DNA of 64,000 bases, taken from the NCBI RefSeq assembly GCF_040436365.1, contig NZ_AP026369.1, positions 1,179,501 through 1,243,500 on the forward strand. The letters run 5' to 3'. This DNA comes from Hydrogenimonas sp. SS33. GTDB lineage: Bacteria; Campylobacterota; Campylobacteria; Campylobacterales; Hydrogenimonadaceae. Each line of letters starts with the position of its first letter. Position 1 is the stretch's first letter. This document shows, piece by piece, positions 1 to 64,000 of this stretch. A program made the position numbers and the translations under genes. The notes under the pieces were generated by a model. It saw nothing but the letters and a program-made list of their open reading frames with translations, did not search any database and was not told the DNA's origin.

Positions 1-45
1 AATGGGTATTTCGGTGGGAAAAGCGCTATAGTCGCTCAGTTGCAT
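1..45 (-). CDS. lon: ATP-dependent protease Lon, N-terminal fragment
   Basis: Only the first 15 codons are inside the window; the gene runs out to the left. The peptide MQLSDYSAFPTEIPI looks like the start of the Lon N-terminal substrate-binding domain in Campylobacterota. An AAGGA ribosome site lies 7 bases before the ATG on the minus strand. The neighbour supports the call: in Campylobacter a BamD-family lipoprotein gene sits directly upstream of lon, as it does here. Lon is a cytoplasmic AAA+ serine protease that degrades misfolded and regulatory proteins. The identification rests on 15 residues plus synteny. Confidence 0.75.
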   Translation of the reverse strand, partial: MQLSDYSAFPTEIPI

Positions 46-89
46 GTGAAAATCCTTTTGGTGACAATAACTTGATTGAAAGTTGACGC

Positions 90-109
90 AAAGCCGCTTT
101 CACGGCTTT
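90..109. other. Hairpin between bamD and lon
   Basis: A perfect 7-bp inverted repeat (AAAGCCG / CGGCTTT, 6-base loop) lies in the 112-base gap between the bamD stop and the lon start. Neither side is followed by a run of U, so it is not a convincing intrinsic terminator. It could weaken read-through from bamD into lon or sit in the lon leader. Confidence 0.3.
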
Positions 110-157
110 AATATTTCTGTAAGGTTTATATATTTTTTTAAGCGGTTTGTCAAGAGA

Positions 158-808
158 TCATTCGAAAATCCAGTCGAACCAGCCCGAAGGCGGCAGCTCG
201 ATATCTTCCTTCTTCAGCCATCCTTCGGCATTGCGTTTGCGGTAGATCGCCGCCGCTTTGGGTTTGTCGCGGCGGTCGTAGAGCTGGGCGATCTTCTCGT
301 TGAGCAGGTAGCGGGTCATCTCCAGCCGCACCTCCATCGTCTGCACCATAGGGGTATACTCCCCCTTCGGGTAGCGGGCGATGTAGTTGCGCGCCCGTAT
401 CAGCGTGTCGTCGATGAGCTTCTGGTCCCGCTGGGGGGAGCGCAGGCCGTAGAAACCGGCCTTGATCTGGAAGAACTCCGCCAGCTCCCGGTTCCTGAAG
501 CTGCCGTAGCGCTTCATATACTCCTCCAGGTAGAAGTTGGCCAGCAGGTACTCCTCGTTGTCCATATGGGCCTGAAAGAGGATCATCATCGCCTGGGGGA
601 TCAGGGGCGAACTGATATGCTCACTCTCCAGGGAGGTGAAGAAGTTGTCCGCCTTCTCCAGGTTCCCAGACGCCACCTTCTTCAGAATCTGCTGGTACCA
701 GTAGAGTGCCGGCTTCTCGTACTCCTCCACTTCGTTCTTGGAGCTGCATCCCGCCAGGATTGCCGCCATCGTCACCGCAACCGCAACGGCCCGTAACCTT
801 CTTCGCAT
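158..808 (-). CDS. bamD: Outer membrane assembly lipoprotein BamD
   Basis: The 216-residue protein begins with a lipoprotein signal peptide ending in the lipobox LAGC (Cys about residue 21). The rest is helical and TPR-like: paired helices such as residues about 36-60 (YWYQQILKKVASGNLEKA) and an ARNYIARYPKGEYTP segment typical of the BamD/YfiO family. BamD is the essential lipoprotein partner of the BamA barrel in outer membrane protein insertion and sits on the periplasmic face of the outer membrane. Length is slightly below the usual 230-250 residues. It is followed by lon on the same strand and is divergent from fliW. Other TPR lipoproteins are possible, but synteny with Campylobacter favours BamD. 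Confidence 0.85.
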   Translation of the reverse strand: MRRRLRAVAVAVTMAAILAGCSSKNEVEEYEKPALYWYQQILKKVASGNLEKADNFFTSLESEHISSPLIPQAMMILFQAHMDNEEYLLANFYLEEYMKRYGSFRNRELAEFFQIKAGFYGLRSPQRDQKLIDDTLIRARNYIARYPKGEYTPMVQTMEVRLEMTRYLLNEKIAQLYDRRDKPKAAAIYRKRNAEGWLKKEDIELPPSGWFDWIFE

Positions 809-930
809 CTTCCGCCTTTCCCCTCCCCGCGGCGCCCCGCTCTTTCAGTCGCCTCATAGGTAGGGTGGATTAAACTATGGAAAGATTTTAACCGATATAT
901 CATTACCCACGCATTAAAGGGCTCTATTTC
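809..930. promoter_or_regulatory. Divergent intergenic region bamD / fliW
   Basis: This 122-base gap separates two divergently transcribed genes and must hold promoters for both. It is AT-rich near fliW (TTTTAACCGATATATCATTAC, about 885-905), where a weak -10-like TATATC can be seen. No clear -35 box, operator or hairpin is evident. The fliW start has only a weak purine-rich stretch ahead of it. Confidence 0.3.
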
Positions 931-1335
931 ATGGAATACAAAGCAGTCATGCCGATTCTCGGGTTCGACAATATTGAAGACTACACCCTCGAACCCGTCG
1001 ACGACATCTTTTTCAGGCTCACCGCCAAAGAGGCGGCATCACCCTCCTTTACCCTCATCCGCCCCGAAGCGCTGCGGCGGGACTATGTTTTCGATCTGCC
1101 CGACGCTGCGGCGGAGCGGCTGGGTCTGGAGCGGGAGGAGGATGCCCTCGTACTCAACCTCATGATCGTCGACACCCCCTTGGAGAACTCCCACGTCAAC
1201 TTCCTTGCGCCGCTGGTCTTCAACAAAGCCAACGGCAGGATGGCACAGGTGGTCCTCGACTCCGCCAGGTACCCCGCCTACGGGCTCGCCGACCCGCTGC
1301 GGGTCTTTATGAACGGAAGTGAGGAGGCATCATGA
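931..1335 (+). CDS. fliW: Flagellar assembly factor FliW
   Basis: The 134-residue protein has the FliW fold signature: an N-terminal PILGF segment (residues 9-13), a central LIRPEALRRDYVFDLPD stretch and the conserved DTPLENSHVNFLAPLVFN region (residues about 86-103). In Campylobacter and Bacillus FliW binds both flagellin and the translational regulator CsrA, linking filament assembly to flagellin mRNA translation in the cytoplasm. Length is typical (about 130). It overlaps proC by 4 bases (ATGA), so the two are translationally coupled, as in other Campylobacterota. No flagellar gene other than this is in the window. Confidence 0.92.
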   Translation: MEYKAVMPILGFDNIEDYTLEPVDDIFFRLTAKEAASPSFTLIRPEALRRDYVFDLPDAAAERLGLEREEDALVLNLMIVDTPLENSHVNFLAPLVFNKANGRMAQVVLDSARYPAYGLADPLRVFMNGSEEAS

Positions 1336-2084
1336 AAATCACCATCGTCGGCCCCGGGAAAATGGCGCTGGCCCTCGCCAAGGGGTTGGAGAAAGAGCAC
1401 GAACTCACCATCGTCGGACGCGACGGCGAAAAGCTGCTCCACTTCACCAAACAGCTCTCCAGGCACGCCAAAACGGCGCTGCTGGAGAAATACGAGATCG
1501 ACGGGCAGACCCTGCTTCTTTGCGTCAAGCCCCACGCCCTGAAGGAGACGGCGGCCCAGCTCAAAGGGAAGGCCCGAACCCTCTACTCCGTGCTGGCGGG
1601 CACCCCCGTCGAAGCGCTCAAGAAGGCGGTCAAGGCCGACAGCTACGTCCGCGCCATGCCCAACCTCGCCGCCGAGTATTTCGCCTCCATGACCACCCTC
1701 ACCGGCGACGGCGAAAAGAGAGAGGAGGCCGAAGCCCTCTTCGCCTCCATCGGCGGAACCCTCTGGGTCGGGACCGAAAAGGAGCTCGACATCGCCACCG
1801 CCGTCGCCGGCAGCGGCCCCGCCTACCTGGCGCTGGTGGCCGAAGCCCTCGCCGACGGCGCCGTGAAAGAGGGGCTGAAGCGCACCGACGCCGCGAAACT
1901 GGTCGAAGGGCTCTTCGCCGGTTTCGCCCCCCTCATCGCCCACAGCCACCCTGCTTTGCTCAAAGATGCCGTCATGAGCCCCGGCGGCACTACCGCCGCC
2001 GGCTGCGCCGCTTTGGAAAAACGGGGCACGCGAAGCGCCTTCATCGAAGCGGTCGACGCCGCCCTCCGCCGCGCCGAAAGCTGA
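1332..2084 (+). CDS. proC: Pyrroline-5-carboxylate reductase
   Basis: This 250-residue cytoplasmic enzyme reduces 1-pyrroline-5-carboxylate to proline with NAD(P)H, the last step of proline synthesis. The Rossmann dinucleotide motif GPGKMA is at residues about 6-11. The ProC signature region AGSGPAYLALVAEALADGA lies at residues about 156-174, followed by the SPGGTTAAG segment near residue 217. Length is close to the usual 260-270. It starts inside the end of fliW, and nothing else follows in the operon, since the next gene has a 286-base upstream region. Confidence 0.93.
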   Translation: MKITIVGPGKMALALAKGLEKEHELTIVGRDGEKLLHFTKQLSRHAKTALLEKYEIDGQTLLLCVKPHALKETAAQLKGKARTLYSVLAGTPVEALKKAVKADSYVRAMPNLAAEYFASMTTLTGDGEKREEAEALFASIGGTLWVGTEKELDIATAVAGSGPAYLALVAEALADGAVKEGLKRTDAAKLVEGLFAGFAPLIAHSHPALLKDAVMSPGGTTAAGCAALEKRGTRSAFIEAVDAALRRAES

Positions 2085-2370
2085 TTCCCGGGGCGCCGCC
2101 CCCTCCCTTGCCACAACTGCCCTCAACTTTTCCGCCCCCTGGCCGATTATAGTTACAGCGTTGTCTACAGCTCCCCCGAAAGGCCCGGAGAAAAGATAAC
2201 GAATCCAAACGACGGAGCCATCTCCGTTAACATTAAGAGGTTTTTTACCGCCTTGCGGTTAGAATGAAAAGTAAAAGGTGGGTGGTTGGGATGCACAATA
2301 TTCCCGTCGGCCTGACGGAATCTTTGTCTTACCCTCTTCCTCCGCCATCGTCATTTCAAGGTGTTTAGCC
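2085..2370 (+). promoter_or_regulatory. Structured leader of the giant adhesin operon
   Basis: This 286-base region holds no gene. It contains a G+C-rich symmetric GGGGCGCCGCCCC just after proC (about 2091-2103, no U tail), a possible -10 TATAGT near 2147, a hairpin ACGGAG/CTCCGT at about 2212-2227 and a second hairpin ACCGC/GCGGT around 2248-2260 preceded by a T6 run. The run of small hairpins suggests a structured 5' leader. I compared it by eye with the c-di-GMP-I riboswitch consensus and could not match it. Confidence 0.35.
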
Positions 2371-5300
2371 ATGTCGAAACAGAAAAGATTATTCCAGCTA
2401 TTTTCCTGCACCCTTTTGTTCGCCGTTTTCCTGACGGGGAAAGCCTATGCCGCCACATCCCTGGTCGGGGACCTCTCCTATTCCGATTTCCATGCGGCCC
2501 CCAATCCCGTGGCCGTCAACGAAACGACCCACCTCTACACCAAAATCCATTACGACAGCGCAAAAAACGTATCGATCACCGCCAAAGTGCAGATAGAGAA
2601 AGGGCCGTTCTCCTTTCCCCCGGATTTCTCCAACAACGGGTGGAGCTGTTCCGACAAAGGATCCATCTACGAATGTACCTATTCCATCGCCCCGGGTGAC
2701 GACTCCAGCCTTCTCGACATCGCCCTCACCGCACCCGGAAGCACACAGAGCGTCACCCTCGACGCCAATGTCACTTCCGACGACATTCTCCCCGAAAGCG
2801 ACGGCGACAACGATGCCCAGACCACCGTCGGTGTCGGAAAATCGAATGTCGCCGCCGCCAAAACCTCGACACCGGATACCGTCAGTCTGGGAGAGGAATA
2901 TACCTATACGGTCGATATTACGAACGAGGAGAAATCCGGTGCCATCACCACACCCGCTTCCGGCATAAGAGTCGAGGACCCCATAGACGATACCTATCTG
3001 ACCATTACCGACTATTCCGGCAACACGGGATGGGATTGCGGCGCCTCCACCTCTTCCAAAATCGACTGCAGGCTCAACGGAAACCTGGAAGTCAATGCAT
3101 CCACGCAACTCGTTTTCAAGGTACGGACCGCAAACGACAAACTTCCCCCCGACAACAAAATCACCAATACCGCCCACGTCACCACTTCCACAAGCGACTG
3201 GGATGCGAACGACCAGGACCCCCATGCGGAGACGACGGTGCTGGGTACGGACCTCGAACTCGATCTTGCAGCCCCCCTATCGGTGCTGGTCGGCGCGACA
3301 GGTGTCGAATACAACGCCACCATACGCAATAAAAGCGGCATGAGCGCGAAGAACGTCAAACTGAATATTACCTTCTCCCATGCCGTAACGCTTCAGAATT
3401 CAACCCTTCCCGCAGGCTGGAGCTGCGATACCGGTAATGCAAAAACCTTTGCCTGCAGCTACTCGGGCGATCTCAACAGCAGTGCCGGCGACCAGAACCT
3501 CAAACTCTCCTTCGATTTTCCCGACGACTGGGTCGGCGGTGACGACTATACTTTCGAAGTCGTCTCCGATCCCGATATCGATACCGACAGTTCCAACAAC
3601 AAAAAAACGGGTACGACCCATGTCGAAGGAGCCGATGTCGTCATAACCAAAACCCCTCTCAATGCCACCAAAAACATCAACGATACCATCGCCTATACCT
3701 TCACCGTCACCAACAACGGAGCGGCGGCCGCCGAACAGGTTGCCTTTTCCGACCGGTTCTACAACAACGCCAATCAGGAAAAAGATGTCGAGCTGGTCTC
3801 CGCCAGCGGAGATTTCCAATGCTACCTCTCGCCCGGTGACACATTCAACGCCTTTTCGTGTGAATACAAGGACAACGGAGGTTCATGGAAAACACTGGCT
3901 TCCGGAGCCTCCGTTACCGAAACTCTGGAAGTACGGCTGATCGAATCTTCTTTCACCGCCTCTTCCACCAAGCTTCACAACCAGGCCCATGTCACCACCC
4001 AAACGACCGAAAACGACGATACCGATAACGACAGCGGCGTTGCGACCGTCACCGTCAGACTGCCCCAAATCGATGTGACCAAAGGCGCCGTCACCGCCAA
4101 CGGCGGAAACGACCTGACACTGGGTGAAACCTTCTATTATGAAATCAACGTCACAGAGAGCAACGGCGTCGATGTCCGAAACCTCTCACTGACCGATCAG
4201 CTGACGAACGGTGCCGACCGCATCACCGTCACCAACCTGAGCGGAAGCAACTGGGACTGCTCCGTTTCCGACATGAACTGCTCCTATACCGGAAACAACG
4301 GAATCTTCCCGGGAGGAAGCACTTCGACCATACGTGTCGACGCGAAAGCCTCCGACAGCCAGACGGGGCACTATACAAACCGGGCTTCCGTCAGCGCCAC
4401 GACCCCTTCGACGGGGGACAAAGATGATACCGTGTCGGGAGATATCGTCGGACCCGACTTTACTTTCACCAAAACCGTTCCGGCCAGCGTCACGGCCAAC
4501 GAAACCTTCGACGTCAATTTCACCGTCACAAATATCGGCCTCAGCGATGCCGAAGATGTGCGGCTTGTCGACGACCTCGTACTCAACGGAAAAGCGTTCA
4601 CCTGGACCCCCGCCGACCCGCCGAACTGGGATTGTACAACCCACTCCACCACCACGAAAATCGACTGTACCTATACCGGCAACAGCGGTGTTTTCCCCGG
4701 CAGGTCACAGACGACGGAGCATCTCTCTTTCACTGTCACGGCCCCCAATGCCGTCGGTGACTACACCAACAGTGCCCAGCTCGATTCCTCCACGACGGGC
4801 GGGCCCTGGAACGCAAGTGACTCCTTCTCGGTCGTCGGTGCGGACCTTCGGGCCGAAAAGAGCGTCACAACGCCCGCAAGCGGCTACGGGATCGCCAACG
4901 AGACGATGACCTACCAAATCACCGTATACAACGACGGCAACGCATTGGCAAAAGACGTGACCGCCCACGACGTTCTCGACAGCCGTATCGATCCCTCGAC
5001 GGTCACGGTCGACGGCTGTGACAACTCGCCTTCCGGTACCCTGGAAATCGATTGCCAGCTGCCCGACATCACGCCCCACGGCAGCCGGAGTTTCACCGTC
5101 ACTTTCACCGCTCCCGACATCGATGCCGACGATTTCCAAAACGAGGGGAACGTCTCCACATCCACAGCCGAAAACGATACCTCCAACAACACCTACTCCC
5201 TCACGAGTGAAATCCGCGGCGCCGACATCTTCGTCACCAAAACCATCGAGAACAAAAGTGAAACGAACGGCGTCTATCAGGCGAGTCTGGGAGAGGAGGC

Positions 5301-8300
5301 GGTCTTCGTCATCACCGTCAAAAACAGCGGAGAGGCCAACGCTTCGGGCATAACGCTCGAGGACCGCAGCATCGACCTCGACGGGGGAAGCCAGCGGATC
5401 CTGCTCACAGGCATCGCCGACGATGACGGAGGAAAATGGAGCTGCGGCAATTCATTCCCTACCACGACACTCGACTGCTCCTACAGCGGAACGCTCGCCG
5501 GAAACGGCGACTCCACCACCCTCAAAGTCAACGGCACCATGCCCGACTCGGCGGGGCACAAGCAGAACGAAGCCAACGCGTCCGCCGCCGTCGGTGCGGA
5601 AGCGAACCCCGGCAACAATCTGGGTGTCGCCAAAGTCGATGTCCAGAGTTACGACCTCAATATCACGAAAACACTGAACGGGGAAGCGGTGATCGACCGC
5701 AATGTGACATTCCGACTGGATATCCGCAACCTGGACCTTTCGGATATTTCCGATTTCTGGGTGCAGGACCAGCTCCCTGCCGGTTTCACCGCCGTATCCG
5801 CATCGGGTGACGGATGGAACTGTGACAGTTCGACACTCTACTGCGAATACAACGATACACTGGCCGGAAACAGCGGGCCCATATCTCTGACGGTCGTCGC
5901 AACGGCTCCTTCCACGGCGAAACTCTATACCAACAGGGCCGATGTCAACCACTCCAATGCCGCGGGAGATTCCGACCCGGCCAACAATGAAGACGCCCTG
6001 ACATTCCAGGTCTACGGTGCCGACCTGCATATCTACAAAACCGACGCCCCCGACCCGGTCGCACCCGGCGGCACCATTACCTACACCATCTCCATCGACA
6101 ATGCCGACGGCAGGGTCGACGCCGAAAACGTCACGATCGAGGATTCCATTCCCGCCCATACCGCTTTCGTAACCGATTCGAACCAGTCGCACAACGGCTG
6201 GGAGTGCGGTTTCGACGGCAACACCTTCACCTGTCACAAAGATCTTCTTCCGGCAGGAGCGGCACAGGAAGAGGTTCTCACCTTCCAGGTCAAAGTCGAT
6301 CCCGGTATTTCCGTACCCAACACCATATACAATACCGTCACGTCAGAAAACGACATCTCCGAACACGATTATGAAGACAACAACCTGACCGTCGAGACGG
6401 AGGTTCGAAAAGTCAATCTCAGGGTCAGAAAATTTGCCAATCACCAACATAAATCCTATGACTACGGTACACAAACCCAGTACGGATATGCCGGATTCGG
6501 TGACAAAATACGCTACCGGATACAATTTAGAAACAACTCTCCCCAGGGTGCACCGGATATCACCGACATCAACTTTACCGATACTCTTCCGGACAATGCC
6601 GAATACCTCGGATACACACCCGACGACCACTGGTCTTGCACCGAAAACAATACTTCTACCCCAAAAACTCTTACATGCCTGCTGGACCATTCCGTCTCCG
6701 TCGCACGAGGACAAAATGTGTACAGTCCCTATATTTATGTACGCATGCCCGACGCCGACAGCAGTTACGATACCTCTGATTATCACAACAACAAAGTCGT
6801 CAACCGCGTGACGGCGACCATCCCCCTGACGGAAGACACCTATGCGGACAACAACGCTTCGACCGTCACCTACCTCATGGGCAGCGACCTCCACATCGAA
6901 AAAACGGACGGGACAACAGATCACGAAGCGGGAGCCAACGCACCCCTGACCTATACCCTCTCCGTCAAAAACAGAAACGACCATCACCACGGTATCTGGG
7001 GGCTCTCCGATGCCGAGAATATCCGGGTACTTGACATCCTTCCCCCGGAAATCAATGCTTCCGACATCGACTTCTCGGGAACCGGCGGCGAATGGAACTG
7101 CAGTGTCAGCGGCGGGGTCGTCACCTGTGACGCCAACGGCACTCTCGAAAGCGGAGAGAGTCTCGGCAAAATCCGCATCCATACCCATGCCCCCAACCTG
7201 CTGGACGCCAACCTGACCAACAGTGCCCGCGTAACGAGCGACACCCCCGAACTCGACCTGCTTCTCGACGACAATGAAGCGAACGTCACGACCCATGTGA
7301 CAGGGGCGAACATCGACGTGATCATCACCGCCGACAAAAACAGCTCCGCCATGGCCGCACCGCTGACCTATACGGTCACCGTCAGGAATATCGGCAAAGG
7401 GGAAGCACGCGACGTCCGTTTCATAACCGGTATCGCTGGTGTGACCCGTGACTTCGGGTACACCTCCGTCGACAACGCCCCCGACTGGAACTGTACCCAG
7501 CCCGATGTCAACAAAAGTGTCGAATGTCTCTACAACGGTGTACTGGGTGAAGGAGACGAGGCTTCAGCCACGCTCCATGCCCTCACCCCGACCCAGACCG
7601 GCGGCCTCACCAACGAAGTCAACGCATCGACCAGTACCGTGGAGACCGATGCATACAATTTCGACAGTGTCACCACGACGATCGTGGGGGCGCAGCTCGT
7701 CCTGAACGTTTCACCCCAGCCCGACAGCGGCGGGGCTTTCATGCCGAAAACCTACACCTTCACCCTGAAAAACGACGGCCTCAGCCCCACGACGGACATC
7801 AACCTGACCCTTGCACCCGAATCGGTCTCGCCCTACGGCTTCGAAATCCTCGATGCCGACGGCACCGACTGGAACTGCACCCTCGACGGCAACACCTCCG
7901 CCGACTGCCTTTTCGGCAGCCTTGCGGCGGACGCATCCACCCAGGTTGTACTGAAGGTCCTGCTTCCCAACAAAGCGGGCGGCACCTACATCACCGGCAC
8001 TGCGGCCTACCGTTCCCTGGATGACAACCTCACGACGAGTGAAGTCAACGCCACGATCGACGTGACCGGATCCGACCTGACCGTCACCAAAACGGTACAA
8101 AACGACATGAACGCGACGGGATTCTACGATACCGTCAGTGTCGGCATCGACCAGAACATCACGTTCCGGCTCCAGGTGGAGAACCGAAACAGCGGCCGGG
8201 CACGCGACATCAATATCTCCGACGCTTTCGATACGCGATTCAAGGATATCAACGTCACCTCCGCGGGAGACTGGAACTGCAGCGTTTCGGGACACGATCT

Positions 8301-11300
8301 CCTCTGCACCCTTCCCGACCTGAATACGACCAACGGGACCACGGATGAAAACACTATCTTCATCCACGCCAAAACACCCGCCTACCCGGTCCCCGACGGC
8401 ATCGAAAATAACGCTTCCGTCGCATCGGTCACGGTAGAGAGCGACAGCGGCAACAATATCGACACGGCACTCGTCAAAGTCCTCGGGCCGGAGCTGACCG
8501 GAGATCTCGACGCCAATGTTTCCGTCGTGGCGATGAAAGATGATTTCAGGTATATCGTCAAGGTCACCAATGTAGGGTTCAGCCAGTCCGCAGACATCAA
8601 CCTGACCTATGACCTGCCCGACGGCATGAGTCTGGTGGGATCTGAGGACAACAGCAGCTGGACGGCGGGGTCTCTCTGGAGCTGTCACGACAGCAACGGC
8701 TCCGCCCCGGTCATCTGTGAATTCACCGACAATATGCCCCCCTACGGTGCCTACTCCTATATCACCCTGGATGTGAAGGCGCCCGGCTACCCGGGGCCGC
8801 TCGACAACAATTTCACCCTCGTCTACGACCACGAGACCAACATCACCGCATCTCCGCTGGTGACGGTATGGCCCGCCGACGTCGAAGCCGAAGCGGAAGC
8901 GCAACCCTCCGACGAAGTGCTCGCGGAACGCAACATCACCTATCGCATCCGGGTGGCGGACCTCAATATTTCCGACGCGGAAGATGTGAACCTGAGCCTC
9001 GATTTCATCCAGAACGACGCGTCGCACAACCCCGTTTCCATCGACACGGACGACAGTGACTGCAACGTTACGGGAGGCATCGTCCTCTGCCGGTTCGGCA
9101 CCATGGAGGCATTGAGCGAACGCAATATCACCGTCACCGTCACGGTACCCGACACCAATACCTCCTTCGCCTTCAAAGGGTCTCTCGACCTCAACACCAG
9201 CAGCCCGGAGGCCGACACGGACAACGACTTCGCCCTGCCTGCCGTCGAAGTCAAACCCATCCTTCCCGTCGCCGACTGGCGTATGGACGACTGTGTCTGG
9301 AACGGCACGGCCGGAGAGGTGACGGACCAGACGGGAAGCCACAACGGCACCGCACACAACGGCGCCCACACCTACAGCATGCTCCTGCCCCTCGCCAAAG
9401 ACGACACAAACCGCACCTCCTTCTGCAGAAGCGGCTATTTCGACGGTGACAATGACTATGTCGCCGTTGCGAACAGTTCCGAAATAAATACGGGCAAACA
9501 CAACAAACGCAGTATCTCCCTTTGGTTCAAAACAGAAAAAAGCGAAGGCACCCAGGTCATCTATGAGGAGGGGGGCGGCGCCAGAGGCCTGGCCGTCTAT
9601 ATCCAAAACGGCCAGCTTTTTGCGGGAGGATGGAATTCACCCGAATCGGGATGGAGCGGAACCTATCTGCCTGTCAGCTTTACATTGGGAAGATGGCACC
9701 ATGTCGTCCTCGTCCTTGATGCCGAAAAAGATGCGCAATACACCCAGCCGGAGGTTTTCAGAGGCTACCTCGACGGGACACTGTTTGGCGAAGGGGCCGG
9801 TTCGCAGCTCTGGAGCCACGGCGATGCCGTGGGCATCGGTGCCGTAAACGGAGGCACAAAAATACCCAACAGCAACGGCAAGAGGCCCTACCAGGGCCTC
9901 ATCGACGAAGTCAAAATCTTCAACATCGCCCTCGACGACCGGGCGGTCCACGAGATTTTCGAACGAGAGAAAGAGTATGTCAACTACGACGGCACCGCGC
10001 GTACCTGCATGGAGTGCGCCGCCAACCTCTCCGTGGACATCGACACGGTCAACGACATCAACGGCAGCATCGGGGCCGATTCGCTTTTGCGGTACCGCGT
10101 CACCGTCAAAAACGACTCCGACGACCCGGTGGGCAGGGAAGTCAACCTGACGGCGAATTTCGATGCCGACCTTTCATTCGAAGACAACCTGACCGTCGAC
10201 GGTCTCTGGTCATGCGGCGATTTCAACGCCTCCTCCCACATTCTCCCCTGCTACTTCCTGGGAGACGAGACCAACTACCTCGAACCGCACAGCACCAGCG
10301 TCTTCGAAATCTCCTTCCTCACCCAGAACCGCGAATACGAAGTCACGAGCGATGCGCACATTGACATCAACCAGACCAACGACGGGGATGAAGATGCGAG
10401 CGTCACCACCAAAGTGCTGGGCACCGACATGGCCGTAACAATGGACATTCCTGGTACACCGACGCGCAGTGAGGATTTTGACATTATCGTCCATGTCTCC
10501 AACCTCAGCGATGTCGCCGTCGCCAAAGCCGTCGAGGTCACGACTCTTTTCGACGACCTCGACTACGTCTCCACCGACTGCCCCAACGCGAACATCGGTG
10601 CACACCATGTGCAGTGCAGCCTGCCCAATTTCCAACCCAACGACAGTTTCGACTACAACATTACGGTGCGCAGCAACAGCGCACTGGCGACCACAACCGT
10701 TGCAAGCGACGTCAACACCAGCACCTTCGACCGCGACACCGATAACAACCACTACGACGTCTCCTTCAGTGTCGTCGACACCAACAACAGCACCGGCGAC
10801 ATACTCGAACAGCAGTTCATCGACTTCAGGCGCCACGCGGTATTCAACCGCTACGGCAATATGGTCGTCATCGGCAACAGCAACCTCAAACCGGCGGACG
10901 GCAACGACTACAACGGCTATCTGGCCGACCTCAACAGCTCCTTTGTCCAGACGGCGGGAGGGCCCAACTCCTCCGGCGCCGTTCTCAAACTCCCCGACGG
11001 CATTCCCGTTCAGGACCTTTCCATCGAATATGTAGGGCTCTACTGGAGCGGCCATGTCCACGGTGAGGAGGGAGACACCAACGACACGGGCGAATCGGTC
11101 CCCTACAACCAGGTCGCTCTCATCACCCCGTGGGGCGCTGAATACAACATCAGTGTCAATACCGGAAGCTCGGCGTCTGACGACAATATCACAGGCTACT
11201 ACTACTACAAAAAATCGGATGGCGTCTATCGCCGGTTCTACGCCTGTGAAGCCAATATCACGGGGATACTCGCCGACCGTGCGGAGCAGAACCTTTCGGT

Positions 11301-14300
11301 CGAGGGAAGCTATACCGTCAAAGGCATCCAGGCCGATGACGGCGTGGATGTCTATACCTATGCCCCGCTGCCCGGCAACAAATGGACTTCGCTTCTTGCC
11401 TACGGAAACTTCGGAGGGTGGAGCATGGTGGTCGTCTACAGCGTCGACCATAAAAAACACCGCGCCTTCAAATTCCGCAACCTGGCGGTTTTCGACGGCT
11501 ACCAGAAACTGGCGCCGGTACAGCCCGACACGAACGAGAGCATCCAACTCGACATCGGAGGCTTCATCACCCCCGTCAGCGGCAACATCGACTCCCAGAT
11601 CCGCCTCTTCACCTCCGGCTCGGAGCGGGCGGTCGATGCGGAGAGCATGACCATCACCGACAAAAACGGCACGGCCCACGAGGTTTACCGCGACCCCGTC
11701 AACCCCAAAGGCAACATTCTCAACGACACTATCGACCTCTATTACAACGAGGGGACCTCTATAACGAGAAATCTCTCCCTGGGTTACAATCCGGGCATCG
11801 ACGCCGACGAATTCAATGCGAGCAACTATCTGCAGAACGAGCAGAACGAAACGACGATCCGGCTGACCGCCTCCAAACCGGGGGTCGAGGGAGAACAGAC
11901 CTTCCCCTCCATGATCACTTTCGCCACCAACATCTATACACCCGACTTCATCGACTCCTACAAAGAGTGCTTCATCGAGCTGCCGGACGGAAACTACCTT
12001 CCCTGTGACGACCCCAATGCCAAAATCTACCGGGGAAGCACCGTCATCTACCGGGTCACCGTGGTCAATACCGGCGACATCTTCGCTTCGCACCTCACCA
12101 TCGTCGACCCGCTCCCCTACCAGCTCGATTTCGACAAAGAGAGTGCACAGTTCGTGGTCACCGTCCCCAAACCGCTGAACGGCCCCGATGCCGTCAAGGA
12201 CAACATCCTGCAGCCCGAAGGGATTCAGGAGATCAACGCTTCGCTCGACCCGGGATACAAGATTCCCCAGAACATGGTTTCATCCGTCTTCAACCCCGCC
12301 GGCGACGTAACCACCGAAGAGTTCACGGACGGGGAACACAACCGGACGAAGGTCATCATCAATCTCGACGACGTCATCAACAACAACTTCCCGGCCAGAC
12401 ATTTTGCCTGGGTCGAGTTCCGCACAAAGGTCAACAAGCAGGCTGAAATCAACGGTACCTTCGAAAACACGGCTATCATCAACTTCACCAACCCCACCCT
12501 GGAAGCCTTCGGCTACGCCGACGCCAACCAGACACAGGAGGCGGCCAGCGTCGGATCGCCTCCCGTCGAATTCCAGTGGGCCGTCATCGAAGGTAACGTC
12601 AAAGACCCGGGCCGGCTCAGCGTCGGCACGAAAATCGCTACGGCGAACGGTGAAGAGGCGTACAAATTCGACCTGAACATTTCGGTCGACGACAATGCCA
12701 CCTTCATCTCCTACTATCCCGATGTCAACCTCTCCATCGCCAGCATCCAGCTGGTCGACGGCGACGACGGAAACAGCACGGTCTACCCCGTGCATCTGGG
12801 CGGAAACCTCTACAGCACCTATCCCGACCTCAACGATTCCGCTTTCGTCAGCCCCGCATGGCTTCCCGTGTCGCAGGGCATGTCCTGGCGCACCGCCAAA
12901 ATCTTCTGGTCGGCCAGGGCCTACCGGAACCTCTATTTCAAAATCCGCTACAAAATCAAAATTCCGGGCATTCCCAACCCGGTATTGTCGCCCTACTATA
13001 AATACTACGGCGACCATTTCGCCATACGGCCGCGAAGTTTCCAATTCTCGTCCAGCGACTCCCTGGGAGTCACCACCTACAACGGCGAGCCCCACCTGGT
13101 CATGACCGCGGGACACCCCTTCGACGTCAACATCAGTGCGGTCGATATGGACGACATGACGGTACTCGACTACAATACCACCATCGACATCAACGAAACG
13201 GGCGCCCTCGAAACCGACGAAATGAACGCGACATGCTATCCCGAGGGGATCGGGGAACTCCATTTCAACAACGTGCTCTTCCTTAACGGTACGGCGATTC
13301 CTCTGCAGAATGTCAAATTCGACAATGTCGGCTTCGTCACTTTCCGTCTCAAAGACAACAACTGGACCATGGTCGACCGGGTCAACAACGACTGCAACGC
13401 GACCGACGACAACGACCAGGACCAGAACGACACACTGGTGAGCTGTGCCGTCAAAGGGGAACTCCGCTACCTCTTCGTTCCTGCCAAACTCAAAGTGGAG
13501 ACGGAAATCAACAACTGGGGAGCGGGCTTCACCTATATGCACAACAACCTGGACGAAATGAACGCAACCCTGACGGCGACAGTCACCTCCCTCAACGAAG
13601 AGGGCAACACGACGACCGCATTCATGGCGGGTTGCTACGCCGACGATGTCAACCTCACCCTCCAGTTCGCCGTCACGAGCCAGGACAAAAACGACATCAA
13701 CCTGCTCTGGAAAGCGGAAGAGAGTGCGGGGACACCCCCACCCATCGCCGATTTCGGAAACGGTGCCGGCATCATCAACGCCCTTGAGGTCAACGCATCG
13801 CTCTTCAACAACGGTATCGCCAATGCGGCGTACGCTTTCGACATCAACCGGTCGACGAAAAAGACCCATATGCCCGTCATTTTCGACAGCGCCAGCGGTC
13901 AGGCCGGCATCGACGACTACCTGACGACGAATGTCGACGTCGCTCCCGTCGCCTATGCACTGAACGCCGACAACAACGCGACATTCTGGTACGGACGGCT
14001 CCATGCCCCCGACTACCGCAGCCAAACCGCGGATATCGACACACCGATCTATATAGAGGTTTTCTGTAACGACGACCTGGCCGACTGCTCCTTCTACGGC
14101 ATCACCGGCATGGCGGAAAGTTCGGACGATGTCAACTGGTGGGTCAACGCCAAGGACAGCACTTCCGCGGTCGTCGACCTCAATGCGACGCAGCGGGGTG
14201 TAATATCTGATCCCTATATCAAGATAAACAACGGCACCAATGCCGTCACCGATCTGAATCTCCCCTTTGCCGGAGGGATTTCCAACAACAGCCCCACCGT

Positions 14301-14514
14301 CTCCTACACGGGCGGCGAAAATCTTTACAAAACGCGCATCCGCATCGATATCCACAACGGATGGCTCAGGTACAACCCCTTCTACAGCGACGGCCATACC
14401 GAATACAACGTCGAGTTCAACCTGCCCAACGACAAATGGTCGGGCATCGGGGCGAAAGGGGAGACGGTTGAAACCAACGGAAGCGCCAAAACCAACAGGA
14501 GGCTGGAATGGTAA
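2371..14514 (+). CDS. Giant secreted DUF11-repeat / LamG / MshQ-like surface protein
   Basis: I start at the ATG at 2371 (CAAGG about 10 bases upstream) because it opens a Sec signal peptide: basic MSKQKR, hydrophobic core, cut near AYA-ATS at residue 27. The mature protein is about 4020 residues, acidic and rich in Asp, Asn and Thr. Residues about 30-2290 and about 2545-2800 are tandem DUF11-type beta-sandwich repeats; I count 19 with a paired-Cys motif (usually W-x-C, then a second Cys about 8-15 residues on). A LamG-like lectin domain lies at about 2300-2540 (FDGDNDYVAV, SISLWFKTE, GRWHHVVLVLD). Residues about 2810-3095 resemble the DUF3344-like module common in DUF11 proteins (GGWSMVVVYS). 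After one more DUF11 unit, the C-terminal 650 residues (YGDHFAIRPRSFQF) resemble MshQ of MSHA pilus operons. It overlaps the first of three prepilin-like genes. It has no obvious sorting or beta-barrel anchor, so I infer a pilus-associated adhesin. Confidence 0.82.
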   Translation: MSKQKRLFQLFSCTLLFAVFLTGKAYAATSLVGDLSYSDFHAAPNPVAVNETTHLYTKIHYDSAKNVSITAKVQIEKGPFSFPPDFSNNGWSCSDKGSIYECTYSIAPGDDSSLLDIALTAPGSTQSVTLDANVTSDDILPESDGDNDAQTTVGVGKSNVAAAKTSTPDTVSLGEEYTYTVDITNEEKSGAITTPASGIRVEDPIDDTYLTITDYSGNTGWDCGASTSSKIDCRLNGNLEVNASTQLVFKVRTANDKLPPDNKITNTAHVTTSTSDWDANDQDPHAETTVLGTDLELDLAAPLSVLVGATGVEYNATIRNKSGMSAKNVKLNITFSHAVTLQNSTLPAGWSCDTGNAKTFACSYSGDLNSSAGDQNLKLSFDFPDDWVGGDDYTFEVVSDPDIDTDSSNNKKTGTTHVEGADVVITKTPLNATKNINDTIAYTFTVTNNGAAAAEQVAFSDRFYNNANQEKDVELVSASGDFQCYLSPGDTFNAFSCEYKDNGGSWKTLASGASVTETLEVRLIESSFTASSTKLHNQAHVTTQTTENDDTDNDSGVATVTVRLPQIDVTKGAVTANGGNDLTLGETFYYEINVTESNGVDVRNLSLTDQLTNGADRITVTNLSGSNWDCSVSDMNCSYTGNNGIFPGGSTSTIRVDAKASDSQTGHYTNRASVSATTPSTGDKDDTVSGDIVGPDFTFTKTVPASVTANETFDVNFTVTNIGLSDAEDVRLVDDLVLNGKAFTWTPADPPNWDCTTHSTTTKIDCTYTGNSGVFPGRSQTTEHLSFTVTAPNAVGDYTNSAQLDSSTTGGPWNASDSFSVVGADLRAEKSVTTPASGYGIANETMTYQITVYNDGNALAKDVTAHDVLDSRIDPSTVTVDGCDNSPSGTLEIDCQLPDITPHGSRSFTVTFTAPDIDADDFQNEGNVSTSTAENDTSNNTYSLTSEIRGADIFVTKTIENKSETNGVYQASLGEEAVFVITVKNSGEANASGITLEDRSIDLDGGSQRILLTGIADDDGGKWSCGNSFPTTTLDCSYSGTLAGNGDSTTLKVNGTMPDSAGHKQNEANASAAVGAEANPGNNLGVAKVDVQSYDLNITKTLNGEAVIDRNVTFRLDIRNLDLSDISDFWVQDQLPAGFTAVSASGDGWNCDSSTLYCEYNDTLAGNSGPISLTVVATAPSTAKLYTNRADVNHSNAAGDSDPANNEDALTFQVYGADLHIYKTDAPDPVAPGGTITYTISIDNADGRVDAENVTIEDSIPAHTAFVTDSNQSHNGWECGFDGNTFTCHKDLLPAGAAQEEVLTFQVKVDPGISVPNTIYNTVTSENDISEHDYEDNNLTVETEVRKVNLRVRKFANHQHKSYDYGTQTQYGYAGFGDKIRYRIQFRNNSPQGAPDITDINFTDTLPDNAEYLGYTPDDHWSCTENNTSTPKTLTCLLDHSVSVARGQNVYSPYIYVRMPDADSSYDTSDYHNNKVVNRVTATIPLTEDTYADNNASTVTYLMGSDLHIEKTDGTTDHEAGANAPLTYTLSVKNRNDHHHGIWGLSDAENIRVLDILPPEINASDIDFSGTGGEWNCSVSGGVVTCDANGTLESGESLGKIRIHTHAPNLLDANLTNSARVTSDTPELDLLLDDNEANVTTHVTGANIDVIITADKNSSAMAAPLTYTVTVRNIGKGEARDVRFITGIAGVTRDFGYTSVDNAPDWNCTQPDVNKSVECLYNGVLGEGDEASATLHALTPTQTGGLTNEVNASTSTVETDAYNFDSVTTTIVGAQLVLNVSPQPDSGGAFMPKTYTFTLKNDGLSPTTDINLTLAPESVSPYGFEILDADGTDWNCTLDGNTSADCLFGSLAADASTQVVLKVLLPNKAGGTYITGTAAYRSLDDNLTTSEVNATIDVTGSDLTVTKTVQNDMNATGFYDTVSVGIDQNITFRLQVENRNSGRARDINISDAFDTRFKDINVTSAGDWNCSVSGHDLLCTLPDLNTTNGTTDENTIFIHAKTPAYPVPDGIENNASVASVTVESDSGNNIDTALVKVLGPELTGDLDANVSVVAMKDDFRYIVKVTNVGFSQSADINLTYDLPDGMSLVGSEDNSSWTAGSLWSCHDSNGSAPVICEFTDNMPPYGAYSYITLDVKAPGYPGPLDNNFTLVYDHETNITASPLVTVWPADVEAEAEAQPSDEVLAERNITYRIRVADLNISDAEDVNLSLDFIQNDASHNPVSIDTDDSDCNVTGGIVLCRFGTMEALSERNITVTVTVPDTNTSFAFKGSLDLNTSSPEADTDNDFALPAVEVKPILPVADWRMDDCVWNGTAGEVTDQTGSHNGTAHNGAHTYSMLLPLAKDDTNRTSFCRSGYFDGDNDYVAVANSSEINTGKHNKRSISLWFKTEKSEGTQVIYEEGGGARGLAVYIQNGQLFAGGWNSPESGWSGTYLPVSFTLGRWHHVVLVLDAEKDAQYTQPEVFRGYLDGTLFGEGAGSQLWSHGDAVGIGAVNGGTKIPNSNGKRPYQGLIDEVKIFNIALDDRAVHEIFEREKEYVNYDGTARTCMECAANLSVDIDTVNDINGSIGADSLLRYRVTVKNDSDDPVGREVNLTANFDADLSFEDNLTVDGLWSCGDFNASSHILPCYFLGDETNYLEPHSTSVFEISFLTQNREYEVTSDAHIDINQTNDGDEDASVTTKVLGTDMAVTMDIPGTPTRSEDFDIIVHVSNLSDVAVAKAVEVTTLFDDLDYVSTDCPNANIGAHHVQCSLPNFQPNDSFDYNITVRSNSALATTTVASDVNTSTFDRDTDNNHYDVSFSVVDTNNSTGDILEQQFIDFRRHAVFNRYGNMVVIGNSNLKPADGNDYNGYLADLNSSFVQTAGGPNSSGAVLKLPDGIPVQDLSIEYVGLYWSGHVHGEEGDTNDTGESVPYNQVALITPWGAEYNISVNTGSSASDDNITGYYYYKKSDGVYRRFYACEANITGILADRAEQNLSVEGSYTVKGIQADDGVDVYTYAPLPGNKWTSLLAYGNFGGWSMVVVYSVDHKKHRAFKFRNLAVFDGYQKLAPVQPDTNESIQLDIGGFITPVSGNIDSQIRLFTSGSERAVDAESMTITDKNGTAHEVYRDPVNPKGNILNDTIDLYYNEGTSITRNLSLGYNPGIDADEFNASNYLQNEQNETTIRLTASKPGVEGEQTFPSMITFATNIYTPDFIDSYKECFIELPDGNYLPCDDPNAKIYRGSTVIYRVTVVNTGDIFASHLTIVDPLPYQLDFDKESAQFVVTVPKPLNGPDAVKDNILQPEGIQEINASLDPGYKIPQNMVSSVFNPAGDVTTEEFTDGEHNRTKVIINLDDVINNNFPARHFAWVEFRTKVNKQAEINGTFENTAIINFTNPTLEAFGYADANQTQEAASVGSPPVEFQWAVIEGNVKDPGRLSVGTKIATANGEEAYKFDLNISVDDNATFISYYPDVNLSIASIQLVDGDDGNSTVYPVHLGGNLYSTYPDLNDSAFVSPAWLPVSQGMSWRTAKIFWSARAYRNLYFKIRYKIKIPGIPNPVLSPYYKYYGDHFAIRPRSFQFSSSDSLGVTTYNGEPHLVMTAGHPFDVNISAVDMDDMTVLDYNTTIDINETGALETDEMNATCYPEGIGELHFNNVLFLNGTAIPLQNVKFDNVGFVTFRLKDNNWTMVDRVNNDCNATDDNDQDQNDTLVSCAVKGELRYLFVPAKLKVETEINNWGAGFTYMHNNLDEMNATLTATVTSLNEEGNTTTAFMAGCYADDVNLTLQFAVTSQDKNDINLLWKAEESAGTPPPIADFGNGAGIINALEVNASLFNNGIANAAYAFDINRSTKKTHMPVIFDSASGQAGIDDYLTTNVDVAPVAYALNADNNATFWYGRLHAPDYRSQTADIDTPIYIEVFCNDDLADCSFYGITGMAESSDDVNWWVNAKDSTSAVVDLNATQRGVISDPYIKINNGTNAVTDLNLPFAGGISNNSPTVSYTGGENLYKTRIRIDIHNGWLRYNPFYSDGHTEYNVEFNLPNDKWSGIGAKGETVETNGSAKTNRRLEW

Positions 14515-15266
14515 GACGTGCCGGTTTCTCTTTTATCGAACTGGTAGTCTCCATCGTCGTCATCGGCATCGTCTTCATGTCCGTGCCGCTGATACTGGTG
14601 GAGACCCAGAAGAGTTCCGCCTTCTCGACCCAGCAGGAGGGAATCATGGTAGGCGTGACTTCCATGGTGAGCATACTCGGCTACCGCTGGGACGAAGCCG
14701 AGACCAACCGGACCCGAAACGGCGGTTTCGCCAAAGTGTGCGACGTTACGGGCGGGGATGCGGAGCTTGGACGGACAACCAACGTATTCGGGCAGGAAAC
14801 GAACCGCAGAAGGGGCCATTTCAAAGGCGAGTACCGAAGAAAATTTTACGACCCCATTTTCAACGACCTTCTCTTCTTCCCGAATGACCAGGCGGTCGCA
14901 CAGGGATACCGCCCCCAAAACACCTACGCCACCTATTCCTCCCATTTGGGGTTGGACCCGGATGACAACGGTATCTACGACGATATCGACGACTTCAACT
15001 CCACAGCTTCCAATCTAACGGGGGGAGGCATCCGCGACTACAAATTCGCCTACTCCATTTCGACGCGGGTCTACTATATCGACGACGACTATACCTACGG
15101 CGGGTCCAATACGATGAATGTCTCCATATCGAAACAGAAGACCGATGACATGACCAACATCAAAATGGTGGAGAACAACGTCACCAGCGACGAGGGTTCG
15201 ATCCTCTTCTATGCCTTCTCCTCCAACATCGGTGAATACAAAATTCTACACAGGACTTTCGAGTGA
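14508..15266 (+). CDS. Prepilin-like protein 1 of the adhesin operon
   Basis: This 252-residue protein has a type IV prepilin N-terminus: short basic leader MVRRAG, cleavage before Phe in G-FSFIELVVSIVVIG with the conserved Glu at mature position 5, then a hydrophobic helix. The remainder (about 220 residues) is soluble and polar with an Asp-rich DDNGIYDDIDD stretch that could bind calcium. It starts 7 bases before the end of the giant gene and overlaps the next gene by 4 bases, so all four are one translational unit. Minor pilins or pseudopilins near a giant tip protein usually prime a pilus. I cannot assign it to a named minor pilin. Confidence 0.8.
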   Translation: MVRRAGFSFIELVVSIVVIGIVFMSVPLILVETQKSSAFSTQQEGIMVGVTSMVSILGYRWDEAETNRTRNGGFAKVCDVTGGDAELGRTTNVFGQETNRRRGHFKGEYRRKFYDPIFNDLLFFPNDQAVAQGYRPQNTYATYSSHLGLDPDDNGIYDDIDDFNSTASNLTGGGIRDYKFAYSISTRVYYIDDDYTYGGSNTMNVSISKQKTDDMTNIKMVENNVTSDEGSILFYAFSSNIGEYKILHRTFE

Positions 15267-16168
15267 GATTTTTCAGACGCGCTTTCACAATGGTCGAACT
15301 GGTCCTGGTCATTGTCGTATTCGGCATTTTGGCGATGATCAGTGCCGATATATTCGTGAAAATCTACGACAACTACATCATCGCCAGAACCATGAACAAC
15401 CTGCAGACCCAGACCGAACTGGTTCTGGACCAGGTGGCAAGAAGACTCCAGTCGCGGATCAAGGACAGCACCATCGCACGCCTGGAAGCCAACAGCACCG
15501 AGTACGTCTTCCTCGGCGATGCCAACGAATCCTACAAAGTACTTGAATGGATAGGCTCCGCCGAAGAGGCGCGCAGAGGAAAGTGGGACGGCAACAAATA
15601 TGCACCGGGATGGAGCGGATACATCGACCTCGATGCCCCCGGGACGGGAAAAGCCTCGGCCGTCACGCCCGGCAGCCGCCTCGACTTCGCGAACAGCATC
15701 ATCTCCGACCTCTCCCGGAATGTCGTCAAACTCGACGGTACCGCCGGCTGGCCCGCGGTGGTCATGGATGGGCATGTGGGGGACTACAACGTCTCCTCCT
15801 ATGGATGGCACCCCCACCATGACAACAAATATGCCCTGTGGGTAAAAAGATTCGGAAATACACGGTTCGACTTCAACTCCACGGCGAAAAAAGAGATTTA
15901 CGAACACTACAAGCTCGCATGGAGCGCCTACGCCGTCGTACCCCAGTGCCCCGACGGTGTGAACGACGACTGCAACCTGACACTCTATTACAACTATCGG
16001 CCCTGGCAGAGCCAAAAATTCACGGACGGTTCCTCTTCCCTCCTGTCGGAACATGTAACAACCTTCAAATTCCGTCAGATGGGAGATGCGGTACGGCTCA
16101 AACTCTGCATCGGAGAGAATTTCTACGACAAGAACATCTCGTTCTGCAAAGAGAAGGTGGTATTCTGA
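15263..16168 (+). CDS. Prepilin-like protein 2 of the adhesin operon
   Basis: It starts with GTG in a GTGA overlap with the preceding gene. The leader MRFFRRA precedes FTMVELVLVIVVFGILAM, a class III prepilin signal with Glu at mature position 5 and Ala rather than Gly before the cut. The 301-residue length is large for a minor pilin and fits GspJ/PilW-like subunits. The exported part contains several Cys near the C-terminus (QCPDGVNDDCN, KLCIGENF, ISFCKEK), suggesting disulfides. It probably co-assembles with its neighbours and the giant protein; the precise role is unknown. Confidence 0.8.
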   Translation: MRFFRRAFTMVELVLVIVVFGILAMISADIFVKIYDNYIIARTMNNLQTQTELVLDQVARRLQSRIKDSTIARLEANSTEYVFLGDANESYKVLEWIGSAEEARRGKWDGNKYAPGWSGYIDLDAPGTGKASAVTPGSRLDFANSIISDLSRNVVKLDGTAGWPAVVMDGHVGDYNVSSYGWHPHHDNKYALWVKRFGNTRFDFNSTAKKEIYEHYKLAWSAYAVVPQCPDGVNDDCNLTLYYNYRPWQSQKFTDGSSSLLSEHVTTFKFRQMGDAVRLKLCIGENFYDKNISFCKEKVVF

Positions 16169-16602
16169 TGAGGCACGGCTTTACACTTCTTTCGGCGATC
16201 TTCCTGATGGTGCTCATCGCGACGTTGATGGTGCTGGCATTCTCGCTCTCGGCCCAGACCAAGAAGCAGACCGGTGACATCTACATGCAGGAGCAGGCCT
16301 ATCTCCTCGGACGAAGCGCGACGGAATTCGCCCTTCTTGCCATCTCCGGACATGACAACAATGACTCCTGCCTGGAACAGATCAATATGCAGTTTCCCGA
16401 CGGGGAGCCCCTGTTTGATGTCAACATGACCCTTTACTATGTGGGTAACGGCCTCAAATGCAACGCCGGCCATCTTCTCGCCAACAATATCGCCACCGAC
16501 GAATCCAACGGAACGGTGCTCATCGACACCATCGTCAGCTATACCGACCCGGCGACGGACGAGCAGGTGCGTTTCCACCGCAGGACCATCCAAAAGCCTT
16601 AA
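16168..16602 (+). CDS. Prepilin-like protein 3 of the adhesin operon (PilX/GspK-like)
   Basis: I start at the ATG at 16168, which overlaps the previous stop by one base (TGATG). The 144-residue protein opens MRHG-FTLLSAIFLMVLIATLM: a prepilin cut site, but mature position 5 is Ser instead of Glu. A missing Glu5 is typical of tip-type minor pilins such as GspK and PilX, where the charge is not needed for docking onto a preceding subunit. The C-terminal half has two Cys (residues about 71 and 97). It ends the adhesin operon; hpf follows with its own promoter. Confidence 0.75.
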   Translation: MRHGFTLLSAIFLMVLIATLMVLAFSLSAQTKKQTGDIYMQEQAYLLGRSATEFALLAISGHDNNDSCLEQINMQFPDGEPLFDVNMTLYYVGNGLKCNAGHLLANNIATDESNGTVLIDTIVSYTDPATDEQVRFHRRTIQKP

Positions 16603-16614
16603 GGCTCCGTTGGT

Positions 16615-16620
16615 TATAAT
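16615..16620 (+). promoter_or_regulatory. -10 box for hpf
   Basis: A consensus TATAAT lies 31 bases before the hpf ATG, with no obvious -35, as is common for sigma-70-type promoters in Campylobacterota. A 12-base palindrome AGCCTTAAGGCT just upstream (about 16596-16607) overlaps the previous stop codon and might be an operator. Confidence 0.6.
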
Positions 16621-16651
16621 TCGCAATTAACAAAATTGAAGGAGTTTCTCG

Positions 16652-17191
16652 ATGAATATCAGCATCGTAGGTCGCCATTTCGAGTTGACCGACGCCATCA
16701 AACAGCACATCGAAAGTGCCGTGGATGGATTGAAAAAGTACAATCTCGACATCATTTCCACCCGTGTCGTCGTCGATGCGGACGAGAAGAACGGGAAGAA
16801 GGGTTACAGCGTCGAATTCGTCATCAACATGTCCAACAAGAATACGGTCGTCATCCGCCAGAAGGATAAAGATGTCTACGCCGCCATCGACATGGCTATC
16901 GACCGCGCCCACAAGGTGCTGCGCCGCCACCACGACAAGGTAACCGAACACAAATCGGTGCGCCCCGACGAACTGGCCGCCGCACACGAAGCGGAGATCG
17001 CCGCCGCTCTGGCGAACAATGCCGACGAAATCGTCCCCGCGGAGATGGAACTCTACAAACCCCTCGAAATCGAGGAGGCGCTCAACCTGCTCAAAGAGAG
17101 CCCCGACCGCCAGTTCATCGTCTTCAACGACATCGACGGCAAAATGCGCGTCCTCTACCGCCGCAGCGACGGACGCTTCGGCCTCTATTGA
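16652..17191 (+). CDS. hpf: Ribosome hibernation promoting factor, long form
   Basis: This 179-residue protein has the RaiA/HPF ribosome-binding domain at residues 1-100 (SIVGRHFELTDAIKQHIES) and a separate C-terminal domain at about 120-179 (EALNLLKESPDRQFIVFND, ending RRSDGRFGLY). The two-domain layout marks the long form, whose C-terminal domains pair to join two 70S ribosomes into inactive 100S dimers in starved cells. GGAG is placed 9 bases before the ATG, and a TATAAT box lies upstream, so it is probably a single-gene unit. It converges with the Uma2-like gene. Confidence 0.93.
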   Translation: MNISIVGRHFELTDAIKQHIESAVDGLKKYNLDIISTRVVVDADEKNGKKGYSVEFVINMSNKNTVVIRQKDKDVYAAIDMAIDRAHKVLRRHHDKVTEHKSVRPDELAAAHEAEIAAALANNADEIVPAEMELYKPLEIEEALNLLKESPDRQFIVFNDIDGKMRVLYRRSDGRFGLY

Positions 17192-17194
17192 CAC

Positions 17195-17219
17195 AAAGCG
17201 GGGCTACGCTCCGCTCTTT
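17195..17219. terminator. Bidirectional terminator between hpf and the Uma2-like gene
   Basis: The stretch reads AAAGCGG ... CCGCTCTTT, a short hairpin flanked by A3 and T3, just after the hpf stop and overlapping the last codons and stop of the convergent gene. The U tract is short, so strength may be modest. Confidence 0.5.
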
Positions 17220-17761
17220 CTGAACTTTCTGAACACCTCCGCAAAATCGAGTTCCACTTCGCAATCCAGCCCATTAAAACGCATCGTTTCTTTCGTGAAA
17301 TCTCCCACTTTCGAAAACTTCCCGTTCTCCAGACGGTAAACTTTCGCTTTCAGATCCTCGGGGTAGACCTGGATATAGTAGGGAACTTTCTCCGCTTCGT
17401 AGAGGTGGTACTTGATGCGTTCATCCAGCTTCGCTGTGGAGGGGCTGACGATCTCGATGACGATTTGCGGCGCCTTGGTGAGGTACTTCTCTCCTTCGTC
17501 GCCGCAAGTGAGAATAATGTCGGGGCGCACAACGGTCGTGTCATTGATTTTCCAGTCGTTTTCGAATGAAACAACGCAATCATCGCATGCTGCATCTTCG
17601 ACAACGTTTGTCAACACCGTCACGATTTTAGCTGCTATGTTCTGATGTTTACGCACCGATGCCGGTGCCATCGCAACCGGATAGCCGTCGATCAATTCCC
17701 AGGCGCCTTCCCACCGTTCGTAATCTTCGTAGGTGTAATCCAATATCTCCGCCAAGGACAT
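17204..17761 (-). CDS. Uma2 family (DUF820) putative endonuclease-fold protein
   Basis: The 185-residue protein has the PD-(D/E)XK-like Uma2 pattern: ELIDG near residue 27, VVRPDIILTC near 87 (the acidic site) and QIVIEIVSPST near 105 (the E-x-S/V motif), then KYHLYEAEKVPYYIQVYPE. I choose the ATG at 17761 rather than an upstream TTG at 17794 because AAGGAA sits 6 bases before it. The family is very abundant in cyanobacteria and has no settled function; nuclease activity is assumed from the fold. It follows recG on the same strand with a 33-base gap. It may be a mobile accessory gene appended to the operon. Confidence 0.8.
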   Translation of the reverse strand: MSLAEILDYTYEDYERWEGAWELIDGYPVAMAPASVRKHQNIAAKIVTVLTNVVEDAACDDCVVSFENDWKINDTTVVRPDIILTCGDEGEKYLTKAPQIVIEIVSPSTAKLDERIKYHLYEAEKVPYYIQVYPEDLKAKVYRLENGKFSKVGDFTKETMRFNGLDCEVELDFAEVFRKFRKSGA

Positions 17762-17794
17762 GACATCTTCCTTGCTTTTGCGTTTCCTAATCAA

Positions 17795-19669
17795 TTATAC
17801 CACGCCGTGACCGAAACGTGCCGCCACCGCCTGCACGATCCCTTCGTCTTCCGCCATGTCCAGCCACCGGAACGCTTTGCCGCTCTGGGCCCTGCCGTCG
17901 AGCAGGTCGCCGGACTGGCGGAACTTCAGGTCGAGGCGGGCGATCTCGAAGCCGTTTTTGGTTTGGCAGAAGGCCTTGAGGCGCGCGTTTTTGGGGTCGT
18001 TGGTAAAGAGAAAGCAGTACCCTTTGAGCCCAGTGCGGCTGACGCGGCCTCTAAGCTGATGAAGCGTCGCCAGCCCCATCCGCTCGGCGCCTACGATGAC
18101 GATGGTGGAGAGCTTCGGCAGGGAGATGCCCACCTCGATGACCGTGGTCGCCAACAGAATCTTCCCCTCCTTCGCGAAAGCCTGCAGCACCTCGTCCTTG
18201 TTCTTGTCCCGCCCGTGGGTCGCGAAGACCCCGTCGAACCGCTCCCGCCAGAAGGATTCGCTCTCCTCCAGCGACCGGTAGCCGATATGCTCGCTCTCCT
18301 CCACCAGCGGGTAGACCACCAGCACCTGCCGCCCCGCTTCGGTCTCTTTCTCTATGTGCGCCTGAAGCTGCGCAAAATCGCTCCGCCCGATGATAGTGGT
18401 CGTAATATCTTTGGCAAAGGGGGTCGATTCGATCAGCGTCACATCCACCAGCGCCGAATCGATCATCGCCTGGGTGCGGGGAATGGGCGTGGCGGAAAAC
18501 TGCAGATAATGCGGACGCGCTTCCCCTTCTCCCGTTTCCCCATTTCCGTTTCCCTTTTCCCGATTCCCGATTCCCGCCAAAACCTCCAGCCGCTTGCGCT
18601 GTTCGGTGCCGAAGCGGTGCTGTTCGTCCACCATCACCAGCGGTGCGGGGGGCAGGTCGCGGTAGAGCAATGCGTGGGTACCGACGATGAAGTGGGCGCT
18701 TTGGGCGTCCCCTTCTTCCCCGTTTTGCACCACGAGCGCCGTTTCCACATATGCAGGAAGCCACTTCTTCGCCTCTTCGTAGAGTTGGCGCGCCAGAATG
18801 GAGGTGGGGGCCATCAAAATGGCGCGCCGGGGCCACGCCGCGGCCGCCGCCGCCAATATCACCATCGTCTTCCCGCTGCCCACATCCCCCACCACCATCC
18901 GCCTGGCGGCATGGTCGCTTCGCAAATCCTCCCGAATGGCGGCGATCGCCCTTTTCTGGTCTTCCGTCAGTTCGAAAGGGAGGCGTTCGAGAAACGGGGC
19001 GATATCCCCTTCCAGCTTCGCCATCGACGGAAAACGGGCCCGTTTTTTCCGCATCCGTTTGAAATAATCGAGCGCCTCGGCGCTTTTGAGGGCCTCCAGC
19101 GTCCGGGGGCCCAGCCCGCCGTGGCGCCGGTAGAGGCGCAGCCACCGCTCGTCGGGCCGGTGCGCCCTGACGATCAGCTCCGCCTGCCGTTCATCCAGCC
19201 CCTCCCCCACCAGGTTCGCCACCGTCACCAGAGACGCCACGATACGCCGGTGCACATCCTGGCGCACCCTGCACTTGTACCGGGGAACGATCTCCCCCAC
19301 GGAGGAGAGTTTTTTCGGGTTGACCATCTGCCACTTGGTGCCGAAACGTTCGATTTTTCCATGAAGGTAGAGGGTGATGCCGGGTTTGAAGATGGCACTG
19401 TGGTAGGGTTTGGGGTGAAAGACGGTCATCTCCAGCGGTGCGGGTACCAAAGGCGTGCGCACCGCTGCGACAAGCCGCTCGCCGACGCGCCGCGTCTGGA
19501 GGACCTGCCCTTCGACCGTATGGGTCTCACCCGGCTGCAAAACCGTCGAAAGGCGTGTGTCGAGATAGGCGTGGGGCGTATGGACCGCCAGTTCCAGCAG
19601 GGAGGAGAACCCCGCCTTTTTCAGTTTCTCCGTCAACGGCCCGCGATGCGGTTCACCCCCACTTTTCAC
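17795..19669 (-). CDS. recG: ATP-dependent DNA helicase RecG
   Basis: The 624-residue superfamily 2 helicase remodels stalled replication forks and Holliday junctions. Visible parts: N-terminal wedge/OB region (residues about 20-130), Walker A GDVGSGKT near 242, DEQHRFG (motif II), SATPIPRT (motif III), TTVIEVGISLP and QLRGRVSRTG near the end. It is shorter than the E. coli protein (693). Start is a GTG that overlaps the M16 gene stop (GTGA). Between motifs II and III, residues about 364-383 (NREKGNGNGETGEGEA) are encoded by eight tandem heptanucleotides, an apparent in-frame insertion into a surface loop. Confidence 0.93.
   Translation of the reverse strand: MKSGGEPHRGPLTEKLKKAGFSSLLELAVHTPHAYLDTRLSTVLQPGETHTVEGQVLQTRRVGERLVAAVRTPLVPAPLEMTVFHPKPYHSAIFKPGITLYLHGKIERFGTKWQMVNPKKLSSVGEIVPRYKCRVRQDVHRRIVASLVTVANLVGEGLDERQAELIVRAHRPDERWLRLYRRHGGLGPRTLEALKSAEALDYFKRMRKKRARFPSMAKLEGDIAPFLERLPFELTEDQKRAIAAIREDLRSDHAARRMVVGDVGSGKTMVILAAAAAAWPRRAILMAPTSILARQLYEEAKKWLPAYVETALVVQNGEEGDAQSAHFIVGTHALLYRDLPPAPLVMVDEQHRFGTEQRKRLEVLAGIGNREKGNGNGETGEGEARPHYLQFSATPIPRTQAMIDSALVDVTLIESTPFAKDITTTIIGRSDFAQLQAHIEKETEAGRQVLVVYPLVEESEHIGYRSLEESESFWRERFDGVFATHGRDKNKDEVLQAFAKEGKILLATTVIEVGISLPKLSTIVIVGAERMGLATLHQLRGRVSRTGLKGYCFLFTNDPKNARLKAFCQTKNGFEIARLDLKFRQSGDLLDGRAQSGKAFRWLDMAEDEGIVQAVAARFGHGVV
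18521..18577. repeat. Heptanucleotide array inside recG (C-rich arm)
   Basis: About eight tandem 7-mers of the form TTTCCCN/ATTCCCG run without spacers. The array is read on the opposite strand as recG codons and stays in frame overall (57 bases = 19 codons). It belongs to the same repeat class as the arrays near 22834, 34335, 36695, 39171, 59692, 60566, 61212 and 61739. Confidence 0.85.
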
Positions 19670-20976
19670 TTTTTGCCGACGGAGTTTCCGCTTTGGTTCG
19701 TAATAATGGCGAAAGAGAGTTTCAATATCTCCGGATGGGCCTTGATGAAGGCGTTGAGATCGTCGAGCTTCAGGGCTTCGATGCGTTCCAGCTCCTTTTT
19801 GGCGTATCCGAGGCCGAGCCCTTTGTAGTACTCGTTGAAGGCGCGGCCCAGGCGCTGGGAGAGGGTTTCGTTGCGCAGGGGCTCGGAGCCGAGGATGAAG
19901 AGTTTCGCGTCATCCAGCTCCTTTTGGGTCACCCCTTTCTTGACGAAATCGTCGATCACCTTCACCACCACCTCTTTCGCCTCTTTCTGGCTTTCGAGTT
20001 TGGTCTGCAGGTAGCCGCTGAAATAACTGCTGCTCTTGTTCAGGACGACCCGTCCATAGGCGCTGTAGGCCAGTCCCCGTTTGACGCGCACCTCCTCCAT
20101 GAGCCGGCTTCCGAAACCGCTGCTGCCGAGTATGAAGGCGGCGACGCGGGCTTTGTAAGCGTCGGGGTCGTCCACTTTCAGATGAAAAGGGGAACCGAAA
20201 TAGATGTAGGCCTGCTCCGTCGGCTTCTCCTCCACCGCCGTACGCGGGTCGGCGTTGGCTTCGAAATAGGGAAGCGGTTCCGTCGTGCCGGCTTCAAGCG
20301 GCGCGAGGGCCTTTTTCGCAAAGGCTTTCGCCTCCTTTAGCGTCATGTCGCCGCCGATGACGACGATGGCGCGCTTGAGCACCAGATGGGTTTTCAGAAA
20401 AGCTTTCACCTCCGGCAGCGTCAGGGCTTTGACATCCGCCACCGTTCCGTCGGCGGGCCGGGCCAGGGGGGTGCCGTCGAACAGCACCTTTTTCAGAAGC
20501 AGGCTCGCCTGGTAGTCATAGTCGCTCTCTTTGCGCATCAGCGCGCCGACGGTCGTCGCCTGCACCTTTTTGAAGCTCTCTTCGCTCAGGTTTGGCTCTT
20601 TGAGCAGGTCGGAAAAGAGTGAAACCCCCTTGTCGAACTGCTCTTTGAGGCTGGAGAGTTCGAAAACGAAGGTTTCCGTCCCGGTATGGGCGCTGAGGCT
20701 GATGGCCCGCTCCTCCAGCGCCTTCGCGAAGCCCGTGCTCCCGAGGCTCTTCGTCCCCTCGTTCATCATGCGGGAGGAGAATTTCGCCAGGCCGGGGTGC
20801 TTGCCGTCCGCCAGGGCCCCGCTGTAGCGGAAAACCACCTGCATCGATGCGATGGGAAGCAGCGCATCCCTCTCGAAGATCAGCGGCACCTCGACGCCGC
20901 CCACCTCCACTTTGTCCAGTACCGCACTCATCAACACTCCTTGCACGATCATCAAAATCGCAAATAGTTTTTTCAT
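19666..20976 (-). CDS. M16 family peptidase-like protein lacking the zinc site
   Basis: The 436-residue protein starts at the ATG at 20976 (GAGGA 5 bases upstream) with a signal peptide (MKKLFAILMIVQGVLMSA), so it is probably periplasmic. It has the two-lobe M16 (pitrilysin/processing peptidase) layout. The position of the catalytic HxxEH motif reads KFSSR (residues about 59-63, in GLAKFSSRMMNEGT), so both His and Glu ligands are missing and it should be proteolytically inactive or a partner subunit. The C-terminal lobe keeps the substrate-binding R/Y-type segment (GLAYSAYGRV). It lies between the MNT gene and recG, overlapping recG by 4 bases. Confidence 0.85.
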   Translation of the reverse strand: MKKLFAILMIVQGVLMSAVLDKVEVGGVEVPLIFERDALLPIASMQVVFRYSGALADGKHPGLAKFSSRMMNEGTKSLGSTGFAKALEERAISLSAHTGTETFVFELSSLKEQFDKGVSLFSDLLKEPNLSEESFKKVQATTVGALMRKESDYDYQASLLLKKVLFDGTPLARPADGTVADVKALTLPEVKAFLKTHLVLKRAIVVIGGDMTLKEAKAFAKKALAPLEAGTTEPLPYFEANADPRTAVEEKPTEQAYIYFGSPFHLKVDDPDAYKARVAAFILGSSGFGSRLMEEVRVKRGLAYSAYGRVVLNKSSSYFSGYLQTKLESQKEAKEVVVKVIDDFVKKGVTQKELDDAKLFILGSEPLRNETLSQRLGRAFNEYYKGLGLGYAKKELERIEALKLDDLNAFIKAHPEILKLSFAIITNQSGNSVGKK

Positions 20977-20983
20977 TTTGTCC

Positions 20984-21277
20984 TCACAATTCGATTCCGT
21001 CTCTTTGGGCGATCCGCTCGATGGGATCGTCGGGGTTTCGTGCGACGACGATGTCGATCTTCTGCTCCCCCAGGCGCTCCTGCAGGCAGATCCAGAAGGC
21101 CGAACGCATGTCGCGCCAATTTTCGGGCAGCGGTTCGGCCACGACGTAGAGGTCGATATCCCCGCCCCGCTTGGCATCGTCCGTGCGGCTGCCGAAGAGG
21201 AAGACTTTCGCCGCGGGGCCGAAACTCTCCGCCAGGCAGGCTTTGATCGCCTCGACTTCCCACGTTTTGAGCCTCAC
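20984..21277 (-). CDS. Minimal nucleotidyltransferase (MNT) antitoxin-like protein
   Basis: This 97-residue protein is a stand-alone Pol-beta-type nucleotidyltransferase domain. It shows the signature G29-S30 followed by D40-x-D42 (GSRTDDAKRGGDIDL), with a third Asp at about 75 (KIDIVV). In HEPN/MNT modules (type VII toxin-antitoxin) the MNT protein transfers AMP to a Tyr of the HEPN RNase and silences it. It overlaps the HEPN gene upstream by 4 bases and precedes the M16-like gene by 7 bases, so it is embedded in a housekeeping operon. Confidence 0.85.
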   Translation of the reverse strand: MRLKTWEVEAIKACLAESFGPAAKVFLFGSRTDDAKRGGDIDLYVVAEPLPENWRDMRSAFWICLQERLGEQKIDIVVARNPDDPIERIAQRDGIEL

Positions 21278-21762
21278 AGTCGAACCTCGTTACGGATCTT
21301 CTTTTCCATCTTCGAAAAGAGGTCGATCAGATAGGCGGATTTGTCGAACACCGCCTGTATGGCTTCCACCGCTTTTTCCGGAAGCGTTTCGTATTCGTGG
21401 GCGATCATATTTCTTACATGCCGCAGCTCCCGCCACTCCCACGCATCGGGAAGGTAACGGTACTTCTCCAGCCGGTTCAGCACGTCGATGATCGGTTTCG
21501 AGGCCCACATCTCATCGTCATCCGCAACGATCAGGATCTGGGGAAAAAGTTTGTGCCCCATGGGATCCTGCAGCTTGATGACGCGGTAGAAGAGCCAGTT
21601 GATATGCTCGATCGCTTCCGCATCTAGGCCCTCGTAGGCCCCTTTATCCATGGGCAGCAGCGGAGCGACCTTCTCCCTCGCCATCTGCAACCTCCGGGCA
21701 TGGAGGCTGCACTCATTCAGGTAGGTTTGCAGTCGCGCATACGCCACATCCCACGCCGCCAT
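21274..21762 (-). CDS. HEPN-domain toxin-like protein
   Basis: The 162-residue helical protein carries the HEPN RNase motif R-x4-H at R117 to H122 (RNMIAHEYE), close to the usual place in the last third. A Tyr just after the His (AHEYE) fits the HEPN toxins whose Tyr is adenylylated by the partner MNT. Length is at the upper end for the family. The start overlaps the mqnC stop by one base (TGATG) and its end overlaps the MNT gene by 4 bases, so production is coupled to a menaquinone gene. Toxicity is inferred from the family. Confidence 0.8.
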   Translation of the reverse strand: MAAWDVAYARLQTYLNECSLHARRLQMAREKVAPLLPMDKGAYEGLDAEAIEHINWLFYRVIKLQDPMGHKLFPQILIVADDDEMWASKPIIDVLNRLEKYRYLPDAWEWRELRHVRNMIAHEYETLPEKAVEAIQAVFDKSAYLIDLFSKMEKKIRNEVRL

Positions 21763-22808
21763 CAGTAAACCTCGAGTATCTCGTAGGCCGTATTGCGTTT
21801 GGCGGGGGTTTCACCCACGTCGCGGATAAGGCGGATCATCTCCTCCTGGTTCATACGGTTCGCCGCGCCGGCGGCTTTGACGACGTTCTCTTCCATCATC
21901 GTGCTGCCCAGGTCGTTGGCGCCGTAGAGCAGCGCCATCTGCCCAATGTAGCTTCCCTGGGTCACCCAGGAGCTCTGGATGTTGCGCACATTGTCCAGAA
22001 AGAGGCGGCTGACCGCCAGCAGGCGGAGGTAGCGGTTGGGACTCGCCTTGTGTTTGACGATCCCCTCCTTCTGCAACGCCGTGTGGTAGGGCTGAAAACT
22101 CCACATGATGAAGGCCCTAAATCCCCCGGTTTCGTCCTGGAGGTTGCGGACATGCTCCCAATGCTCCACGATCTCCTCGTCGGTTTCGACGGTGCCGAAC
22201 ATCATCGTCGCGGTCGATTTGATGCCGTTTTCATGGGCCAGCCGGTGGACATTAAGCCAATCTTTCACGTCGATCTTCTTGGGCGCGATGATGTCGCGCA
22301 CCCGGTCGCTGAGAATCTCCGCCCCCGCGCCCGGAATGGAGCTGAGCCCTCTGGCTTTGAGGCGCCGCAGCACCTCTTCGACGCTGATGCGCGACACTTT
22401 GGCGATGTAGTCGATCTCCACCGCCGAAAAGCCGTGGATCGTGATCCGGGGATATTTGGTGTGGATATGCTCCACCAGTTCCTCGTACCAGTCGATCTTC
22501 AGCTTCGGGTGGACGCCGCCCTGAAAGAGGATCTGCGTCCCGCCGATGGCCAGCAGCTCCTCGATCTTTTCGTCGATCTCGTCGAAGCTCAGGACATAGA
22601 CATCCTCATCCTCCCCGTGGCGGTAGAAGGCGCAGAATTTGCAGTCGACCCAGCAGCGGTTGGTGTAATTGATGTTACGGTCGACGACGAAGGTGGTGAT
22701 GCCCTCTGGGTGAAGCTCCCTTTTCCTCTCGTAGGCCATACGCCCCAGCTCCTTGAGGTCGCCGTGGCGAATCAGCTCCACCGCCTCCGCAGGCGTCATG
22801 CGGCTCAT
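21762..22808 (-). CDS. mqnC: Cyclic dehypoxanthinyl futalosine synthase MqnC
   Basis: This 348-residue radical SAM enzyme cyclises dehypoxanthine futalosine in the futalosine route to menaquinone. The cluster-binding CX3CX2C is at C52, C56 and C59 (CWVDCKFC). GGTQILFQGG near residue 90, SIPGAGAEILS near 155 and the SWVTQG and GANDLGSTMMEENV segments are typical of MqnC rather than MqnE. Campylobacterota rely on menaquinone made this way. It overlaps nusB by 4 bases. MqnE would be the main alternative, but the FQGGVHP segment favours MqnC. Confidence 0.92.
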   Translation of the reverse strand: MSRMTPAEAVELIRHGDLKELGRMAYERKRELHPEGITTFVVDRNINYTNRCWVDCKFCAFYRHGEDEDVYVLSFDEIDEKIEELLAIGGTQILFQGGVHPKLKIDWYEELVEHIHTKYPRITIHGFSAVEIDYIAKVSRISVEEVLRRLKARGLSSIPGAGAEILSDRVRDIIAPKKIDVKDWLNVHRLAHENGIKSTATMMFGTVETDEEIVEHWEHVRNLQDETGGFRAFIMWSFQPYHTALQKEGIVKHKASPNRYLRLLAVSRLFLDNVRNIQSSWVTQGSYIGQMALLYGANDLGSTMMEENVVKAAGAANRMNQEEMIRLIRDVGETPAKRNTAYEILEVY

Positions 22809-23266
22809 TCCGCCCCGCCTCCGCTTTCAACTTTCTTTTCTCCGTTCACTGTTTCCCGTTCACTGTTCACCCTGCTTTTCACCACCGCATCGAGCACGCC
22901 GTTGACGAACTTCGGGGACTGGTCGCTGCCCAGCTCCTTGGCCAGCTCCACCGCTTCGTTGATGACGACGGCCCGGTCCAGGTCGCTGTAAAGCAGCTCG
23001 TAGGTACCCAGGCGGAGAATCGACTTGTCCACATGGTCGAGCCGGTCGAAATCCCAATCCTTGAGGTGAGCCTTGATCTGCCCGTCCACCTCCTCCATAT
23101 GGCCCAGCACGCCGTTGTAGAGCCCCAGGGCGAACTCCCGCTGCTTGTGGCGGATCTTCTTCTCCTCCAGCAGGTCCTCGGCGAACTTCTGCACTTCCGG
23201 GTTGCCGATGTCGTGGGCGTAGAGCAGGCTGATGACCGCCGCGCGGGACTGGTGACGGGTGGCCAT
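22805..23266 (-). CDS. nusB: Transcription antitermination factor NusB
   Basis: NusB binds boxA RNA with NusE and supports rRNA antitermination. The 153-residue helical protein has the family hallmarks: ATRHQSRAAVISLLYAHD at the start, DRLDHVDKSILRLGTYEL in the middle and INEAVELAKELGSD followed by KFVNGVLDAV near the end. The fold ends at about residue 130; the last about 20 residues (NSERETVNGEKK) are encoded by a heptanucleotide array and are not part of the normal protein. It overlaps ribH (1 base) and mqnC (4 bases). Confidence 0.93.
   Translation of the reverse strand: MATRHQSRAAVISLLYAHDIGNPEVQKFAEDLLEEKKIRHKQREFALGLYNGVLGHMEEVDGQIKAHLKDWDFDRLDHVDKSILRLGTYELLYSDLDRAVVINEAVELAKELGSDQSPKFVNGVLDAVVKSRVNSERETVNGEKKVESGGGAE
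22834..22872. repeat. Heptanucleotide array in the 3' end of nusB
   Basis: About five tandem 7-mers (TCACTGT, TTCCCGT, TCTCCGT types) lie inside the last codons of nusB. On the plus strand the array is C-rich, equivalent to the right arm of the two-armed copies; no left arm is seen. The 7-mers are nearly identical to those in the gspH array at 60621-60682. Confidence 0.8.
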
Positions 23267-23736
23267 TACGCCCCCATCTGACGGTAGAGGTCGAGCATCT
23301 CGATGACGCCGGTCATCGCTTCGAAGCCCTTGTTGCCCGCTTTGGAGCCGGCCCGTTCAATCGCCTGTTCGATCGTGTCGGTGGTCAGCACGCCGAAAGC
23401 GACCGGTTTGCCGTGTTTGAGGGTGACGTTGGCCACCCCTTTGGTCGCCTCCGCGGCGACATAGTCGAAGTGGGGGGTCGACCCGCGGATCACGGCGCCC
23501 ACGCAGCAGACGCCGGCATATTTGCCGCTTGAGAGCGCCTTTTCCAGGGCGAAGGGGATCTCAAACGCCCCCGGCACCAGAATCAGGTCCAGGTTCTCCT
23601 CTTTGCCCCCGTGGCGCAAAAAGGCGTCCCGCGCCCCCTCCACCAGCCGGTCGGTGATGATGTGGTTGAAGCGGCTGGCGATGACGGCGATGCGCTCATC
23701 GCCCGAAAGCCGCAGTTTTCCTTCGATAACGTTCAT
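23266..23736 (-). CDS. ribH: 6,7-dimethyl-8-ribityllumazine synthase
   Basis: The enzyme condenses 5-amino-6-ribitylamino-uracil with dihydroxybutanone phosphate in riboflavin synthesis and forms 60-mer or decamer shells. The 156-residue sequence shows VIASRFN near residue 18, [15 protein letters not shown] near 54 and the [15 protein letters not shown] segment with the catalytic His (about residue 89). Length is standard. A TAAAAT -10-like box lies 29 bases ahead of the start, so ribH may have its own promoter besides read-through from kdsA. Confidence 0.95.
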
Positions 23737-23764
23737 GAAAAATCCTCGGAATTGAAATGGTGAT

Positions 23765-23770
23765 ATTTTA
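23765..23770 (-). promoter_or_regulatory. Possible -10 box for ribH
   Basis: TAAAAT on the minus strand, 29 bases before the ribH ATG, in the 74-base gap after kdsA. Upstream of it is an imperfect GC hairpin (GGCCCT / AGGGGCC) with no U run. No -35 is evident. Confidence 0.35.
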
Positions 23771-23810
23771 GCATAACGGCCCCTTGCTAGGGCCTGCCGG
23801 AGAAACCCTC

Positions 23811-24620
23811 TTACGCTTCCACGATGTCGCGGATTTTTTTGATCTGTTCGACAATCCCCGCGAGGTTTTCGAGGCGCACCATGTTGGGCCCGTCGCTCAG
23901 GGCGACGGAGGGGTCGAAGTGGGTTTCGAAAAAGAAGCCGTCCACGCCGGTGGCGGCGGCGGCTCTGGCCAGGTAGGGGACGAAACTGCTGTCACCTCCC
24001 GTCCTGCCCCCCTGCCCGGGCATCTGGACGCTGTGGGTGGCGTCGAAAACCACCGGGGCGAATCGGCGCATGATGGGGAGTGCGCGCATATCGACGACCA
24101 GGTTGCCGTAGCCGAAGGTGGAGCCCCGCTCGGTCAGCCAGACCCCCGCCTTTCGGCTCGTTTCGTAGTCGGCGCTCCCGTACCCCCGGGTTTTGAGGAC
24201 TTTGAGGACCGAATACTGCATGTCCGCGGGCACCATGAACTGCCCCTTCTTGATGTTGACGATGCAATCGCTCTTCGCGGCGGCGACCAGCAGGTCGGTC
24301 TGGCGGCACAGAAAGGCGGGAATCTGCAGCACATCGACCGTTTTCGCCACATCGGGCACCTGGCAGCTTTCGTGAACGTCCGTCAATGTTTTGTAGCCGA
24401 AACCCGCCTTGACCTCTTCGAAGAGCTTCATCCCCTCCTCCAGCCCCGGGCCGCGGTAACTCTGTAAAGAGGTGCGGTTGGCCTTGTCGAAACTGGCTTT
24501 GAAGTAGAAGTCGATCGCGTCGTCTTCGTCGTAGGGTTTCAGCGCCTCCGCGATGCGCATGACATTGTCGCGGCTCTCCATGACGCAGGGGCCCGCTATG
24601 AGTATCATCTTCTTTTTCAA
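23811..24620 (-). CDS. kdsA: 3-deoxy-D-manno-octulosonate-8-phosphate synthase
   Basis: KdsA joins arabinose-5-phosphate and phosphoenolpyruvate to KDO-8-P for the lipopolysaccharide inner core. The 269-residue protein has AGPCVMES near residue 9 (the Cys marks the metal-dependent class), [11 protein letters not shown] near 42, [11 protein letters not shown] near 144 and [11 protein letters not shown] near 203. The start is a TTG at 24620 with AGGAG 9 bases ahead; an ATG four codons on (24608) lacks a well-placed ribosome site. It follows the third GGDEF-like gene by 25 bases. kdsA-ribH-nusB order is conserved in Campylobacter. Confidence 0.94.
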
Positions 24621-24645
24621 ATCTTTTCACTCCTGAATGCTGTTC

Positions 24646-25308
24646 TCATCCGGCCTGTTTCACTTCCAGGCCCTCTTTGTCGAAAATGACGATATCCTTT
24701 TTCTTCTCTTTCGCCGCGTTCAGCGCGTCCTCGGCGAGCCCCAGCATCTGGTTGAGATGGATGTGGACGCCGTACATCGTCACCGCGCCGCCGGTAAAAT
24801 GGTAGTCGATCTTCTTGCCGTTGTGGATGAGGGGTTCGCCGGAGACTTTCTCTACGATGCGGTCGTAGACCGTGCGAATGTTGTCGATATCACACTCGGG
24901 CAGCAGAATAAAGATGCCCGAGCCGCCGAAGCGTCCGAGGACATCGCTGCTTCTGACGACCGACCGGATGCTGTCGGCAAGATGTTTGAGCACACTGTCG
25001 CCCATGCGGAAACTGTATCGGAGGTTGACCCGCTCCAGCTGGTCGATGTCGACGACCATCAGCGTCACCGGCCAGCGGTGGCGGCGCGCCAGCTTGATCT
25101 GCACATTGGCCGCTTTGACGAAGAAAGGGTAGTTGAAGGCGCCCGTTGCCTCATCCAGGGAGCGGGCCTCCTGCAGCTCCTGCGCCATCGCATCGATTTT
25201 TTTCCGGCTCCGGCCAAGTTTTTTGGAACACATCGCCCATCCGGCACCGGCACCCGTTGCCGCCAGAAGCGCCGCTCCGATCAAACCCCAGTAGATCTCT
25301 TCGTTCAT
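24646..25308 (-). CDS. Membrane-anchored degenerate GGDEF protein 3
   Basis: The 220-residue protein has one N-terminal membrane helix (residues about 7-25), a short coiled linker and a GGDEF fold (LMVVDIDQLERVNLRYSFRMGDSVLKHLA). The active-site loop reads FGGSGIF in place of GGDEF, so the catalytic Asp/Glu pair is lost and diguanylate cyclase activity is not expected. It is the last of three consecutive paralogues (9-base gap to the previous one) and precedes kdsA. It may act as a nucleotide-binding sensor or partner. Function is unknown. Confidence 0.78.
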   Translation of the reverse strand: MNEEIYWGLIGAALLAATGAGAGWAMCSKKLGRSRKKIDAMAQELQEARSLDEATGAFNYPFFVKAANVQIKLARRHRWPVTLMVVDIDQLERVNLRYSFRMGDSVLKHLADSIRSVVRSSDVLGRFGGSGIFILLPECDIDNIRTVYDRIVEKVSGEPLIHNGKKIDYHFTGGAVTMYGVHIHLNQMLGLAEDALNAAKEKKKDIVIFDKEGLEVKQAG

Positions 25309-25317
25309 TGTGCTGTC

Positions 25318-26061
25318 CTACATACTTGCAATGCCACTGTCCTGCTTCTCCTTCGCTTTGTCGAGCGCTTCGAGAGCCCTCCTTGCAAGCCGTTTGATCT
25401 CCGCCACTTCGGGGGCCAACGAGGCTACACCGCATTTGCAGTCAAGATGATAGGTCGTAGTGTCGTCCACAATGATCTTTTTGCTTTCGATCCGCTTCAT
25501 GATGCGCTGTGCGATCACCTCCACATTTTCTGCGGAGCAGTTGGGCAGAAAGAGCAGATACTCGTTTTTCGTAAAACTTCCCGCCAGGTCACTGGCCCGC
25601 ATCACCCGTTTAAGCTCTTCCAGGACGATATCCCGGATCTGGACACTCACATCCTTCTCTCCCGCCATATTGGGGCCCTTCATCGGCTGGATAAAAATAG
25701 CGATCATGCTCACGGGCCATCCGTGCCGCTTGGCCAGCAGAATCTCCTTTTTCGCCAGAGAATAGAAGAGCTGCCTGTCGTGCAGCTGGGCGGTGTCGGG
25801 CGTATTGAGCACTTCGTCACAGCGCCGTATCTGGATGCGCGCCCTGATCAGCTCCGTCACGAAGGCGTAGGAGACCAGCGCCGCGAGAATGAAGAAGAGG
25901 CCGTAGGCGGCATCCACGGCGATGGAGGCGGGCAGGTCCATCTCCACCAGCCAGTTGATAAGCATCGGCAGCCATGCGGCCGCGGCAGTGAGAAAGAGCC
26001 CTCCGATCAGAGCCCCCAGAATTTTGTACCTGGTTTTGTTCGCCGGTTCTTTCATTCCCAT
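25318..26061 (-). CDS. Membrane-anchored degenerate GGDEF protein 2
   Basis: This 247-residue protein has two predicted membrane helices (residues about 14-38 and 47-70) followed by a GGDEF-fold domain. The signature position reads FTKNEY instead of GGDEF, and the metal-binding Asp segment is also changed (IAIFIQPMKG in place of the usual D-x-D-x-F), making it the most eroded of the three. The start could be either of two near Met codons (MGM). Gaps of 12 and 9 bases to its paralogues suggest co-translation and possibly a hetero-complex. Confidence 0.75.
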   Translation of the reverse strand: MGMKEPANKTRYKILGALIGGLFLTAAAAWLPMLINWLVEMDLPASIAVDAAYGLFFILAALVSYAFVTELIRARIQIRRCDEVLNTPDTAQLHDRQLFYSLAKKEILLAKRHGWPVSMIAIFIQPMKGPNMAGEKDVSVQIRDIVLEELKRVMRASDLAGSFTKNEYLLFLPNCSAENVEVIAQRIMKRIESKKIIVDDTTTYHLDCKCGVASLAPEVAEIKRLARRALEALDKAKEKQDSGIASM

Positions 26062-26073
26062 TGCAGTCTCCCG

Positions 26074-26805
26074 TCAGAAGAGTTCGATTCTGTTTCCGCC
26101 TTTCCTTTTGGCGGTTTCCAGCGCTTCCGTCGCCCGTTTGAGCAGCAGATTGTATTTGGCTACCTTGCCGGCGAAAGAGCTGACCCCCGAAGAGAAGGGG
26201 ATCTTGACCGTCGCACGGTCCAGCTTCAGCGGTTCGGAAAGAATCTGCTCCTGTATCCGCCGTACCACCCGCCTCGCATCTTTCGCGTCGCAGTTGGGCA
26301 GGAGCAGGGCGAACCGGTCGTCGTCGAGCCGGGCGACGGTGTCGCTTTCACGGATCGACTCCTTCACGACCTCGGCAAAGTGCCTGAGGACCCGGTTTCC
26401 CGCATCATAGCCGTACTTTTCGTTGATGGCGCCCAGACGGTCGATATCCATCAGCACAATCCCGACATGCCATCCGTTCCGCTTGCAGAGACGGATCTGC
26501 GTCCCCGCCATCTCTTTGAAGACCCGCGCTTTGTAGAGCCGCGTCGTCTCGTCGAGAAGCTGCTCCTTCTCCAGTTCCCTGCGGACATTCCTGACCATCG
26601 ACTGCTGCTTGAAAAGATAGTAGAACACCGGCAGCAACACGACCAGATAGAAGCCGCCCATCACGGCCGGGACGAGGTTGCCGGTTTCCCCGGCCCCGCT
26701 TCTCTCCAGGGCCCACTGCAATCCGATGAAAAAGGCGGAGACGACGGCCGCGGCGAAGAAGGATTCGGCGGCGATTCTCCATACGGGTCTGTCAAATTTC
26801 AACAT
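26074..26805 (-). CDS. Membrane-anchored degenerate GGDEF protein 1
   Basis: The 243-residue protein has two membrane helices (residues about 10-30 and 43-64), a linker and a GGDEF fold that keeps the first metal Asp and substrate segment (LMDIDRLGAINEKYGYDAGN). The active loop reads LDDDRFALLL where RYGGDEFALLL is expected, so the two Gly needed for GTP binding are replaced. It heads the three-gene GGDEF set. Residual cyclase activity is unlikely but cannot be excluded. The tandem arrangement suggests duplication with independent loss of the motif. Confidence 0.78.
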   Translation of the reverse strand: MLKFDRPVWRIAAESFFAAAVVSAFFIGLQWALERSGAGETGNLVPAVMGGFYLVVLLPVFYYLFKQQSMVRNVRRELEKEQLLDETTRLYKARVFKEMAGTQIRLCKRNGWHVGIVLMDIDRLGAINEKYGYDAGNRVLRHFAEVVKESIRESDTVARLDDDRFALLLPNCDAKDARRVVRRIQEQILSEPLKLDRATVKIPFSSGVSSFAGKVAKYNLLLKRATEALETAKRKGGNRIELF

Positions 26806-26871
26806 AAGTAAACTCTATCATAATTTCTCTTAAAAGGGACGGGGGATGGAGGGAAACGGCACGAAGGGCCG

Positions 26872-27762
26872 CTATTTGGCACGGGTCACCGCCACCCCGG
26901 CGGCGGCGATGAGGCCGATGCCCGCCCAGGTGGCCCAGTCGGGAAGCGGGTCGCCGATGAGCAGCCCCAGGGCGATGGAGAAGAGGATGTTGCTGTAGCT
27001 CACCGCTCCGACAATGCCCGCTTTCGTGGCGCCGTAGGCCCTGGTCATATAGACCTGGGCCAGGGTGGCGAAAAGGCCCATGGCGACCACGTATGCCCAG
27101 GCCCACCCCTCGGGCATGACGAAACGGCCGAAGATCATGTCGAGTTCGGGCATCTCCACCCAGGGGCTCACCGCCATCAGCAGCAGCGGCCCCAGCGTCC
27201 CGATGCCCATGAACGAAAGGACGATGGCGCGGGTGTCGTAGTAGCGCTTCAGCTCCCGCACCGCCGTATAGGCCAGCGCCGCGCCGGCGCCGCTGAAGAT
27301 GCCCAGCCAGGCGGTCTTGTCCAGATGCAACCCACTCGGCTTGGCGATGAGAACGATCCCGACAAACCCGAGAAAAAGGGCGGCCCATCCGACGGTTCCC
27401 AGCCGCTCCCGCAGGAAAAGCCACGCGAAAAGGGCGGTGAAGATGGGGGAGGTTTTGGAGTAGGTCATGGCGTCGCCCAGAGGGATGTGGGCGATGTTGT
27501 AGAAAAAGGCGAGCAGCGCCAGAAACCCCATCAATCCCCTGAAAAAGAGGAGCCCCGGCCGCCCTCCCGGATGGGCCATGGGCCGCTTCAGCAACGTCGC
27601 CGCGACGATGACGACGCCGAAGACGTTGCGGAAAAAGACCACTTCCAGCGAAGGCATGTCGCGGCTGAGCAGTTTGGCGAAAACCCCCATGCAGGCGAAC
27701 ATGAAGGAAGCGAAGAGCATATAGCGCACCCCCGCATCGAGACGTAAAAAAGCCTCTTTCAA
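26872..27762 (-). CDS. EamA/DMT family transporter
   Basis: The 296-residue inner membrane protein has ten hydrophobic helices arranged as two EamA repeats (about residues 14-145 and 155-293). The first repeat contains FFRNVFGVVIVA, FYNIAHIPLGDAMTYSKTSPIFTALFAWLFLRE and the second repeats SYSNILFSIALGLLIGD. Drug/metabolite transporters of this type export or import small metabolites; the substrate cannot be read from sequence. It is 1 base downstream of the DUF3108 gene, so the two are coupled. Confidence 0.87.
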   Translation of the reverse strand: MKEAFLRLDAGVRYMLFASFMFACMGVFAKLLSRDMPSLEVVFFRNVFGVVIVAATLLKRPMAHPGGRPGLLFFRGLMGFLALLAFFYNIAHIPLGDAMTYSKTSPIFTALFAWLFLRERLGTVGWAALFLGFVGIVLIAKPSGLHLDKTAWLGIFSGAGAALAYTAVRELKRYYDTRAIVLSFMGIGTLGPLLLMAVSPWVEMPELDMIFGRFVMPEGWAWAYVVAMGLFATLAQVYMTRAYGATKAGIVGAVSYSNILFSIALGLLIGDPLPDWATWAGIGLIAAAGVAVTRAK

Positions 27763-27763
27763 C

Positions 27764-28510
27764 TCACTCTTCCCGTTTCAGATCCACCAGGCGCCCCCGC
27801 ACGTCGCCGAACATCACCACATCCTTGAGGACCGCCTTGGTGACGATATTGTCCTTCCGCATCGCCAGGTAGAGTTTGCCCCCTTTGGAGCCGAAGAGTT
27901 TCTGGTAGACCGTCACCCGCAGGTAGCAGGGGGCGTCGCCCAGCAGCTCCTTCGCCTCTTTTTTCTCTTTGCCCGTCAGGGTCTCCACCCGCACCCTTCC
28001 CGTCTTCTTCTCAGCCCCTACGGCATGGAGGGTACGGTCGAAAGGGGTGCCGCAGTCGCCGATGATCTTCAGAATGTTGAAGTAGAGGGAGAAGATGTCG
28101 TTCTTTGCATAATAGGGAAGCGTTCCGCTGTCGGTATCCCTTTTCTTTCCGTCTTTGTAGCGGACCTGGATGTAAGTGACCCTCTTTTCGGCATGGTTGA
28201 AAACGTAGTTCTTCACCCGCCGTTTCCCCGAATGGCGGATGTCTTTCGTATAGCGTTCCGGCACCAGCCGGCCGTTTTCGACGCGGCCTTCACTGGTGTA
28301 GATTTCGACCCTTCCGCCGCTGAGAACCTTCGCCAGCCCCGTCGCCCACGCCTTCATCTCCACCCTGTAGCGGCCATCTTTTACCACGAGCGTCGCCGTC
28401 GCCTCGCCCATCTTTCCGAAAATGCCGTACTCCACCACGTATTTGCCGCGGACGGTTTCGGCATGAAGAAAGAGAGTGAAGAGCAAGAGAAGCGGGAGAA
28501 GTCGGCGCAT
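27764..28510 (-). CDS. DUF3108 family periplasmic protein
   Basis: This 248-residue protein has a signal peptide (MRRLLPLLLLFTLFLHA) and a beta-rich body typical of DUF3108: GKYVVEYGIFGKMGEATATLVV at the start, FSLYFNILK near residue 139 and APCYLRVTVYQKLFGSKGGKLYLAM near 197. The fold is lipocalin/LolB-like in appearance, but I cannot give it a function. It probably acts in the periplasm or at the outer membrane. It is followed immediately by the EamA transporter. Confidence 0.75.
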   Translation of the reverse strand: MRRLLPLLLLFTLFLHAETVRGKYVVEYGIFGKMGEATATLVVKDGRYRVEMKAWATGLAKVLSGGRVEIYTSEGRVENGRLVPERYTKDIRHSGKRRVKNYVFNHAEKRVTYIQVRYKDGKKRDTDSGTLPYYAKNDIFSLYFNILKIIGDCGTPFDRTLHAVGAEKKTGRVRVETLTGKEKKEAKELLGDAPCYLRVTVYQKLFGSKGGKLYLAMRKDNIVTKAVLKDVVMFGDVRGRLVDLKREE

Positions 28511-28728
28511 AAATCCATCCTTTTCTAATAGTCATTCGATTTAATCACAATTTGGATAAAATATCAGTAAATAATCATCCATAATGAACCAAAACCTGGG
28601 CAAAGCCCATGTTTTGGCGGGGACACTTGTGTCCCCTGCACCCCCCTGAAGCTTCGAAATCGAAGATTTCGAGATAACGTCACGCCCGTTGCGTAACGTT
28701 AATACAAAATCGTGAATCAAAGAGAGAT
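28511..28728. other. Divergent intergenic region DUF3108 / der
   Basis: 218 bases without a gene. The left 75 bases are AT-rich and should hold the DUF3108 promoter. The middle is a structured repeat element (28585-28697). The last 30 bases lead into der, with a purine-rich AGAGAG directly ahead of the ATG. Confidence 0.5.
28585..28697. repeat. Structured intergenic repeat, copy A
   Basis: This 113-base element is a shorter relative of the copy at 41101-41250. It contains three hairpins in the same order: CTGGGC/GCCCAT-type (about 28596-28611), the perfect GGGGACAC/GTGTCCCC (28619-28636) and CGAAATC/GATTTCG (about 28654-28672). It ends in GCGTAAC, the reverse complement of the terminal motif GTTACGC that opens the second copy. 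Stem sequences differ between copies while pairing is kept. Confidence 0.75.
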
Positions 28729-30126
28729 ATGAAAAAAATAGCCATTCTGGGGCAGCCCAACGTAGGGAAAAGCTCCCTTTTCAACCGCTTTGCCAAACGG
28801 CGCATCGCCATCACCTCCGACATGGCGGGGACCACCCGCGACGTGAAAAAGGAGATCGTCGATTTCGACGGCAAAGAGGCGGAGATCCTCGACACCGGAG
28901 GCATCGACGAGAGCAGCGAACTCTTTAAAAAAGTGGGCAACAAGGCGATCGAAGCGGCGGAAGCGGCCGACATCATCCTCTACATGGTCGACGGCAAGGC
29001 GCTGCCCGACGAGCGGGACAAGCAGCTCTTCTACCGCCTCCAGGGGCTCGGCAAGCCCATCGCCCTGGTCGTCAACAAGATCGACAACGACAAAGAGGAG
29101 GAGCGCGCCTGGGAATTCGCCGAATTCGGCGCGGAAAACCTCTTCGCCGTCTCCGTCTCCCACAACCGCAAGGTGGGCCGCCTGATGGAGTGGATTAAAA
29201 GCCACCTGGACGAAGCCGAACCCGCCTTCATGCCCGAACTCCTGGAGGCCGAACCCGATGCGCTGGAGAACCTCATCGACGCTTTCGACGACGAAAGCGG
29301 CAGGCTGGAGGAGGAAGAGGACCTGAGCCACATCAACGTAGCCATCATCGGGCGCACCAATGTGGGCAAGAGCTCCCTGCTCAACGCCCTGCTGAACGAG
29401 GAGCGGGCCGTCGTCAGCGACGTGGCGGGAACCACCATCGACCCGGTGGACGAGACGATGCTCCTGGGGGAGAAAACGGTCACCTTTGTCGACACCGCCG
29501 GCCTGCGGCGCCGGGGCAAGATCCAGGGCATCGAGCGTTTCGCCCTGGGACGCACCCGCCAGATGCTGGAGAAGGCGGACATCGCCCTCCTGGTGCTGGA
29601 CGCGAGCGCCCCCCTGACGGAGCTGGACGAAAAGATCGCCGGGCTGGTGGACGAGTACAAACTGGGATGCATCATCGTCCTCAACAAATGGGACGAAGCC
29701 CTGGGAAGCTACGAAGAGATGGTCGGTGAACTGCGCTACCGCTTCAAATTTCTCAGCTGGGCCCCGGTCATCACCGTCTCCGCCAAATCCAAAAAGCGGG
29801 TCCACAAGATCGCGGAGATGATTCTCAAGGTCTTCGAAAACTATACCCGGCACATCCCGACCCGCGACCTCAACGAGGTGATCAAAGCGGCGACCGTCCG
29901 CCACCATATCCCGAGCCTCAAAGGCAAGCCGGTCAACATCCTCTTCGCCAGCCAGTACGGCATCAAACCGCCCAAAATCGCCCTGGTCTCCAACCGCCCC
30001 AAAGGGCTCCATTTCAGCTACCTGCGCTACCTGACCAACCAGCTACGGGACCATTTCGACCTGGAAGGCACACCCGTCATTCTGGTGCCCAAAAAACGGG
30101 GTGAGCGGGAAGAGGAAGAGGCGTAA
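28729..30126 (+). CDS. der: Ribosome assembly GTPase Der (EngA)
   Basis: Der is an essential GTPase with two tandem G domains needed for 50S subunit maturation. The 465-residue protein has P-loops GQPNVGKS (residues 8-15) and GRTNVGKS (about 207-214), switch segments DMAGTTRD and DVAGTTID, G3 motifs DTGG and DTAG, and NKID/NKWD for guanine. The KH-like domain fills the last 90 residues (SLKGKPVNILFASQYGIKPP). A basic/acidic tail ends in EREEEEA. It is followed by a structured element and then a convergent gene. Confidence 0.96.
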   Translation: MKKIAILGQPNVGKSSLFNRFAKRRIAITSDMAGTTRDVKKEIVDFDGKEAEILDTGGIDESSELFKKVGNKAIEAAEAADIILYMVDGKALPDERDKQLFYRLQGLGKPIALVVNKIDNDKEEERAWEFAEFGAENLFAVSVSHNRKVGRLMEWIKSHLDEAEPAFMPELLEAEPDALENLIDAFDDESGRLEEEEDLSHINVAIIGRTNVGKSSLLNALLNEERAVVSDVAGTTIDPVDETMLLGEKTVTFVDTAGLRRRGKIQGIERFALGRTRQMLEKADIALLVLDASAPLTELDEKIAGLVDEYKLGCIIVLNKWDEALGSYEEMVGELRYRFKFLSWAPVITVSAKSKKRVHKIAEMILKVFENYTRHIPTRDLNEVIKAATVRHHIPSLKGKPVNILFASQYGIKPPKIALVSNRPKGLHFSYLRYLTNQLRDHFDLEGTPVILVPKKRGEREEEEA

Positions 30127-30344
30127 TACCAATCCTCAACCAATCCCAAACAAGAGATCGGGGCCGTGTGGTCCGTCAGCGTTGCGATTTGAGCGGCCCA
30201 ATCCGTCAAGAAAACCGCGCGTGCCCGCAGGGTGCCGAAGGCATTGGCGGTTTTTAGGAGTGGGGCCGCGTCCCGCAGGGCAAATCGCACTCCCGCGTGC
30301 GGAGCGCACGGACCCGATCTCGTTTTCTGATAGGGAGCTTGCTA
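30127..30344. other. Convergent intergenic region der / K+ channel
   Basis: 218 bases with no supportable gene. Almost all of it is the inverted-repeat element at 30154-30321. No U-rich intrinsic terminator is visible, so the element itself may serve to end transcription from both sides. Confidence 0.5.
30154..30321. repeat. Inverted-repeat element with interrupted arms
   Basis: The two ends are inverted copies: GAGATCGGG at 30154-30162 pairs with CCCGATCTC at 30313-30321. Moving inwards, TCCGT pairs with ACGGA and TGCGATTTG with CAAATCGCA, with unpaired stretches between. An inner pair AAAACCGC/GCGGTTTT (about 30214 and 30248) closes a central loop. The whole 168 bases could fold as one long stem, like a miniature inverted-repeat element or a strong terminator. 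Confidence 0.65.
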
Positions 30345-32048
30345 TTACGCCACCCCCAGGCGGTGTTTCCAGCTGATTTCGTACTCTTCGCCGTAGAAGG
30401 CGTAGTGGAGTTCGTAGAGATTCTGCATGATGTACTCCGCATCTTCGAAGGCCTCTTTCGTGCCGGCGAACAGCACTTCGTCTCCCATCTCGATCATAAC
30501 CTCCGTTGCATCGGGCAGCAGTATCTCCTCTTCGCCCCGCCGGATGTAGAGGATCATCAGCGGGTTGTGTTTGCGCCAGTCGTCCCGCCGGCGTTGCAGC
30601 ACTTCGTAGGGAACCTTGACCCCCTCTTTCTCTTTCATCATCATCGCGACGGCGTAGGCGCTCTCTTCGTCCACTTTCATCTCCCGGGTGTCGGGGTTGT
30701 TGTTGATCTTCTCTTTCAGCAGTTTGACCGTCTTTTCGCCCCAACTCTCGCCCCGGTAGCTGATGAGTCGGATGAAACGGTCCGCCAGCGGGCGGGCGAG
30801 CACATTGTAGGTTTTGTTGATCATCAGGGTTTCAAGCATAATGACCCGGTCGATCTTCGCCGCTTTGAAGACCACCGAATCGGCCAAGTGGTTCTCCCTG
30901 GCAACCGTGTAGATGTCGGGGTTGATCCGCTTGGCCGCCATGATGATGGAGAGGTTGAGCAGATCGTCCTTGGTGGCGGCGATGATGCAGGAGGCCTCCT
31001 GGATGTCGGCTTTGAGCAGAATCTTCTTGTCGTCCGCATCGCCGACGATCACCTTTTCGCCCCGCCGCGCCTTGGCCGCCTTTTCGGGACTCGCCTCGAT
31101 GAAGATGTAGTCGATGCCGGCCCGCTTGAGCCCCACTTCCAGCGCCTGGCCCATCCGGCCGTAACCACAGACGATATATTTGCCCTCCCGGGGGAGGCGG
31201 TCCTTTTTGCGCAGCACCAGCGGGTCGCCGTAGAGCCACTGTTCGATCATCAGCAGCGAGGGGGAGGTGAGGGAGAGGTAGATCCGCTTGGCGACGATTT
31301 TGAACGGGTTTTCGACAATGTCGGCGCCGATGGTCTTGAGGTTCTGCCCATACTCCTCCTGCGTCGCCTCCACGACCACCGTCACGTGCTTGTTCATCAG
31401 TTTGGCCGAAAGGGCCACATGGAGGTTCATCACATCGTCGTTGAAAAGCGACACCACCGCCCGGCAGTTGGCTTTGTGGATGCCGGCGATCTTGAAGACT
31501 TCGGGGTTGCGGATGTCGCCACTGAGCGCCGGCACTTCGATGGTGTAGTCCTGTAAAGAGAGCTCTTTGATCTTCTCGTCGTTCTTTTCGATCACCACGC
31601 TGCGGATGCCGTCCTTCGCCAGGTGGTCGATGATGCGCCGCGTCAGGGAGTTGTACCCGACGAATATGATGAAGGGGTCCTCCATCTTCCGTACCTTGCG
31701 CTGGAACTGCGCCAAAGCGATCTGGGCCGCCAGCACCTTGTCCTGCACCAGGGTGATGATGGCGCCGATGGCGTAGAACCATCCGATGACGGTGAGGTAG
31801 ATGCAAAAGCCCACCCAGAGCTTCTGGGGGTAGGTGAAGGCGTAGGGGGACTCGCCGAAGCCGATGGTGGTCGCCATATAGCTGACGAAGTAGAAGGCGT
31901 CGAAAAAGGTGAGGTGGTAGGTCTGGCCGTCGGGGGTCTGGCCGGGGATGAGCACCATCCCCAGAATGGAGATGGAGAAGGTGACCACCAGCACGTACAT
32001 CGGGGTACGCATCCGCTTGATGATCAGAAAGAGCGAATTGTTCTGCAA
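30345..32048 (-). CDS. Two-TM potassium channel with two RCK domains
   Basis: The 567-residue inner membrane protein has helix 1 at residues about 16-35, a pore loop with selectivity filter TTIGFGE at 60-66 and helix 2 at about 78-100. Two cytoplasmic TrkA-N/RCK domains follow: one beginning FIIFVGYNSLTRRI (about 127), the other YIVCGYGRMGQALEV (about 296), each with a following TrkA-C-like part. Helicobacter KchA is a known relative with this general plan. It should conduct K+ and be gated by ligand or nucleotide binding. A small membrane protein gene precedes it by 6 bases. Confidence 0.88.
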   Translation of the reverse strand: MQNNSLFLIIKRMRTPMYVLVVTFSISILGMVLIPGQTPDGQTYHLTFFDAFYFVSYMATTIGFGESPYAFTYPQKLWVGFCIYLTVIGWFYAIGAIITLVQDKVLAAQIALAQFQRKVRKMEDPFIIFVGYNSLTRRIIDHLAKDGIRSVVIEKNDEKIKELSLQDYTIEVPALSGDIRNPEVFKIAGIHKANCRAVVSLFNDDVMNLHVALSAKLMNKHVTVVVEATQEEYGQNLKTIGADIVENPFKIVAKRIYLSLTSPSLLMIEQWLYGDPLVLRKKDRLPREGKYIVCGYGRMGQALEVGLKRAGIDYIFIEASPEKAAKARRGEKVIVGDADDKKILLKADIQEASCIIAATKDDLLNLSIIMAAKRINPDIYTVARENHLADSVVFKAAKIDRVIMLETLMINKTYNVLARPLADRFIRLISYRGESWGEKTVKLLKEKINNNPDTREMKVDEESAYAVAMMMKEKEGVKVPYEVLQRRRDDWRKHNPLMILYIRRGEEEILLPDATEVMIEMGDEVLFAGTKEAFEDAEYIMQNLYELHYAFYGEEYEISWKHRLGVA

Positions 32049-32054
32049 AGCGCG

Positions 32055-32432
32055 TTACCTTTTGGATTTGAGCACGTCTCCGGTGAAGAGGACCACGGAA
32101 ATGATGTTGGCCAGCAGCGCCCCGCCGGAGAAGGAGATGATGGCGGTGATCGTTTCGGTATTGAGGCCCGTCACATACTCACCCAGCGCCCAGATGGAGG
32201 CGGCACCGATGAGCTGGATATCCGCCACGAGGCTGGTGGCCAGCAGCACGGCGCCCAGCTGGGTCTTGTCGCCCAGTTTGTAGATAGTGGCGATCAGGTT
32301 GACGATGATGGCGGCGAAGAGTTCGTAGCGGTTGTGCTGCTCCAGAATCGTCGGGTCGCCGTAGAAGAAGCCGAAGTTGAGCGTCAATGCCAGAATGATG
32401 AAAAAACCCGAAATGACCTTTTCGAGATTCAT
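32055..32432 (-). CDS. Small four-helix membrane protein
   Basis: The 125-residue protein has about four hydrophobic helices (residues about 5-23, 38-50, 58-82 and 95-117) and few charged residues. I do not recognise a function; similar small proteins accompany the K+ channel gene in related bacteria as far as I recall. It sits 6 bases upstream of the channel gene on the same strand and may be a channel partner. A TAGAAT -10-like box lies 29 bases before its ATG, so this is probably the first gene of the two-gene operon. Confidence 0.7.
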   Translation of the reverse strand: MNLEKVISGFFIILALTLNFGFFYGDPTILEQHNRYELFAAIIVNLIATIYKLGDKTQLGAVLLATSLVADIQLIGAASIWALGEYVTGLNTETITAIISFSGGALLANIISVVLFTGDVLKSKR

Positions 32433-32460
32433 GGTTTTCCTTCTTGAAAAATGATGATCG

Positions 32461-32466
32461 ATTCTA
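32461..32466 (-). promoter_or_regulatory. Possible -10 box for the small membrane protein / K+ channel operon
   Basis: TAGAAT on the minus strand, 29 bases before the start codon, with AAGGA (in GAAGGAAAACC) just ahead of the ATG. The -35 region is not recognisable. Confidence 0.4.
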
Positions 32467-32520
32467 CTCTATTCCAACGAAAAATAGGATAAATTTTGGT
32501 TTTCCACATCTGGAAACAGC

Positions 32521-32551
32521 CACATTCTCACCTTCTCACCTTCTCACCTTC
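32521..32551. repeat. Octanucleotide tandem repeat upstream of trpS
   Basis: TTCTCACC is repeated about three times without spacers, 60 bases ahead of trpS. It resembles the C-rich arms of the heptanucleotide arrays but has a period of 8. No left arm is clear. Confidence 0.6.
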
Positions 32552-32577
32552 ATGAAAAAATTTCAGCCTACATCCAG

Positions 32578-32583
32578 TATAAT
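32578..32583 (+). promoter_or_regulatory. -10 box for trpS
   Basis: A consensus TATAAT 25 bases ahead of the trpS ATG, with AAGGAAG as the ribosome site between them. No -35 box is evident. It probably also serves the DUF190 and fluC genes. Confidence 0.6.
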
Positions 32584-32608
32584 CGCCCAAAAAACTTGAA
32601 GGAAGACC

Positions 32609-33595
32609 ATGCGAATCGTCAGCGGCATGCGCCCGACGGGCAAACTCCACCTCGGACACTACCTGGGCGTCCTGCAAAACTGGATACGGCTGCAAAACGA
32701 CAACGACTGCCACTTCTTCGTCGCCGACTGGCACGCGCTTTCCACCAGTTACGAGGACAAACTCAACCTCCGCCTGCTCGGCAAGGAGCTGGTCAAGGAC
32801 TGGATCGCCGCCGGTATCGACCCCCACAAGACAACCCTCTTTGTCCAAAGCGCCGTCAAGGAGCATGCGGAGCTCTACGTGTTACTGAACATGATCACCC
32901 CCCTGGGATGGCTGGAGCGCAACCCCACCTACAAAGACCAGCTGGCGCAGATGCAGCACAAGGAGATCCACACCGCCGGTTTCCTGACCTACCCCGTCCT
33001 CCAGGCGGCCGACATCATCCTCTACCAGGCGGACCTGGTGCCTATCGGGGAGGACCAGAAGCCCCACCTGGAGATCACCCGCGAAATCGTCCGCCGCTTC
33101 CACCACCTCTTCGGGTGCGAAGTCTTCAAGGAGCCCAAAGAGCTGCTGACCGAAACGGCACGCCTCCCGGGACTCGACGGCCGGAAGATGAGCAAAAGCT
33201 ACAACAACGCCATCTTTCTCTCCGACACCCCCGACGAGGTGTGGGCGAAACTCAAAGTCGCCAAGACCGACACCCAGCGGGTTCGCCGCAACGACCCGGG
33301 CAACCCCGACGTCTGCCTCGTCTTCGAATACCACAAAGCCCTCAGCGACGACACGGTCGTCGAACGGGTCAACGAAGAGTGCCGCGCCGGCACCATCGGC
33401 TGCTTCGACTGCAAAAAGCTCTGCGCCCAGAGCATCGACCGGTTGCTGGAGCCGATGCACGAGCGCCGGACACAGTTGGACGACGCCGCCGTCGACGCGG
33501 TGATCGAAGCGGGCAACGCCGCCGCCAAAGAGGAGGCAGCCGCCACGATGGAGAGGGCCAACCAGGCGGTCTTCGAAATCTCATGCAACGTGTAA
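32609..33595 (+). CDS. trpS: Tryptophanyl-tRNA synthetase
   Basis: This class I aminoacyl-tRNA synthetase charges tRNA-Trp. The 328-residue protein shows the HIGH-type motif HLGH (residues 15-18, in TGKLHLGHYLG) and KMSKS (about 192-196, in GRKMSKSYNN). The DIILYQADLVPIGEDQ segment is typical of TrpS. Length is standard (about 330). It is followed 9 bases later by the DUF190 gene. trpS and serS lie close together in Campylobacter as well. Confidence 0.96.
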   Translation: MRIVSGMRPTGKLHLGHYLGVLQNWIRLQNDNDCHFFVADWHALSTSYEDKLNLRLLGKELVKDWIAAGIDPHKTTLFVQSAVKEHAELYVLLNMITPLGWLERNPTYKDQLAQMQHKEIHTAGFLTYPVLQAADIILYQADLVPIGEDQKPHLEITREIVRRFHHLFGCEVFKEPKELLTETARLPGLDGRKMSKSYNNAIFLSDTPDEVWAKLKVAKTDTQRVRRNDPGNPDVCLVFEYHKALSDDTVVERVNEECRAGTIGCFDCKKLCAQSIDRLLEPMHERRTQLDDAAVDAVIEAGNAAAKEEAAATMERANQAVFEISCNV

Positions 33596-33604
33596 AGGTA
33601 AACG

Positions 33605-33952
33605 ATGAAACGGTTTCTGGGTAAAAGAAAACTGCTGCGCATCTACATCGCCAACGACGACACCTACGAGGGCAAGCCGCTCTGGGAAGCGCTGATGAAG
33701 AACGCCCAGGAGGCGGGCATCGGCGGTGCCACGGTCTTCAAAGGGGCCGCCGGCTACGGCGCCCATTCGGAAATCCACACTTTCAATGTCTGGATCTTGA
33801 AGCAGAAACTCCCCGTCGTCATCGAGATCGTCGAAACGGAAGAGAAGCTGCGCCCCTGGCTGGAGAGCATCAACGGGATGATCGAGGAAGGGTTCGTCAC
33901 CCTCGGCGATGTGGAAGTGATCGCCTACAAACACCCCAAACACGGAGCGTGA
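33605..33952 (+). CDS. DUF190 family protein
   Basis: The 115-residue protein matches DUF190: LLRIYIANDDTYEGKPLWEALM near the start and the GGATVFKGAAGYGAHSEIHT core. The fold is PII-like, and proteins of this family are often encoded next to the fluoride channel gene, as here, suggesting a role in regulating the channel or signalling fluoride stress. It lies 9 bases after trpS and one base before fluC. I see no room for a fluoride riboswitch. Confidence 0.88.
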   Translation: MKRFLGKRKLLRIYIANDDTYEGKPLWEALMKNAQEAGIGGATVFKGAAGYGAHSEIHTFNVWILKQKLPVVIEIVETEEKLRPWLESINGMIEEGFVTLGDVEVIAYKHPKHGA

Positions 33953-33953
33953 T

Positions 33954-34334
33954 GTGCAGTTTTCCATCGTTCTCGCCGTCGGCGCCGGCGGTTTCATCGG
34001 CGCGATCCTCCGTTTTCTCATCAGCGGCTGGGTGCAGAAACTCTCCCCCATCCTCTTTCCCGTGGGTACTCTGGCGGTCAATGTGCTGGGCAGCTTCATT
34101 ATCGGTTTTCTCGCCCTCTATTTCGAAGAGGTGATCGCCCCCCACCAGAAGGCCCTGCTCATCACCGGCATGCTGGGGGCGCTGACCACCTTCTCCACCT
34201 TCTCCCTGGAGACGGTGACGATGCTCCAGGGCGGCCTGTGGGGGCGCGCCGTGGGAAACGTCACCCTCAACGTGCTGCTCTGTGTCACCGCCACGATGCT
34301 GGGGATGATGCTCTTCAAAAGGATTTATGGGTAA
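33954..34334 (+). CDS. fluC: Fluoride-specific ion channel FluC (CrcB)
   Basis: The 126-residue inner membrane protein has four helices and works as an antiparallel dimer that lets fluoride leave the cell. Family motifs are GGFIGAILRF (residues about 12-21), the GTLAVNVLGSFIIGF segment (about 38-52, with the pore Asn) and GALTTFSTFSLE (about 75-86, containing the pore Phe/Thr residues). I use the GTG at 33954, supported by GGAG 8 bases ahead; it lies 1 base after the DUF190 stop. Confidence 0.93.
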   Translation: MQFSIVLAVGAGGFIGAILRFLISGWVQKLSPILFPVGTLAVNVLGSFIIGFLALYFEEVIAPHQKALLITGMLGALTTFSTFSLETVTMLQGGLWGRAVGNVTLNVLLCVTATMLGMMLFKRIYG

Positions 34335-34382
34335 GGTTTTGGGTTTTGGGTATTGGGTTTTAGGAGGAAATTCCAAAATCCG
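34335..34382. repeat. Two-armed heptanucleotide element after fluC
   Basis: Left arm 34335-34362 is three to four copies of TTTTGGG-type 7-mers. The core contains GGAAATTCC. The right arm is short (CCAAAATCC, about 34373-34381) and is the reverse complement of roughly one and a half left-arm units. It is a small or decayed copy of the two-armed family. Confidence 0.65.
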
Positions 34383-34608
34383 ACATCCCGCATCACCGTC
34401 CTTTTAAGTTTAAGATTCCTTTCGGTTTTAAGCGGCTTTGAGGGCGACCGTTTGGCATAGGATGTGCCAAACAGCCCTCAACCTCGGAGAAATCCCACGG
34501 AGGGGATTTCGAGAATGAGCGAAAAACTGGATGGAATCTTAAATGTCCGGTACCCTCCTTTCAGCTTTTTTGTGTAAAATTAATTCAATTAACATCCGAA
34601 GGATACCG
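34383..34608 (+). promoter_or_regulatory. Region upstream of the membrane protein gene
   Basis: 226 bases without a gene, largely the inverted-repeat element 34409-34543. After it, TGTAAAAT at about 34571-34578 could be an extended -10 for the gene at 34609, which has GAAGGAT about 5 bases before its ATG. Confidence 0.4.
34409..34543. repeat. Inverted-repeat element with nested hairpins
   Basis: The 135-base element has perfect 11-base terminal inverted repeats (TTTAAGATTCC / GGAATCTTAAA). The symmetry continues imperfectly for about 15 more bases (GGTTTT / AAAACT). Inside are two nested hairpins: GAGGGC/GCCCTC enclosing TTTGGCA/TGCCAAA (about 34440-34477) and GAAATCCC/GGGATTTC (about 34489-34510). 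Dimensions fit a miniature inverted-repeat element or a structured RNA. Confidence 0.75.
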
Positions 34609-35424
34609 ATGAAACTGCTGACCGACCCCGATTTCCGGACGGCGCCTCTCGCCACCGCCATGGCCTACAGCCAGGCGGCGATCACGGCCAACTGGAAAAA
34701 CACCCTCATTGTCGCCCTGGTGCTTGTCGTACTTTCGCTGCTGGAGTTCATACCGATCGTTGCCATCGTCTTCTCTCTGCTGCAGACGATTATTCTCTAC
34801 GCACTGGGATACTGGTTTGTGGACCGGGCCAAACGGAGCGACACGCTTTCGGCCTTCAGAGAGAGTGTCAAAAACGACACCCCCACGGGGATGATGTGGG
34901 AATTCGCCGCCCCGGCGACCGGTTTTTATGTCGGTTTCTTCATCTTTTCACTCATCATGATCCTCATCACCATCGGGCTCTTCTGGCTTTCGGGCGGATT
35001 CGCGATGATGGCGACGATTCAGCCGCCTGCCGCGAATGCCTCCCCGGAACAGGTCTACGCCTTCTATGGTCAAATTCTGGGCACCAGTACGCCCGCCGTC
35101 CTCTTCGTACTCATCACCTCCCTCTTTTTCAGCTACCTCTGGCCGCTTGTGTACGGCTACGCGCTGTTTCAGCGAAGCTTCGGCGACGCCTTCAACGCCG
35201 TTTTCATGTTCTTCTCCACCCGCTTCTGGCGCGCCGCTTTCACCTGGAAGTACCTGAAGCTGGCGACACTCTGGATGCTGGCGGTCTTCGCCGTGGGTAT
35301 ACTGATGGGCATCACCTTCGCCACCATCTTCCTGATTCCCCTGGGGATTTTGCTGCTGATGTGGCTCATCTACTTCACGGCGGGCGCCTCCGCCGCCGCC
35401 TATAACCAGACAGACGCCGTCTGA
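34609..35424 (+). CDS. Polytopic inner membrane protein of unknown function
   Basis: I start at the ATG at 34609 (GAAGGAT ahead) and not at an upstream frame start inside the repeat element. The 271-residue protein has about six hydrophobic segments (residues about 35-65, 100-125, 160-185, 215-235, 240-262) with a DRAKRSDTL loop after the first pair. No family motif is recognised; it resembles DUF4013/BPSS1780-like membrane proteins in general plan, but I would not assign it. serS follows 14 bases later, so they may be co-transcribed. Confidence 0.7.
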   Translation: MKLLTDPDFRTAPLATAMAYSQAAITANWKNTLIVALVLVVLSLLEFIPIVAIVFSLLQTIILYALGYWFVDRAKRSDTLSAFRESVKNDTPTGMMWEFAAPATGFYVGFFIFSLIMILITIGLFWLSGGFAMMATIQPPAANASPEQVYAFYGQILGTSTPAVLFVLITSLFFSYLWPLVYGYALFQRSFGDAFNAVFMFFSTRFWRAAFTWKYLKLATLWMLAVFAVGILMGITFATIFLIPLGILLLMWLIYFTAGASAAAYNQTDAV

Positions 35425-35438
35425 AAAAGGGTTGAAAG

Positions 35439-36686
35439 ATGCTCGATCTGCGCCGATTTGAAAAAGAGTTCGACACCGTCGCCGCTGCCCTGAAGCGGCG
35501 CGGCGTCGATGAAAAGGTTCTGGAGAAGGTCAAAGTCCTCTTCGAGGAGAAAAAGGCGGTACAGAAGAGGCTGGAAGCGGCCCAGGCGGAGCAGAACGCC
35601 AAAAGCAGGCTCTTCGGCCAGTACAAAAGAGAGGGCAGAGACATCTCCGAACTGCAGAAGGAGGTGGCCGAGAACAAAGAGCGCATCGCGGCCCTGAACG
35701 AAGAGCTGCGGACCCTGGAGGAGCGCCTCTTCGAGCTTGCGGCGACGATCCCCAACCTCCCCGACCCCGACGTGCCCGACGGAGAGGATGAAGAGGAGAA
35801 CGTGGAGCTCAAGAGGGTTCTGGAGCCCACCACGTTCGACTTCGCCCCCAAAGAGCACTGGGAGCTGGCCGAAGCCAACGGCTGGATCGACTTCGAGCGG
35901 GGAGTCAAGATCGCCAAGAGCCGTTTCAGCGCCCTGCGTTTCGAAGGGGCGCGGCTGGAGCGGGCTCTCATCAACTACATGCTCGACTTCAACCGCGACA
36001 GGGGCTTCGAAGAGGTCTACGTCCCCTTCATGGCCAACGCCGAATCGCTTTTCGGCACGGGGCAGCTCCCCAAATTCGCCGACGACCTCTTCAAGATCGA
36101 AGGGGAGGAGCTCTATATGATCCCGACGGCGGAGGTGCCCGTCACCAACCTCTTCCGCGACGAGATTCTCAAAATAGACGACCTGCCCCAGCGCCTCACC
36201 GCCTACACCCCCTGCTTCCGCAAAGAGGCGGGTTCGGCGGGCCGGGACACCCGGGGCATGATACGCCAGCACCAGTTCGACAAAGTGGAGCTGGTCTGCA
36301 TCACCCGCCCCGAAGAGAGCGACAAGGTCTTCGAAGAGATGGTCTCCTGCGCCTCCGACCTGCTCACCTCCCTGGGGCTTCCCCACCGCCACATGCTGCT
36401 CTGCGCCGGCGACATGGGCTTCTCCGCCGCCAAAACCATCGATCTGGAGGTGTGGCTCCCCGGACAGGGAAAATACCGGGAGATCAGCTCCATCTCCAAC
36501 ACCCGGGATTTCCAGGCCAGACGGGCGAAGATCCGCTTCAAGGACGAAAACAAAAAGAACCGCCTCGTCCACACCCTCAACGGCTCCAGCCTGGCGGTCG
36601 GGCGCACCCTTATCGCCATCATGGAGAACTATCAGCAGGCCGACGGTTCCATCGTCATACCCGATGTTTTGAGACCGTACCTGTAG
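35439..36686 (+). CDS. serS: Seryl-tRNA synthetase
   Basis: The class II synthetase charges tRNA-Ser and tRNA-Sec. The 415-residue protein starts [14 protein letters not shown], then has the long antiparallel coiled coil that binds the tRNA variable arm (residues about 27-100). Catalytic motifs follow: motif 2 [24 protein letters not shown] (read as two parts near residues 250-270) and motif 3 [17 protein letters not shown] near 380. Length is standard. A two-armed heptanucleotide element lies directly downstream. Confidence 0.96.
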
Positions 36687-36694
36687 AGGAGTAA

Positions 36695-36819
36695 GAAAGT
36701 GGGAAAGTGGGAAAGTGAGAGGGTGAGAGAACGTAACGAGATCATCCCGCCTACCCCACTCGACACTCAGCACTCACCACTACGCACTACCCACTACCCA
36801 CTACCTACTACCTACTTCC
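36695..36819. repeat. Two-armed heptanucleotide element between serS and the TPR gene
   Basis: The left arm (36695-36730) is G-rich with GTGGGAAA and GTGAGAG units (period 7-8). The core (about 36731-36756) has no gene. The right arm (36757-36819) is about nine tandem 7-mers of the CACTACC/CACTCAC type. The right arm ends 21 bases before the next start codon, leaving only CCGGAG as ribosome site. Together with the core this fills nearly all of the 154-base gap. Confidence 0.85.
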
Positions 36820-36840
36820 AGCTCCCCCGGAGAAAAATGC

Positions 36841-39171
36841 ATGGCTGAGGAAGAAGAGGTCATCATACTCGAAGAGGGGGAGCCCCAGGAGGTTCCTGCC
36901 GAAGAGGCCCCCTCCGACGAAAAGGCCGCCCCGAAAGTGTCGAAACAGCGCAAAAAGCTGCTTCTTCTGCTTGGGGGTATCGGGGTGCTGCTTCTGCTGC
37001 TCGTCGTCGCCCTCGTCGCGGTTCTGGTACGCAAAAAAGAGGCGCCCGCCGAAAACGTCAACCCCACCGCCCTGGTCAAAAAGCTCAAAAAGAGTGAAAA
37101 CGCCCGCCCCCTGGCGACCCGTTCCCAGATCGAGCATATGATCAAGAAGGCCAACCTCCTCTACGCCAGGGGCGACAAGAAAGAGGCGCTCGACCTTTAT
37201 GAGCAGATCGCCACCTACAGCGCCTCCATCTCCTACTACAACCTGGGTGTCGCCCAGATGCGCCAGGAGAAGTACGAAGAGGCGATCGACTCTTTCAAAA
37301 AGGCGATCCAAAACGGCGAAAACCGCACCATCAGCGCCATCAACGCCGCCGCCTGCGCGCTGCATCTGAAAAACCGGAAACTCTTCGACTACTACCTCCA
37401 GATGGCCGAGGCGAACCTGCCGGAGAGTTACAACTCCCCCCTCTACGGCTACCTCTACGCCCTCATCAACTACTACAAGGGCAACTATTTCGAGATTCTC
37501 AGCGCCGTCAACCACCCGACGACGAAATATTACGACAACGAGCTGAACCACCTGGGCGCCATCTCCTACGAACTCTTCCGGCGCCCCCTGAAGGCGATCG
37601 CCCTGCTGGAGAAGCGCGCCCTCCCCAAAGACGACCTGATTCTGGGACAGCTCTACGCCCAGATCGGAGATTTCCCCGTGGCGGCCCGCTATCTGGGCAA
37701 AGCGGTGGAGGATGGCTACGCCCCCCTCAAGAGCCGCAAAGCGCTGGCCCTGGTGCAGCTCAAAAACGGCATGCCCCAGAAGAGCGCCGACCTGCTCAAA
37801 CGGCTCAAAACCGACCACAAGGGCAAAGGGCTCGACCTCTACCCCATCCAGACCCGCCTGGCCCCCTCGGTCTACGACATCCAGGCGGCCCAGAAGCGCT
37901 ACGCCGCCGATGCGCTCGTCAAACCGCCCAACGCCTACAAGCTCCTTTTCGAATTCGCCCCTTTCAAAGTCTTCAACGCCAACCAGACCCTCAACTACAT
38001 CAAGAAGGGAAACGCCTCCATCTATGTAGACGAAGCGCCCGAGGCGACCCGCTACCTCTCCAGAAGCTCCAGCATTTCACGGGTCAACATCCTCATCTCC
38101 CAGGCGATCAAGGCGGCCATCGACCATCGGCTACGGCGCGCCAACACCCTGTTGGAAAAGGCGCTGAAGCAGTATCCGAACCACTCGATTCTCCACTACA
38201 ACCTGGCCCTGACCTACGCCCAGCTGGGGAACTTCTCCAAAGCCCACACCCACTTTCTCAGAAGCTACCACCTCGACACGACCAACTACCTCTCGGGCAT
38301 CTTCGCCCTCATCTGCGAGAGTCTGACGGGCCGCCCGATCCCCCAGGTGGAGCAGTTCATCCGGGACGACCTGGTCAAGATCGTCAAACCCGACCAGACC
38401 CAGCTTTTTTACCAGACCCTCTTCTACTTCTACAAAGGGAACCTTCCCGCCGCTTCCAAGTGGCTCTCCGCCCACCACGACAACCGCCCCGTCAACCTGC
38501 TGCTCGACCTGCTCATCGCCGCCGACCAGGGGATGTGGGAGAAAGCGTTGAAAAGCGCGAAACAGCTGCGCAACCGCATGAAGAGAGATGTGCTGGCCAA
38601 CCTTCTCTACCTCCAAATGCGCTACCGCCACGAAAATATCAAGCGTTTCAGCGCCGACGCCCAGCAATACCTCAGAACCCACCCCCTGGACCTGGATGCG
38701 GTCTACTACGGCAGCGCCTTCACCCGGGACAACTATATCGCCCTGCGCTTCATCACCGGCACCCTCTACCCCTTCAAGGAGCAGCTGGAAGCGAAACTGA
38801 TTTCCGAAGAGAAAGACCCCGTGGGGATCATCGAGTCGCTGGCCCTGGCGGATATCTACCTGCAGAAGTATGAAGAGGCCTATGTCCTTTTCAACCAGCT
38901 CGTGGACAAATACAATATGCAGGACAGCCGCACCCTCTTCCTGGCCGCCGTCGCCTCCGTCGGCGCCCGCCACCCCGCCAACGCCTCGGCCCTGTTGCAA
39001 CTGGCCAAGATGACCGACCCCAACAACCTGGAGAGCCGCTACGCCCTGGGGCTGTTGTATCTGGAAGAGGGAAACGTGGACGCCGCGATCATCCAGTTTT
39101 CGAAAATCCCCGACGGCACCTTCCGGTCGGCGTATTTCGATTTCGATATTGTAGGGTTTAGGAAGAAGTGA
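36841..39171 (+). CDS. TPR-repeat transmembrane protein
   Basis: This 776-residue protein has an acidic cytoplasmic N-terminus (residues 1-35), one membrane helix (about 40-65) and a long periplasmic part of tetratricopeptide-like helix pairs. Clear units include SYYNLGVAQMRQEKYEEAIDSF (split near residues 125-145), NHSILHYNLALTYAQLGNFSKAHTHF near 443 and a final YALGLLYLEEGNVDAAI unit near 740. A TPR membrane protein follows serS in Campylobacter jejuni too, which supports orthology. TPR arrays scaffold protein complexes; the partner is unknown. It is bracketed by heptanucleotide arrays on both sides. Confidence 0.8.
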   Translation: MAEEEEVIILEEGEPQEVPAEEAPSDEKAAPKVSKQRKKLLLLLGGIGVLLLLLVVALVAVLVRKKEAPAENVNPTALVKKLKKSENARPLATRSQIEHMIKKANLLYARGDKKEALDLYEQIATYSASISYYNLGVAQMRQEKYEEAIDSFKKAIQNGENRTISAINAAACALHLKNRKLFDYYLQMAEANLPESYNSPLYGYLYALINYYKGNYFEILSAVNHPTTKYYDNELNHLGAISYELFRRPLKAIALLEKRALPKDDLILGQLYAQIGDFPVAARYLGKAVEDGYAPLKSRKALALVQLKNGMPQKSADLLKRLKTDHKGKGLDLYPIQTRLAPSVYDIQAAQKRYAADALVKPPNAYKLLFEFAPFKVFNANQTLNYIKKGNASIYVDEAPEATRYLSRSSSISRVNILISQAIKAAIDHRLRRANTLLEKALKQYPNHSILHYNLALTYAQLGNFSKAHTHFLRSYHLDTTNYLSGIFALICESLTGRPIPQVEQFIRDDLVKIVKPDQTQLFYQTLFYFYKGNLPAASKWLSAHHDNRPVNLLLDLLIAADQGMWEKALKSAKQLRNRMKRDVLANLLYLQMRYRHENIKRFSADAQQYLRTHPLDLDAVYYGSAFTRDNYIALRFITGTLYPFKEQLEAKLISEEKDPVGIIESLALADIYLQKYEEAYVLFNQLVDKYNMQDSRTLFLAAVASVGARHPANASALLQLAKMTDPNNLESRYALGLLYLEEGNVDAAIIQFSKIPDGTFRSAYFDFDIVGFRKK

Positions 39172-39357
39172 GTGGGTAGTGGGTAGTGGGTAGTGGGTAG
39201 TGGGTAGTGGGTAGTGGGTAGTGGGTAGTGGGTAGTGGGTAGTATCAGCAAAGCTGATTGAAGTCCCTGCTGTCAAGCATTCCCGTCAATTTTCCGGAAT
39301 TTTCTTCAAACCTCGGTCATCGCCTCACTTCTCACTCCCCACTTCTCGCTTCCTACT
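39172..39357. repeat. Two-armed heptanucleotide element after the TPR gene
   Basis: The left arm (39172-39243) is about ten perfect tandem copies of GTGGGTA, starting immediately after the TPR stop codon. The core holds a perfect hairpin ATCAGC-AAA-GCTGAT (39244-39257) and no gene. The right arm (about 39324-39357) is four to five looser C-rich units (CACTTCT, CACTCCC, CGCTTCC). This is the most homogeneous array of the window, so it is likely young. Confidence 0.88.
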
Positions 39358-39360
39358 AAA

Positions 39361-39386
39361 GAGGAGCTCCGGTTCCGGAGTTCCTC
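39361..39386 (-). terminator. Intrinsic terminator of leuA
   Basis: On the minus strand a 12-bp stem with one mismatch (GAGGAACTCCGG / CCGGAGCTCCTC, 2-base loop) begins 4 bases after the leuA stop and is followed by TTT. A classic rho-independent terminator apart from the short U tract. Confidence 0.75.
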
Positions 39387-39389
39387 GTC

Positions 39390-40940
39390 TCAAACCCCTT
39401 CGCAGTTATCGATGTGGCAGTCGTCGGGGACCATGGAGAGGTAGCTGTTGAGCGCGCCGATGTAGGCTTTGGCGCTGGCAAGCATCGTGTCGATGCTGAG
39501 GCCGTGTCCGATGACGGCGTTTTTGCTCTCGTCGAAACGGACATTGACGACCACTTTGGCCAATGCATCCTTGCCCTGGGTCACCGCCTCGACGCGGTAG
39601 TCGGTAAGCTGCCCTTTGTGGCCGCTGATGCGGTCGATGGTTTTGAAGATGGCGTCCATCGTCCCGTCCCCGATGCCGGCGTCGAGAAGCTCCTTTCCCT
39701 CATGCTTTATCTTGACGGCGGCGCTGGGTACCCCGCCGGAGCAGTCGGCGATCTGCAGCCCCACCAGCTCGTAGGTCTGGGGAATGTTGGTGATCTCATT
39801 GGCGATAAGCATCCGGATATCGTCGTCGTAGATCTCCTTCTTCTTATCCGCCAGAATCTTGAAGCGTTCGAAGGCTTTGTTGAGATCTTCCGGGCTCAGT
39901 TCGAAACCGAGCTCTTCGAGGCGCTCCTTGAAGGCGTGGCGTCCGCTGTGCTTGCCCAGGACGATCCGGTTGGCCTCCAGGCCGATATCTTCGGCCTTCA
40001 TGATTTCGTAGGTCTCCTGGTGCTTCAAAACCCCGTCCTGGTGAATGCCGCTTTCGTGGGCGAAGGCGTTCTTGCCCACGATCGCCTTGTTGGGCTGCGG
40101 CTCGATGCCGGTAATGGCCGCGACCAGACGGCTGGTGGGGTAGATCTCTTTGGTGTTGATGCCGGTTTCGACATCGCTGAAGACGTCGGAGCGGGTCTTC
40201 ATGGCCATGACGATCTCCTCCAACGCCGCGTTTCCGGCACGCTCGCCCAGGCCGTTGATGGTGCACTCCACCTGCCGCGCCCCGTTCATCACCGAAAAGA
40301 GGGAGTTGGCCACCGCCAGTCCCAGGTCGTTGTGGCAGTGGACGGAGATAATGGCGCGCTGCCCCACATGCCCGTGTAACTCTTTGATCATGGCGCCCAT
40401 CTCCTGGGGAAGGCGGTAACCGACCGTATCGGGAATGTTCAGTGTCGTCGCCCCCGCTTCGATGACGGCGTCGAGAATCTCCTTCAAAAACGCCATGTCG
40501 CTTCTACCGGCATCCTCACAGCTGAACTCTACGTCGTCGGTGTAGGTCTTCGCCTGTTTTACCGCCTCCACGGCCCGCCGGATCACCTCTTGGGGCGTCA
40601 TTTTCAGTTTGTATTTCATATGGATGGGGCTGGTGGCGATAAAGGTGTGGATCCGCTTCTTCGCCGCCGGCACCAGGGACTCTCCCGCCTGGGTGATGTC
40701 CCGTTCTACGGCTCGGGCGAGGGAGCAGACCGTACTCTTTTTGACCGCTTCGGCGATGCGCCGGATGGCATCGAAATCCCCCGGGCTTGCGGCGGCAAAG
40801 CCCGCTTCGATGATGTCGACCCCCAGCCTCTCCAACTGAAGGGCGATTTTGATCTTCTCTTCCGTGTTCATGGAGGCGCCGGGGCTCTGCTCCCCGTCGC
40901 GCAACGTGGTATCGAATATATAGACATGCTCTTTTTTCAT
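39390..40940 (-). CDS. leuA: 2-isopropylmalate synthase
   Basis: LeuA condenses acetyl-CoA and 2-ketoisovalerate, the committed step of leucine synthesis. The 516-residue protein has [14 protein letters not shown] (residues about 9-22), the metal-binding [12 protein letters not shown] (about 203-214), [11 protein letters not shown] (about 235) and the HSGRHAF and C-terminal leucine-binding regulatory domain (residues about 390-510, ending with DSYLSM-like and CEGV). The presence of the regulatory domain predicts feedback inhibition by leucine. A leucine-rich small ORF precedes it in the transcript, and a strong terminator follows. Confidence 0.95.
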
Positions 40941-40989
40941 GGGTGGTTCCTTTTTCGGCTTTGGTTCGGTTGGATGAAAAATGAAAGGA

Positions 40990-41079
40990 TCAGAAGCGGA
41001 AAAGTAGGAGAGTGTTCTTGATTTCGATCTTGGGCAAATGTTTGATCGCGATGATGCGTCCGGTGTCGGTTCCGCTCAC
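40990..41079 (-). CDS. Putative leucine-rich leader peptide of leuA
   Basis: A 29-codon ORF starts at a GTG with AAGGAG 5 bases ahead. Its last residues read NTLLLFRF, with three consecutive Leu codons (CTC, CTA, CTT) near the stop, which is 49 bases before leuA. Leucine-rich leader peptides control leu operons by attenuation in other bacteria. The C-terminal position of the Leu run fits that idea, but no downstream terminator/antiterminator pair is obvious, so control could instead act on translation or the ORF may be chance. Confidence 0.4.
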
Positions 41080-41100
41080 AGACTCTCCTTTTTGACTGAT

Positions 41101-41250
41101 GTTACGCAAAACATGAGCAAAGCCCATGTTTTCTAAAGAAACATCCCTTCGGGAACGCTTCGCTTGTTTTGGCGGGGACTGGCCGTCCCCTGCACCCCCC
41201 AAAGCTTCGAAATCAAAAATTTCGAGAGGAGGTCATGCTTTTTGCATAAC
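41101..41250. repeat. Structured intergenic repeat, copy B
   Basis: The 150-base element has terminal inverted repeats GTTACGCAAAA / TTTTGCATAAC (10 of 11 pairs). Hairpins inside: AAAACATG/CATGTTTT (about 41108-41132), GGGGAC/GTCCCC (41174-41190), CGAAAT/ATTTCG (about 41208-41224). It shares long identical stretches with copy A (GCAAAGCCCATGTTTT, CCCCTGCACCCCCC) and carries an extra 37-base piece after the first hairpin. It lies in the leader of leuA. Confidence 0.75.
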
Positions 41251-41267
41251 GTCGATTTTTAAATAAA

Positions 41268-41273
41268 AGTATA
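41268..41273 (-). promoter_or_regulatory. Possible -10 box for leuA
   Basis: TATACT on the minus strand, about 50 bases after the pssA stop and outside the repeat element. No recognisable -35. If used, it puts the repeat element and the small ORF into the leuA leader RNA. Confidence 0.4.
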
Positions 41274-41322
41274 CCATAGCGGGGCCAAAATTTTCTGGAT
41301 AGGACTTTTTAATAGAAAATTT

Positions 41323-42057
41323 TTATCTTTTAAATGTCCCGCCGAGCCTCTTTCGCTTCATCATCGTCAGAGCCGCCCTTAGCAGGCCCCAGAGAATGTA
41401 GCCGGTGATGAGCACGGCAAATCCCTCGACGGGGTAGAGGTACATGACGGAGGCGGCGATGATGAGAGCGATCAGGGTTTTGGTCACCATGGGGCGCCCG
41501 AGATGGATCTTCTTGAAACTGGGGTAGCGGATATTGCTGACCATCAGGAGCGAGACCGCCAGGGCCGAGGCCAGCAGAAGGGCATCGAAACTGCGGAGGG
41601 TCTCGTAACGGTCGAACATCAGCACCCACACCGCCACGAAGACCGCCGCCGTGGGGATGGGAACACCGATGAAGACGGAGGGGTCCGTTTGGGGGCTCAT
41701 CACATTGAAACGTGCCAGCCGCACCGCCCCGAAGATGACGAAAAGCGCCATGACGAGAATGCCGAAGCGCCCGTAGGCTTCTCCGGCGTAGAGATAGAGT
41801 AGCACGCCAGGCGCCACGCCGAAGGCGACGATGTCGGCCAGGGAGTCGAATTCGGTTCCGAAGCGGCTGGTGGTGTGGGTCAGCCGCGCGACACGTCCGT
41901 CGAGTCCGTCGAATAGCAGGGAGAGAAAGATGAGCCAGGCCGCCTTTTCGAAGTGCCCGTGAACCGCGGCGACGATGGAGACCACCGCCGTGAAGATGGA
42001 GGCGGCCGTAAAGAGGTTGGGAATGATGTAGATGAGCTGGAACCGGCGGTTGCCCAC
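41323..42057 (-). CDS. pssA: CDP-diacylglycerol-serine O-phosphatidyltransferase
   Basis: PssA makes phosphatidylserine, precursor of phosphatidylethanolamine, in the inner membrane. The 244-residue polytopic protein carries the CDP-alcohol phosphotransferase motif D-G-L-D-G-R-V-A-R followed after 8 residues by G-x3-D-x3-D (residues about 50-78). This is the integral-membrane type of Gram-positives and Campylobacterota, not the E. coli soluble type. It follows ftsH by 9 bases, an order also found in Campylobacter. Confidence 0.93.
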   Translation of the reverse strand: MGNRRFQLIYIIPNLFTAASIFTAVVSIVAAVHGHFEKAAWLIFLSLLFDGLDGRVARLTHTTSRFGTEFDSLADIVAFGVAPGVLLYLYAGEAYGRFGILVMALFVIFGAVRLARFNVMSPQTDPSVFIGVPIPTAAVFVAVWVLMFDRYETLRSFDALLLASALAVSLLMVSNIRYPSFKKIHLGRPMVTKTLIALIIAASVMYLYPVEGFAVLITGYILWGLLRAALTMMKRKRLGGTFKR

Positions 42058-42066
42058 ATTACCCTT

Positions 42067-44091
42067 TCATGGCCGGGGCGCTTCCCCGTCTGTCGCATCC
42101 GCCCGGCTTTCGCTTTCGGCATGGGTTTCGGCGGGACGCACGTCGGCTCCCTTGTCACCGATCTCTTTCTCCTCTTCCACGAGCTTGGAAGGAATGCCGT
42201 GCCTTTTCTCGAAGTTGCGGATGATTTCGCGAACCTTCTGCCCTTCGATCGTTTCGGCCTTGAAGAGCTCTTCGACCATCTCTTCGATCGCTTCGCTGTA
42301 CTCTTTGAGCCGCGAAACTACATGGCGGTACCGCTCGTTGAGGAAGTTTTTGATGAAGTCGTCCATCTCCTCGGCGGTCTTTTCGCTGTACTCCTTCTGG
42401 CTCATGCCGCCGCCCAGAAACATGTTGGTCTGCTTCTCCAGGACCATCAGCCCCGCCACGTCGCTCATGCCGTAGAGGCTCACCATCGCCTTGACGATGT
42501 CGGTGGCCCGCTCCAGGTCGTTGCTCGCGCCCGTGCTGATCTCCTTGATGAAGACCTCTTCCGCCGCCCGGCCGCCCAGCAGCGTGTCGATCTCCGCCAC
42601 CAGTTCGTGTTTCTGCATCAGGTACTTGTTCTCTTCCGGTGTGTTGAGCGTATAGCCCAGCGCCGCGAGGCCCCGGGGGATGATGGAGACTTTGGAGACC
42701 TTTTTCGCCCCCTCCGTCGTCTCGGCAATGAGGGCGTGGCCGCTTTCGTGGTAGGCGACGATGCGCTTCTCCTTCGGGGAGATGCGCCGCGATTTCTTTT
42801 CCAGCCCCGCGATGGCCCTCTCCACGGCTTCCAGGAAATCCTCCTGCTCCACCTGCTCCTTGTTCTTCCGCCCCGCCAGCAGCGCCGCCTCGTTGACGAT
42901 GTTGGCCAGGTCCGCCCCCGCCAGGCCGGCGGTGAGGCGGGCGATCTCCTCCAGATTGACATTGGGCGCCATTTTGATGTGCTTGACATGGACCTGCAGG
43001 ATCTTCACCCGCCCCTCGAAATCGGGTTTGTCCACCAGCACCTGCCGGTCGAAACGGCCGGGGCGCAGGAGTGCCGGGTCGAGTACTTCCGGGCGGTTGG
43101 TTGCGGCCAGGACGATGATGGGCGTGTCGGAGCTGAAGCCGTCCATTTCGGCCAGCAGCTGGTTGAGGGTCTGCTCCCTCTCGTCGTTCCCGCCGATCTG
43201 CCCGCTGGCGGCACGGCTCTTTCCGATGGCGTCGATCTCGTCGATGAAGATGATGGCCGGGGCCTCCTTCTTCGCCTGTTCAAAGAGATCACGCACCCGC
43301 GCCGCACCGACACCGACGAACATCTCGATGAAGCTTGAACCGCTGACGGAGAAGAAGGGAACGCTCGCCTCTCCGGCCACCGCCTTGGCCAGCAGGGTCT
43401 TACCGGTACCCGGAGGGCCCACCAGCAGCACCCCTTTGGGGATCTTCGCCCCGAGGCGGATGTAGCGCTCGGGGTATTTGAGGAATTCGACGATCTCCTT
43501 GACCTCCTCTTTCGCCTCTTCCACGCCGGCAACGTCGTCGAATTTGACGTTTGGCTTTTCGGAATTGACCAGTTTCTTGGCGCTCCCCATGCCCAGGATG
43601 CCGCCGCCCATGTTCTTCTGCATGCGGCTGGCCAAAAACATCCAGATGCCGAAGAAGATGAGGATGGGGAGCACCCACCCGAAGAGGATCTCGCCCAGCC
43701 ATGTATTTTCGGTATAGCCGCTGTACTCCACTCCCATTTTGTCCAGCAGGGGGATCAGGGTCGCATCCTCCCCCACCTTTTTCGCGATGTAGAGGGTTTT
43801 GAAGCCCCCTTCGTTGCCGATAGCCTTGATGGAGGTCTGGCCGATGGAGACGAATTTGATCTTCCCTTCCTTGATCATCTTCTTCAGATCGCTGTAGGGG
43901 ACCGTCTTGGTCTGGGTCGCCGGCGCCGCGCCGAACGCGGTCGGGTTCTGCGCACCGAACTGCCCCTCCTGCGTGCCGATGAAACTCTTGAAGAGCACGA
44001 TGATCAACAGCGCGAAGATCGCGAAGGTGAGCAGGGGGTTCTTGTTGAAAAAGTTGTCGTTCGGACTCTTTTTGGGATCGTTATCCGCCAT
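42067..44091 (-). CDS. ftsH: ATP-dependent zinc metalloprotease FtsH
   Basis: FtsH is a hexameric membrane-bound AAA+ protease that removes misfolded membrane proteins and regulators. I start at the ATG at 44091 (AGGAAA ahead; TAATG overlap with prmA), giving 674 residues. Two membrane helices lie near residues 20-38 and about 125-145 with a periplasmic domain between. Walker A GPPGTGKT is at about 224-231, Walker [12 protein letters not shown] follows, and the zinc site HESGH is at about 448-452. The acidic C-terminal tail is normal for the family. Confidence 0.96.
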
Positions 44092-44924
44092 TATTTTCCT
44101 TGTTTTCTGTAGATTTTGGTACGCCACTCGTTGCGGGCGATCGTTTCAAGAAGCTCCATGTCGGAAAAGGCCTCTTCGATCTGCGCCTCTTTTGTATCGA
44201 GAATTCCGGAAAGGATCAATAATCCCCCCTCTTTAGTCCGCGCCTTTAAGTCTTTGGCGATCATCCGCAACACATCGGCGACGATGTTGGCCAACACCAC
44301 ATCGTAGGCTTCCGAACTTTGGGGGGCGGAGCCTTCCCAGATCTTTTCCAGAGTCTGACCGTTGAGGGCGAAATTCTTCCGGGCGTTCTCTACCGCCAGC
44401 GGGTCGGTGTCGCAGGCGTCAACGCGGGCGCCCTGCATCGCCGACGCGATGCCCAGAATACCGCTGCCGCATCCCACGTCCAGCACCCTGTCACCCTCTT
44501 TGACATACTTTCCGACCGCTTCGAGGCAGCTCGCCGTGGTTTCGTGGTGCCCCGACCCGAAAGCCAGCGCCGGGTCGATCATGATGTTGCGTTTGCCCTC
44601 TTTGGGTGCTTCCCAGCTCGGGTAGACGTAGAAGTCGCCCACTTCCACGGGACGGATCGCCTCCCGGTACTTGGCGATCCAGTCCACATTCTCCTTCTCT
44701 TCGCATCGGGTCTCGACCGTAACCGGCTCGCCGAGGCTTTCTGAGAGCGCTTCGGCGAAAGCCTCCACCCCCCAGACGATCTCGTCCAGCGGTGTTTCGG
44801 AACGCAGCACCAGCGAATCGCTGCCGATTTCGATGGCATCGTCGTAGAGATTTTGGATGAAGTCGAGAAAGAGGTCGAGGTGGGCCGACGGGGTGACCGT
44901 CAGCTCATGGTAGGTGGATTGCAT
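44091..44924 (-). CDS. prmA: Ribosomal protein L11 methyltransferase
   Basis: PrmA trimethylates lysines and the N-terminus of ribosomal protein L11. The 277-residue protein has an L11-recognition N-terminal domain and a Rossmann methyltransferase domain: DPALAFGSGHHETT near residue 118, SAM motif I VLDVGCGSGILGIA near 145, and DVVLANIVADVL near 209. It overlaps cheY and ftsH by single bases, forming a tight cheY-prmA-ftsH-pssA unit as in Campylobacter. Confidence 0.94.
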   Translation of the reverse strand: MQSTYHELTVTPSAHLDLFLDFIQNLYDDAIEIGSDSLVLRSETPLDEIVWGVEAFAEALSESLGEPVTVETRCEEKENVDWIAKYREAIRPVEVGDFYVYPSWEAPKEGKRNIMIDPALAFGSGHHETTASCLEAVGKYVKEGDRVLDVGCGSGILGIASAMQGARVDACDTDPLAVENARKNFALNGQTLEKIWEGSAPQSSEAYDVVLANIVADVLRMIAKDLKARTKEGGLLILSGILDTKEAQIEEAFSDMELLETIARNEWRTKIYRKQGK

Positions 44925-45301
44925 CAGTCGTTGAGGCCCAGAACCGCTTCCAGTTTCTCCTTGAGTACCTGGGGCGTGAAGGGTTTGACGATGTAGTTGT
45001 TCACCCCGGCTTTGAGTGCGGTGATCACCTCCGCCTTGCCCCCTTCCGTCGTGACCATGATGATGGGAATGTCCTCAAATTCCGGCTGGGAGCGGACCTT
45101 CTTCACCAGCTCCAGGCCGTTCATGTTGGGCATGTTCCAGTCGGTGATGAGCACACCGATATCATCCTTGTTGGCCTGCATGACTTCCCATGCCTCCGCA
45201 CCGTCCGCGGCCTCCAGAAGATCCTTGTATCCGAGCCGGTTCAATGTGTTTTTGATAATCCGGCGCATCGTAGAACTGTCGTCAACCACCATAATCTTCA
45301 A
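44924..45301 (-). CDS. cheY: Chemotaxis response regulator CheY
   Basis: This 125-residue single-domain receiver switches the flagellar motor when phosphorylated by CheA. The acidic pocket is D7-D8 (VVDD), the phosphoacceptor is D54 (LITDWNMP), and the switch residues are visible in MVTTEGGKAE and the invariant Lys in IVKPFTP near residue 104. The close match over its whole length to CheY and the lack of an output domain make the call firm. It has its own TATAAT box and is followed by prmA. Confidence 0.95.
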   Translation of the reverse strand: MKIMVVDDSSTMRRIIKNTLNRLGYKDLLEAADGAEAWEVMQANKDDIGVLITDWNMPNMNGLELVKKVRSQPEFEDIPIIMVTTEGGKAEVITALKAGVNNYIVKPFTPQVLKEKLEAVLGLND

Positions 45302-45334
45302 TTGCGGTCCTTCTACATTTGAAATTTGAGATTA

Positions 45335-45340
45335 ATTATA
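45335..45340 (-). promoter_or_regulatory. -10 box for cheY
   Basis: A consensus TATAAT lies 33 bases before the cheY ATG in the 49-base gap after hisA. The -35 region would fall in the hisA stop region and is not recognisable. AAGGA lies close to the ATG. Confidence 0.6.
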
Positions 45341-45350
45341 CCCAATCTGT

Positions 45351-46061
45351 TCAGGCGACGATTTCGAAGGCTTTGCGAAGGTCGATGGTCCCTTCGTAGA
45401 AAGCCTTGCCCACAATGACGCCCGCCACTTCCCCGGTCGCCTTGAGGGCTTCGATGTCGCGCAGATCGCGCACACCGCCGCTGGCGATGGTGTCGACACC
45501 GCTCGCCCTGGCTATGCTGACAGTAAAATCGACATTTACGCCCGAAAGTGTACCGTCCCGTCCCACATCGGTGCAGATGATCGCCTCCACGCCGCAGTCG
45601 GCGAAGGCCCTGGCCAGTTCAGTGGCGGGCATTTCGCTCACTTCGGCCCACCCCTCCACAGCCACGTAACCGTCGACGGCGTCGATGCCGACGGCGATGG
45701 GGTATTTGGCCGCCATCGCCTTGACGAAATCGGGGTCCCTGACGGCGACAGAGCCCAGGATCAGCCGGTCGATCCCCAGATCCAGGTAGCGCCTGATCGT
45801 CTCCTCGTCCCGGATGCCGCCGCCCAGCTCCATCTTCAGGTTGCAGTTTTTGCGAATCTTTTCGATCTGTTCCAGGTTGCGGGGCTCTCCGGCGAACGCG
45901 CCGTTGAGATCGACCAGGTGGAGCCATCTGGAGCCCATCTCTTCGAAGGTTTTTGCCAGCTGCCACGGCTCGTCGCTGTAGATTTTCGCACTCTCCATGA
46001 GCCCTTTGGTCAGCCGTACCGCCTTGCCGTCTTTCAGGTCGATCGCAGGCAGGATATCCAT
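45351..46061 (-). CDS. hisA: ProFAR isomerase HisA
   Basis: HisA isomerises the ProFAR intermediate in histidine synthesis. The 236-residue (beta/alpha)8 barrel has the catalytic Asp at residue 8 ([13 protein letters not shown]) and the second Asp in [13 protein letters not shown] near residue 127. Phosphate-binding loops LGGGIRD (about 79) and ASGGVRD (about 173) are present. It follows hisH by 21 bases. hisF is not in the window. Confidence 0.95.
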
Positions 46062-46082
46062 GACTTTACACTCTCCTCGCTG

Positions 46083-46697
46083 TCAGGTTCGTTCGATGAA
46101 ATTCCGGAGAATTCTGAGCCCCTGGTCGTGGCTCTTCTCCGGGTGGGGCTGGAAGCCGTAGATATTCTCCTTCTGGACGGCGCTGGTGAATTCGTAGCCG
46201 TACCATGTCCGCCCGAGAATATAGGGCTCCGCCGTCACGGCATGGTAGGAGTGGACAAAATAGAGGTAGAAAGCTTCGGGCAGCCAGTGAAAGAGCGGCG
46301 ACTCCTTCTGTACAAAAAGCTCGTTCCAGCCCATATGGGGAACCTTGTGGGGCGTCTGGAACTTTTTCTCGTCGAAGGGGACCACCTCTCCCGGAATGAG
46401 CCCCAGCCCTTCGTGTTCACCGAATTCACGGCTTTTTTGAAAGAGCAGCTGCATCCCCAGGCAGATGCCGAGCATCGGTTTGCCGCTGGCGGCAAATGTG
46501 CGGACCGCCTCGTCCATTCCGTTTTGGCGCAGGTGCGCCATGGCGTCCCCGAAGGCGCCGACACCGGGAAGAATGGCCCGGTCGTAATTTTTCAGGGCAT
46601 CCGGGTCGGAGACGATGCGCGACGCGCTCCCCACTTTCGCCAGCGCGTTTTGCACGCTGGCCAGATTGCCCATGTTGTAGTCGATGATGGCGACCAT
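46083..46697 (-). CDS. hisH: Imidazole glycerol phosphate synthase glutaminase subunit HisH
   Basis: HisH is the class I glutamine amidotransferase that feeds ammonia to HisF. The 204-residue protein has the nucleophile Cys79 in GICLGMQ, and the His-x-Glu pair in QPHPEKSHDQG near residue 180. I start at the ATG at 46697, which overlaps the previous stop (TGATG), instead of the preceding TTG codon. Coupling with the membrane sensor gene upstream is odd for a histidine gene. Confidence 0.95.
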   Translation of the reverse strand: MVAIIDYNMGNLASVQNALAKVGSASRIVSDPDALKNYDRAILPGVGAFGDAMAHLRQNGMDEAVRTFAASGKPMLGICLGMQLLFQKSREFGEHEGLGLIPGEVVPFDEKKFQTPHKVPHMGWNELFVQKESPLFHWLPEAFYLYFVHSYHAVTAEPYILGRTWYGYEFTSAVQKENIYGFQPHPEKSHDQGLRILRNFIERT

Positions 46698-47599
46698 CAA
46701 TCCCCCTGATTGCTGATGCTGCGCAGATAGTAGGCCAGGCCGACCAGCAGCATCGTCACTCCGCCGATCAGATAGACGGCGTAGAGCAGTTTTTCGGGGT
46801 CGATTATAGCGAATTTGAAGACCAGCATCAACGCTTCGATGGCAAGGGCGATGATGATGGAGCCCAGGAAACGCACCATCGTCTTGTGGATTTCGTTGTG
46901 CTCCGCCTTGCGGTGCTGCCCCAGCACTTCCTCCTCGAAAATCGCCTTGACCAGGTCGAAAATGGCCAGGGAGAGGGTCAGCAGAATCGTCGCTTCGAAC
47001 ATCTCCTTGATGTCGATGTGCCAGATATTGAGATCTTTGGCGAAAAAGCTCTTGATGCCGTTGATGAAGAGGATGAGCGCCACCGCGAAGAGGGCCAGGG
47101 AGAAGGCGGCGTAACTGAAGCGGGAAAAACGGCCGAAGGCGGTTTCCCCCGACGAGGGATGCACCATGTGAAGCAGCTTGTCCAGCGGAATGTCCATCGC
47201 CACCACATACTGAAGCTTCCCTTTGTCGTCATAGACCGGATAGGCCGCCGTCACAACCAGGATACCCTCGATCCTGGAGGGGTACGGGTCGGTCAGAATA
47301 CACCGCTTCTCCCGCACCGCCCGGTAGTAGTAGGCCCTGTCCGCACGGTTCTCCCCCTCCCCCGTCCGGTACCTGGGGTTGCGGCTGATGTTGGCGATGA
47401 TCTGCCGCCCCTTGGGATCGAGCACATAGAGCGTGTCGATCTCCTTCACCTCTTTCTTGATGCGCTTCAACGCCGAAACGATGGTATCGAGGCTCACCTC
47501 CGGCGTGCGGTTGGGAATGTTGCGTGAGAGGAGGTAGCACAGGTAGGCCCGCGCTTTGGTACGGATTTCGGAATACTGCTGGATCTCTTTGATGACCAT
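46697..47599 (-). CDS. pglG: PglG-like membrane protein with periplasmic PDC-type domain
   Basis: The 300-residue protein has a sensor-like N-terminal domain (residues about 15-150) with PDC/dCache features (IDTLYVLDPKGRQIIANIS, RADRAYYYRAV, VVTAAYPVYDDKGKLQYVVAMDI), followed by four hydrophobic helices (about 167-190, 208-228, 245-265, 275-295). In Campylobacter jejuni pglG lies next to cheY at the edge of the N-glycosylation locus and has about this length; it is called a general glycosylation pathway protein but has no proven role. Here hisH and hisA lie between it and cheY. Assignment is by layout and synteny. Confidence 0.65.
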   Translation of the reverse strand: MVIKEIQQYSEIRTKARAYLCYLLSRNIPNRTPEVSLDTIVSALKRIKKEVKEIDTLYVLDPKGRQIIANISRNPRYRTGEGENRADRAYYYRAVREKRCILTDPYPSRIEGILVVTAAYPVYDDKGKLQYVVAMDIPLDKLLHMVHPSSGETAFGRFSRFSYAAFSLALFAVALILFINGIKSFFAKDLNIWHIDIKEMFEATILLTLSLAIFDLVKAIFEEEVLGQHRKAEHNEIHKTMVRFLGSIIIALAIEALMLVFKFAIIDPEKLLYAVYLIGGVTMLLVGLAYYLRSISNQGD

Positions 47600-47627
47600 G
47601 AATTCATCCTTGGGATGGGGTCAAAAG

Positions 47628-47650
47628 GGGAAGGTTTCCCCCTTCCGCCC
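47628..47650 (-). terminator. Possible hairpin in the pglG leader
   Basis: On the minus strand GGAAGG-GGGAAA-CCTTCC is followed by CCTTTT, about 30 bases before the pglG start. It resembles a weak intrinsic terminator and could end transcripts from the giant lipoprotein gene or act as an attenuator for pglG. Confidence 0.4.
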
Positions 47651-47667
47651 CGGCTAAAGATAGCTCT

Positions 47668-47673
47668 ATTGTA
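47668..47673 (-). promoter_or_regulatory. Possible -10 box for pglG operon
   Basis: TACAAT on the minus strand, about 70 bases before the pglG ATG and downstream of the lipoprotein gene. It would give a short leader that includes the GGAAGG/CCTTCC hairpin. Confidence 0.35.
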
Positions 47674-47730
47674 GCAAACCGGGAAGATGGCGGCAGGCGT
47701 TTGGTTACACCTGCCTGAAGAAAAGGGTTT

Positions 47731-50700
47731 TCAGGGCGTTACGAGGGGAATGACACTGTCGACCACCCCGGAACCGGAATCTCCATCCTCAAAATCCTCA
47801 TAATCGAAGAGACTTCCGGGTTTGGGAACGTTTCTGAAGGAGAGGTCAAGCCATGCGGAGCCGTTCTCGTCATTGAGTCGCAAACCGTCGCTCCAGCTCC
47901 ATGTTCCTTCCCGGGTTCCCCATTCGCCTGTTTCGGGGTCGCGGTAGTACATGAAGTAGTTTCTGTCGCCCCCGACACTCCTTATTGCCAGCTGGGGTTT
48001 GTCGTCCGAAACGATTTTCACGATTTTGTTGCTGACATCTTCTTCCGTAACCGTCGCAGGCGTCTCATCGATTTTGTAGTAGCCGGTGACCACCATGGGG
48101 TCGCCCTCTTCATCGAGAGCCACACTGCCGATGCCGAAATCATTGCTGTTGTAGAAGGCGATATTGCCGGCCAGTGAACCGTTGGTTTCGTAGAAAGTGA
48201 CGGAATTGTTGTCTTCCACCGTCCACGTCAGGTCCTCTGCCACCACGCTGACCTCATCGTCTCCCAATCCCATATACCGGGCGGAACCGTTGGAGTCGAT
48301 CTCCAGCAGACCGTCCATGAGATGGAGTACCGAGCCGTTGATATCATCGGTGACATCGGTGATGTTGCCCTCAGGATAATTACCGTAATCGAGGGGTTCG
48401 ACGGAAGTGACGATAGAAGTGAAGTTATGATCGTAACCGTCGACATCGGCCGTTACCTCGACGACATTGCCCGCCTCAAGATCATTGCCCGCTTTGTTGA
48501 ACCGCATCGAATAGATCACATTATCCGTATCGATTTCCAGGACATTGCTGTTCACACTCCAGTTGCATCCTGTCACATGGGTCTGTCTGCTCTCCGGAAT
48601 CTTGTGGGCAATCCAGCATTCGTTGCCATTGGACGCATTACCGTCCATCTCGGGGAAGAAAGCGATTTTCAGCCCCATCTGTTCCATGGCAACCAGTTTG
48701 TTTTCAAAGGTTGTATTGTTGATATCGTGATTATCGCCTGTCTGTATAGGTAAGTCGGATTCGACAAAAACAGGTTCTCTCCTGCCGTCGGTGCGGTAGA
48801 GCGACCCGGCCACACCAGCCCCGGGGGCGGCTTCGAGGCCGAGGAAGCCGACGGTGACATTGTTTTCGTTTGTAATGGCGATCTCCCCGTGGCTGTTGAT
48901 GTGCCATCTAATGCCGCTGACGATATAGTCGAAATTGTCTGTCAGGTCACCGCTGACAACCCCTTCTCCCTCATCACTGAATGCCAGTGCGCGCTCTTTG
49001 CCCACCAGTTTGATCATACGGTTTTTCACATCGGAAACGCTCAACGGGACGTTCCTGATGGGCGCTGTTCCTTTGATGATGAAGAGAGACTTTTCATCGA
49101 CACCGGGGATGGACCGGATACCGAAGGTACCCTCCTGCAGATCACCCAGAAGATTGATGTGGAATGTTTCCCCGTCATCGAGTCCGATAACCATCGTACC
49201 GGTGTTGTCGATACTCCAGTTGCCATCCTGGGGTCCCTCCTCCGTGGTGATACGTACGGTATTGTTGGCGAAGAACTCCAGGTCGACTCCATAGTCGCCC
49301 TCATCCTCCAGAGAAAGGATGGAAACGATACGGCCGCTCACGGCGATCGGGTCGATCGCCTTGTAATCTTCCGGAACCCTATAGGTAACGGCCGAATAAC
49401 CGGCCAACACACTTTCGACGGTTTGGGTGGCATTGTCGTCGTAAAGAACGAGCTCTTCGGTACAGCCGGCTTTCATGACATCGCCTTTCATCAGCGTGCC
49501 GTCGAGGAGTCCGTACACTTCACGGTCGCAATCCTGCGGCTGCCGGATGCCGAGTTCGATCATCACGGCATTCTCGCCCACTTTCTCCCATGTTCCCACT
49601 ACCGTCGCGTTGTCATCCGTACTGACAAGCGTACCGTTGTTTTCGCCGATGTCTGCGAAAGCGTAGGAGACAAGAGGCTGCTGATTTTCTTCATCCCACT
49701 CCTGGAACCAGTGGACCTGGTTGCCGATGCTGAAGTCACTCATGAAAGCGGCGAGAGAATCGTAGTGCAGCGGCTCTTCTTCGCCATTCCACGGCTGATA
49801 CCAGGTAAAGGGTTCGTCATAGACGGGCACCGCATTCTCGACGGTCAACGATGCGCGGTAGAGTGCATCGTCCTGACCGAAACTCACGGTTTCGTTCGTC
49901 TCTTCATCCACGGGAATCGTCAATGTCGAACCATCCAGAGAGACCCTTCTCACGTCGGAAACCGTATAGTTGCCGTCATCCATGGCAAGTTTCATGACAC
50001 CATTGTCAAACGCATAGTTTCCGACATTCTCCAATGCATCGAAACGGGTCCATGTTCCGTTTAGGTCGAGGAAATGCTGCCCCCGAATCTGTGATGCGCC
50101 GTTTTGGAAGGAGAAAGTGAACATGTCTCCGTCTTCCCTGTCGAAGGTTGCCGTGGTCTGTCCGTCAAGTACCGTAACATCCACGGGGATTCCGTTGCTG
50201 ACAGTGATGGTGATCGTACCGTTGACATCCACATGCCCGTCGGTGACGGTATAGGTGATGGTATCGGCTCCTTCCGATTTGGGTGTGTAGGAGATTGTCA
50301 GTCCGGAAACATTGTCGATCGAACCCACATTATCATGATTATTGACGGCACCTGCCAGTTCCAGCGTATCGTTGTCTTCATCGGCCACATAGGGAGAGAG
50401 GTCGATGCTCTTCGTTACGTTCAACTCACTGAAAAGTTTGGCGAAATCCTGCGCCACAGGCGCATCGTTGCTGCCGACTATCGTAATCTGGATATCGGTG
50501 CCGGTTCCATCCACGGAGTGCACGGGGAAATCGAGTGTGACACTCTCCCCTTCCGCCAGAGACTGTACGGCTTCACTGTCATTGGCGAGAGTGAAGCTCC
50601 ACTTGCCGTCACTTTGAAGCGCAAAGGTACCGTACACGGTCTCGTTGGTTTCCGGCGTCATCGCCGCTTCGCCGGGATCGGGGTCTGTCACGTTCAGTTC

Positions 50701-52482
50701 ACCTGAAACGGATGTGGCACCATCCTCGACCACCGTGCCGTTCTTATCTCCGCCGATCGCCGCAGTATCGGGCACGGGCGCCACATGCACGATGATGTTT
50801 TTGGTATTGTACAGCCCTGCGGGATCTGTCACTTTGGCAAGAATTGCCGTCGTGCCGAATTTGTTGGGCAACGGAGTAATGGTAACGACGTTGCCTTGGA
50901 TTTCGGCATCGACGACCACCTCCTGGCCGCTTGTATTGATGGTTATGGAATAGTTCAGATCGGCAGGATCATTGTCCACATCCGTCGCATTGAGTTCAAC
51001 CGTCTCGGGAGCACCGTCCTCGCTGATGTTGACTTCCGCCGGCTGATAAAGAATCGGAGGGTCATCGACGGGACTGACCGTCACGGTCACGGTCCCGTTC
51101 GCTTCATCGCCCCAACTGTCTTTGACGGTGTAGATCAAAGTATCGGTTCCGTTGAAATTGGGAAAGGGGACATAGGTAACGATGTTCCCCGAGAAGGAGA
51201 CGTTTTTGTCATGCTGCGCGGAAACCCCCACCAGCGTTACAGCGTCACCATCTTCATCGCTCACATTGCCCTCGATACTGAAGGTAGTACCATTATCTTC
51301 GTTCGTCGTCACACTGAAGTCTTCCGCCACCGGCGGATGGTTGGCGTTTCTCGGACCTGCCAGATAGTAGTTTCTGGAAGCGTTTGCCGCTTTCTTCCGT
51401 GCGACGACTCCCAATGCTCCGGCCCAGTCACTGTACTGCGGCTTCAGAGAGCCGTTGGTATCGAAAGCATCGGGCAGGTGCAGCTCGATAACGGTTCCGT
51501 TGATTTCGCACTGTTTCACCCGGGAGAGGTCGAGGTCGTCCGTAATATTTGTGGGAGAACTGTTTTGGCCCAGTATCTCGCTGAAATGTGCATCGACACA
51601 TCCCATCGCTTCCGCAACGGTCACGGCATCGGACGGTTCGGGCAGTGTGACGTTCGTTTCGTTGTTCTCCACATCCTGCGCCACATCTTCGACCGTTTCA
51701 TCCAGGACGGCCTGCATATCCTCCGGGTCGACATCTCCGTTTCCGGAATTGCCCAAATCGTCGATAAACCCGTACATGCTCTCCAGTCCGGCGGCAAGGC
51801 TTTTCGGCGCGACATCGGTTTTGGTTTCTTCGCAGAATCTGTTGGCCGCTTCCGTCAGGTTCAAGTCGCTTTCCACAAGCGTTTCGAGAGCGACCCGGAA
51901 TGTGGTTTCATTCACATCCCCCGCCGTCTGGCCCATCAACTCCACCGCACTCATAATCTTTTCGGAAGCGATGAAGGTATCGGGGTTTTTCATCGGGTCG
52001 GCAGTCACGTCTGCAACATCGATATGGAAAAGCTGTGACACTTTTTTCTTCGCATCGTCGACCGACTCTCCGCTCTTGACCAGCTGATGGAGGTAGGTCG
52101 TTACGGGTGAGAGAATGGCTTCCCCTCCCTCATAGATACCGCTTAGACGCCCCTCGAAGGGAAGACCGGTCGCCAGATCGATACCGCCGGTCAGGAAGAG
52201 CGAATCACCCGGGTTCAATACACCGGGGGGAAAGGTAAAATTGCCCGATGCATCGGTCGTTACGTTGGCTTCACCGCTATCCTCTACACCGTTGTCGTTT
52301 TTGTCGTCCACCACGACCGCACCGGCAATATAGCCGTCCACCGCCTTTCCGTTCGTTTTGACGCTTGGAGGGTTGGAGGGCTGTCCGCCTCCGCCCCCTC
52401 CTCCACCGCCGCATCCGCCCAAAAGCAGAGCAGATGCCACGATGGCCAGAGAACACCATTTTTTCAATCGGTATGCAACCAT
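47731..52482 (-). CDS. Giant lipoprotein with VCBS/cadherin-like repeats
   Basis: I start at the ATG at 52482 because AAGGAG lies 8 bases ahead and it opens a lipoprotein signal peptide with lipobox LLGGC (Cys24). The Cys is followed by nine Gly, a flexible tether. The mature protein is about 1560 residues. Residues about 45-120 form a carboxypeptidase-regulatory-like beta domain (DGYIAGAVVVDDKNDNGVED). From about 377 to 800 there are Ig/cadherin-like and VCBS repeats (DEDGDAVTLVGV, GTDTLIYTVKDSWGD, DNDTLELAGAV). The last 600 residues are several related beta modules with W and N-G motifs. It is divergent from the type II secretion operon and could be a surface lipoprotein exported by it; that is inference. 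Confidence 0.8.
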   Translation of the reverse strand: MVAYRLKKWCSLAIVASALLLGGCGGGGGGGGGQPSNPPSVKTNGKAVDGYIAGAVVVDDKNDNGVEDSGEANVTTDASGNFTFPPGVLNPGDSLFLTGGIDLATGLPFEGRLSGIYEGGEAILSPVTTYLHQLVKSGESVDDAKKKVSQLFHIDVADVTADPMKNPDTFIASEKIMSAVELMGQTAGDVNETTFRVALETLVESDLNLTEAANRFCEETKTDVAPKSLAAGLESMYGFIDDLGNSGNGDVDPEDMQAVLDETVEDVAQDVENNETNVTLPEPSDAVTVAEAMGCVDAHFSEILGQNSSPTNITDDLDLSRVKQCEINGTVIELHLPDAFDTNGSLKPQYSDWAGALGVVARKKAANASRNYYLAGPRNANHPPVAEDFSVTTNEDNGTTFSIEGNVSDEDGDAVTLVGVSAQHDKNVSFSGNIVTYVPFPNFNGTDTLIYTVKDSWGDEANGTVTVTVSPVDDPPILYQPAEVNISEDGAPETVELNATDVDNDPADLNYSITINTSGQEVVVDAEIQGNVVTITPLPNKFGTTAILAKVTDPAGLYNTKNIIVHVAPVPDTAAIGGDKNGTVVEDGATSVSGELNVTDPDPGEAAMTPETNETVYGTFALQSDGKWSFTLANDSEAVQSLAEGESVTLDFPVHSVDGTGTDIQITIVGSNDAPVAQDFAKLFSELNVTKSIDLSPYVADEDNDTLELAGAVNNHDNVGSIDNVSGLTISYTPKSEGADTITYTVTDGHVDVNGTITITVSNGIPVDVTVLDGQTTATFDREDGDMFTFSFQNGASQIRGQHFLDLNGTWTRFDALENVGNYAFDNGVMKLAMDDGNYTVSDVRRVSLDGSTLTIPVDEETNETVSFGQDDALYRASLTVENAVPVYDEPFTWYQPWNGEEEPLHYDSLAAFMSDFSIGNQVHWFQEWDEENQQPLVSYAFADIGENNGTLVSTDDNATVVGTWEKVGENAVMIELGIRQPQDCDREVYGLLDGTLMKGDVMKAGCTEELVLYDDNATQTVESVLAGYSAVTYRVPEDYKAIDPIAVSGRIVSILSLEDEGDYGVDLEFFANNTVRITTEEGPQDGNWSIDNTGTMVIGLDDGETFHINLLGDLQEGTFGIRSIPGVDEKSLFIIKGTAPIRNVPLSVSDVKNRMIKLVGKERALAFSDEGEGVVSGDLTDNFDYIVSGIRWHINSHGEIAITNENNVTVGFLGLEAAPGAGVAGSLYRTDGRREPVFVESDLPIQTGDNHDINNTTFENKLVAMEQMGLKIAFFPEMDGNASNGNECWIAHKIPESRQTHVTGCNWSVNSNVLEIDTDNVIYSMRFNKAGNDLEAGNVVEVTADVDGYDHNFTSIVTSVEPLDYGNYPEGNITDVTDDINGSVLHLMDGLLEIDSNGSARYMGLGDDEVSVVAEDLTWTVEDNNSVTFYETNGSLAGNIAFYNSNDFGIGSVALDEEGDPMVVTGYYKIDETPATVTEEDVSNKIVKIVSDDKPQLAIRSVGGDRNYFMYYRDPETGEWGTREGTWSWSDGLRLNDENGSAWLDLSFRNVPKPGSLFDYEDFEDGDSGSGVVDSVIPLVTP

Positions 52483-52737
52483 TTCAATAACTCCTTCTTC
52501 TTCATATTGAAATGTCGGGGCTTTTTCAAGCAACAAATACCGCTCCAACCGACAGAGAGTATCTTTCGTGATCCTGAAAATATTGTATAACCCGAATCTT
52601 TATAGTTTCGTTAAACATCATTTATTTTACAAGGCTTCTGATTTAATAAACTGCCATAAGTTACGATATATTTTCCCGGCTGCTCCACGAATCTCAATGG
52701 AGTTTTGGTAAACTTGAATCCGACATTCCATGAAAAC
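52483..52737. promoter_or_regulatory. Divergent promoter region lipoprotein / gsp operon
   Basis: 255 AT-rich bases with no gene. On the minus strand TACAAT near 52576 could serve the lipoprotein gene. On the plus side AT-rich stretches around 52595-52675 could hold the gsp promoter, but no consensus box stands out. GGAG at about 52699-52702 is the only ribosome-site-like motif before gspL. Confidence 0.35.
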
Positions 52738-53496
52738 ATGAAAAAGCGAGGCACTTTGGCGATATTCTACATCCGGGAGAACGAGACCGTGACATTGCCC
52801 CGGGCGGAGAAGGGAGAAGACTTCGTCATCCTCTCCCCTTCCCTCTACTGGTATACCCATGCCCGGTTCCCTACCCGATCTCTGGCCAAAGCGAAGCGTC
52901 TTGCGGATGCGTTCATGGACTCCCGCCCCGAAAGTTACAGGGAAATCTATGTGGAAAAGCGGGGGGAGGGGTACGACTGTTACGCCTACGATCCGGAGGT
53001 GCTCCGCATCCGCCTCGAAGAGGAGGGGGCGTCCGGGCTTCCCTGCTATTTTCTGCAGCAGTTCGCCGACGAGATGCCCCTTCGCATAGGCGACGACCTC
53101 ATCGCCGAAGCGGTCAACGGGGTCTGCCTGGAGTTCCGGGACTCGAACCGCTCCCTTCCGGAGCTCGCGTCGCTCGACTTCCGTGCCGTGGCGAAGCCCT
53201 TCAACAAAGGGAAAAGCGCCGGCGGCGTCCGAAGGGGTGTCTATCTGCTGCTCGGGTTCTTCGCGGCAGCCATGCTTCTCGACCTGGGGGTGCGCCTGCA
53301 GGGTTACATGGCACTTCAAAAGGCGACGGAGAATCTGCGTACCGACCGCTCTCTCTACGAAATCCGGGCGATGGTGAAACGGTACGAGACGACGGCACAG
53401 AAGCAGGCGAAACTGCGCAGGGAGATCGCCCGTGCGCTCAAAGGGCATCTGAAGAGGCTCGAATGCACGCCGGAGGGAGGGTGCAAAAGTGAATAG
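52738..53496 (+). CDS. gspL: GspL-like type II secretion assembly protein
   Basis: The protein has a cytoplasmic domain of about 165 residues, one membrane helix (GVYLLLGFFAAAMLLDLGV) and a periplasmic coiled coil, the plan of GspL, which links the GspE ATPase to the inner membrane platform. Sequence similarity to classical GspL is weak; the call depends on position before gspM- and gspN-like genes. The start is uncertain: ATG at 52738 has no ribosome site, while TTG codons at 52705 and 52714 lie just after GGAG and would add 8 to 11 residues. It overlaps the next gene by 8 bases. Confidence 0.65.
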   Translation: MKKRGTLAIFYIRENETVTLPRAEKGEDFVILSPSLYWYTHARFPTRSLAKAKRLADAFMDSRPESYREIYVEKRGEGYDCYAYDPEVLRIRLEEEGASGLPCYFLQQFADEMPLRIGDDLIAEAVNGVCLEFRDSNRSLPELASLDFRAVAKPFNKGKSAGGVRRGVYLLLGFFAAAMLLDLGVRLQGYMALQKATENLRTDRSLYEIRAMVKRYETTAQKQAKLRREIARALKGHLKRLECTPEGGCKSE

Positions 53497-53878
53497 AGTG
53501 CTTCTCGCCTCCTTCGCGGCACTGGCGGCCACCTGGATCATCGCCGCGGCGGTGATCGGGCAGAAGAGCAGCCAGGCCGAAAGCGACTACCGGGAAAGGG
53601 CCCGGCTGATTCAGCGCTACGACACCCTCAAATCCCGCTGGTCCGAAAAGGGGCAGCGGGAACTGCGGAGCAAGATGGAGACCCTGCTCCGTATCTACGG
53701 CATCCGGCCCGACATCCAAAAACGGCGTGACAGGAAGGTCTACACCTTCACCCTGACGAAGAAGAGGGCCGACAATGTGATGAACAAGCTGCTTCATATG
53801 CCCCTGGCGATCTCCCGCCTGAGCGCGGAAAAGAGCGATGCCACCCATCTGAAGGTGACGGTGGAGCTGCCCCGATGA
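53489..53878 (+). CDS. gspM: GspM-like type II secretion protein
   Basis: This 129-residue protein starts with GTG (GGAGGG ahead), has one N-terminal membrane helix (VLLASFAALAATWIIAAAVIG), a coiled coil (residues about 28-65) and a small alpha/beta domain, as in GspM/PilO. GspM partners GspL in the inner membrane. The sequence is divergent and the call rests on size, topology and place between gspL- and gspN-like genes, each overlapping by a few bases. Confidence 0.65.
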   Translation: MNRVLLASFAALAATWIIAAAVIGQKSSQAESDYRERARLIQRYDTLKSRWSEKGQRELRSKMETLLRIYGIRPDIQKRRDRKVYTFTLTKKRADNVMNKLLHMPLAISRLSAEKSDATHLKVTVELPR

Positions 53879-54384
53879 AATGGCTGAAGCGGACCGGCAT
53901 TCTCCTCGTTGCGCTCCTTGCCTGGGCCTTTTTCACGGGCCTTTTCCTCTCCAAGGAGCGCCTGTGCAACCTGGCGCTGCAGGAGCTGCAAAAGGAGCAG
54001 GTCACCCTCTGTTTCGAAGAGAGGAAAACATCTCCCGCAGGGTGTGAACAGAAGTTCACTACCCTCCTCTACGGCCACTCCCCCATCGCCAAAATCAAGG
54101 CGTTGCGCCTGACCCCCTGGAGCCTTTCCCTGCAAAGCATCCGGCTGGAGGGGATCGCCGCCTCCCTGCTCCCCCCGAGGATCGAAAAAGCGGAGTTCCA
54201 TCCGTTGACGGGAACGCTCTACGCCCGGGGAGATTTCGGCACACTGGAAGGCACCCTCTCATACCGCCGCAGGAGGATCAGGCTGGTTCTGACACCCTCC
54301 TCCCTCATGAAGCGTTCCTACCGGCAGGCGCTGAGGGAGTTCAAACCGAAAAACGGAAAGTATCTCTATGAAACCGGTTTCTGA
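53875..54384 (+). CDS. gspN: GspN-like bitopic protein
   Basis: The 169-residue protein has one N-terminal membrane helix (residues about 8-26) and a periplasmic beta-rich part (ALRLTPWSLSLQSIRLEGIA, GTLYARGDFGTLEGTLSYRR) typical of the GspN/AsmA-like fold. Classical GspN is about 250 residues, so this is a short version. Position after gspM and overlap of 17 bases with gspC support it. Two Cys (about residues 32 and 46) could form a disulfide. Its role in secretion is accessory and not well defined. Confidence 0.6.
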   Translation: MKWLKRTGILLVALLAWAFFTGLFLSKERLCNLALQELQKEQVTLCFEERKTSPAGCEQKFTTLLYGHSPIAKIKALRLTPWSLSLQSIRLEGIAASLLPPRIEKAEFHPLTGTLYARGDFGTLEGTLSYRRRRIRLVLTPSSLMKRSYRQALREFKPKNGKYLYETGF

Positions 54385-55192
54385 AAAAGCGCTCTTTGCC
54401 GCCGTCGCTGCCGGTATCGTCCTGACGGCGGCCGTCATCGCCGCCTCCCTCATCGACCTTTTCCTGCCGCCGCTGCCCCATCTGGAGTGCCGGCAGAGTG
54501 CGGCATGGCCGAAAGAGAGCTACCGCTTCGCCGCCGCCTTCGGCCTGCAGGCGCCCAAACCGGTGCAGCACACGAAAAAGAGAGCCACGGCGCCGGTGGT
54601 CAACCTGCACGGCTACCAGCTCACCATGACCGCCGTCGGAAAGCCGAGTATGGCGATCATCGTGCACAACCACCGGAGCAAACTTCTCGGTATCGGCGAG
54701 AGCATCGACGGATTCGTCCTGAAAGAGGTCTATACCGACCGGGTCAGGCTGGAGAAAAACGGCAGAACCTACTGGCTGAGCATGAAAAAGAAGAAATCCT
54801 CCACCATCCGCACCCAAAAAGCGGAAGCCCGCAGCGCCAAAAGCGGGAATCCGGAGGAGATGATCCGCAGGGAAGGCAATACCTACTACGTCCCCCGGGA
54901 GCTTCTGACAGAAATGCACGACCTGAGAAAGATATTCAAATATATCGCCATCAGACCGATCTATAGAAACAACCGGATCATCGGATACGGCATCACCCAG
55001 GTGAAAAAAGGGTCGGTTTTCGATAAAATGGGGTTACGTAAACGTGATATCATACAAAAAGTCAACGGAAAACCGGTCACGAACGAAGCCGAAGCCTTCA
55101 AATATTTCAACAATATCGGCGAATTGAGTTCACTGACACTGACGATCAAACGGGGGCACAGGATTTTGGAGCTGAACTATGAAGTCTTTTAA
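54368..55192 (+). CDS. gspC: GspC-like type II secretion protein with PDZ domain
   Basis: The 274-residue protein has a membrane helix (residues about 9-32), a homology-region domain (about 78-140, AIIVHNHRSKLLGIGESIDG) and a C-terminal PDZ domain (about 200-274, GSVFDKMGLRKRDIIQKVNG). This is the full GspC plan: the HR domain contacts the secretin N0 domain and the PDZ is thought to recruit substrates. It directly precedes and overlaps gspD by 14 bases. Relatives lacking the PDZ act in DNA uptake in Campylobacter. Confidence 0.85.
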   Translation: MKPVSEKALFAAVAAGIVLTAAVIAASLIDLFLPPLPHLECRQSAAWPKESYRFAAAFGLQAPKPVQHTKKRATAPVVNLHGYQLTMTAVGKPSMAIIVHNHRSKLLGIGESIDGFVLKEVYTDRVRLEKNGRTYWLSMKKKKSSTIRTQKAEARSAKSGNPEEMIRREGNTYYVPRELLTEMHDLRKIFKYIAIRPIYRNNRIIGYGITQVKKGSVFDKMGLRKRDIIQKVNGKPVTNEAEAFKYFNNIGELSSLTLTIKRGHRILELNYEVF

Positions 55193-57020
55193 CTCGCTTT
55201 TGCTGCTGCTGTCGGCACTGCTTCTGCCGATGATGCTGCATGCCGAAAAAATCACGATCAACTTCAACAACACCCCGATCCGTGACGTCATACGCTTCGT
55301 AGCGAAAGAGACCCACAAAAACATTCTCATTACCGGAAAAATCAGCGGAACGGTTAACTTCGTCGCCGAAACGCCCATCGACAAGTCGGAACTCATTCCC
55401 CTTCTGACCCAGATACTGCAAAACCGCGGCTATACCATCATCGACGGCCACAACGGCTACATGATGGTCACACGTGCGGCCAACGCCAAGAAGATGGCAA
55501 GCCCCGACCAAAACGCGGAAGCGGGAATGGTGACGAAGATCATAAGGGTCCACTACATCAAGGCCAGCGACGCGGTCCAGAAACTCCGCTATCTCAGCAG
55601 CCAGTTCGCCTCCGTCACCTTCGACAACAACAAAAACGTCATCATCATGACCGACTACCCGCGGCAGATCAAGTCGTTCGAAACGACGCTCAGGAAGATC
55701 GACCAGCCGATGCGCAAGGAGATCCGTTTCATCTCCCTCGACAATGCCGACGCGACCTCGGCACTCAAGGAGCTCAACGCCATCTTCAAGGCGCTCAACA
55801 CCACTTTCCGCTTCCCCGTCACGATCAACGCCGACGCCAAGAGCAACAAGATCGTCGTCATCGCTGACGCCCACGACATCGACAAGGCGGTCCGCATCGT
55901 CCGCCGCTTCGACAGCCAGAACCGGGCCAAAGAGGTGATGAGCGACGTGGTCTTCCTCAACAATGCCGAAGCCGGGGCGACCGTGAAGATCCTGACGGGG
56001 CTCATGAAGAGTTTCGACAAGGAGACGCAGCAGCACGTTTCGGTCCAGGCGAAGGAGGATATCAACGCCATCGCCATCACCGGTTCCCCCCAGGCGGTAA
56101 AACTCATCACCAAGGTGATCAAACGCCTCGACATCGAACCCCAGCAGGTCTACGTCAAAGCCCACATCTACGAGATCAGCCAGCGGAAACTCCAGAACCT
56201 GGGGGTCAGATGGGGCCTCACGGGCGGCACGGTCACCGGCAACACCCTCCTCACCTCCGTCTTCAACATGGGCGGCTCCTCCTTCGTCCTTCCCGCGTTC
56301 CTCTCCGACAGCATCAACCTGGAAGAGGGAAAAACGGCCCTTGCCGTCGGTGCCGTCATCGACCTGCTCAAGCAAAACGGTGCCGTCAACGTCATCAGCG
56401 AGCCCAACATTCTCTGCCTCAACAACAAAAAATCCTCCGTCTACGTAGGCAAAACCATCTCCATCCTCACCAGCACGGTCCAGGGGAACCAGAGCACCGA
56501 CCTCGCCCGCAACACCTACAGCCGGGAGGATGTGGGGCTGACGCTGGAGGTCAAGCCCCAGATCGCCAGCGACAACAAGGTGATGATGGTGGTCAAGACC
56601 AAAATCGAAGACATCGACCAGGCCAACACAAAAGAGGTGGACCGGCCCACCACGCTGAAGCGGGAGGTCAACACCGTCTCCATCGTCCACAACGGCGAGA
56701 GCGTCATCATCGGCGGGCTCCTGAAAGACTACTACGCAAAAGGGGTCAGCAAAGTCCCCCTGCTGGGCGACCTTCCCTTTCTCGGCCACCTCTTCACCTC
56801 CACCAACGACACAAAAGACCAGATCAACGTCATCGTCATCCTGACCCCCTACATCATCAAAAACAGCGAATCCCTCGCCCAGATCCAGGAGCAGATCGCC
56901 GAGACCGAAAAGCTGAAATCGAAACTGGCCCAGATCCTCGGCCGGAAACTGGCGGAGCAGAAGAAAGCGTTCAAAAAAGAAGAGAAAGAGACTGTACCCG
57001 GCGATGTTTTCAACCGTTAA
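55179..57020 (+). CDS. gspD: Type II secretion secretin GspD
   Basis: GspD forms the outer membrane channel of 12-15 subunits. The 613-residue protein has a signal peptide (ending MMLHA), an N0 domain (INFNNTPIRDVIRFVAKETHKN), N1-N3 KH-like domains (to about residue 310) and the secretin barrel domain (about 325-565) with VYVKAHIYEIS, SEPNILCLNNKKSSVYVG and VPLLGDLPFLGHLF motifs. The last 45 residues are a charged coiled coil, possibly a pilotin-binding S domain. It overlaps gspE by 17 bases. The Campylobacter transformation secretin CtsD is a relative. Confidence 0.93.
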   Translation: MKSFNSLLLLLSALLLPMMLHAEKITINFNNTPIRDVIRFVAKETHKNILITGKISGTVNFVAETPIDKSELIPLLTQILQNRGYTIIDGHNGYMMVTRAANAKKMASPDQNAEAGMVTKIIRVHYIKASDAVQKLRYLSSQFASVTFDNNKNVIIMTDYPRQIKSFETTLRKIDQPMRKEIRFISLDNADATSALKELNAIFKALNTTFRFPVTINADAKSNKIVVIADAHDIDKAVRIVRRFDSQNRAKEVMSDVVFLNNAEAGATVKILTGLMKSFDKETQQHVSVQAKEDINAIAITGSPQAVKLITKVIKRLDIEPQQVYVKAHIYEISQRKLQNLGVRWGLTGGTVTGNTLLTSVFNMGGSSFVLPAFLSDSINLEEGKTALAVGAVIDLLKQNGAVNVISEPNILCLNNKKSSVYVGKTISILTSTVQGNQSTDLARNTYSREDVGLTLEVKPQIASDNKVMMVVKTKIEDIDQANTKEVDRPTTLKREVNTVSIVHNGESVIIGGLLKDYYAKGVSKVPLLGDLPFLGHLFTSTNDTKDQINVIVILTPYIIKNSESLAQIQEQIAETEKLKSKLAQILGRKLAEQKKAFKKEEKETVPGDVFNR

Positions 57021-58494
57021 AGATGTGGATCTTCCGATCTTCACGGAGGTTCCCGAACTCGATTTCTACCTGAAAAACGGGCTTCTTTTCGGAATGTACG
57101 AAGGCAAACCCCACGCCTGCATCCGGGAAAACCCCGACGCCAACATGCTCAACGCCCTCTCCCATCTCAAGGGCGAATTTCCCGTGCTCCAACTCGACGA
57201 AGAGAGCTACACGAAGCTGAAAAACCGTTTTCTCGAAACCCGGACCGAAGAGGGGATCGGGGAGGTGGAGGGGTTCGAAACCCCCGAAGAGATCGAAAAT
57301 TTCCTCCAGAACGAAGATCTCCTCGACAGTGAAAACTCCGCGCCCATCATCCGCTACGTCAACTCCCTCTTCGTCCAGGCGGTCAAACGCCACGCCACCG
57401 ACATCCACATAGAAACCTTCGAAAGAGAAGGAGATGTTCGTTTCCGCATCGACGGGGTTTTGAACAAGGTGGCCACCCTGAAAAAAGGGGCGATCGAGTC
57501 GATCATCAACCGGATCAAGGTCATTTCCAACCTGGACATTTCCGAAACGCGCATTCCCCAGGACGGCCGCACCAAAGTGACCATCGCCGGCTCCGGCGTC
57601 GACGTGCGGGTTTCGGTCCTTCCCACCTATTACGGGGAGAAGGTGGTGATGCGCCTGCTGATGAAGGGGGAGTCGATCCCCTCACTGCACAACCTGGGAT
57701 TCTCCGTCGAGGTCTACCGGAAGCTCAAGTCTCTCCTCAAACACAGCTACGGCATGATCCTTATCACCGGCCCCACGGGAAGCGGAAAGTCGACGACGCT
57801 CCACTCCTTTCTCAAGGAGATCGACCATGAGCAGAACAACATCGTCACCATCGAAAACCCGGTGGAGTACAATGCGCCGGGCATCAACCAGATCCAGGTG
57901 AACGAGAAGGTCAACCTCACCTTCTCCGAAGCCCTGCGCTCCATTCTAAGGCAGGACCCCGACGTCATCATGGTGGGCGAGATGCGCGACGCCGAAACCG
58001 CCAAGATCGCCACCCAGGCCGCCATGACGGGGCACCTGCTCCTCTCCACACTCCACACCAACAGCGCCGTAGCCGCCATTCCGCGGCTGCTGGACATGGG
58101 GATCGACCCCTTTCTGGTGCGCTCCACCCTTATCGGAGTCATGGCCCAGCGGCTGGTACGCAAACTCTGCCCCTACTGCAAAGTCAAATATACCCCCGAC
58201 GAAAACGACATCGAATACTTCTACCTTCCCGAGGAGGCGGAGATCTATGCGCCCAAGGGGTGCGAAAAGTGCGGCTATACCGGCTACCGGGGGCGGCGCG
58301 CCATCGGCGAGATCATTCTGGTCGACGAGGGATTCGGCAGCAAAATCAAATACGGTGCCGACGAGCAGAGCCTTCGCCGCTACCTTCTGGAGGAGACCGA
58401 TTTCAGGCCCATGTTCGAAGAGCTGCGCCTGATGGTCATCTCCGGTGAGACCAGCATTCCCGAAGCGATCCGCATCGGAGTCAAGGGGTTATGA
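57004..58494 (+). CDS. gspE: Type II secretion ATPase GspE
   Basis: The 496-residue cytoplasmic hexameric ATPase drives pseudopilus assembly. Walker A GPTGSGKST is at about residue 256, the Asp box and Walker B VIMVGEMRDAETA at about 320, and the His box TLHTNSAVAA follows. A tetra-cysteine zinc site is present: CPYC near residue 388 and CEKC near 420, as in GspE and PilB. The N-terminal domain (residues 1-110) is short and divergent. It overlaps gspF by 4 bases. Confidence 0.94.
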   Translation: MFSTVKDVDLPIFTEVPELDFYLKNGLLFGMYEGKPHACIRENPDANMLNALSHLKGEFPVLQLDEESYTKLKNRFLETRTEEGIGEVEGFETPEEIENFLQNEDLLDSENSAPIIRYVNSLFVQAVKRHATDIHIETFEREGDVRFRIDGVLNKVATLKKGAIESIINRIKVISNLDISETRIPQDGRTKVTIAGSGVDVRVSVLPTYYGEKVVMRLLMKGESIPSLHNLGFSVEVYRKLKSLLKHSYGMILITGPTGSGKSTTLHSFLKEIDHEQNNIVTIENPVEYNAPGINQIQVNEKVNLTFSEALRSILRQDPDVIMVGEMRDAETAKIATQAAMTGHLLLSTLHTNSAVAAIPRLLDMGIDPFLVRSTLIGVMAQRLVRKLCPYCKVKYTPDENDIEYFYLPEEAEIYAPKGCEKCGYTGYRGRRAIGEIILVDEGFGSKIKYGADEQSLRRYLLEETDFRPMFEELRLMVISGETSIPEAIRIGVKGL

Positions 58495-59690
58495 CCTTCG
58501 TCTACAGGGGGTACGACAAATCGGGCCGGCGGGCGAAAGGCACCGTGACGGAAACCTCCCTGGAGCATGCGAAGGAGCGCCTCAAGGCCCAGGGCATTCT
58601 CATTGAAAGCATCCGCCCCAAAACCCGGCTGCTGATGCGCCCCGTACCCCCGGCCCTCGTCGCGGCGCTGGGACGCAACCTCAGCCTCTACCTCAAAGCG
58701 GGCATCTCTCTCAACCAGGGGCTCCATCTCATCGCCGAAAACTACCCGAAGAAGAGCCGCCAGCACGCCTTTCTGGAGGAGGTCGCCAAACTGATCGAAG
58801 GGGGGAGCAGCTTTTCCGACGCCCTGGCGCTGCAGAGTGTCTACAGCGTACCGCCCTACTTTCTGCAGACCATCAAAGTGGCGCAGAAAAGCGGGAATCT
58901 GGAGATGGTCCTGACGGAGCTTTCCGACTATGTGACCGAGCAGGAGAAGATCAAACGCGATGTGGTGAAAGCCTTCATCTACCCCTCCTTCATCCTGCTC
59001 ATCGCCATCGCCATGATCAACTTCATGCTCACCACCATCATCCCCAAAATCGTGGATATGTTCGAAAGCACCAAGAGCGAACTTCCCACCTCCACCAAAA
59101 TCACGCTGGCGCTCTCCCACTTCTTCCAGGCCTACTCCTGGCTCATGCTCATCGTCGCCATCCTGCTGGCGGCGGGCCTGGTTCTCTCCTGGAAGAAGAG
59201 CGAAGCCTTCGGCTACTTTATGGACAGGATGGTGCTGAAAATCCCCCTTTTCGGAGACATGGTGGTCTTCATGGAGCTGGGGCGCTTCAGCCGCGTCATG
59301 GCCCTGCTGCTGCAAAGCGGCGTCCCCTTCGCCCAGGCCCTCAACTATGCCGCCCAGACCATCGGCAACCGCTATCTGCGCCGTCTCTTCGGCGTAATCG
59401 CCGAGCAGATCGTCGAGGGCAAAAGCTTCACCCAGGCGGTGAAAGAGAATGTCAAAAAAGGGGAGATCCCCAACGACTTCATCAATGCCGTCGCCCTGGG
59501 TGAGAAGAGCTCCCACCTGGCATTCTCGCTCAAAAACCTGGCCGAACTCTACGGCCAGCAGAACCGGGACCGCATCGAGGTGATGCTCGCCCTTCTCGAG
59601 CCGGTCCTGATGCTCACCATCGGCGGTATCATCGGTTTTCTCGTCATCTCGATGCTGCTGCCGATCTTCAGTATCAGTATTCAGGGATGA
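58491..59690 (+). CDS. gspF: Type II secretion inner membrane platform protein GspF
   Basis: GspF is the polytopic core of the inner membrane platform that couples GspE to pseudopilin addition. The 399-residue protein has the typical two repeats of a cytoplasmic helical domain plus membrane helices: RNLSLYLKAGISLNQGL near residue 65 and MELGRFSRVMALLLQSGVPFAQAL near 260, with helices about 165-190, 215-240 and 370-395. Length matches the family. A heptanucleotide array follows its stop codon at once. Confidence 0.94.
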   Translation: MTFVYRGYDKSGRRAKGTVTETSLEHAKERLKAQGILIESIRPKTRLLMRPVPPALVAALGRNLSLYLKAGISLNQGLHLIAENYPKKSRQHAFLEEVAKLIEGGSSFSDALALQSVYSVPPYFLQTIKVAQKSGNLEMVLTELSDYVTEQEKIKRDVVKAFIYPSFILLIAIAMINFMLTTIIPKIVDMFESTKSELPTSTKITLALSHFFQAYSWLMLIVAILLAAGLVLSWKKSEAFGYFMDRMVLKIPLFGDMVVFMELGRFSRVMALLLQSGVPFAQALNYAAQTIGNRYLRRLFGVIAEQIVEGKSFTQAVKENVKKGEIPNDFINAVALGEKSSHLAFSLKNLAELYGQQNRDRIEVMLALLEPVLMLTIGGIIGFLVISMLLPIFSISIQG

Positions 59691-59691
59691 C

Positions 59692-60122
59692 AGTGAGTAG
59701 TAGGTAGTGGGTAGTAGGTAGATAAAATGAAGTGTGAACATCTGGATGTATGGAAGCGGTCGTGTCGATTGTGTGTGGATATTTACAAATCTTTCGAATC
59801 TTGTAACCATTATGGATTCAGAGATCAGATTACCCGTAGCGCTCTTTCGATCGGAAGCAACATTGCCGAAGGAATGGGAAAAGACTCCGTCAAAGATCGC
59901 ATCCGTTTTCTCAATATCGCGGAAGGCTCTATCGCGGAATTGATCACCCAAACCTATATAGGCATAGAAACAGGTTACATCGCAAAAAAAGGAAGGCATG
60001 AGATGGATCAAAGAGCTCAATGAACTGCTTCCTATGCTAAAATCACTCAAAAACAACTTAAAGGATTCGATCCCATGAAACACCTCCAAACTACCCGCTA
60101 CCCGCTACCCACTACCCACTCC
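59692..60122. mobile_element. Heptanucleotide-bounded cassette carrying a four-helix-bundle gene
   Basis: The left arm (59692-59721) is four G-rich 7-mers (GTAGTAG/GTGGGTA type). The right arm (60091-60122) is four to five C-rich 7-mers (CTACCCG/CTACCCA type), the reverse complement of the left-arm unit. Between them lies a gene of the S23/TIGR02436 family. The arrangement looks like an element inserted between gspF and gspG; the right arm now forms codons 6-16 of gspG. Mobility is inferred from the repeats, not seen. Confidence 0.6.
59727..60023 (+). CDS. Four-helix-bundle protein (S23/TIGR02436 family), frameshifted at the 3' end
   Basis: The 98-residue product matches the family of proteins encoded in 23S rRNA intervening sequences: HLDVWKRSCRLCVDIYK, QITRSALSIGSNIAEGMGK and RFLNIAEGSIAELITQ. 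The last helix is broken: after GYIAKK the frame goes wrong in an A7 run (about 59983-59989). With six A instead of seven, the reading continues EGMRWIKELNELLPMLKSL and stops at 60078, overlapping the gspG ATG (ATGA). So the intact form is about 116 residues and coupled to gspG. The frameshift may be recent, phase-variable or a sequencing error. Function of the family is unknown; it is not a known secretion component. Confidence 0.82.
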   Translation: MKCEHLDVWKRSCRLCVDIYKSFESCNHYGFRDQITRSALSIGSNIAEGMGKDSVKDRIRFLNIAEGSIAELITQTYIGIETGYIAKKGRHEMDQRAQ

Positions 60123-60548
60123 GCAAACCGAAAAGCGTTCTCGCTTCTGGAGCTGATGATCGTCATCATCATTCTGGGGCTTTTGAGTGCCCTGGTGCTT
60201 CCGAACCTCCTGGGCAAGGCCGAAAGCGCCAAGCGCAAGCTGGTCTGCATCCAGATGAAGCAGATCGAAGAGGCGCTCAAGTCCTTCAAGTTTGACAACG
60301 GCATGTATCCGACCACCGAAGAGGGGCTCCGGGCGCTGCTGCACAATCCCGACCCGGAGAAATATACCAACTACGCCGTCAGCGGATACCTGGAGGGGAA
60401 AACCCTGCCCAAAGATCCCTGGAAACACCCCTACATCTACATCAACGAGGGAGGCGAGATCAATCTCATCAGCCTCGGTGCGGACGGCAAGGAAGGGGGT
60501 GAGGGAGACGGCAAGGATATCACCCTGCAGGAGTGCGAACGACATTGA
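60075..60548 (+). CDS. gspG: Major pseudopilin GspG
   Basis: GspG forms the pseudopilus shaft. The prepilin motif is A-FSLLELMIVIIILG with Glu at mature position 5. The mature 136 residues are GspG-like: ESAKRKLVCIQMKQIEEALKSF, then MYPTTEEGLRALL, KDPWKHPYIY and GADGKEGGEGDGKDI, the calcium-binding end. The leader is 21 residues instead of the usual 6-10, because codons about 6-16 are heptanucleotide repeat (TTRYPLPTTH). The residue before the cut is Ala, not Gly. Confidence 0.92.
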   Translation: MKHLQTTRYPLPTTHSANRKAFSLLELMIVIIILGLLSALVLPNLLGKAESAKRKLVCIQMKQIEEALKSFKFDNGMYPTTEEGLRALLHNPDPEKYTNYAVSGYLEGKTLPKDPWKHPYIYINEGGEINLISLGADGKEGGEGDGKDITLQECERH

Positions 60549-61210
60549 TGGGGGGAGTTCTGGAAGCGGAAAACGGAAAACGGAAAACGGAAAACGGAAA
60601 AGGGAGTAAAGAACGTCTTTCTCCATTCACCGTTCACTGTTCACCGTTTACTGTTCACTGTTCTCCGTTCACCGTTCGCCGCAACAGGGCGTTCACCCTC
60701 GTCGAACTGCTCATCGTCCTCCTGCTCATGGGCATCGTCTACGGCATCGCTTTCAATACGGTTTTGGGCAAAACATCCAAAGAGAAGGGCGAAGAGGGGG
60801 TCTCCCTGGCAACGATCGACCGGGTATTCAAAGAGTCTCCCGCCTACAAATCCAAAAGAATCGACCTCTTCTGCAGCGACAGGATGAAATGCTACCTGAG
60901 CGTGGAGGGCAACGTCACCACGACTTTCGACCTGATGCAGCCCGTGGTCGCCTACCGGCTCAATCCCGACGAAACGCTCCAGATCGTGGACTATCCCCAT
61001 ATCCGCCTGGGAAGGGAGGAGTTCTCCCCCGCCTATATTCTCAGCTGCCGGAAAAACGGCCTCTTCGTTCCGGCTATCTTGCGAAGCGTGGATACCTGGT
61101 ACTACCTTCATCCGTTTCTGGGCATGAAAACCTTCTCCGACTCCGTTTCTATGGTCTCCTTCATCCGTCGAAGCGACTACCTTCCCGACAAGGCCGGTTA
61201 TGCGCAATAA
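60548..61210 (+). CDS. gspH: Minor pseudopilin, GspH position
   Basis: I start at the ATG at 60548, which overlaps the gspG stop (TGATG); a GTG at 60533 is the alternative. The prepilin motif A-FTLVELLIVLLLMG appears only after about 47 residues. The leader is made of two heptanucleotide arrays (ENGKRKTENGK and PFTVHCSPFTVHC) with no other ATG, GTG or TTG in frame, so it must be translated. The mature part is about 173 residues, with two Cys near FCSDRMKCYLS. Identity as GspH comes from position and size, as this subunit is poorly conserved. Confidence 0.75.
   Translation: MGGVLEAENGKRKTENGKGSKERLSPFTVHCSPFTVHCSPFTVRRNRAFTLVELLIVLLLMGIVYGIAFNTVLGKTSKEKGEEGVSLATIDRVFKESPAYKSKRIDLFCSDRMKCYLSVEGNVTTTFDLMQPVVAYRLNPDETLQIVDYPHIRLGREEFSPAYILSCRKNGLFVPAILRSVDTWYYLHPFLGMKTFSDSVSMVSFIRRSDYLPDKAGYAQ
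60566..60682. repeat. Two-armed heptanucleotide element in the gspH leader
   Basis: Left arm 60566-60602: four to five tandem GAAAACG units. Core 60603-60620 with a small hairpin AAAGA-ACG-TCTTT. Right arm 60621-60682: about nine 7-mers (TTCACCG, TTCACTG, TTTACTG, TTCTCCG). Left and right units are partly complementary (5 of 7 positions). The element is wholly inside the translated leader of gspH. Confidence 0.88.
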
Positions 61211-61730
61211 CCGGTCATTGGTCATTGGTCATCGGTCATTGGGTAGGATGGTCCACTTTGTTAACCGACCTAAAACTTCGAATATAGGCCAAAATAAAAA
61301 ACTACCTACTACCCACTACCCACTACCCACTCCTCATGCCCCTGCCTTTACCCTCCTGGAAGTTCTGCTGAGCATTCTTCTCCTTTTCTCCATGGGGCTC
61401 GCCCTTCTCAAATTCGACGGGTGGATCAAGCAAGACCTCTCACGCTACCGGGCGAAAGCCTCCATCCTCTACCAGGAGACGCCCCTGCTCTATGCGAACA
61501 TACGGAGCCTGCGGGAGAGGAAGCGTTCTTTGTACGATGTCACCCGTTTCGTCAAACTGCGCGACGACGAAATCTTCTGGCTCAAGAATCTCGAAGGGAG
61601 CGTGAAGGTCGGCAAAGAGGAGAAAAAGAGCCTCTTTCAAAGCGAAGACCTCGACCTGACCTACCACTTCTACCCCCTGAAACTCTTTCGGAAAGAGGAA
61701 GCCCTCTCTTTCATAAGGGTCTACCCGTGA
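61200..61730 (+). CDS. gspI: Minor pseudopilin, GspI position
   Basis: The prepilin motif A-FTLLEVLLSILLLF carries Glu at mature position 5 and resembles GspI. Translation can start at 61200 (overlapping gspH by 11 bases) or at an in-frame ATG at 61248; either way the leader is at least 33 residues and includes CTACCCA-type repeats (LPTTHYPLPT). The mature part is about 125 residues, a normal size. It is coupled to gspJ by a TGATG overlap. Confidence 0.75.
   Translation: MRNNRSLVIGHRSLGRMVHFVNRPKTSNIGQNKKLPTTHYPLPTPHAPAFTLLEVLLSILLLFSMGLALLKFDGWIKQDLSRYRAKASILYQETPLLYANIRSLRERKRSLYDVTRFVKLRDDEIFWLKNLEGSVKVGKEEKKSLFQSEDLDLTYHFYPLKLFRKEEALSFIRVYP
61212..61333. repeat. Two-armed heptanucleotide element in the gspI leader
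   Basis: Left arm 61212-61247: four to five GGTCATT-type units ending GGGTAGG. Core 61248-61300 is AT-rich with no structure I can name. Right arm 61301-61333: four CTACCCA units plus one variant. It overlaps the gspH stop region and the gspI leader. Confidence 0.85.
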
Positions 61731-62332
61731 TGGCTGTCCGGAAAACGGAAAACGGAAAACGGAAAACGAAACGGCTTTTCCCCTCCGCCGTTCACCGTTT
61801 ACTATGCACCGTTAACCATACCAGGGCCTTCACACTCATCGAAATGCTCATCGCCATACTGCTGACGGCCATGGTCTTCACCTATCTCTACGCCACACTC
61901 GACACGGTACGGGGCGACCGCAAGCGTTACGAACACTCCGTAGCCCGGACACTCCATGCCCAGCGCATCTACGACCTTCTTTCCATGGACCTCACCCAGA
62001 TGCGCTCCCGTGCCACCATCGTCCACGAAGCGGGGTTTGACCGTATCGCATTCACGACGGACCACTCCCTCTACGGCATTCCCCGCCCCTGGGTCCACTG
62101 GTATGTCAGCAGCAACGGCAACGCCCTCATCCGCATCGAATCGACCGGTCCCATCGACTTTATGCGTTCCGACTACATCGGCGATGCCAAAGGGACCTAC
62201 TTTTTCTCCGACCTGCTGGGGAACGACTGTTCATCGCTCCGCTTTACCGACAACGGCGAACGTATCGACTTCATGGTACGCTGCCGGGATGCCGACGCCA
62301 TCGTCGCTTCCCTCTACAAAGGCGACGAATGA
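61730..62332 (+). CDS. gspJ: Minor pseudopilin, GspJ position
   Basis: I start at the ATG at 61730 (TGATG overlap with gspI). The prepilin motif A-FTLIEMLIAILLTAM follows a leader of 33 residues (MAVRKTENGKRKTKR...), much of it heptanucleotide-coded, with no internal start codon. The mature 167 residues fit GspJ in size, with helix features such as YEHSVARTLHAQRIYDLLSMDLTQM. GspJ joins GspI and GspK at the pseudopilus tip. It overlaps gspK by 4 bases. Confidence 0.78.
   Translation: MAVRKTENGKRKTKRLFPSAVHRLLCTVNHTRAFTLIEMLIAILLTAMVFTYLYATLDTVRGDRKRYEHSVARTLHAQRIYDLLSMDLTQMRSRATIVHEAGFDRIAFTTDHSLYGIPRPWVHWYVSSNGNALIRIESTGPIDFMRSDYIGDAKGTYFFSDLLGNDCSSLRFTDNGERIDFMVRCRDADAIVASLYKGDE
61739..61817. 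repeat. Two-armed heptanucleotide element in the gspJ leader
   Basis: Left arm 61739-61773: four to five GAAAACG units identical in type to the gspH left arm. The core is about ten bases. Right arm 61784-61817: four degenerate units (TTCACCG, TTTACTA, TGCACCG, TTAACCA). The whole element is translated as the gspJ leader. Confidence 0.82.
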
Positions 62333-63231
62333 GGCGGGGGATCGTCCTTTTCATCACGCTGGCGATTCTGCTGATGCTCAGCGGCGTCATTTTTCTCTTC
62401 CTTCACCAAAGCGGTGTTGTCAAAAAGAGCGTACGGCAGAATATCGCCCTCGTCCAGACCAACCTGATCCTCAACGACATGAGCGGCTACCTGAAGAGCC
62501 AGAATTTCACCCAGGACGACATTTTCTACGGTGCGGGCATTCCCGTCGCCCTCGACCTCGGCCCCGTCAACGGCATGTTCTCCATCGATTCGGCCGACCG
62601 GACCATCAACATCAACGCCTATCTCAAATCTCTGGAAAAGGAGCAGGTCGTTCTGGAGACGTTCCTGCAGTGGTTGGATGAGCGGAAAATCAAAGATCCC
62701 CAGCTGCTGCTGGCGCTTCTGCTGGATACGATGGACAAAGACCTCTATCCGAGAATTCCGGGAAGCGAGATCCGCCGGACCACCCCCTGGTTCCAGAACG
62801 GCTCCATTCCAAACAGAGCGGCCCTGGAAACCGTCCTCTCCGTCTACCGGCAGCTCAGCGGGGACACACGCCCCGACACGCAACGGTGGGAGGAGATTTT
62901 CGGTTTCGAAGGGTCCGTCTTCGACCTCAACTACGCCGGCCCGGACCAGCTTCGCCTCCTTTTCCCCAATCTCGACCCGGGTGCCGTCGAACGGATCGCC
63001 GCCCACAACAGCCGTTACGAAAAAGCGGGGGATATCCCTGTCGGCGAAGAGCTGCAGATGGAACTGCTGCAACCCCATGCGGGCATCACACCCGTTCTTT
63101 CCACCCGGGAAGTGGCCGTGCATATCGACTATACCGGCGCCCAGGAGTGCAGCGGAAGCCTCACGTTCCGCATGGGGCTCAAGAAGAAAAAAATCACCCG
63201 TCTCACTCTCTCTACCGTCCGCTGCCCCTGA
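62329..63231 (+). CDS. gspK: Minor pseudopilin GspK
   Basis: GspK caps the pseudopilus tip. The 300-residue protein has a very short leader (MRRG) before IVLFITLAILLMLSGVIFL, without Glu5, as is usual for GspK. The large globular domain contains the expected LGPVNGMFSIDSADRTININAYL segment near residue 78 and helix-hairpin elements (DLNYAGPDQLRLLFPNLDPGAVERIAAHN, read near residue 200-228). It is the only pseudopilin of the set without a heptanucleotide leader. It ends the operon. Confidence 0.88.
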   Translation: MRRGIVLFITLAILLMLSGVIFLFLHQSGVVKKSVRQNIALVQTNLILNDMSGYLKSQNFTQDDIFYGAGIPVALDLGPVNGMFSIDSADRTININAYLKSLEKEQVVLETFLQWLDERKIKDPQLLLALLLDTMDKDLYPRIPGSEIRRTTPWFQNGSIPNRAALETVLSVYRQLSGDTRPDTQRWEEIFGFEGSVFDLNYAGPDQLRLLFPNLDPGAVERIAAHNSRYEKAGDIPVGEELQMELLQPHAGITPVLSTREVAVHIDYTGAQECSGSLTFRMGLKKKKITRLTLSTVRCP

Positions 63232-63238
63232 TTTTGGA

Positions 63239-63244
63239 TATAAT
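63239..63244 (+). promoter_or_regulatory. -10 box for waaC
   Basis: A consensus TATAAT lies 21 bases before the waaC ATG, right after the gspK stop. AAGGG is the probable ribosome site. No -35 is visible. Confidence 0.55.
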
Positions 63245-63265
63245 ATCGACAAAAACAAGGGTTCC

Positions 63266-64000
63266 ATGCGCCTGGCCATTGTCCGTCTGACGGCGATGGG
63301 CGACGTCATCCACACGCTCGCCTCGATGCAGTTCGTCAAAAAAGCCTGTTCCCACTGTCACATCACCTGGTTCGTGGAGGAGAAGTTCGCGCCCGTCTTG
63401 CGAAACAACCCCGATGTCGACGCCATCATCCCTTTGAATCTGCACGGGTTGAAAAAGGGCTTTTCACTGGGCAAAACGGCGGAAATCTACCGCAAAATCA
63501 AGGAGGCTGGGCCTTTCGACAAGATCATCGACGTCCAGGGGCTCATCAAGTCGGCGCTGGTGGCGAGAATTGCCGGCGGCGAAGTGAGCGGCCTCGACCG
63601 CCGCTCCGCCAGGGAAGGGGTGGCATCGCTCTTTTATCGCCGCACTTTCGGCGTCGACTGTGCCGGGATCGCGCCGATGCGCTTCGCTTCCCTCATCGCC
63701 CAGAGTCTCGACATGGAAATCACGGAAGCGATGATGCAGGCAAAACGCCCCTACCTCTTTTCCGAAAAGACGAAGGAGACCGACACTATCGCCGCCATGT
63801 TCGATGCCAAACGCAAAAATATACTCATCATCACCGGTGCCAGCAACGCCAGCAAAACCTACCCCGAAGAGCGGTGGGTCGAAACGATCGCGAAGCTGAA
63901 AGCGCACCGCATCCTGCTGGTCGCCGGCAGCGAAGAGGAGCGCAAGACGGCCCGGGAAATCGCCTCCGAAACCGGTGCCCTCCTCCTGCCTGCCATGAGC
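63266..64000 (+). CDS. waaC: Lipopolysaccharide heptosyltransferase I, N-terminal part
   Basis: The gene runs out of the window after 245 codons. The product is a GT-B family 9 glycosyltransferase that adds the first heptose to KDO in the lipopolysaccharide inner core. Features: MRLAIVRLTAMGDVIHTL with the catalytic Asp near residue 13, VDVQGLIKSALVAR-like segment near 91-105 (IIDVQGLIKSALVA), and ITGASNASKTYPEERW near 190, the start of the nucleotide-sugar domain. WaaF is the alternative; the AMGDVIHTL start favours WaaC. Confidence 0.9.
   Translation, partial: MRLAIVRLTAMGDVIHTLASMQFVKKACSHCHITWFVEEKFAPVLRNNPDVDAIIPLNLHGLKKGFSLGKTAEIYRKIKEAGPFDKIIDVQGLIKSALVARIAGGEVSGLDRRSAREGVASLFYRRTFGVDCAGIAPMRFASLIAQSLDMEITEAMMQAKRPYLFSEKTKETDTIAAMFDAKRKNILIITGASNASKTYPEERWVETIAKLKAHRILLVAGSEEERKTAREIASETGALLLPAMS

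Follow-up and report, generated by a model that had tools for sequence, protein, structure and literature searches.

A gene for a giant secreted protein runs directly into three genes for prepilin-like proteins in the window analysed here (64,000 bases; bases 1,179,501-1,243,500 of the closed 2.25 Mb genome of Hydrogenimonas sp. SS33), and this raises the question of what these four products build together and which machine assembles it. A first-pass annotation, made from the letters of the window, had read them as a pilus tip adhesin of very long reach and its minor subunits, with motor genes situated elsewhere or supplied by the gsp system. With good though not full confidence, our analysis favors a reading of the four genes as a cassette for the tip of a second type IV pilus of the MSHA type, whose machinery is scattered, in this vent bacterium and its relatives. 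The features on which this rests are as follows (window coordinates):

2371..14514, + strand: Q2, giant secreted MshQ-like protein, 4,047 aa (Pfam; C-terminal family across Campylobacterales)
2371..2451, + strand: Sec-type signal peptide of Q2, residues 1-27, MSKQKRLFQLFSCTLLFAVFLTGKAYA, with presumed cleavage after AYA
2458..9405, + strand: DUF11 (Ig-like) repeat array of Q2, approximate limits (Pfam)
9442..9948, + strand: LamG / concanavalin-A-like lectin domain of Q2, residues 2358-2526 (PF13385, E=7.4e-17)
12712..14511, + strand: C-terminal 600 residues of Q2, divergent DUF6701/MshQ-type module with motifs DxFaiRP, CyA and yYgRxhaPDY (DUF6701 homology via relatives)
14434..14511, + strand: conserved C-terminal tail of Q2, last 26 residues, WxGxG...NxS...RR(I/L)EW (predicted to be disordered in isolation; candidate segment for docking onto pilins)
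14508..15266, + strand: I-like minor prepilin (GspI/PilV/MshD position), Glu5 present
15263..16168, + strand: J-like minor prepilin (GspJ/PilW/MshO position), Glu5 present
16168..16602, + strand: K-like minor pilin (GspK/PilX/MshP position), without Glu5

A giant secreted protein with a repetitive stalk and a lectin domain

The size and secretion of Q2 were correctly recognized from the outset: its reading frame, preceded by a ribosome-site-like AAGGTG, has the full claimed length and opens with a Sec-type signal. The stalk of about 20 DUF11 domains that had been proposed corresponds to 18 stretches in Pfam across the whole protein (E=1.3e-118), many of these repeats bearing a WxC...C pair; 14 of the 15 WxC..C motifs in the protein lie inside the array. 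Tandem DNA repeats underlying the array were sought and none were found, which implies that the protein repeats are old or diverged. The LamG domain, likewise reported earlier, is the only one that Pfam detects in Q2, and the beta-propeller domain of PilY1 (PF05567) has no Pfam match in the protein. Upstream of the gene, a search for structured RNAs, including riboswitches, returned no Rfam match at gathering scores, with the sub-threshold matches being attributable to chance.

Three minor pilins with the features of a tip set

The claimed coupling by overlaps of 1 to 7 bases is borne out by the gene coordinates (Q2/I, 7 bases; I/J, 4; J/K, 1), once the start of the third pilin gene is corrected to 16168, the open frame from 15838 being merely an upstream extension. 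The prepilin-like nature of each product is recovered by a different route. The second gene of the cassette, I, matches N_methyl in Pfam above its cut-off (E=6e-5); the third, J, falls slightly below the Pfam cut-off but exceeds that of the NCBIfam prepilin model; and the fourth, K, which has no strong match to a pilin family (GspK, E=0.0016), is modeled as a pilin fold with a 60-residue helix and a four-stranded sheet (pLDDT 90). Fold searches with this model gave minor pseudopilins (XcpGHIJK, EpsI) as the matches of best probability, albeit with insignificant E-values, while the GspK profile matches 28 of the 37 K relatives. At mature position 5, Glu is found in 42 of 44 I relatives and in all 45 J relatives as opposed to none of 41 K relatives. 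Together with the class III signal of I and J, this pattern is that of type IV minor pilins of the I-J-K kind and, on these sequence features, the three proteins constitute an I-J-K tip set. Tip complexes have been described in a review as being capped by a subunit lacking Glu5 (PMC10191384).

A constant C-terminal module and pilin set with variable heads

Of 60 related genomes, 33 contain a relative when searched with the C-terminus of Q2, a number that rose to 46 with a profile search; the publicly available congeners are Hydrogenimonas MAGs. The order Q-I-J-K, with Q immediately before I, recurs at approximately 40 distinct loci from many families of Campylobacterales, usually between proC and raiA, so that the four genes do stay together in other genomes; their failure to do so had been named in the first-pass annotation as an observation that would refute its reading. 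Among genomes at least 90% complete, J and Q are both present in 32, one without the other in 2 + 2, and neither in 14. Six sampled genomes depart from the Q-I-J-K pattern: in five (G022, G028, G031, G039, G048) I-J-K has no Q next to it, and G038 has an additional Q standing alone.

Across the relatives, Q ranges from about 800 to 4,065 aa in length, with the C-terminal 600 residues and I-J-K remaining constant. The N-terminal part displays DUF11 and LamG, Big_9/cadherin or Calx-beta domains, or nothing known, and DUF11 is few or absent in most of the scanned relatives. Judged from these architectures, the DUF11 stalk is a variable, lineage-specific add-on and not what defines the Q family.

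Several loci show further variations. In the f12/f15 families (L156, L158, L165) I-J-K directly follows proC and Q is elsewhere or non-adjacent; at L156 and L158 K has also lost its usual RRTIQKP end. Three loci (L068, L073, L149) carry two tandem Q genes ahead of a single I-J-K, an arrangement that suggests duplication of the adhesin on one tip. One genome (G025, contigs 6 and 26) has two cassette copies with identical J profile scores, reflecting either a duplication or an assembly artefact.

The C-terminus of Q2 and its conserved tail

The MshQ-like C-terminus that had been claimed for Q2 is not detectable directly, with no match to DUF6701 in its own C-terminus at E<=1, but it comes into view through relatives. 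DUF6701, which we take to be the MshQ domain, is matched by 7 of 39 Q family members in profile searches (best 9.5e-23), and one congener protein (G008 C13) matches both DUF6701 (2.8e-16) and the C-terminal query from Q2 (1.2e-8). On these grounds we treat Q as a divergent MshQ-type family. The AF2 model of the Q2 C-terminus, built from an alignment of 14 sequences, is a string of Ig-like beta domains (mean pLDDT 73), in which the last 26 residues have a pLDDT of 30-50, a value that the shallowness of this alignment might itself have lowered. The tail is nonetheless among the most conserved parts of the family alignment, with just 18 of 574 windows reaching the same level, and Trp is the final residue in 44 of 45 distinct Q tails. 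This combination of conservation with predicted disorder suggests a partner-binding segment, which we infer to dock onto pilins.

The same region bears on a further possibility, namely that the pilus machine secretes Q as an adhesin, either free or bound to the outer membrane, in the manner of TcpF or CofJ, with I-J-K acting as an export tip. Minor pilins with secreted partners do exist, and the conserved tail could be an export signal. However, on inspection the tail does not show the alternation of hydrophobic residues that marks an outer-membrane beta-signal. Moreover, an independently folding anchor, which had been named beforehand as the observation that would speak against a tip adhesin, was not recovered: a search of solved structures with the Q2 C-terminus gave nothing, and Foldseek with its model retrieved only generic Ig-like sandwiches at TM < 0.3 and no known anchor fold. 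Further, loss of mshQ in V. cholerae results in less surface MSHA and does not prevent retraction (PMC7096442), a phenotype that fits a tip or priming role. Hence, we regard an exported adhesin as quite unlikely and retain the tip-adhesin reading.

The motor is most likely an MSHA-type locus elsewhere in the genome

The host genome encodes three extension-type ATPases, two PilT-type ATPases and one prepilin peptidase. The extension ATPase inside the window belongs to a T2SS, whose cluster (window 53489-64000) comprises T2SSC, the secretin GspD, GspE, GspF and its own prepilins. Two other loci are of the MSHA type in combining an MshEN-bearing MshE with AAA MshM-like and TPR MshN-like proteins, a secretin and MshG. 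Locus 1 (1.84-1.86 Mb) has the secretin, MshM, MshE and MshG along with a paralogous Q1-I-J-K. Q1 (L029:9749-15013; G000:C1:1837749-1843013) displays three LamG stretches, which also score as pentraxin, and an H-type lectin domain. Locus 2 (L031:8414-17858; G000:C1:346414-355858), which is 0.83 Mb from the Q2 cassette, codes for a PilO-like protein, a secretin, AAA and TPR proteins, MshE with MshEN, and MshG, and the region around it (338-358 kb) has no N_methyl match that would point to adjacent pilins. This pilin-less, complete-looking locus occurs in nearly all congeners. The ATPases of the two loci, MshE1 and MshE2, fall into separate clades (SH-aLRT 100 and 89) in a quick tree, the careful tree search being unfinished.

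The phyletic patterns connect the cassette to this type of motor. Among genomes at least 90% complete, all 34 that bear J have an MSHA-type MshE (one counted from a partial gene), and none of the 7 without such an MshE has J. The MshE belongs to the MshE2 clade in 27 of these 34 genomes; against the pairing stand the 7 in which it lies outside this clade and five genomes of comparable completeness that possess MshE2 but no J2. Three essentially complete genomes (G026, G032, G036) combine the cassette with MshE2 as their sole extension ATPase, alongside PilT-type ATPases and without any GspE. In G037, the MshE2 locus lies approximately 6 kb from the cassette, the only case of motor and cassette as neighbors. 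The co-occurrence with MshE, the MshE2-only relatives and this proximity single out MshE2 of locus 2 (346-356 kb) as, most likely, the best motor candidate for the Q2 cassette, in keeping with the proposal that the motor genes are elsewhere.

Two other assignments of the machinery were weighed against this one. First, the Q2 cassette might be an alternative tip served by locus 1: this locus has a full motor with its own Q-I-J-K, and alternative PilY1 tip clusters are swapped on one pilus in Myxococcus xanthus (PMC13190605). As against this, MshE1 is missing from 21 of the 34 J-bearing genomes; J1 tracks MshE1 (14/2/1/33), whereas J2 does so without significance (13/21/2/14, p=0.1); and the tail of Q1, with a conserved RRxxGVKLFR, is unlike that of Q2. 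A shared motor thus appears unlikely. Second, the T2SS in the window might use I, J and K as its pseudopilins or partners, with Q as a substrate, given that I-J-K is also the tip set of T2SS and K resembles GspK. This alternative, which the first-pass annotation had left standing as the gsp system, we consider very improbable: prepilins distinct from I, J and K are encoded within the T2SS region, I-J-K is paired with Q inside the MSHA locus too, and the three cassette-bearing relatives without GspE rule out a T2SS as the general partner. Under the favored pairing with MshE2, the pilins of the shaft would probably come from a third place. In the host genome and in G010, G032 and G036, genes for major-type pilins have priA or uvrB as a neighbor, whereas those of G026 have other genes around them; we guess, from their presence only, that those near priA at 1947-1949 kb are probably the shaft pilins.

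A proposed mechanism and its implications

The cassette, pilin and motor evidence fit the earlier idea of a pilus tip adhesin, and Q2 is best read as an MshQ-type tip adhesin that would be the functional counterpart of PilY1, furnished with a lineage-specific DUF11 stalk. We posit that Q is exported via Sec, and that I, J and K assemble in the inner membrane into an initiation complex, with K distal, which would prime the pilus. The C-terminal module of Q would cap this complex, and its Trp-ended tail would dock onto K or onto a pilin next to it. MshE2 from locus 2 might then extend the pilus, probably in a c-di-GMP-dependent manner through MshEN, and push Q outward on the tip. There the stalk of about 20 domains and the LamG lectin head could reach ligands, probably glycans on surfaces or neighbors, with retraction perhaps being effected by the PilT-type ATPases.

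At a more general level, we tentatively suggest, at somewhat less than even confidence, that MshQ-type proteins constitute another class of tip adhesins, the second, with a fold unrelated to PilY1, filling its place throughout Campylobacterota and attached by a disordered Trp-terminated tail to a Glu5-less pilin. Such an attachment would allow heads to be exchanged on a single docking module, as might be the case in proteins of 800 to >4,000 residues. The kind of pilus is already known; what is new is the split arrangement involving its MSHA-type tip genes, the first position of Q and the very long stalk. MshQ has been called a putative adhesin (PMC7096442) and listed as a component of unknown function (PMC9815625), and a review places MSHA in just a few Proteobacteria (PMC10191384). 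Our findings suggest that MshQ plays a role like that of PilY1, and they point to a second, dispersed pilus of the MSHA type across Campylobacterota, beyond the range given in that review. The Q family offers a conserved C-terminal module and tail that lend themselves to testing, together with a paired motor and heads that vary naturally.

Comparison with known systems

The cassette resembles mshD-mshO-mshP-mshQ of the V. cholerae MSHA system in joining minor pilins with a large MshQ. The parallel extends to the motor loci, which share with Vibrio MSHA the MshEN-bearing MshE, the MshM-like AAA and MshN-like TPR proteins, MshG and the secretin, as well as the order L-M-N-E-G. However, Q comes first here and MshQ last in Vibrio; the genes for the cassette, the motor and the likely shaft pilins are spread over three sites; and Q2 differs from Vibrio MshQ in a C-terminus too divergent for DUF6701 and in its added DUF11 stalk. 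With the T2SS tip GspI-GspJ-GspK the cassette shares the same I-J-K set and the Glu5-less K, whose fold weakly resembles XcpGHIJK and EpsI, though the cassette is set apart by its Q partner and its occurrence without GspE. With DUF11-repeat adhesins Q2 shares a long tandem Ig-like stalk combined with LamG, except that the repeats are not the defining trait of its family.

Finally, PilY1 and its FimU-PilV-PilW-PilX clusters in T4aP provide a parallel at the level of organization. Q2 has Ig-like beta domains in its AF2 model instead of the beta-propeller of PilY1; PF05567 has no match in the 60 relatives, where equally silent control genomes keep this result from proving absence. In models of the PilX-PilY1 pair the two proteins join by beta-strand complementation (PMC13190605). 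Like Q, PilY1 is large, modular and secreted, its N-terminus varying while its C-terminus is conserved, and its genes too lie alongside those of minor pilins, with frequent overlaps and several clusters per genome (PMC13190605).
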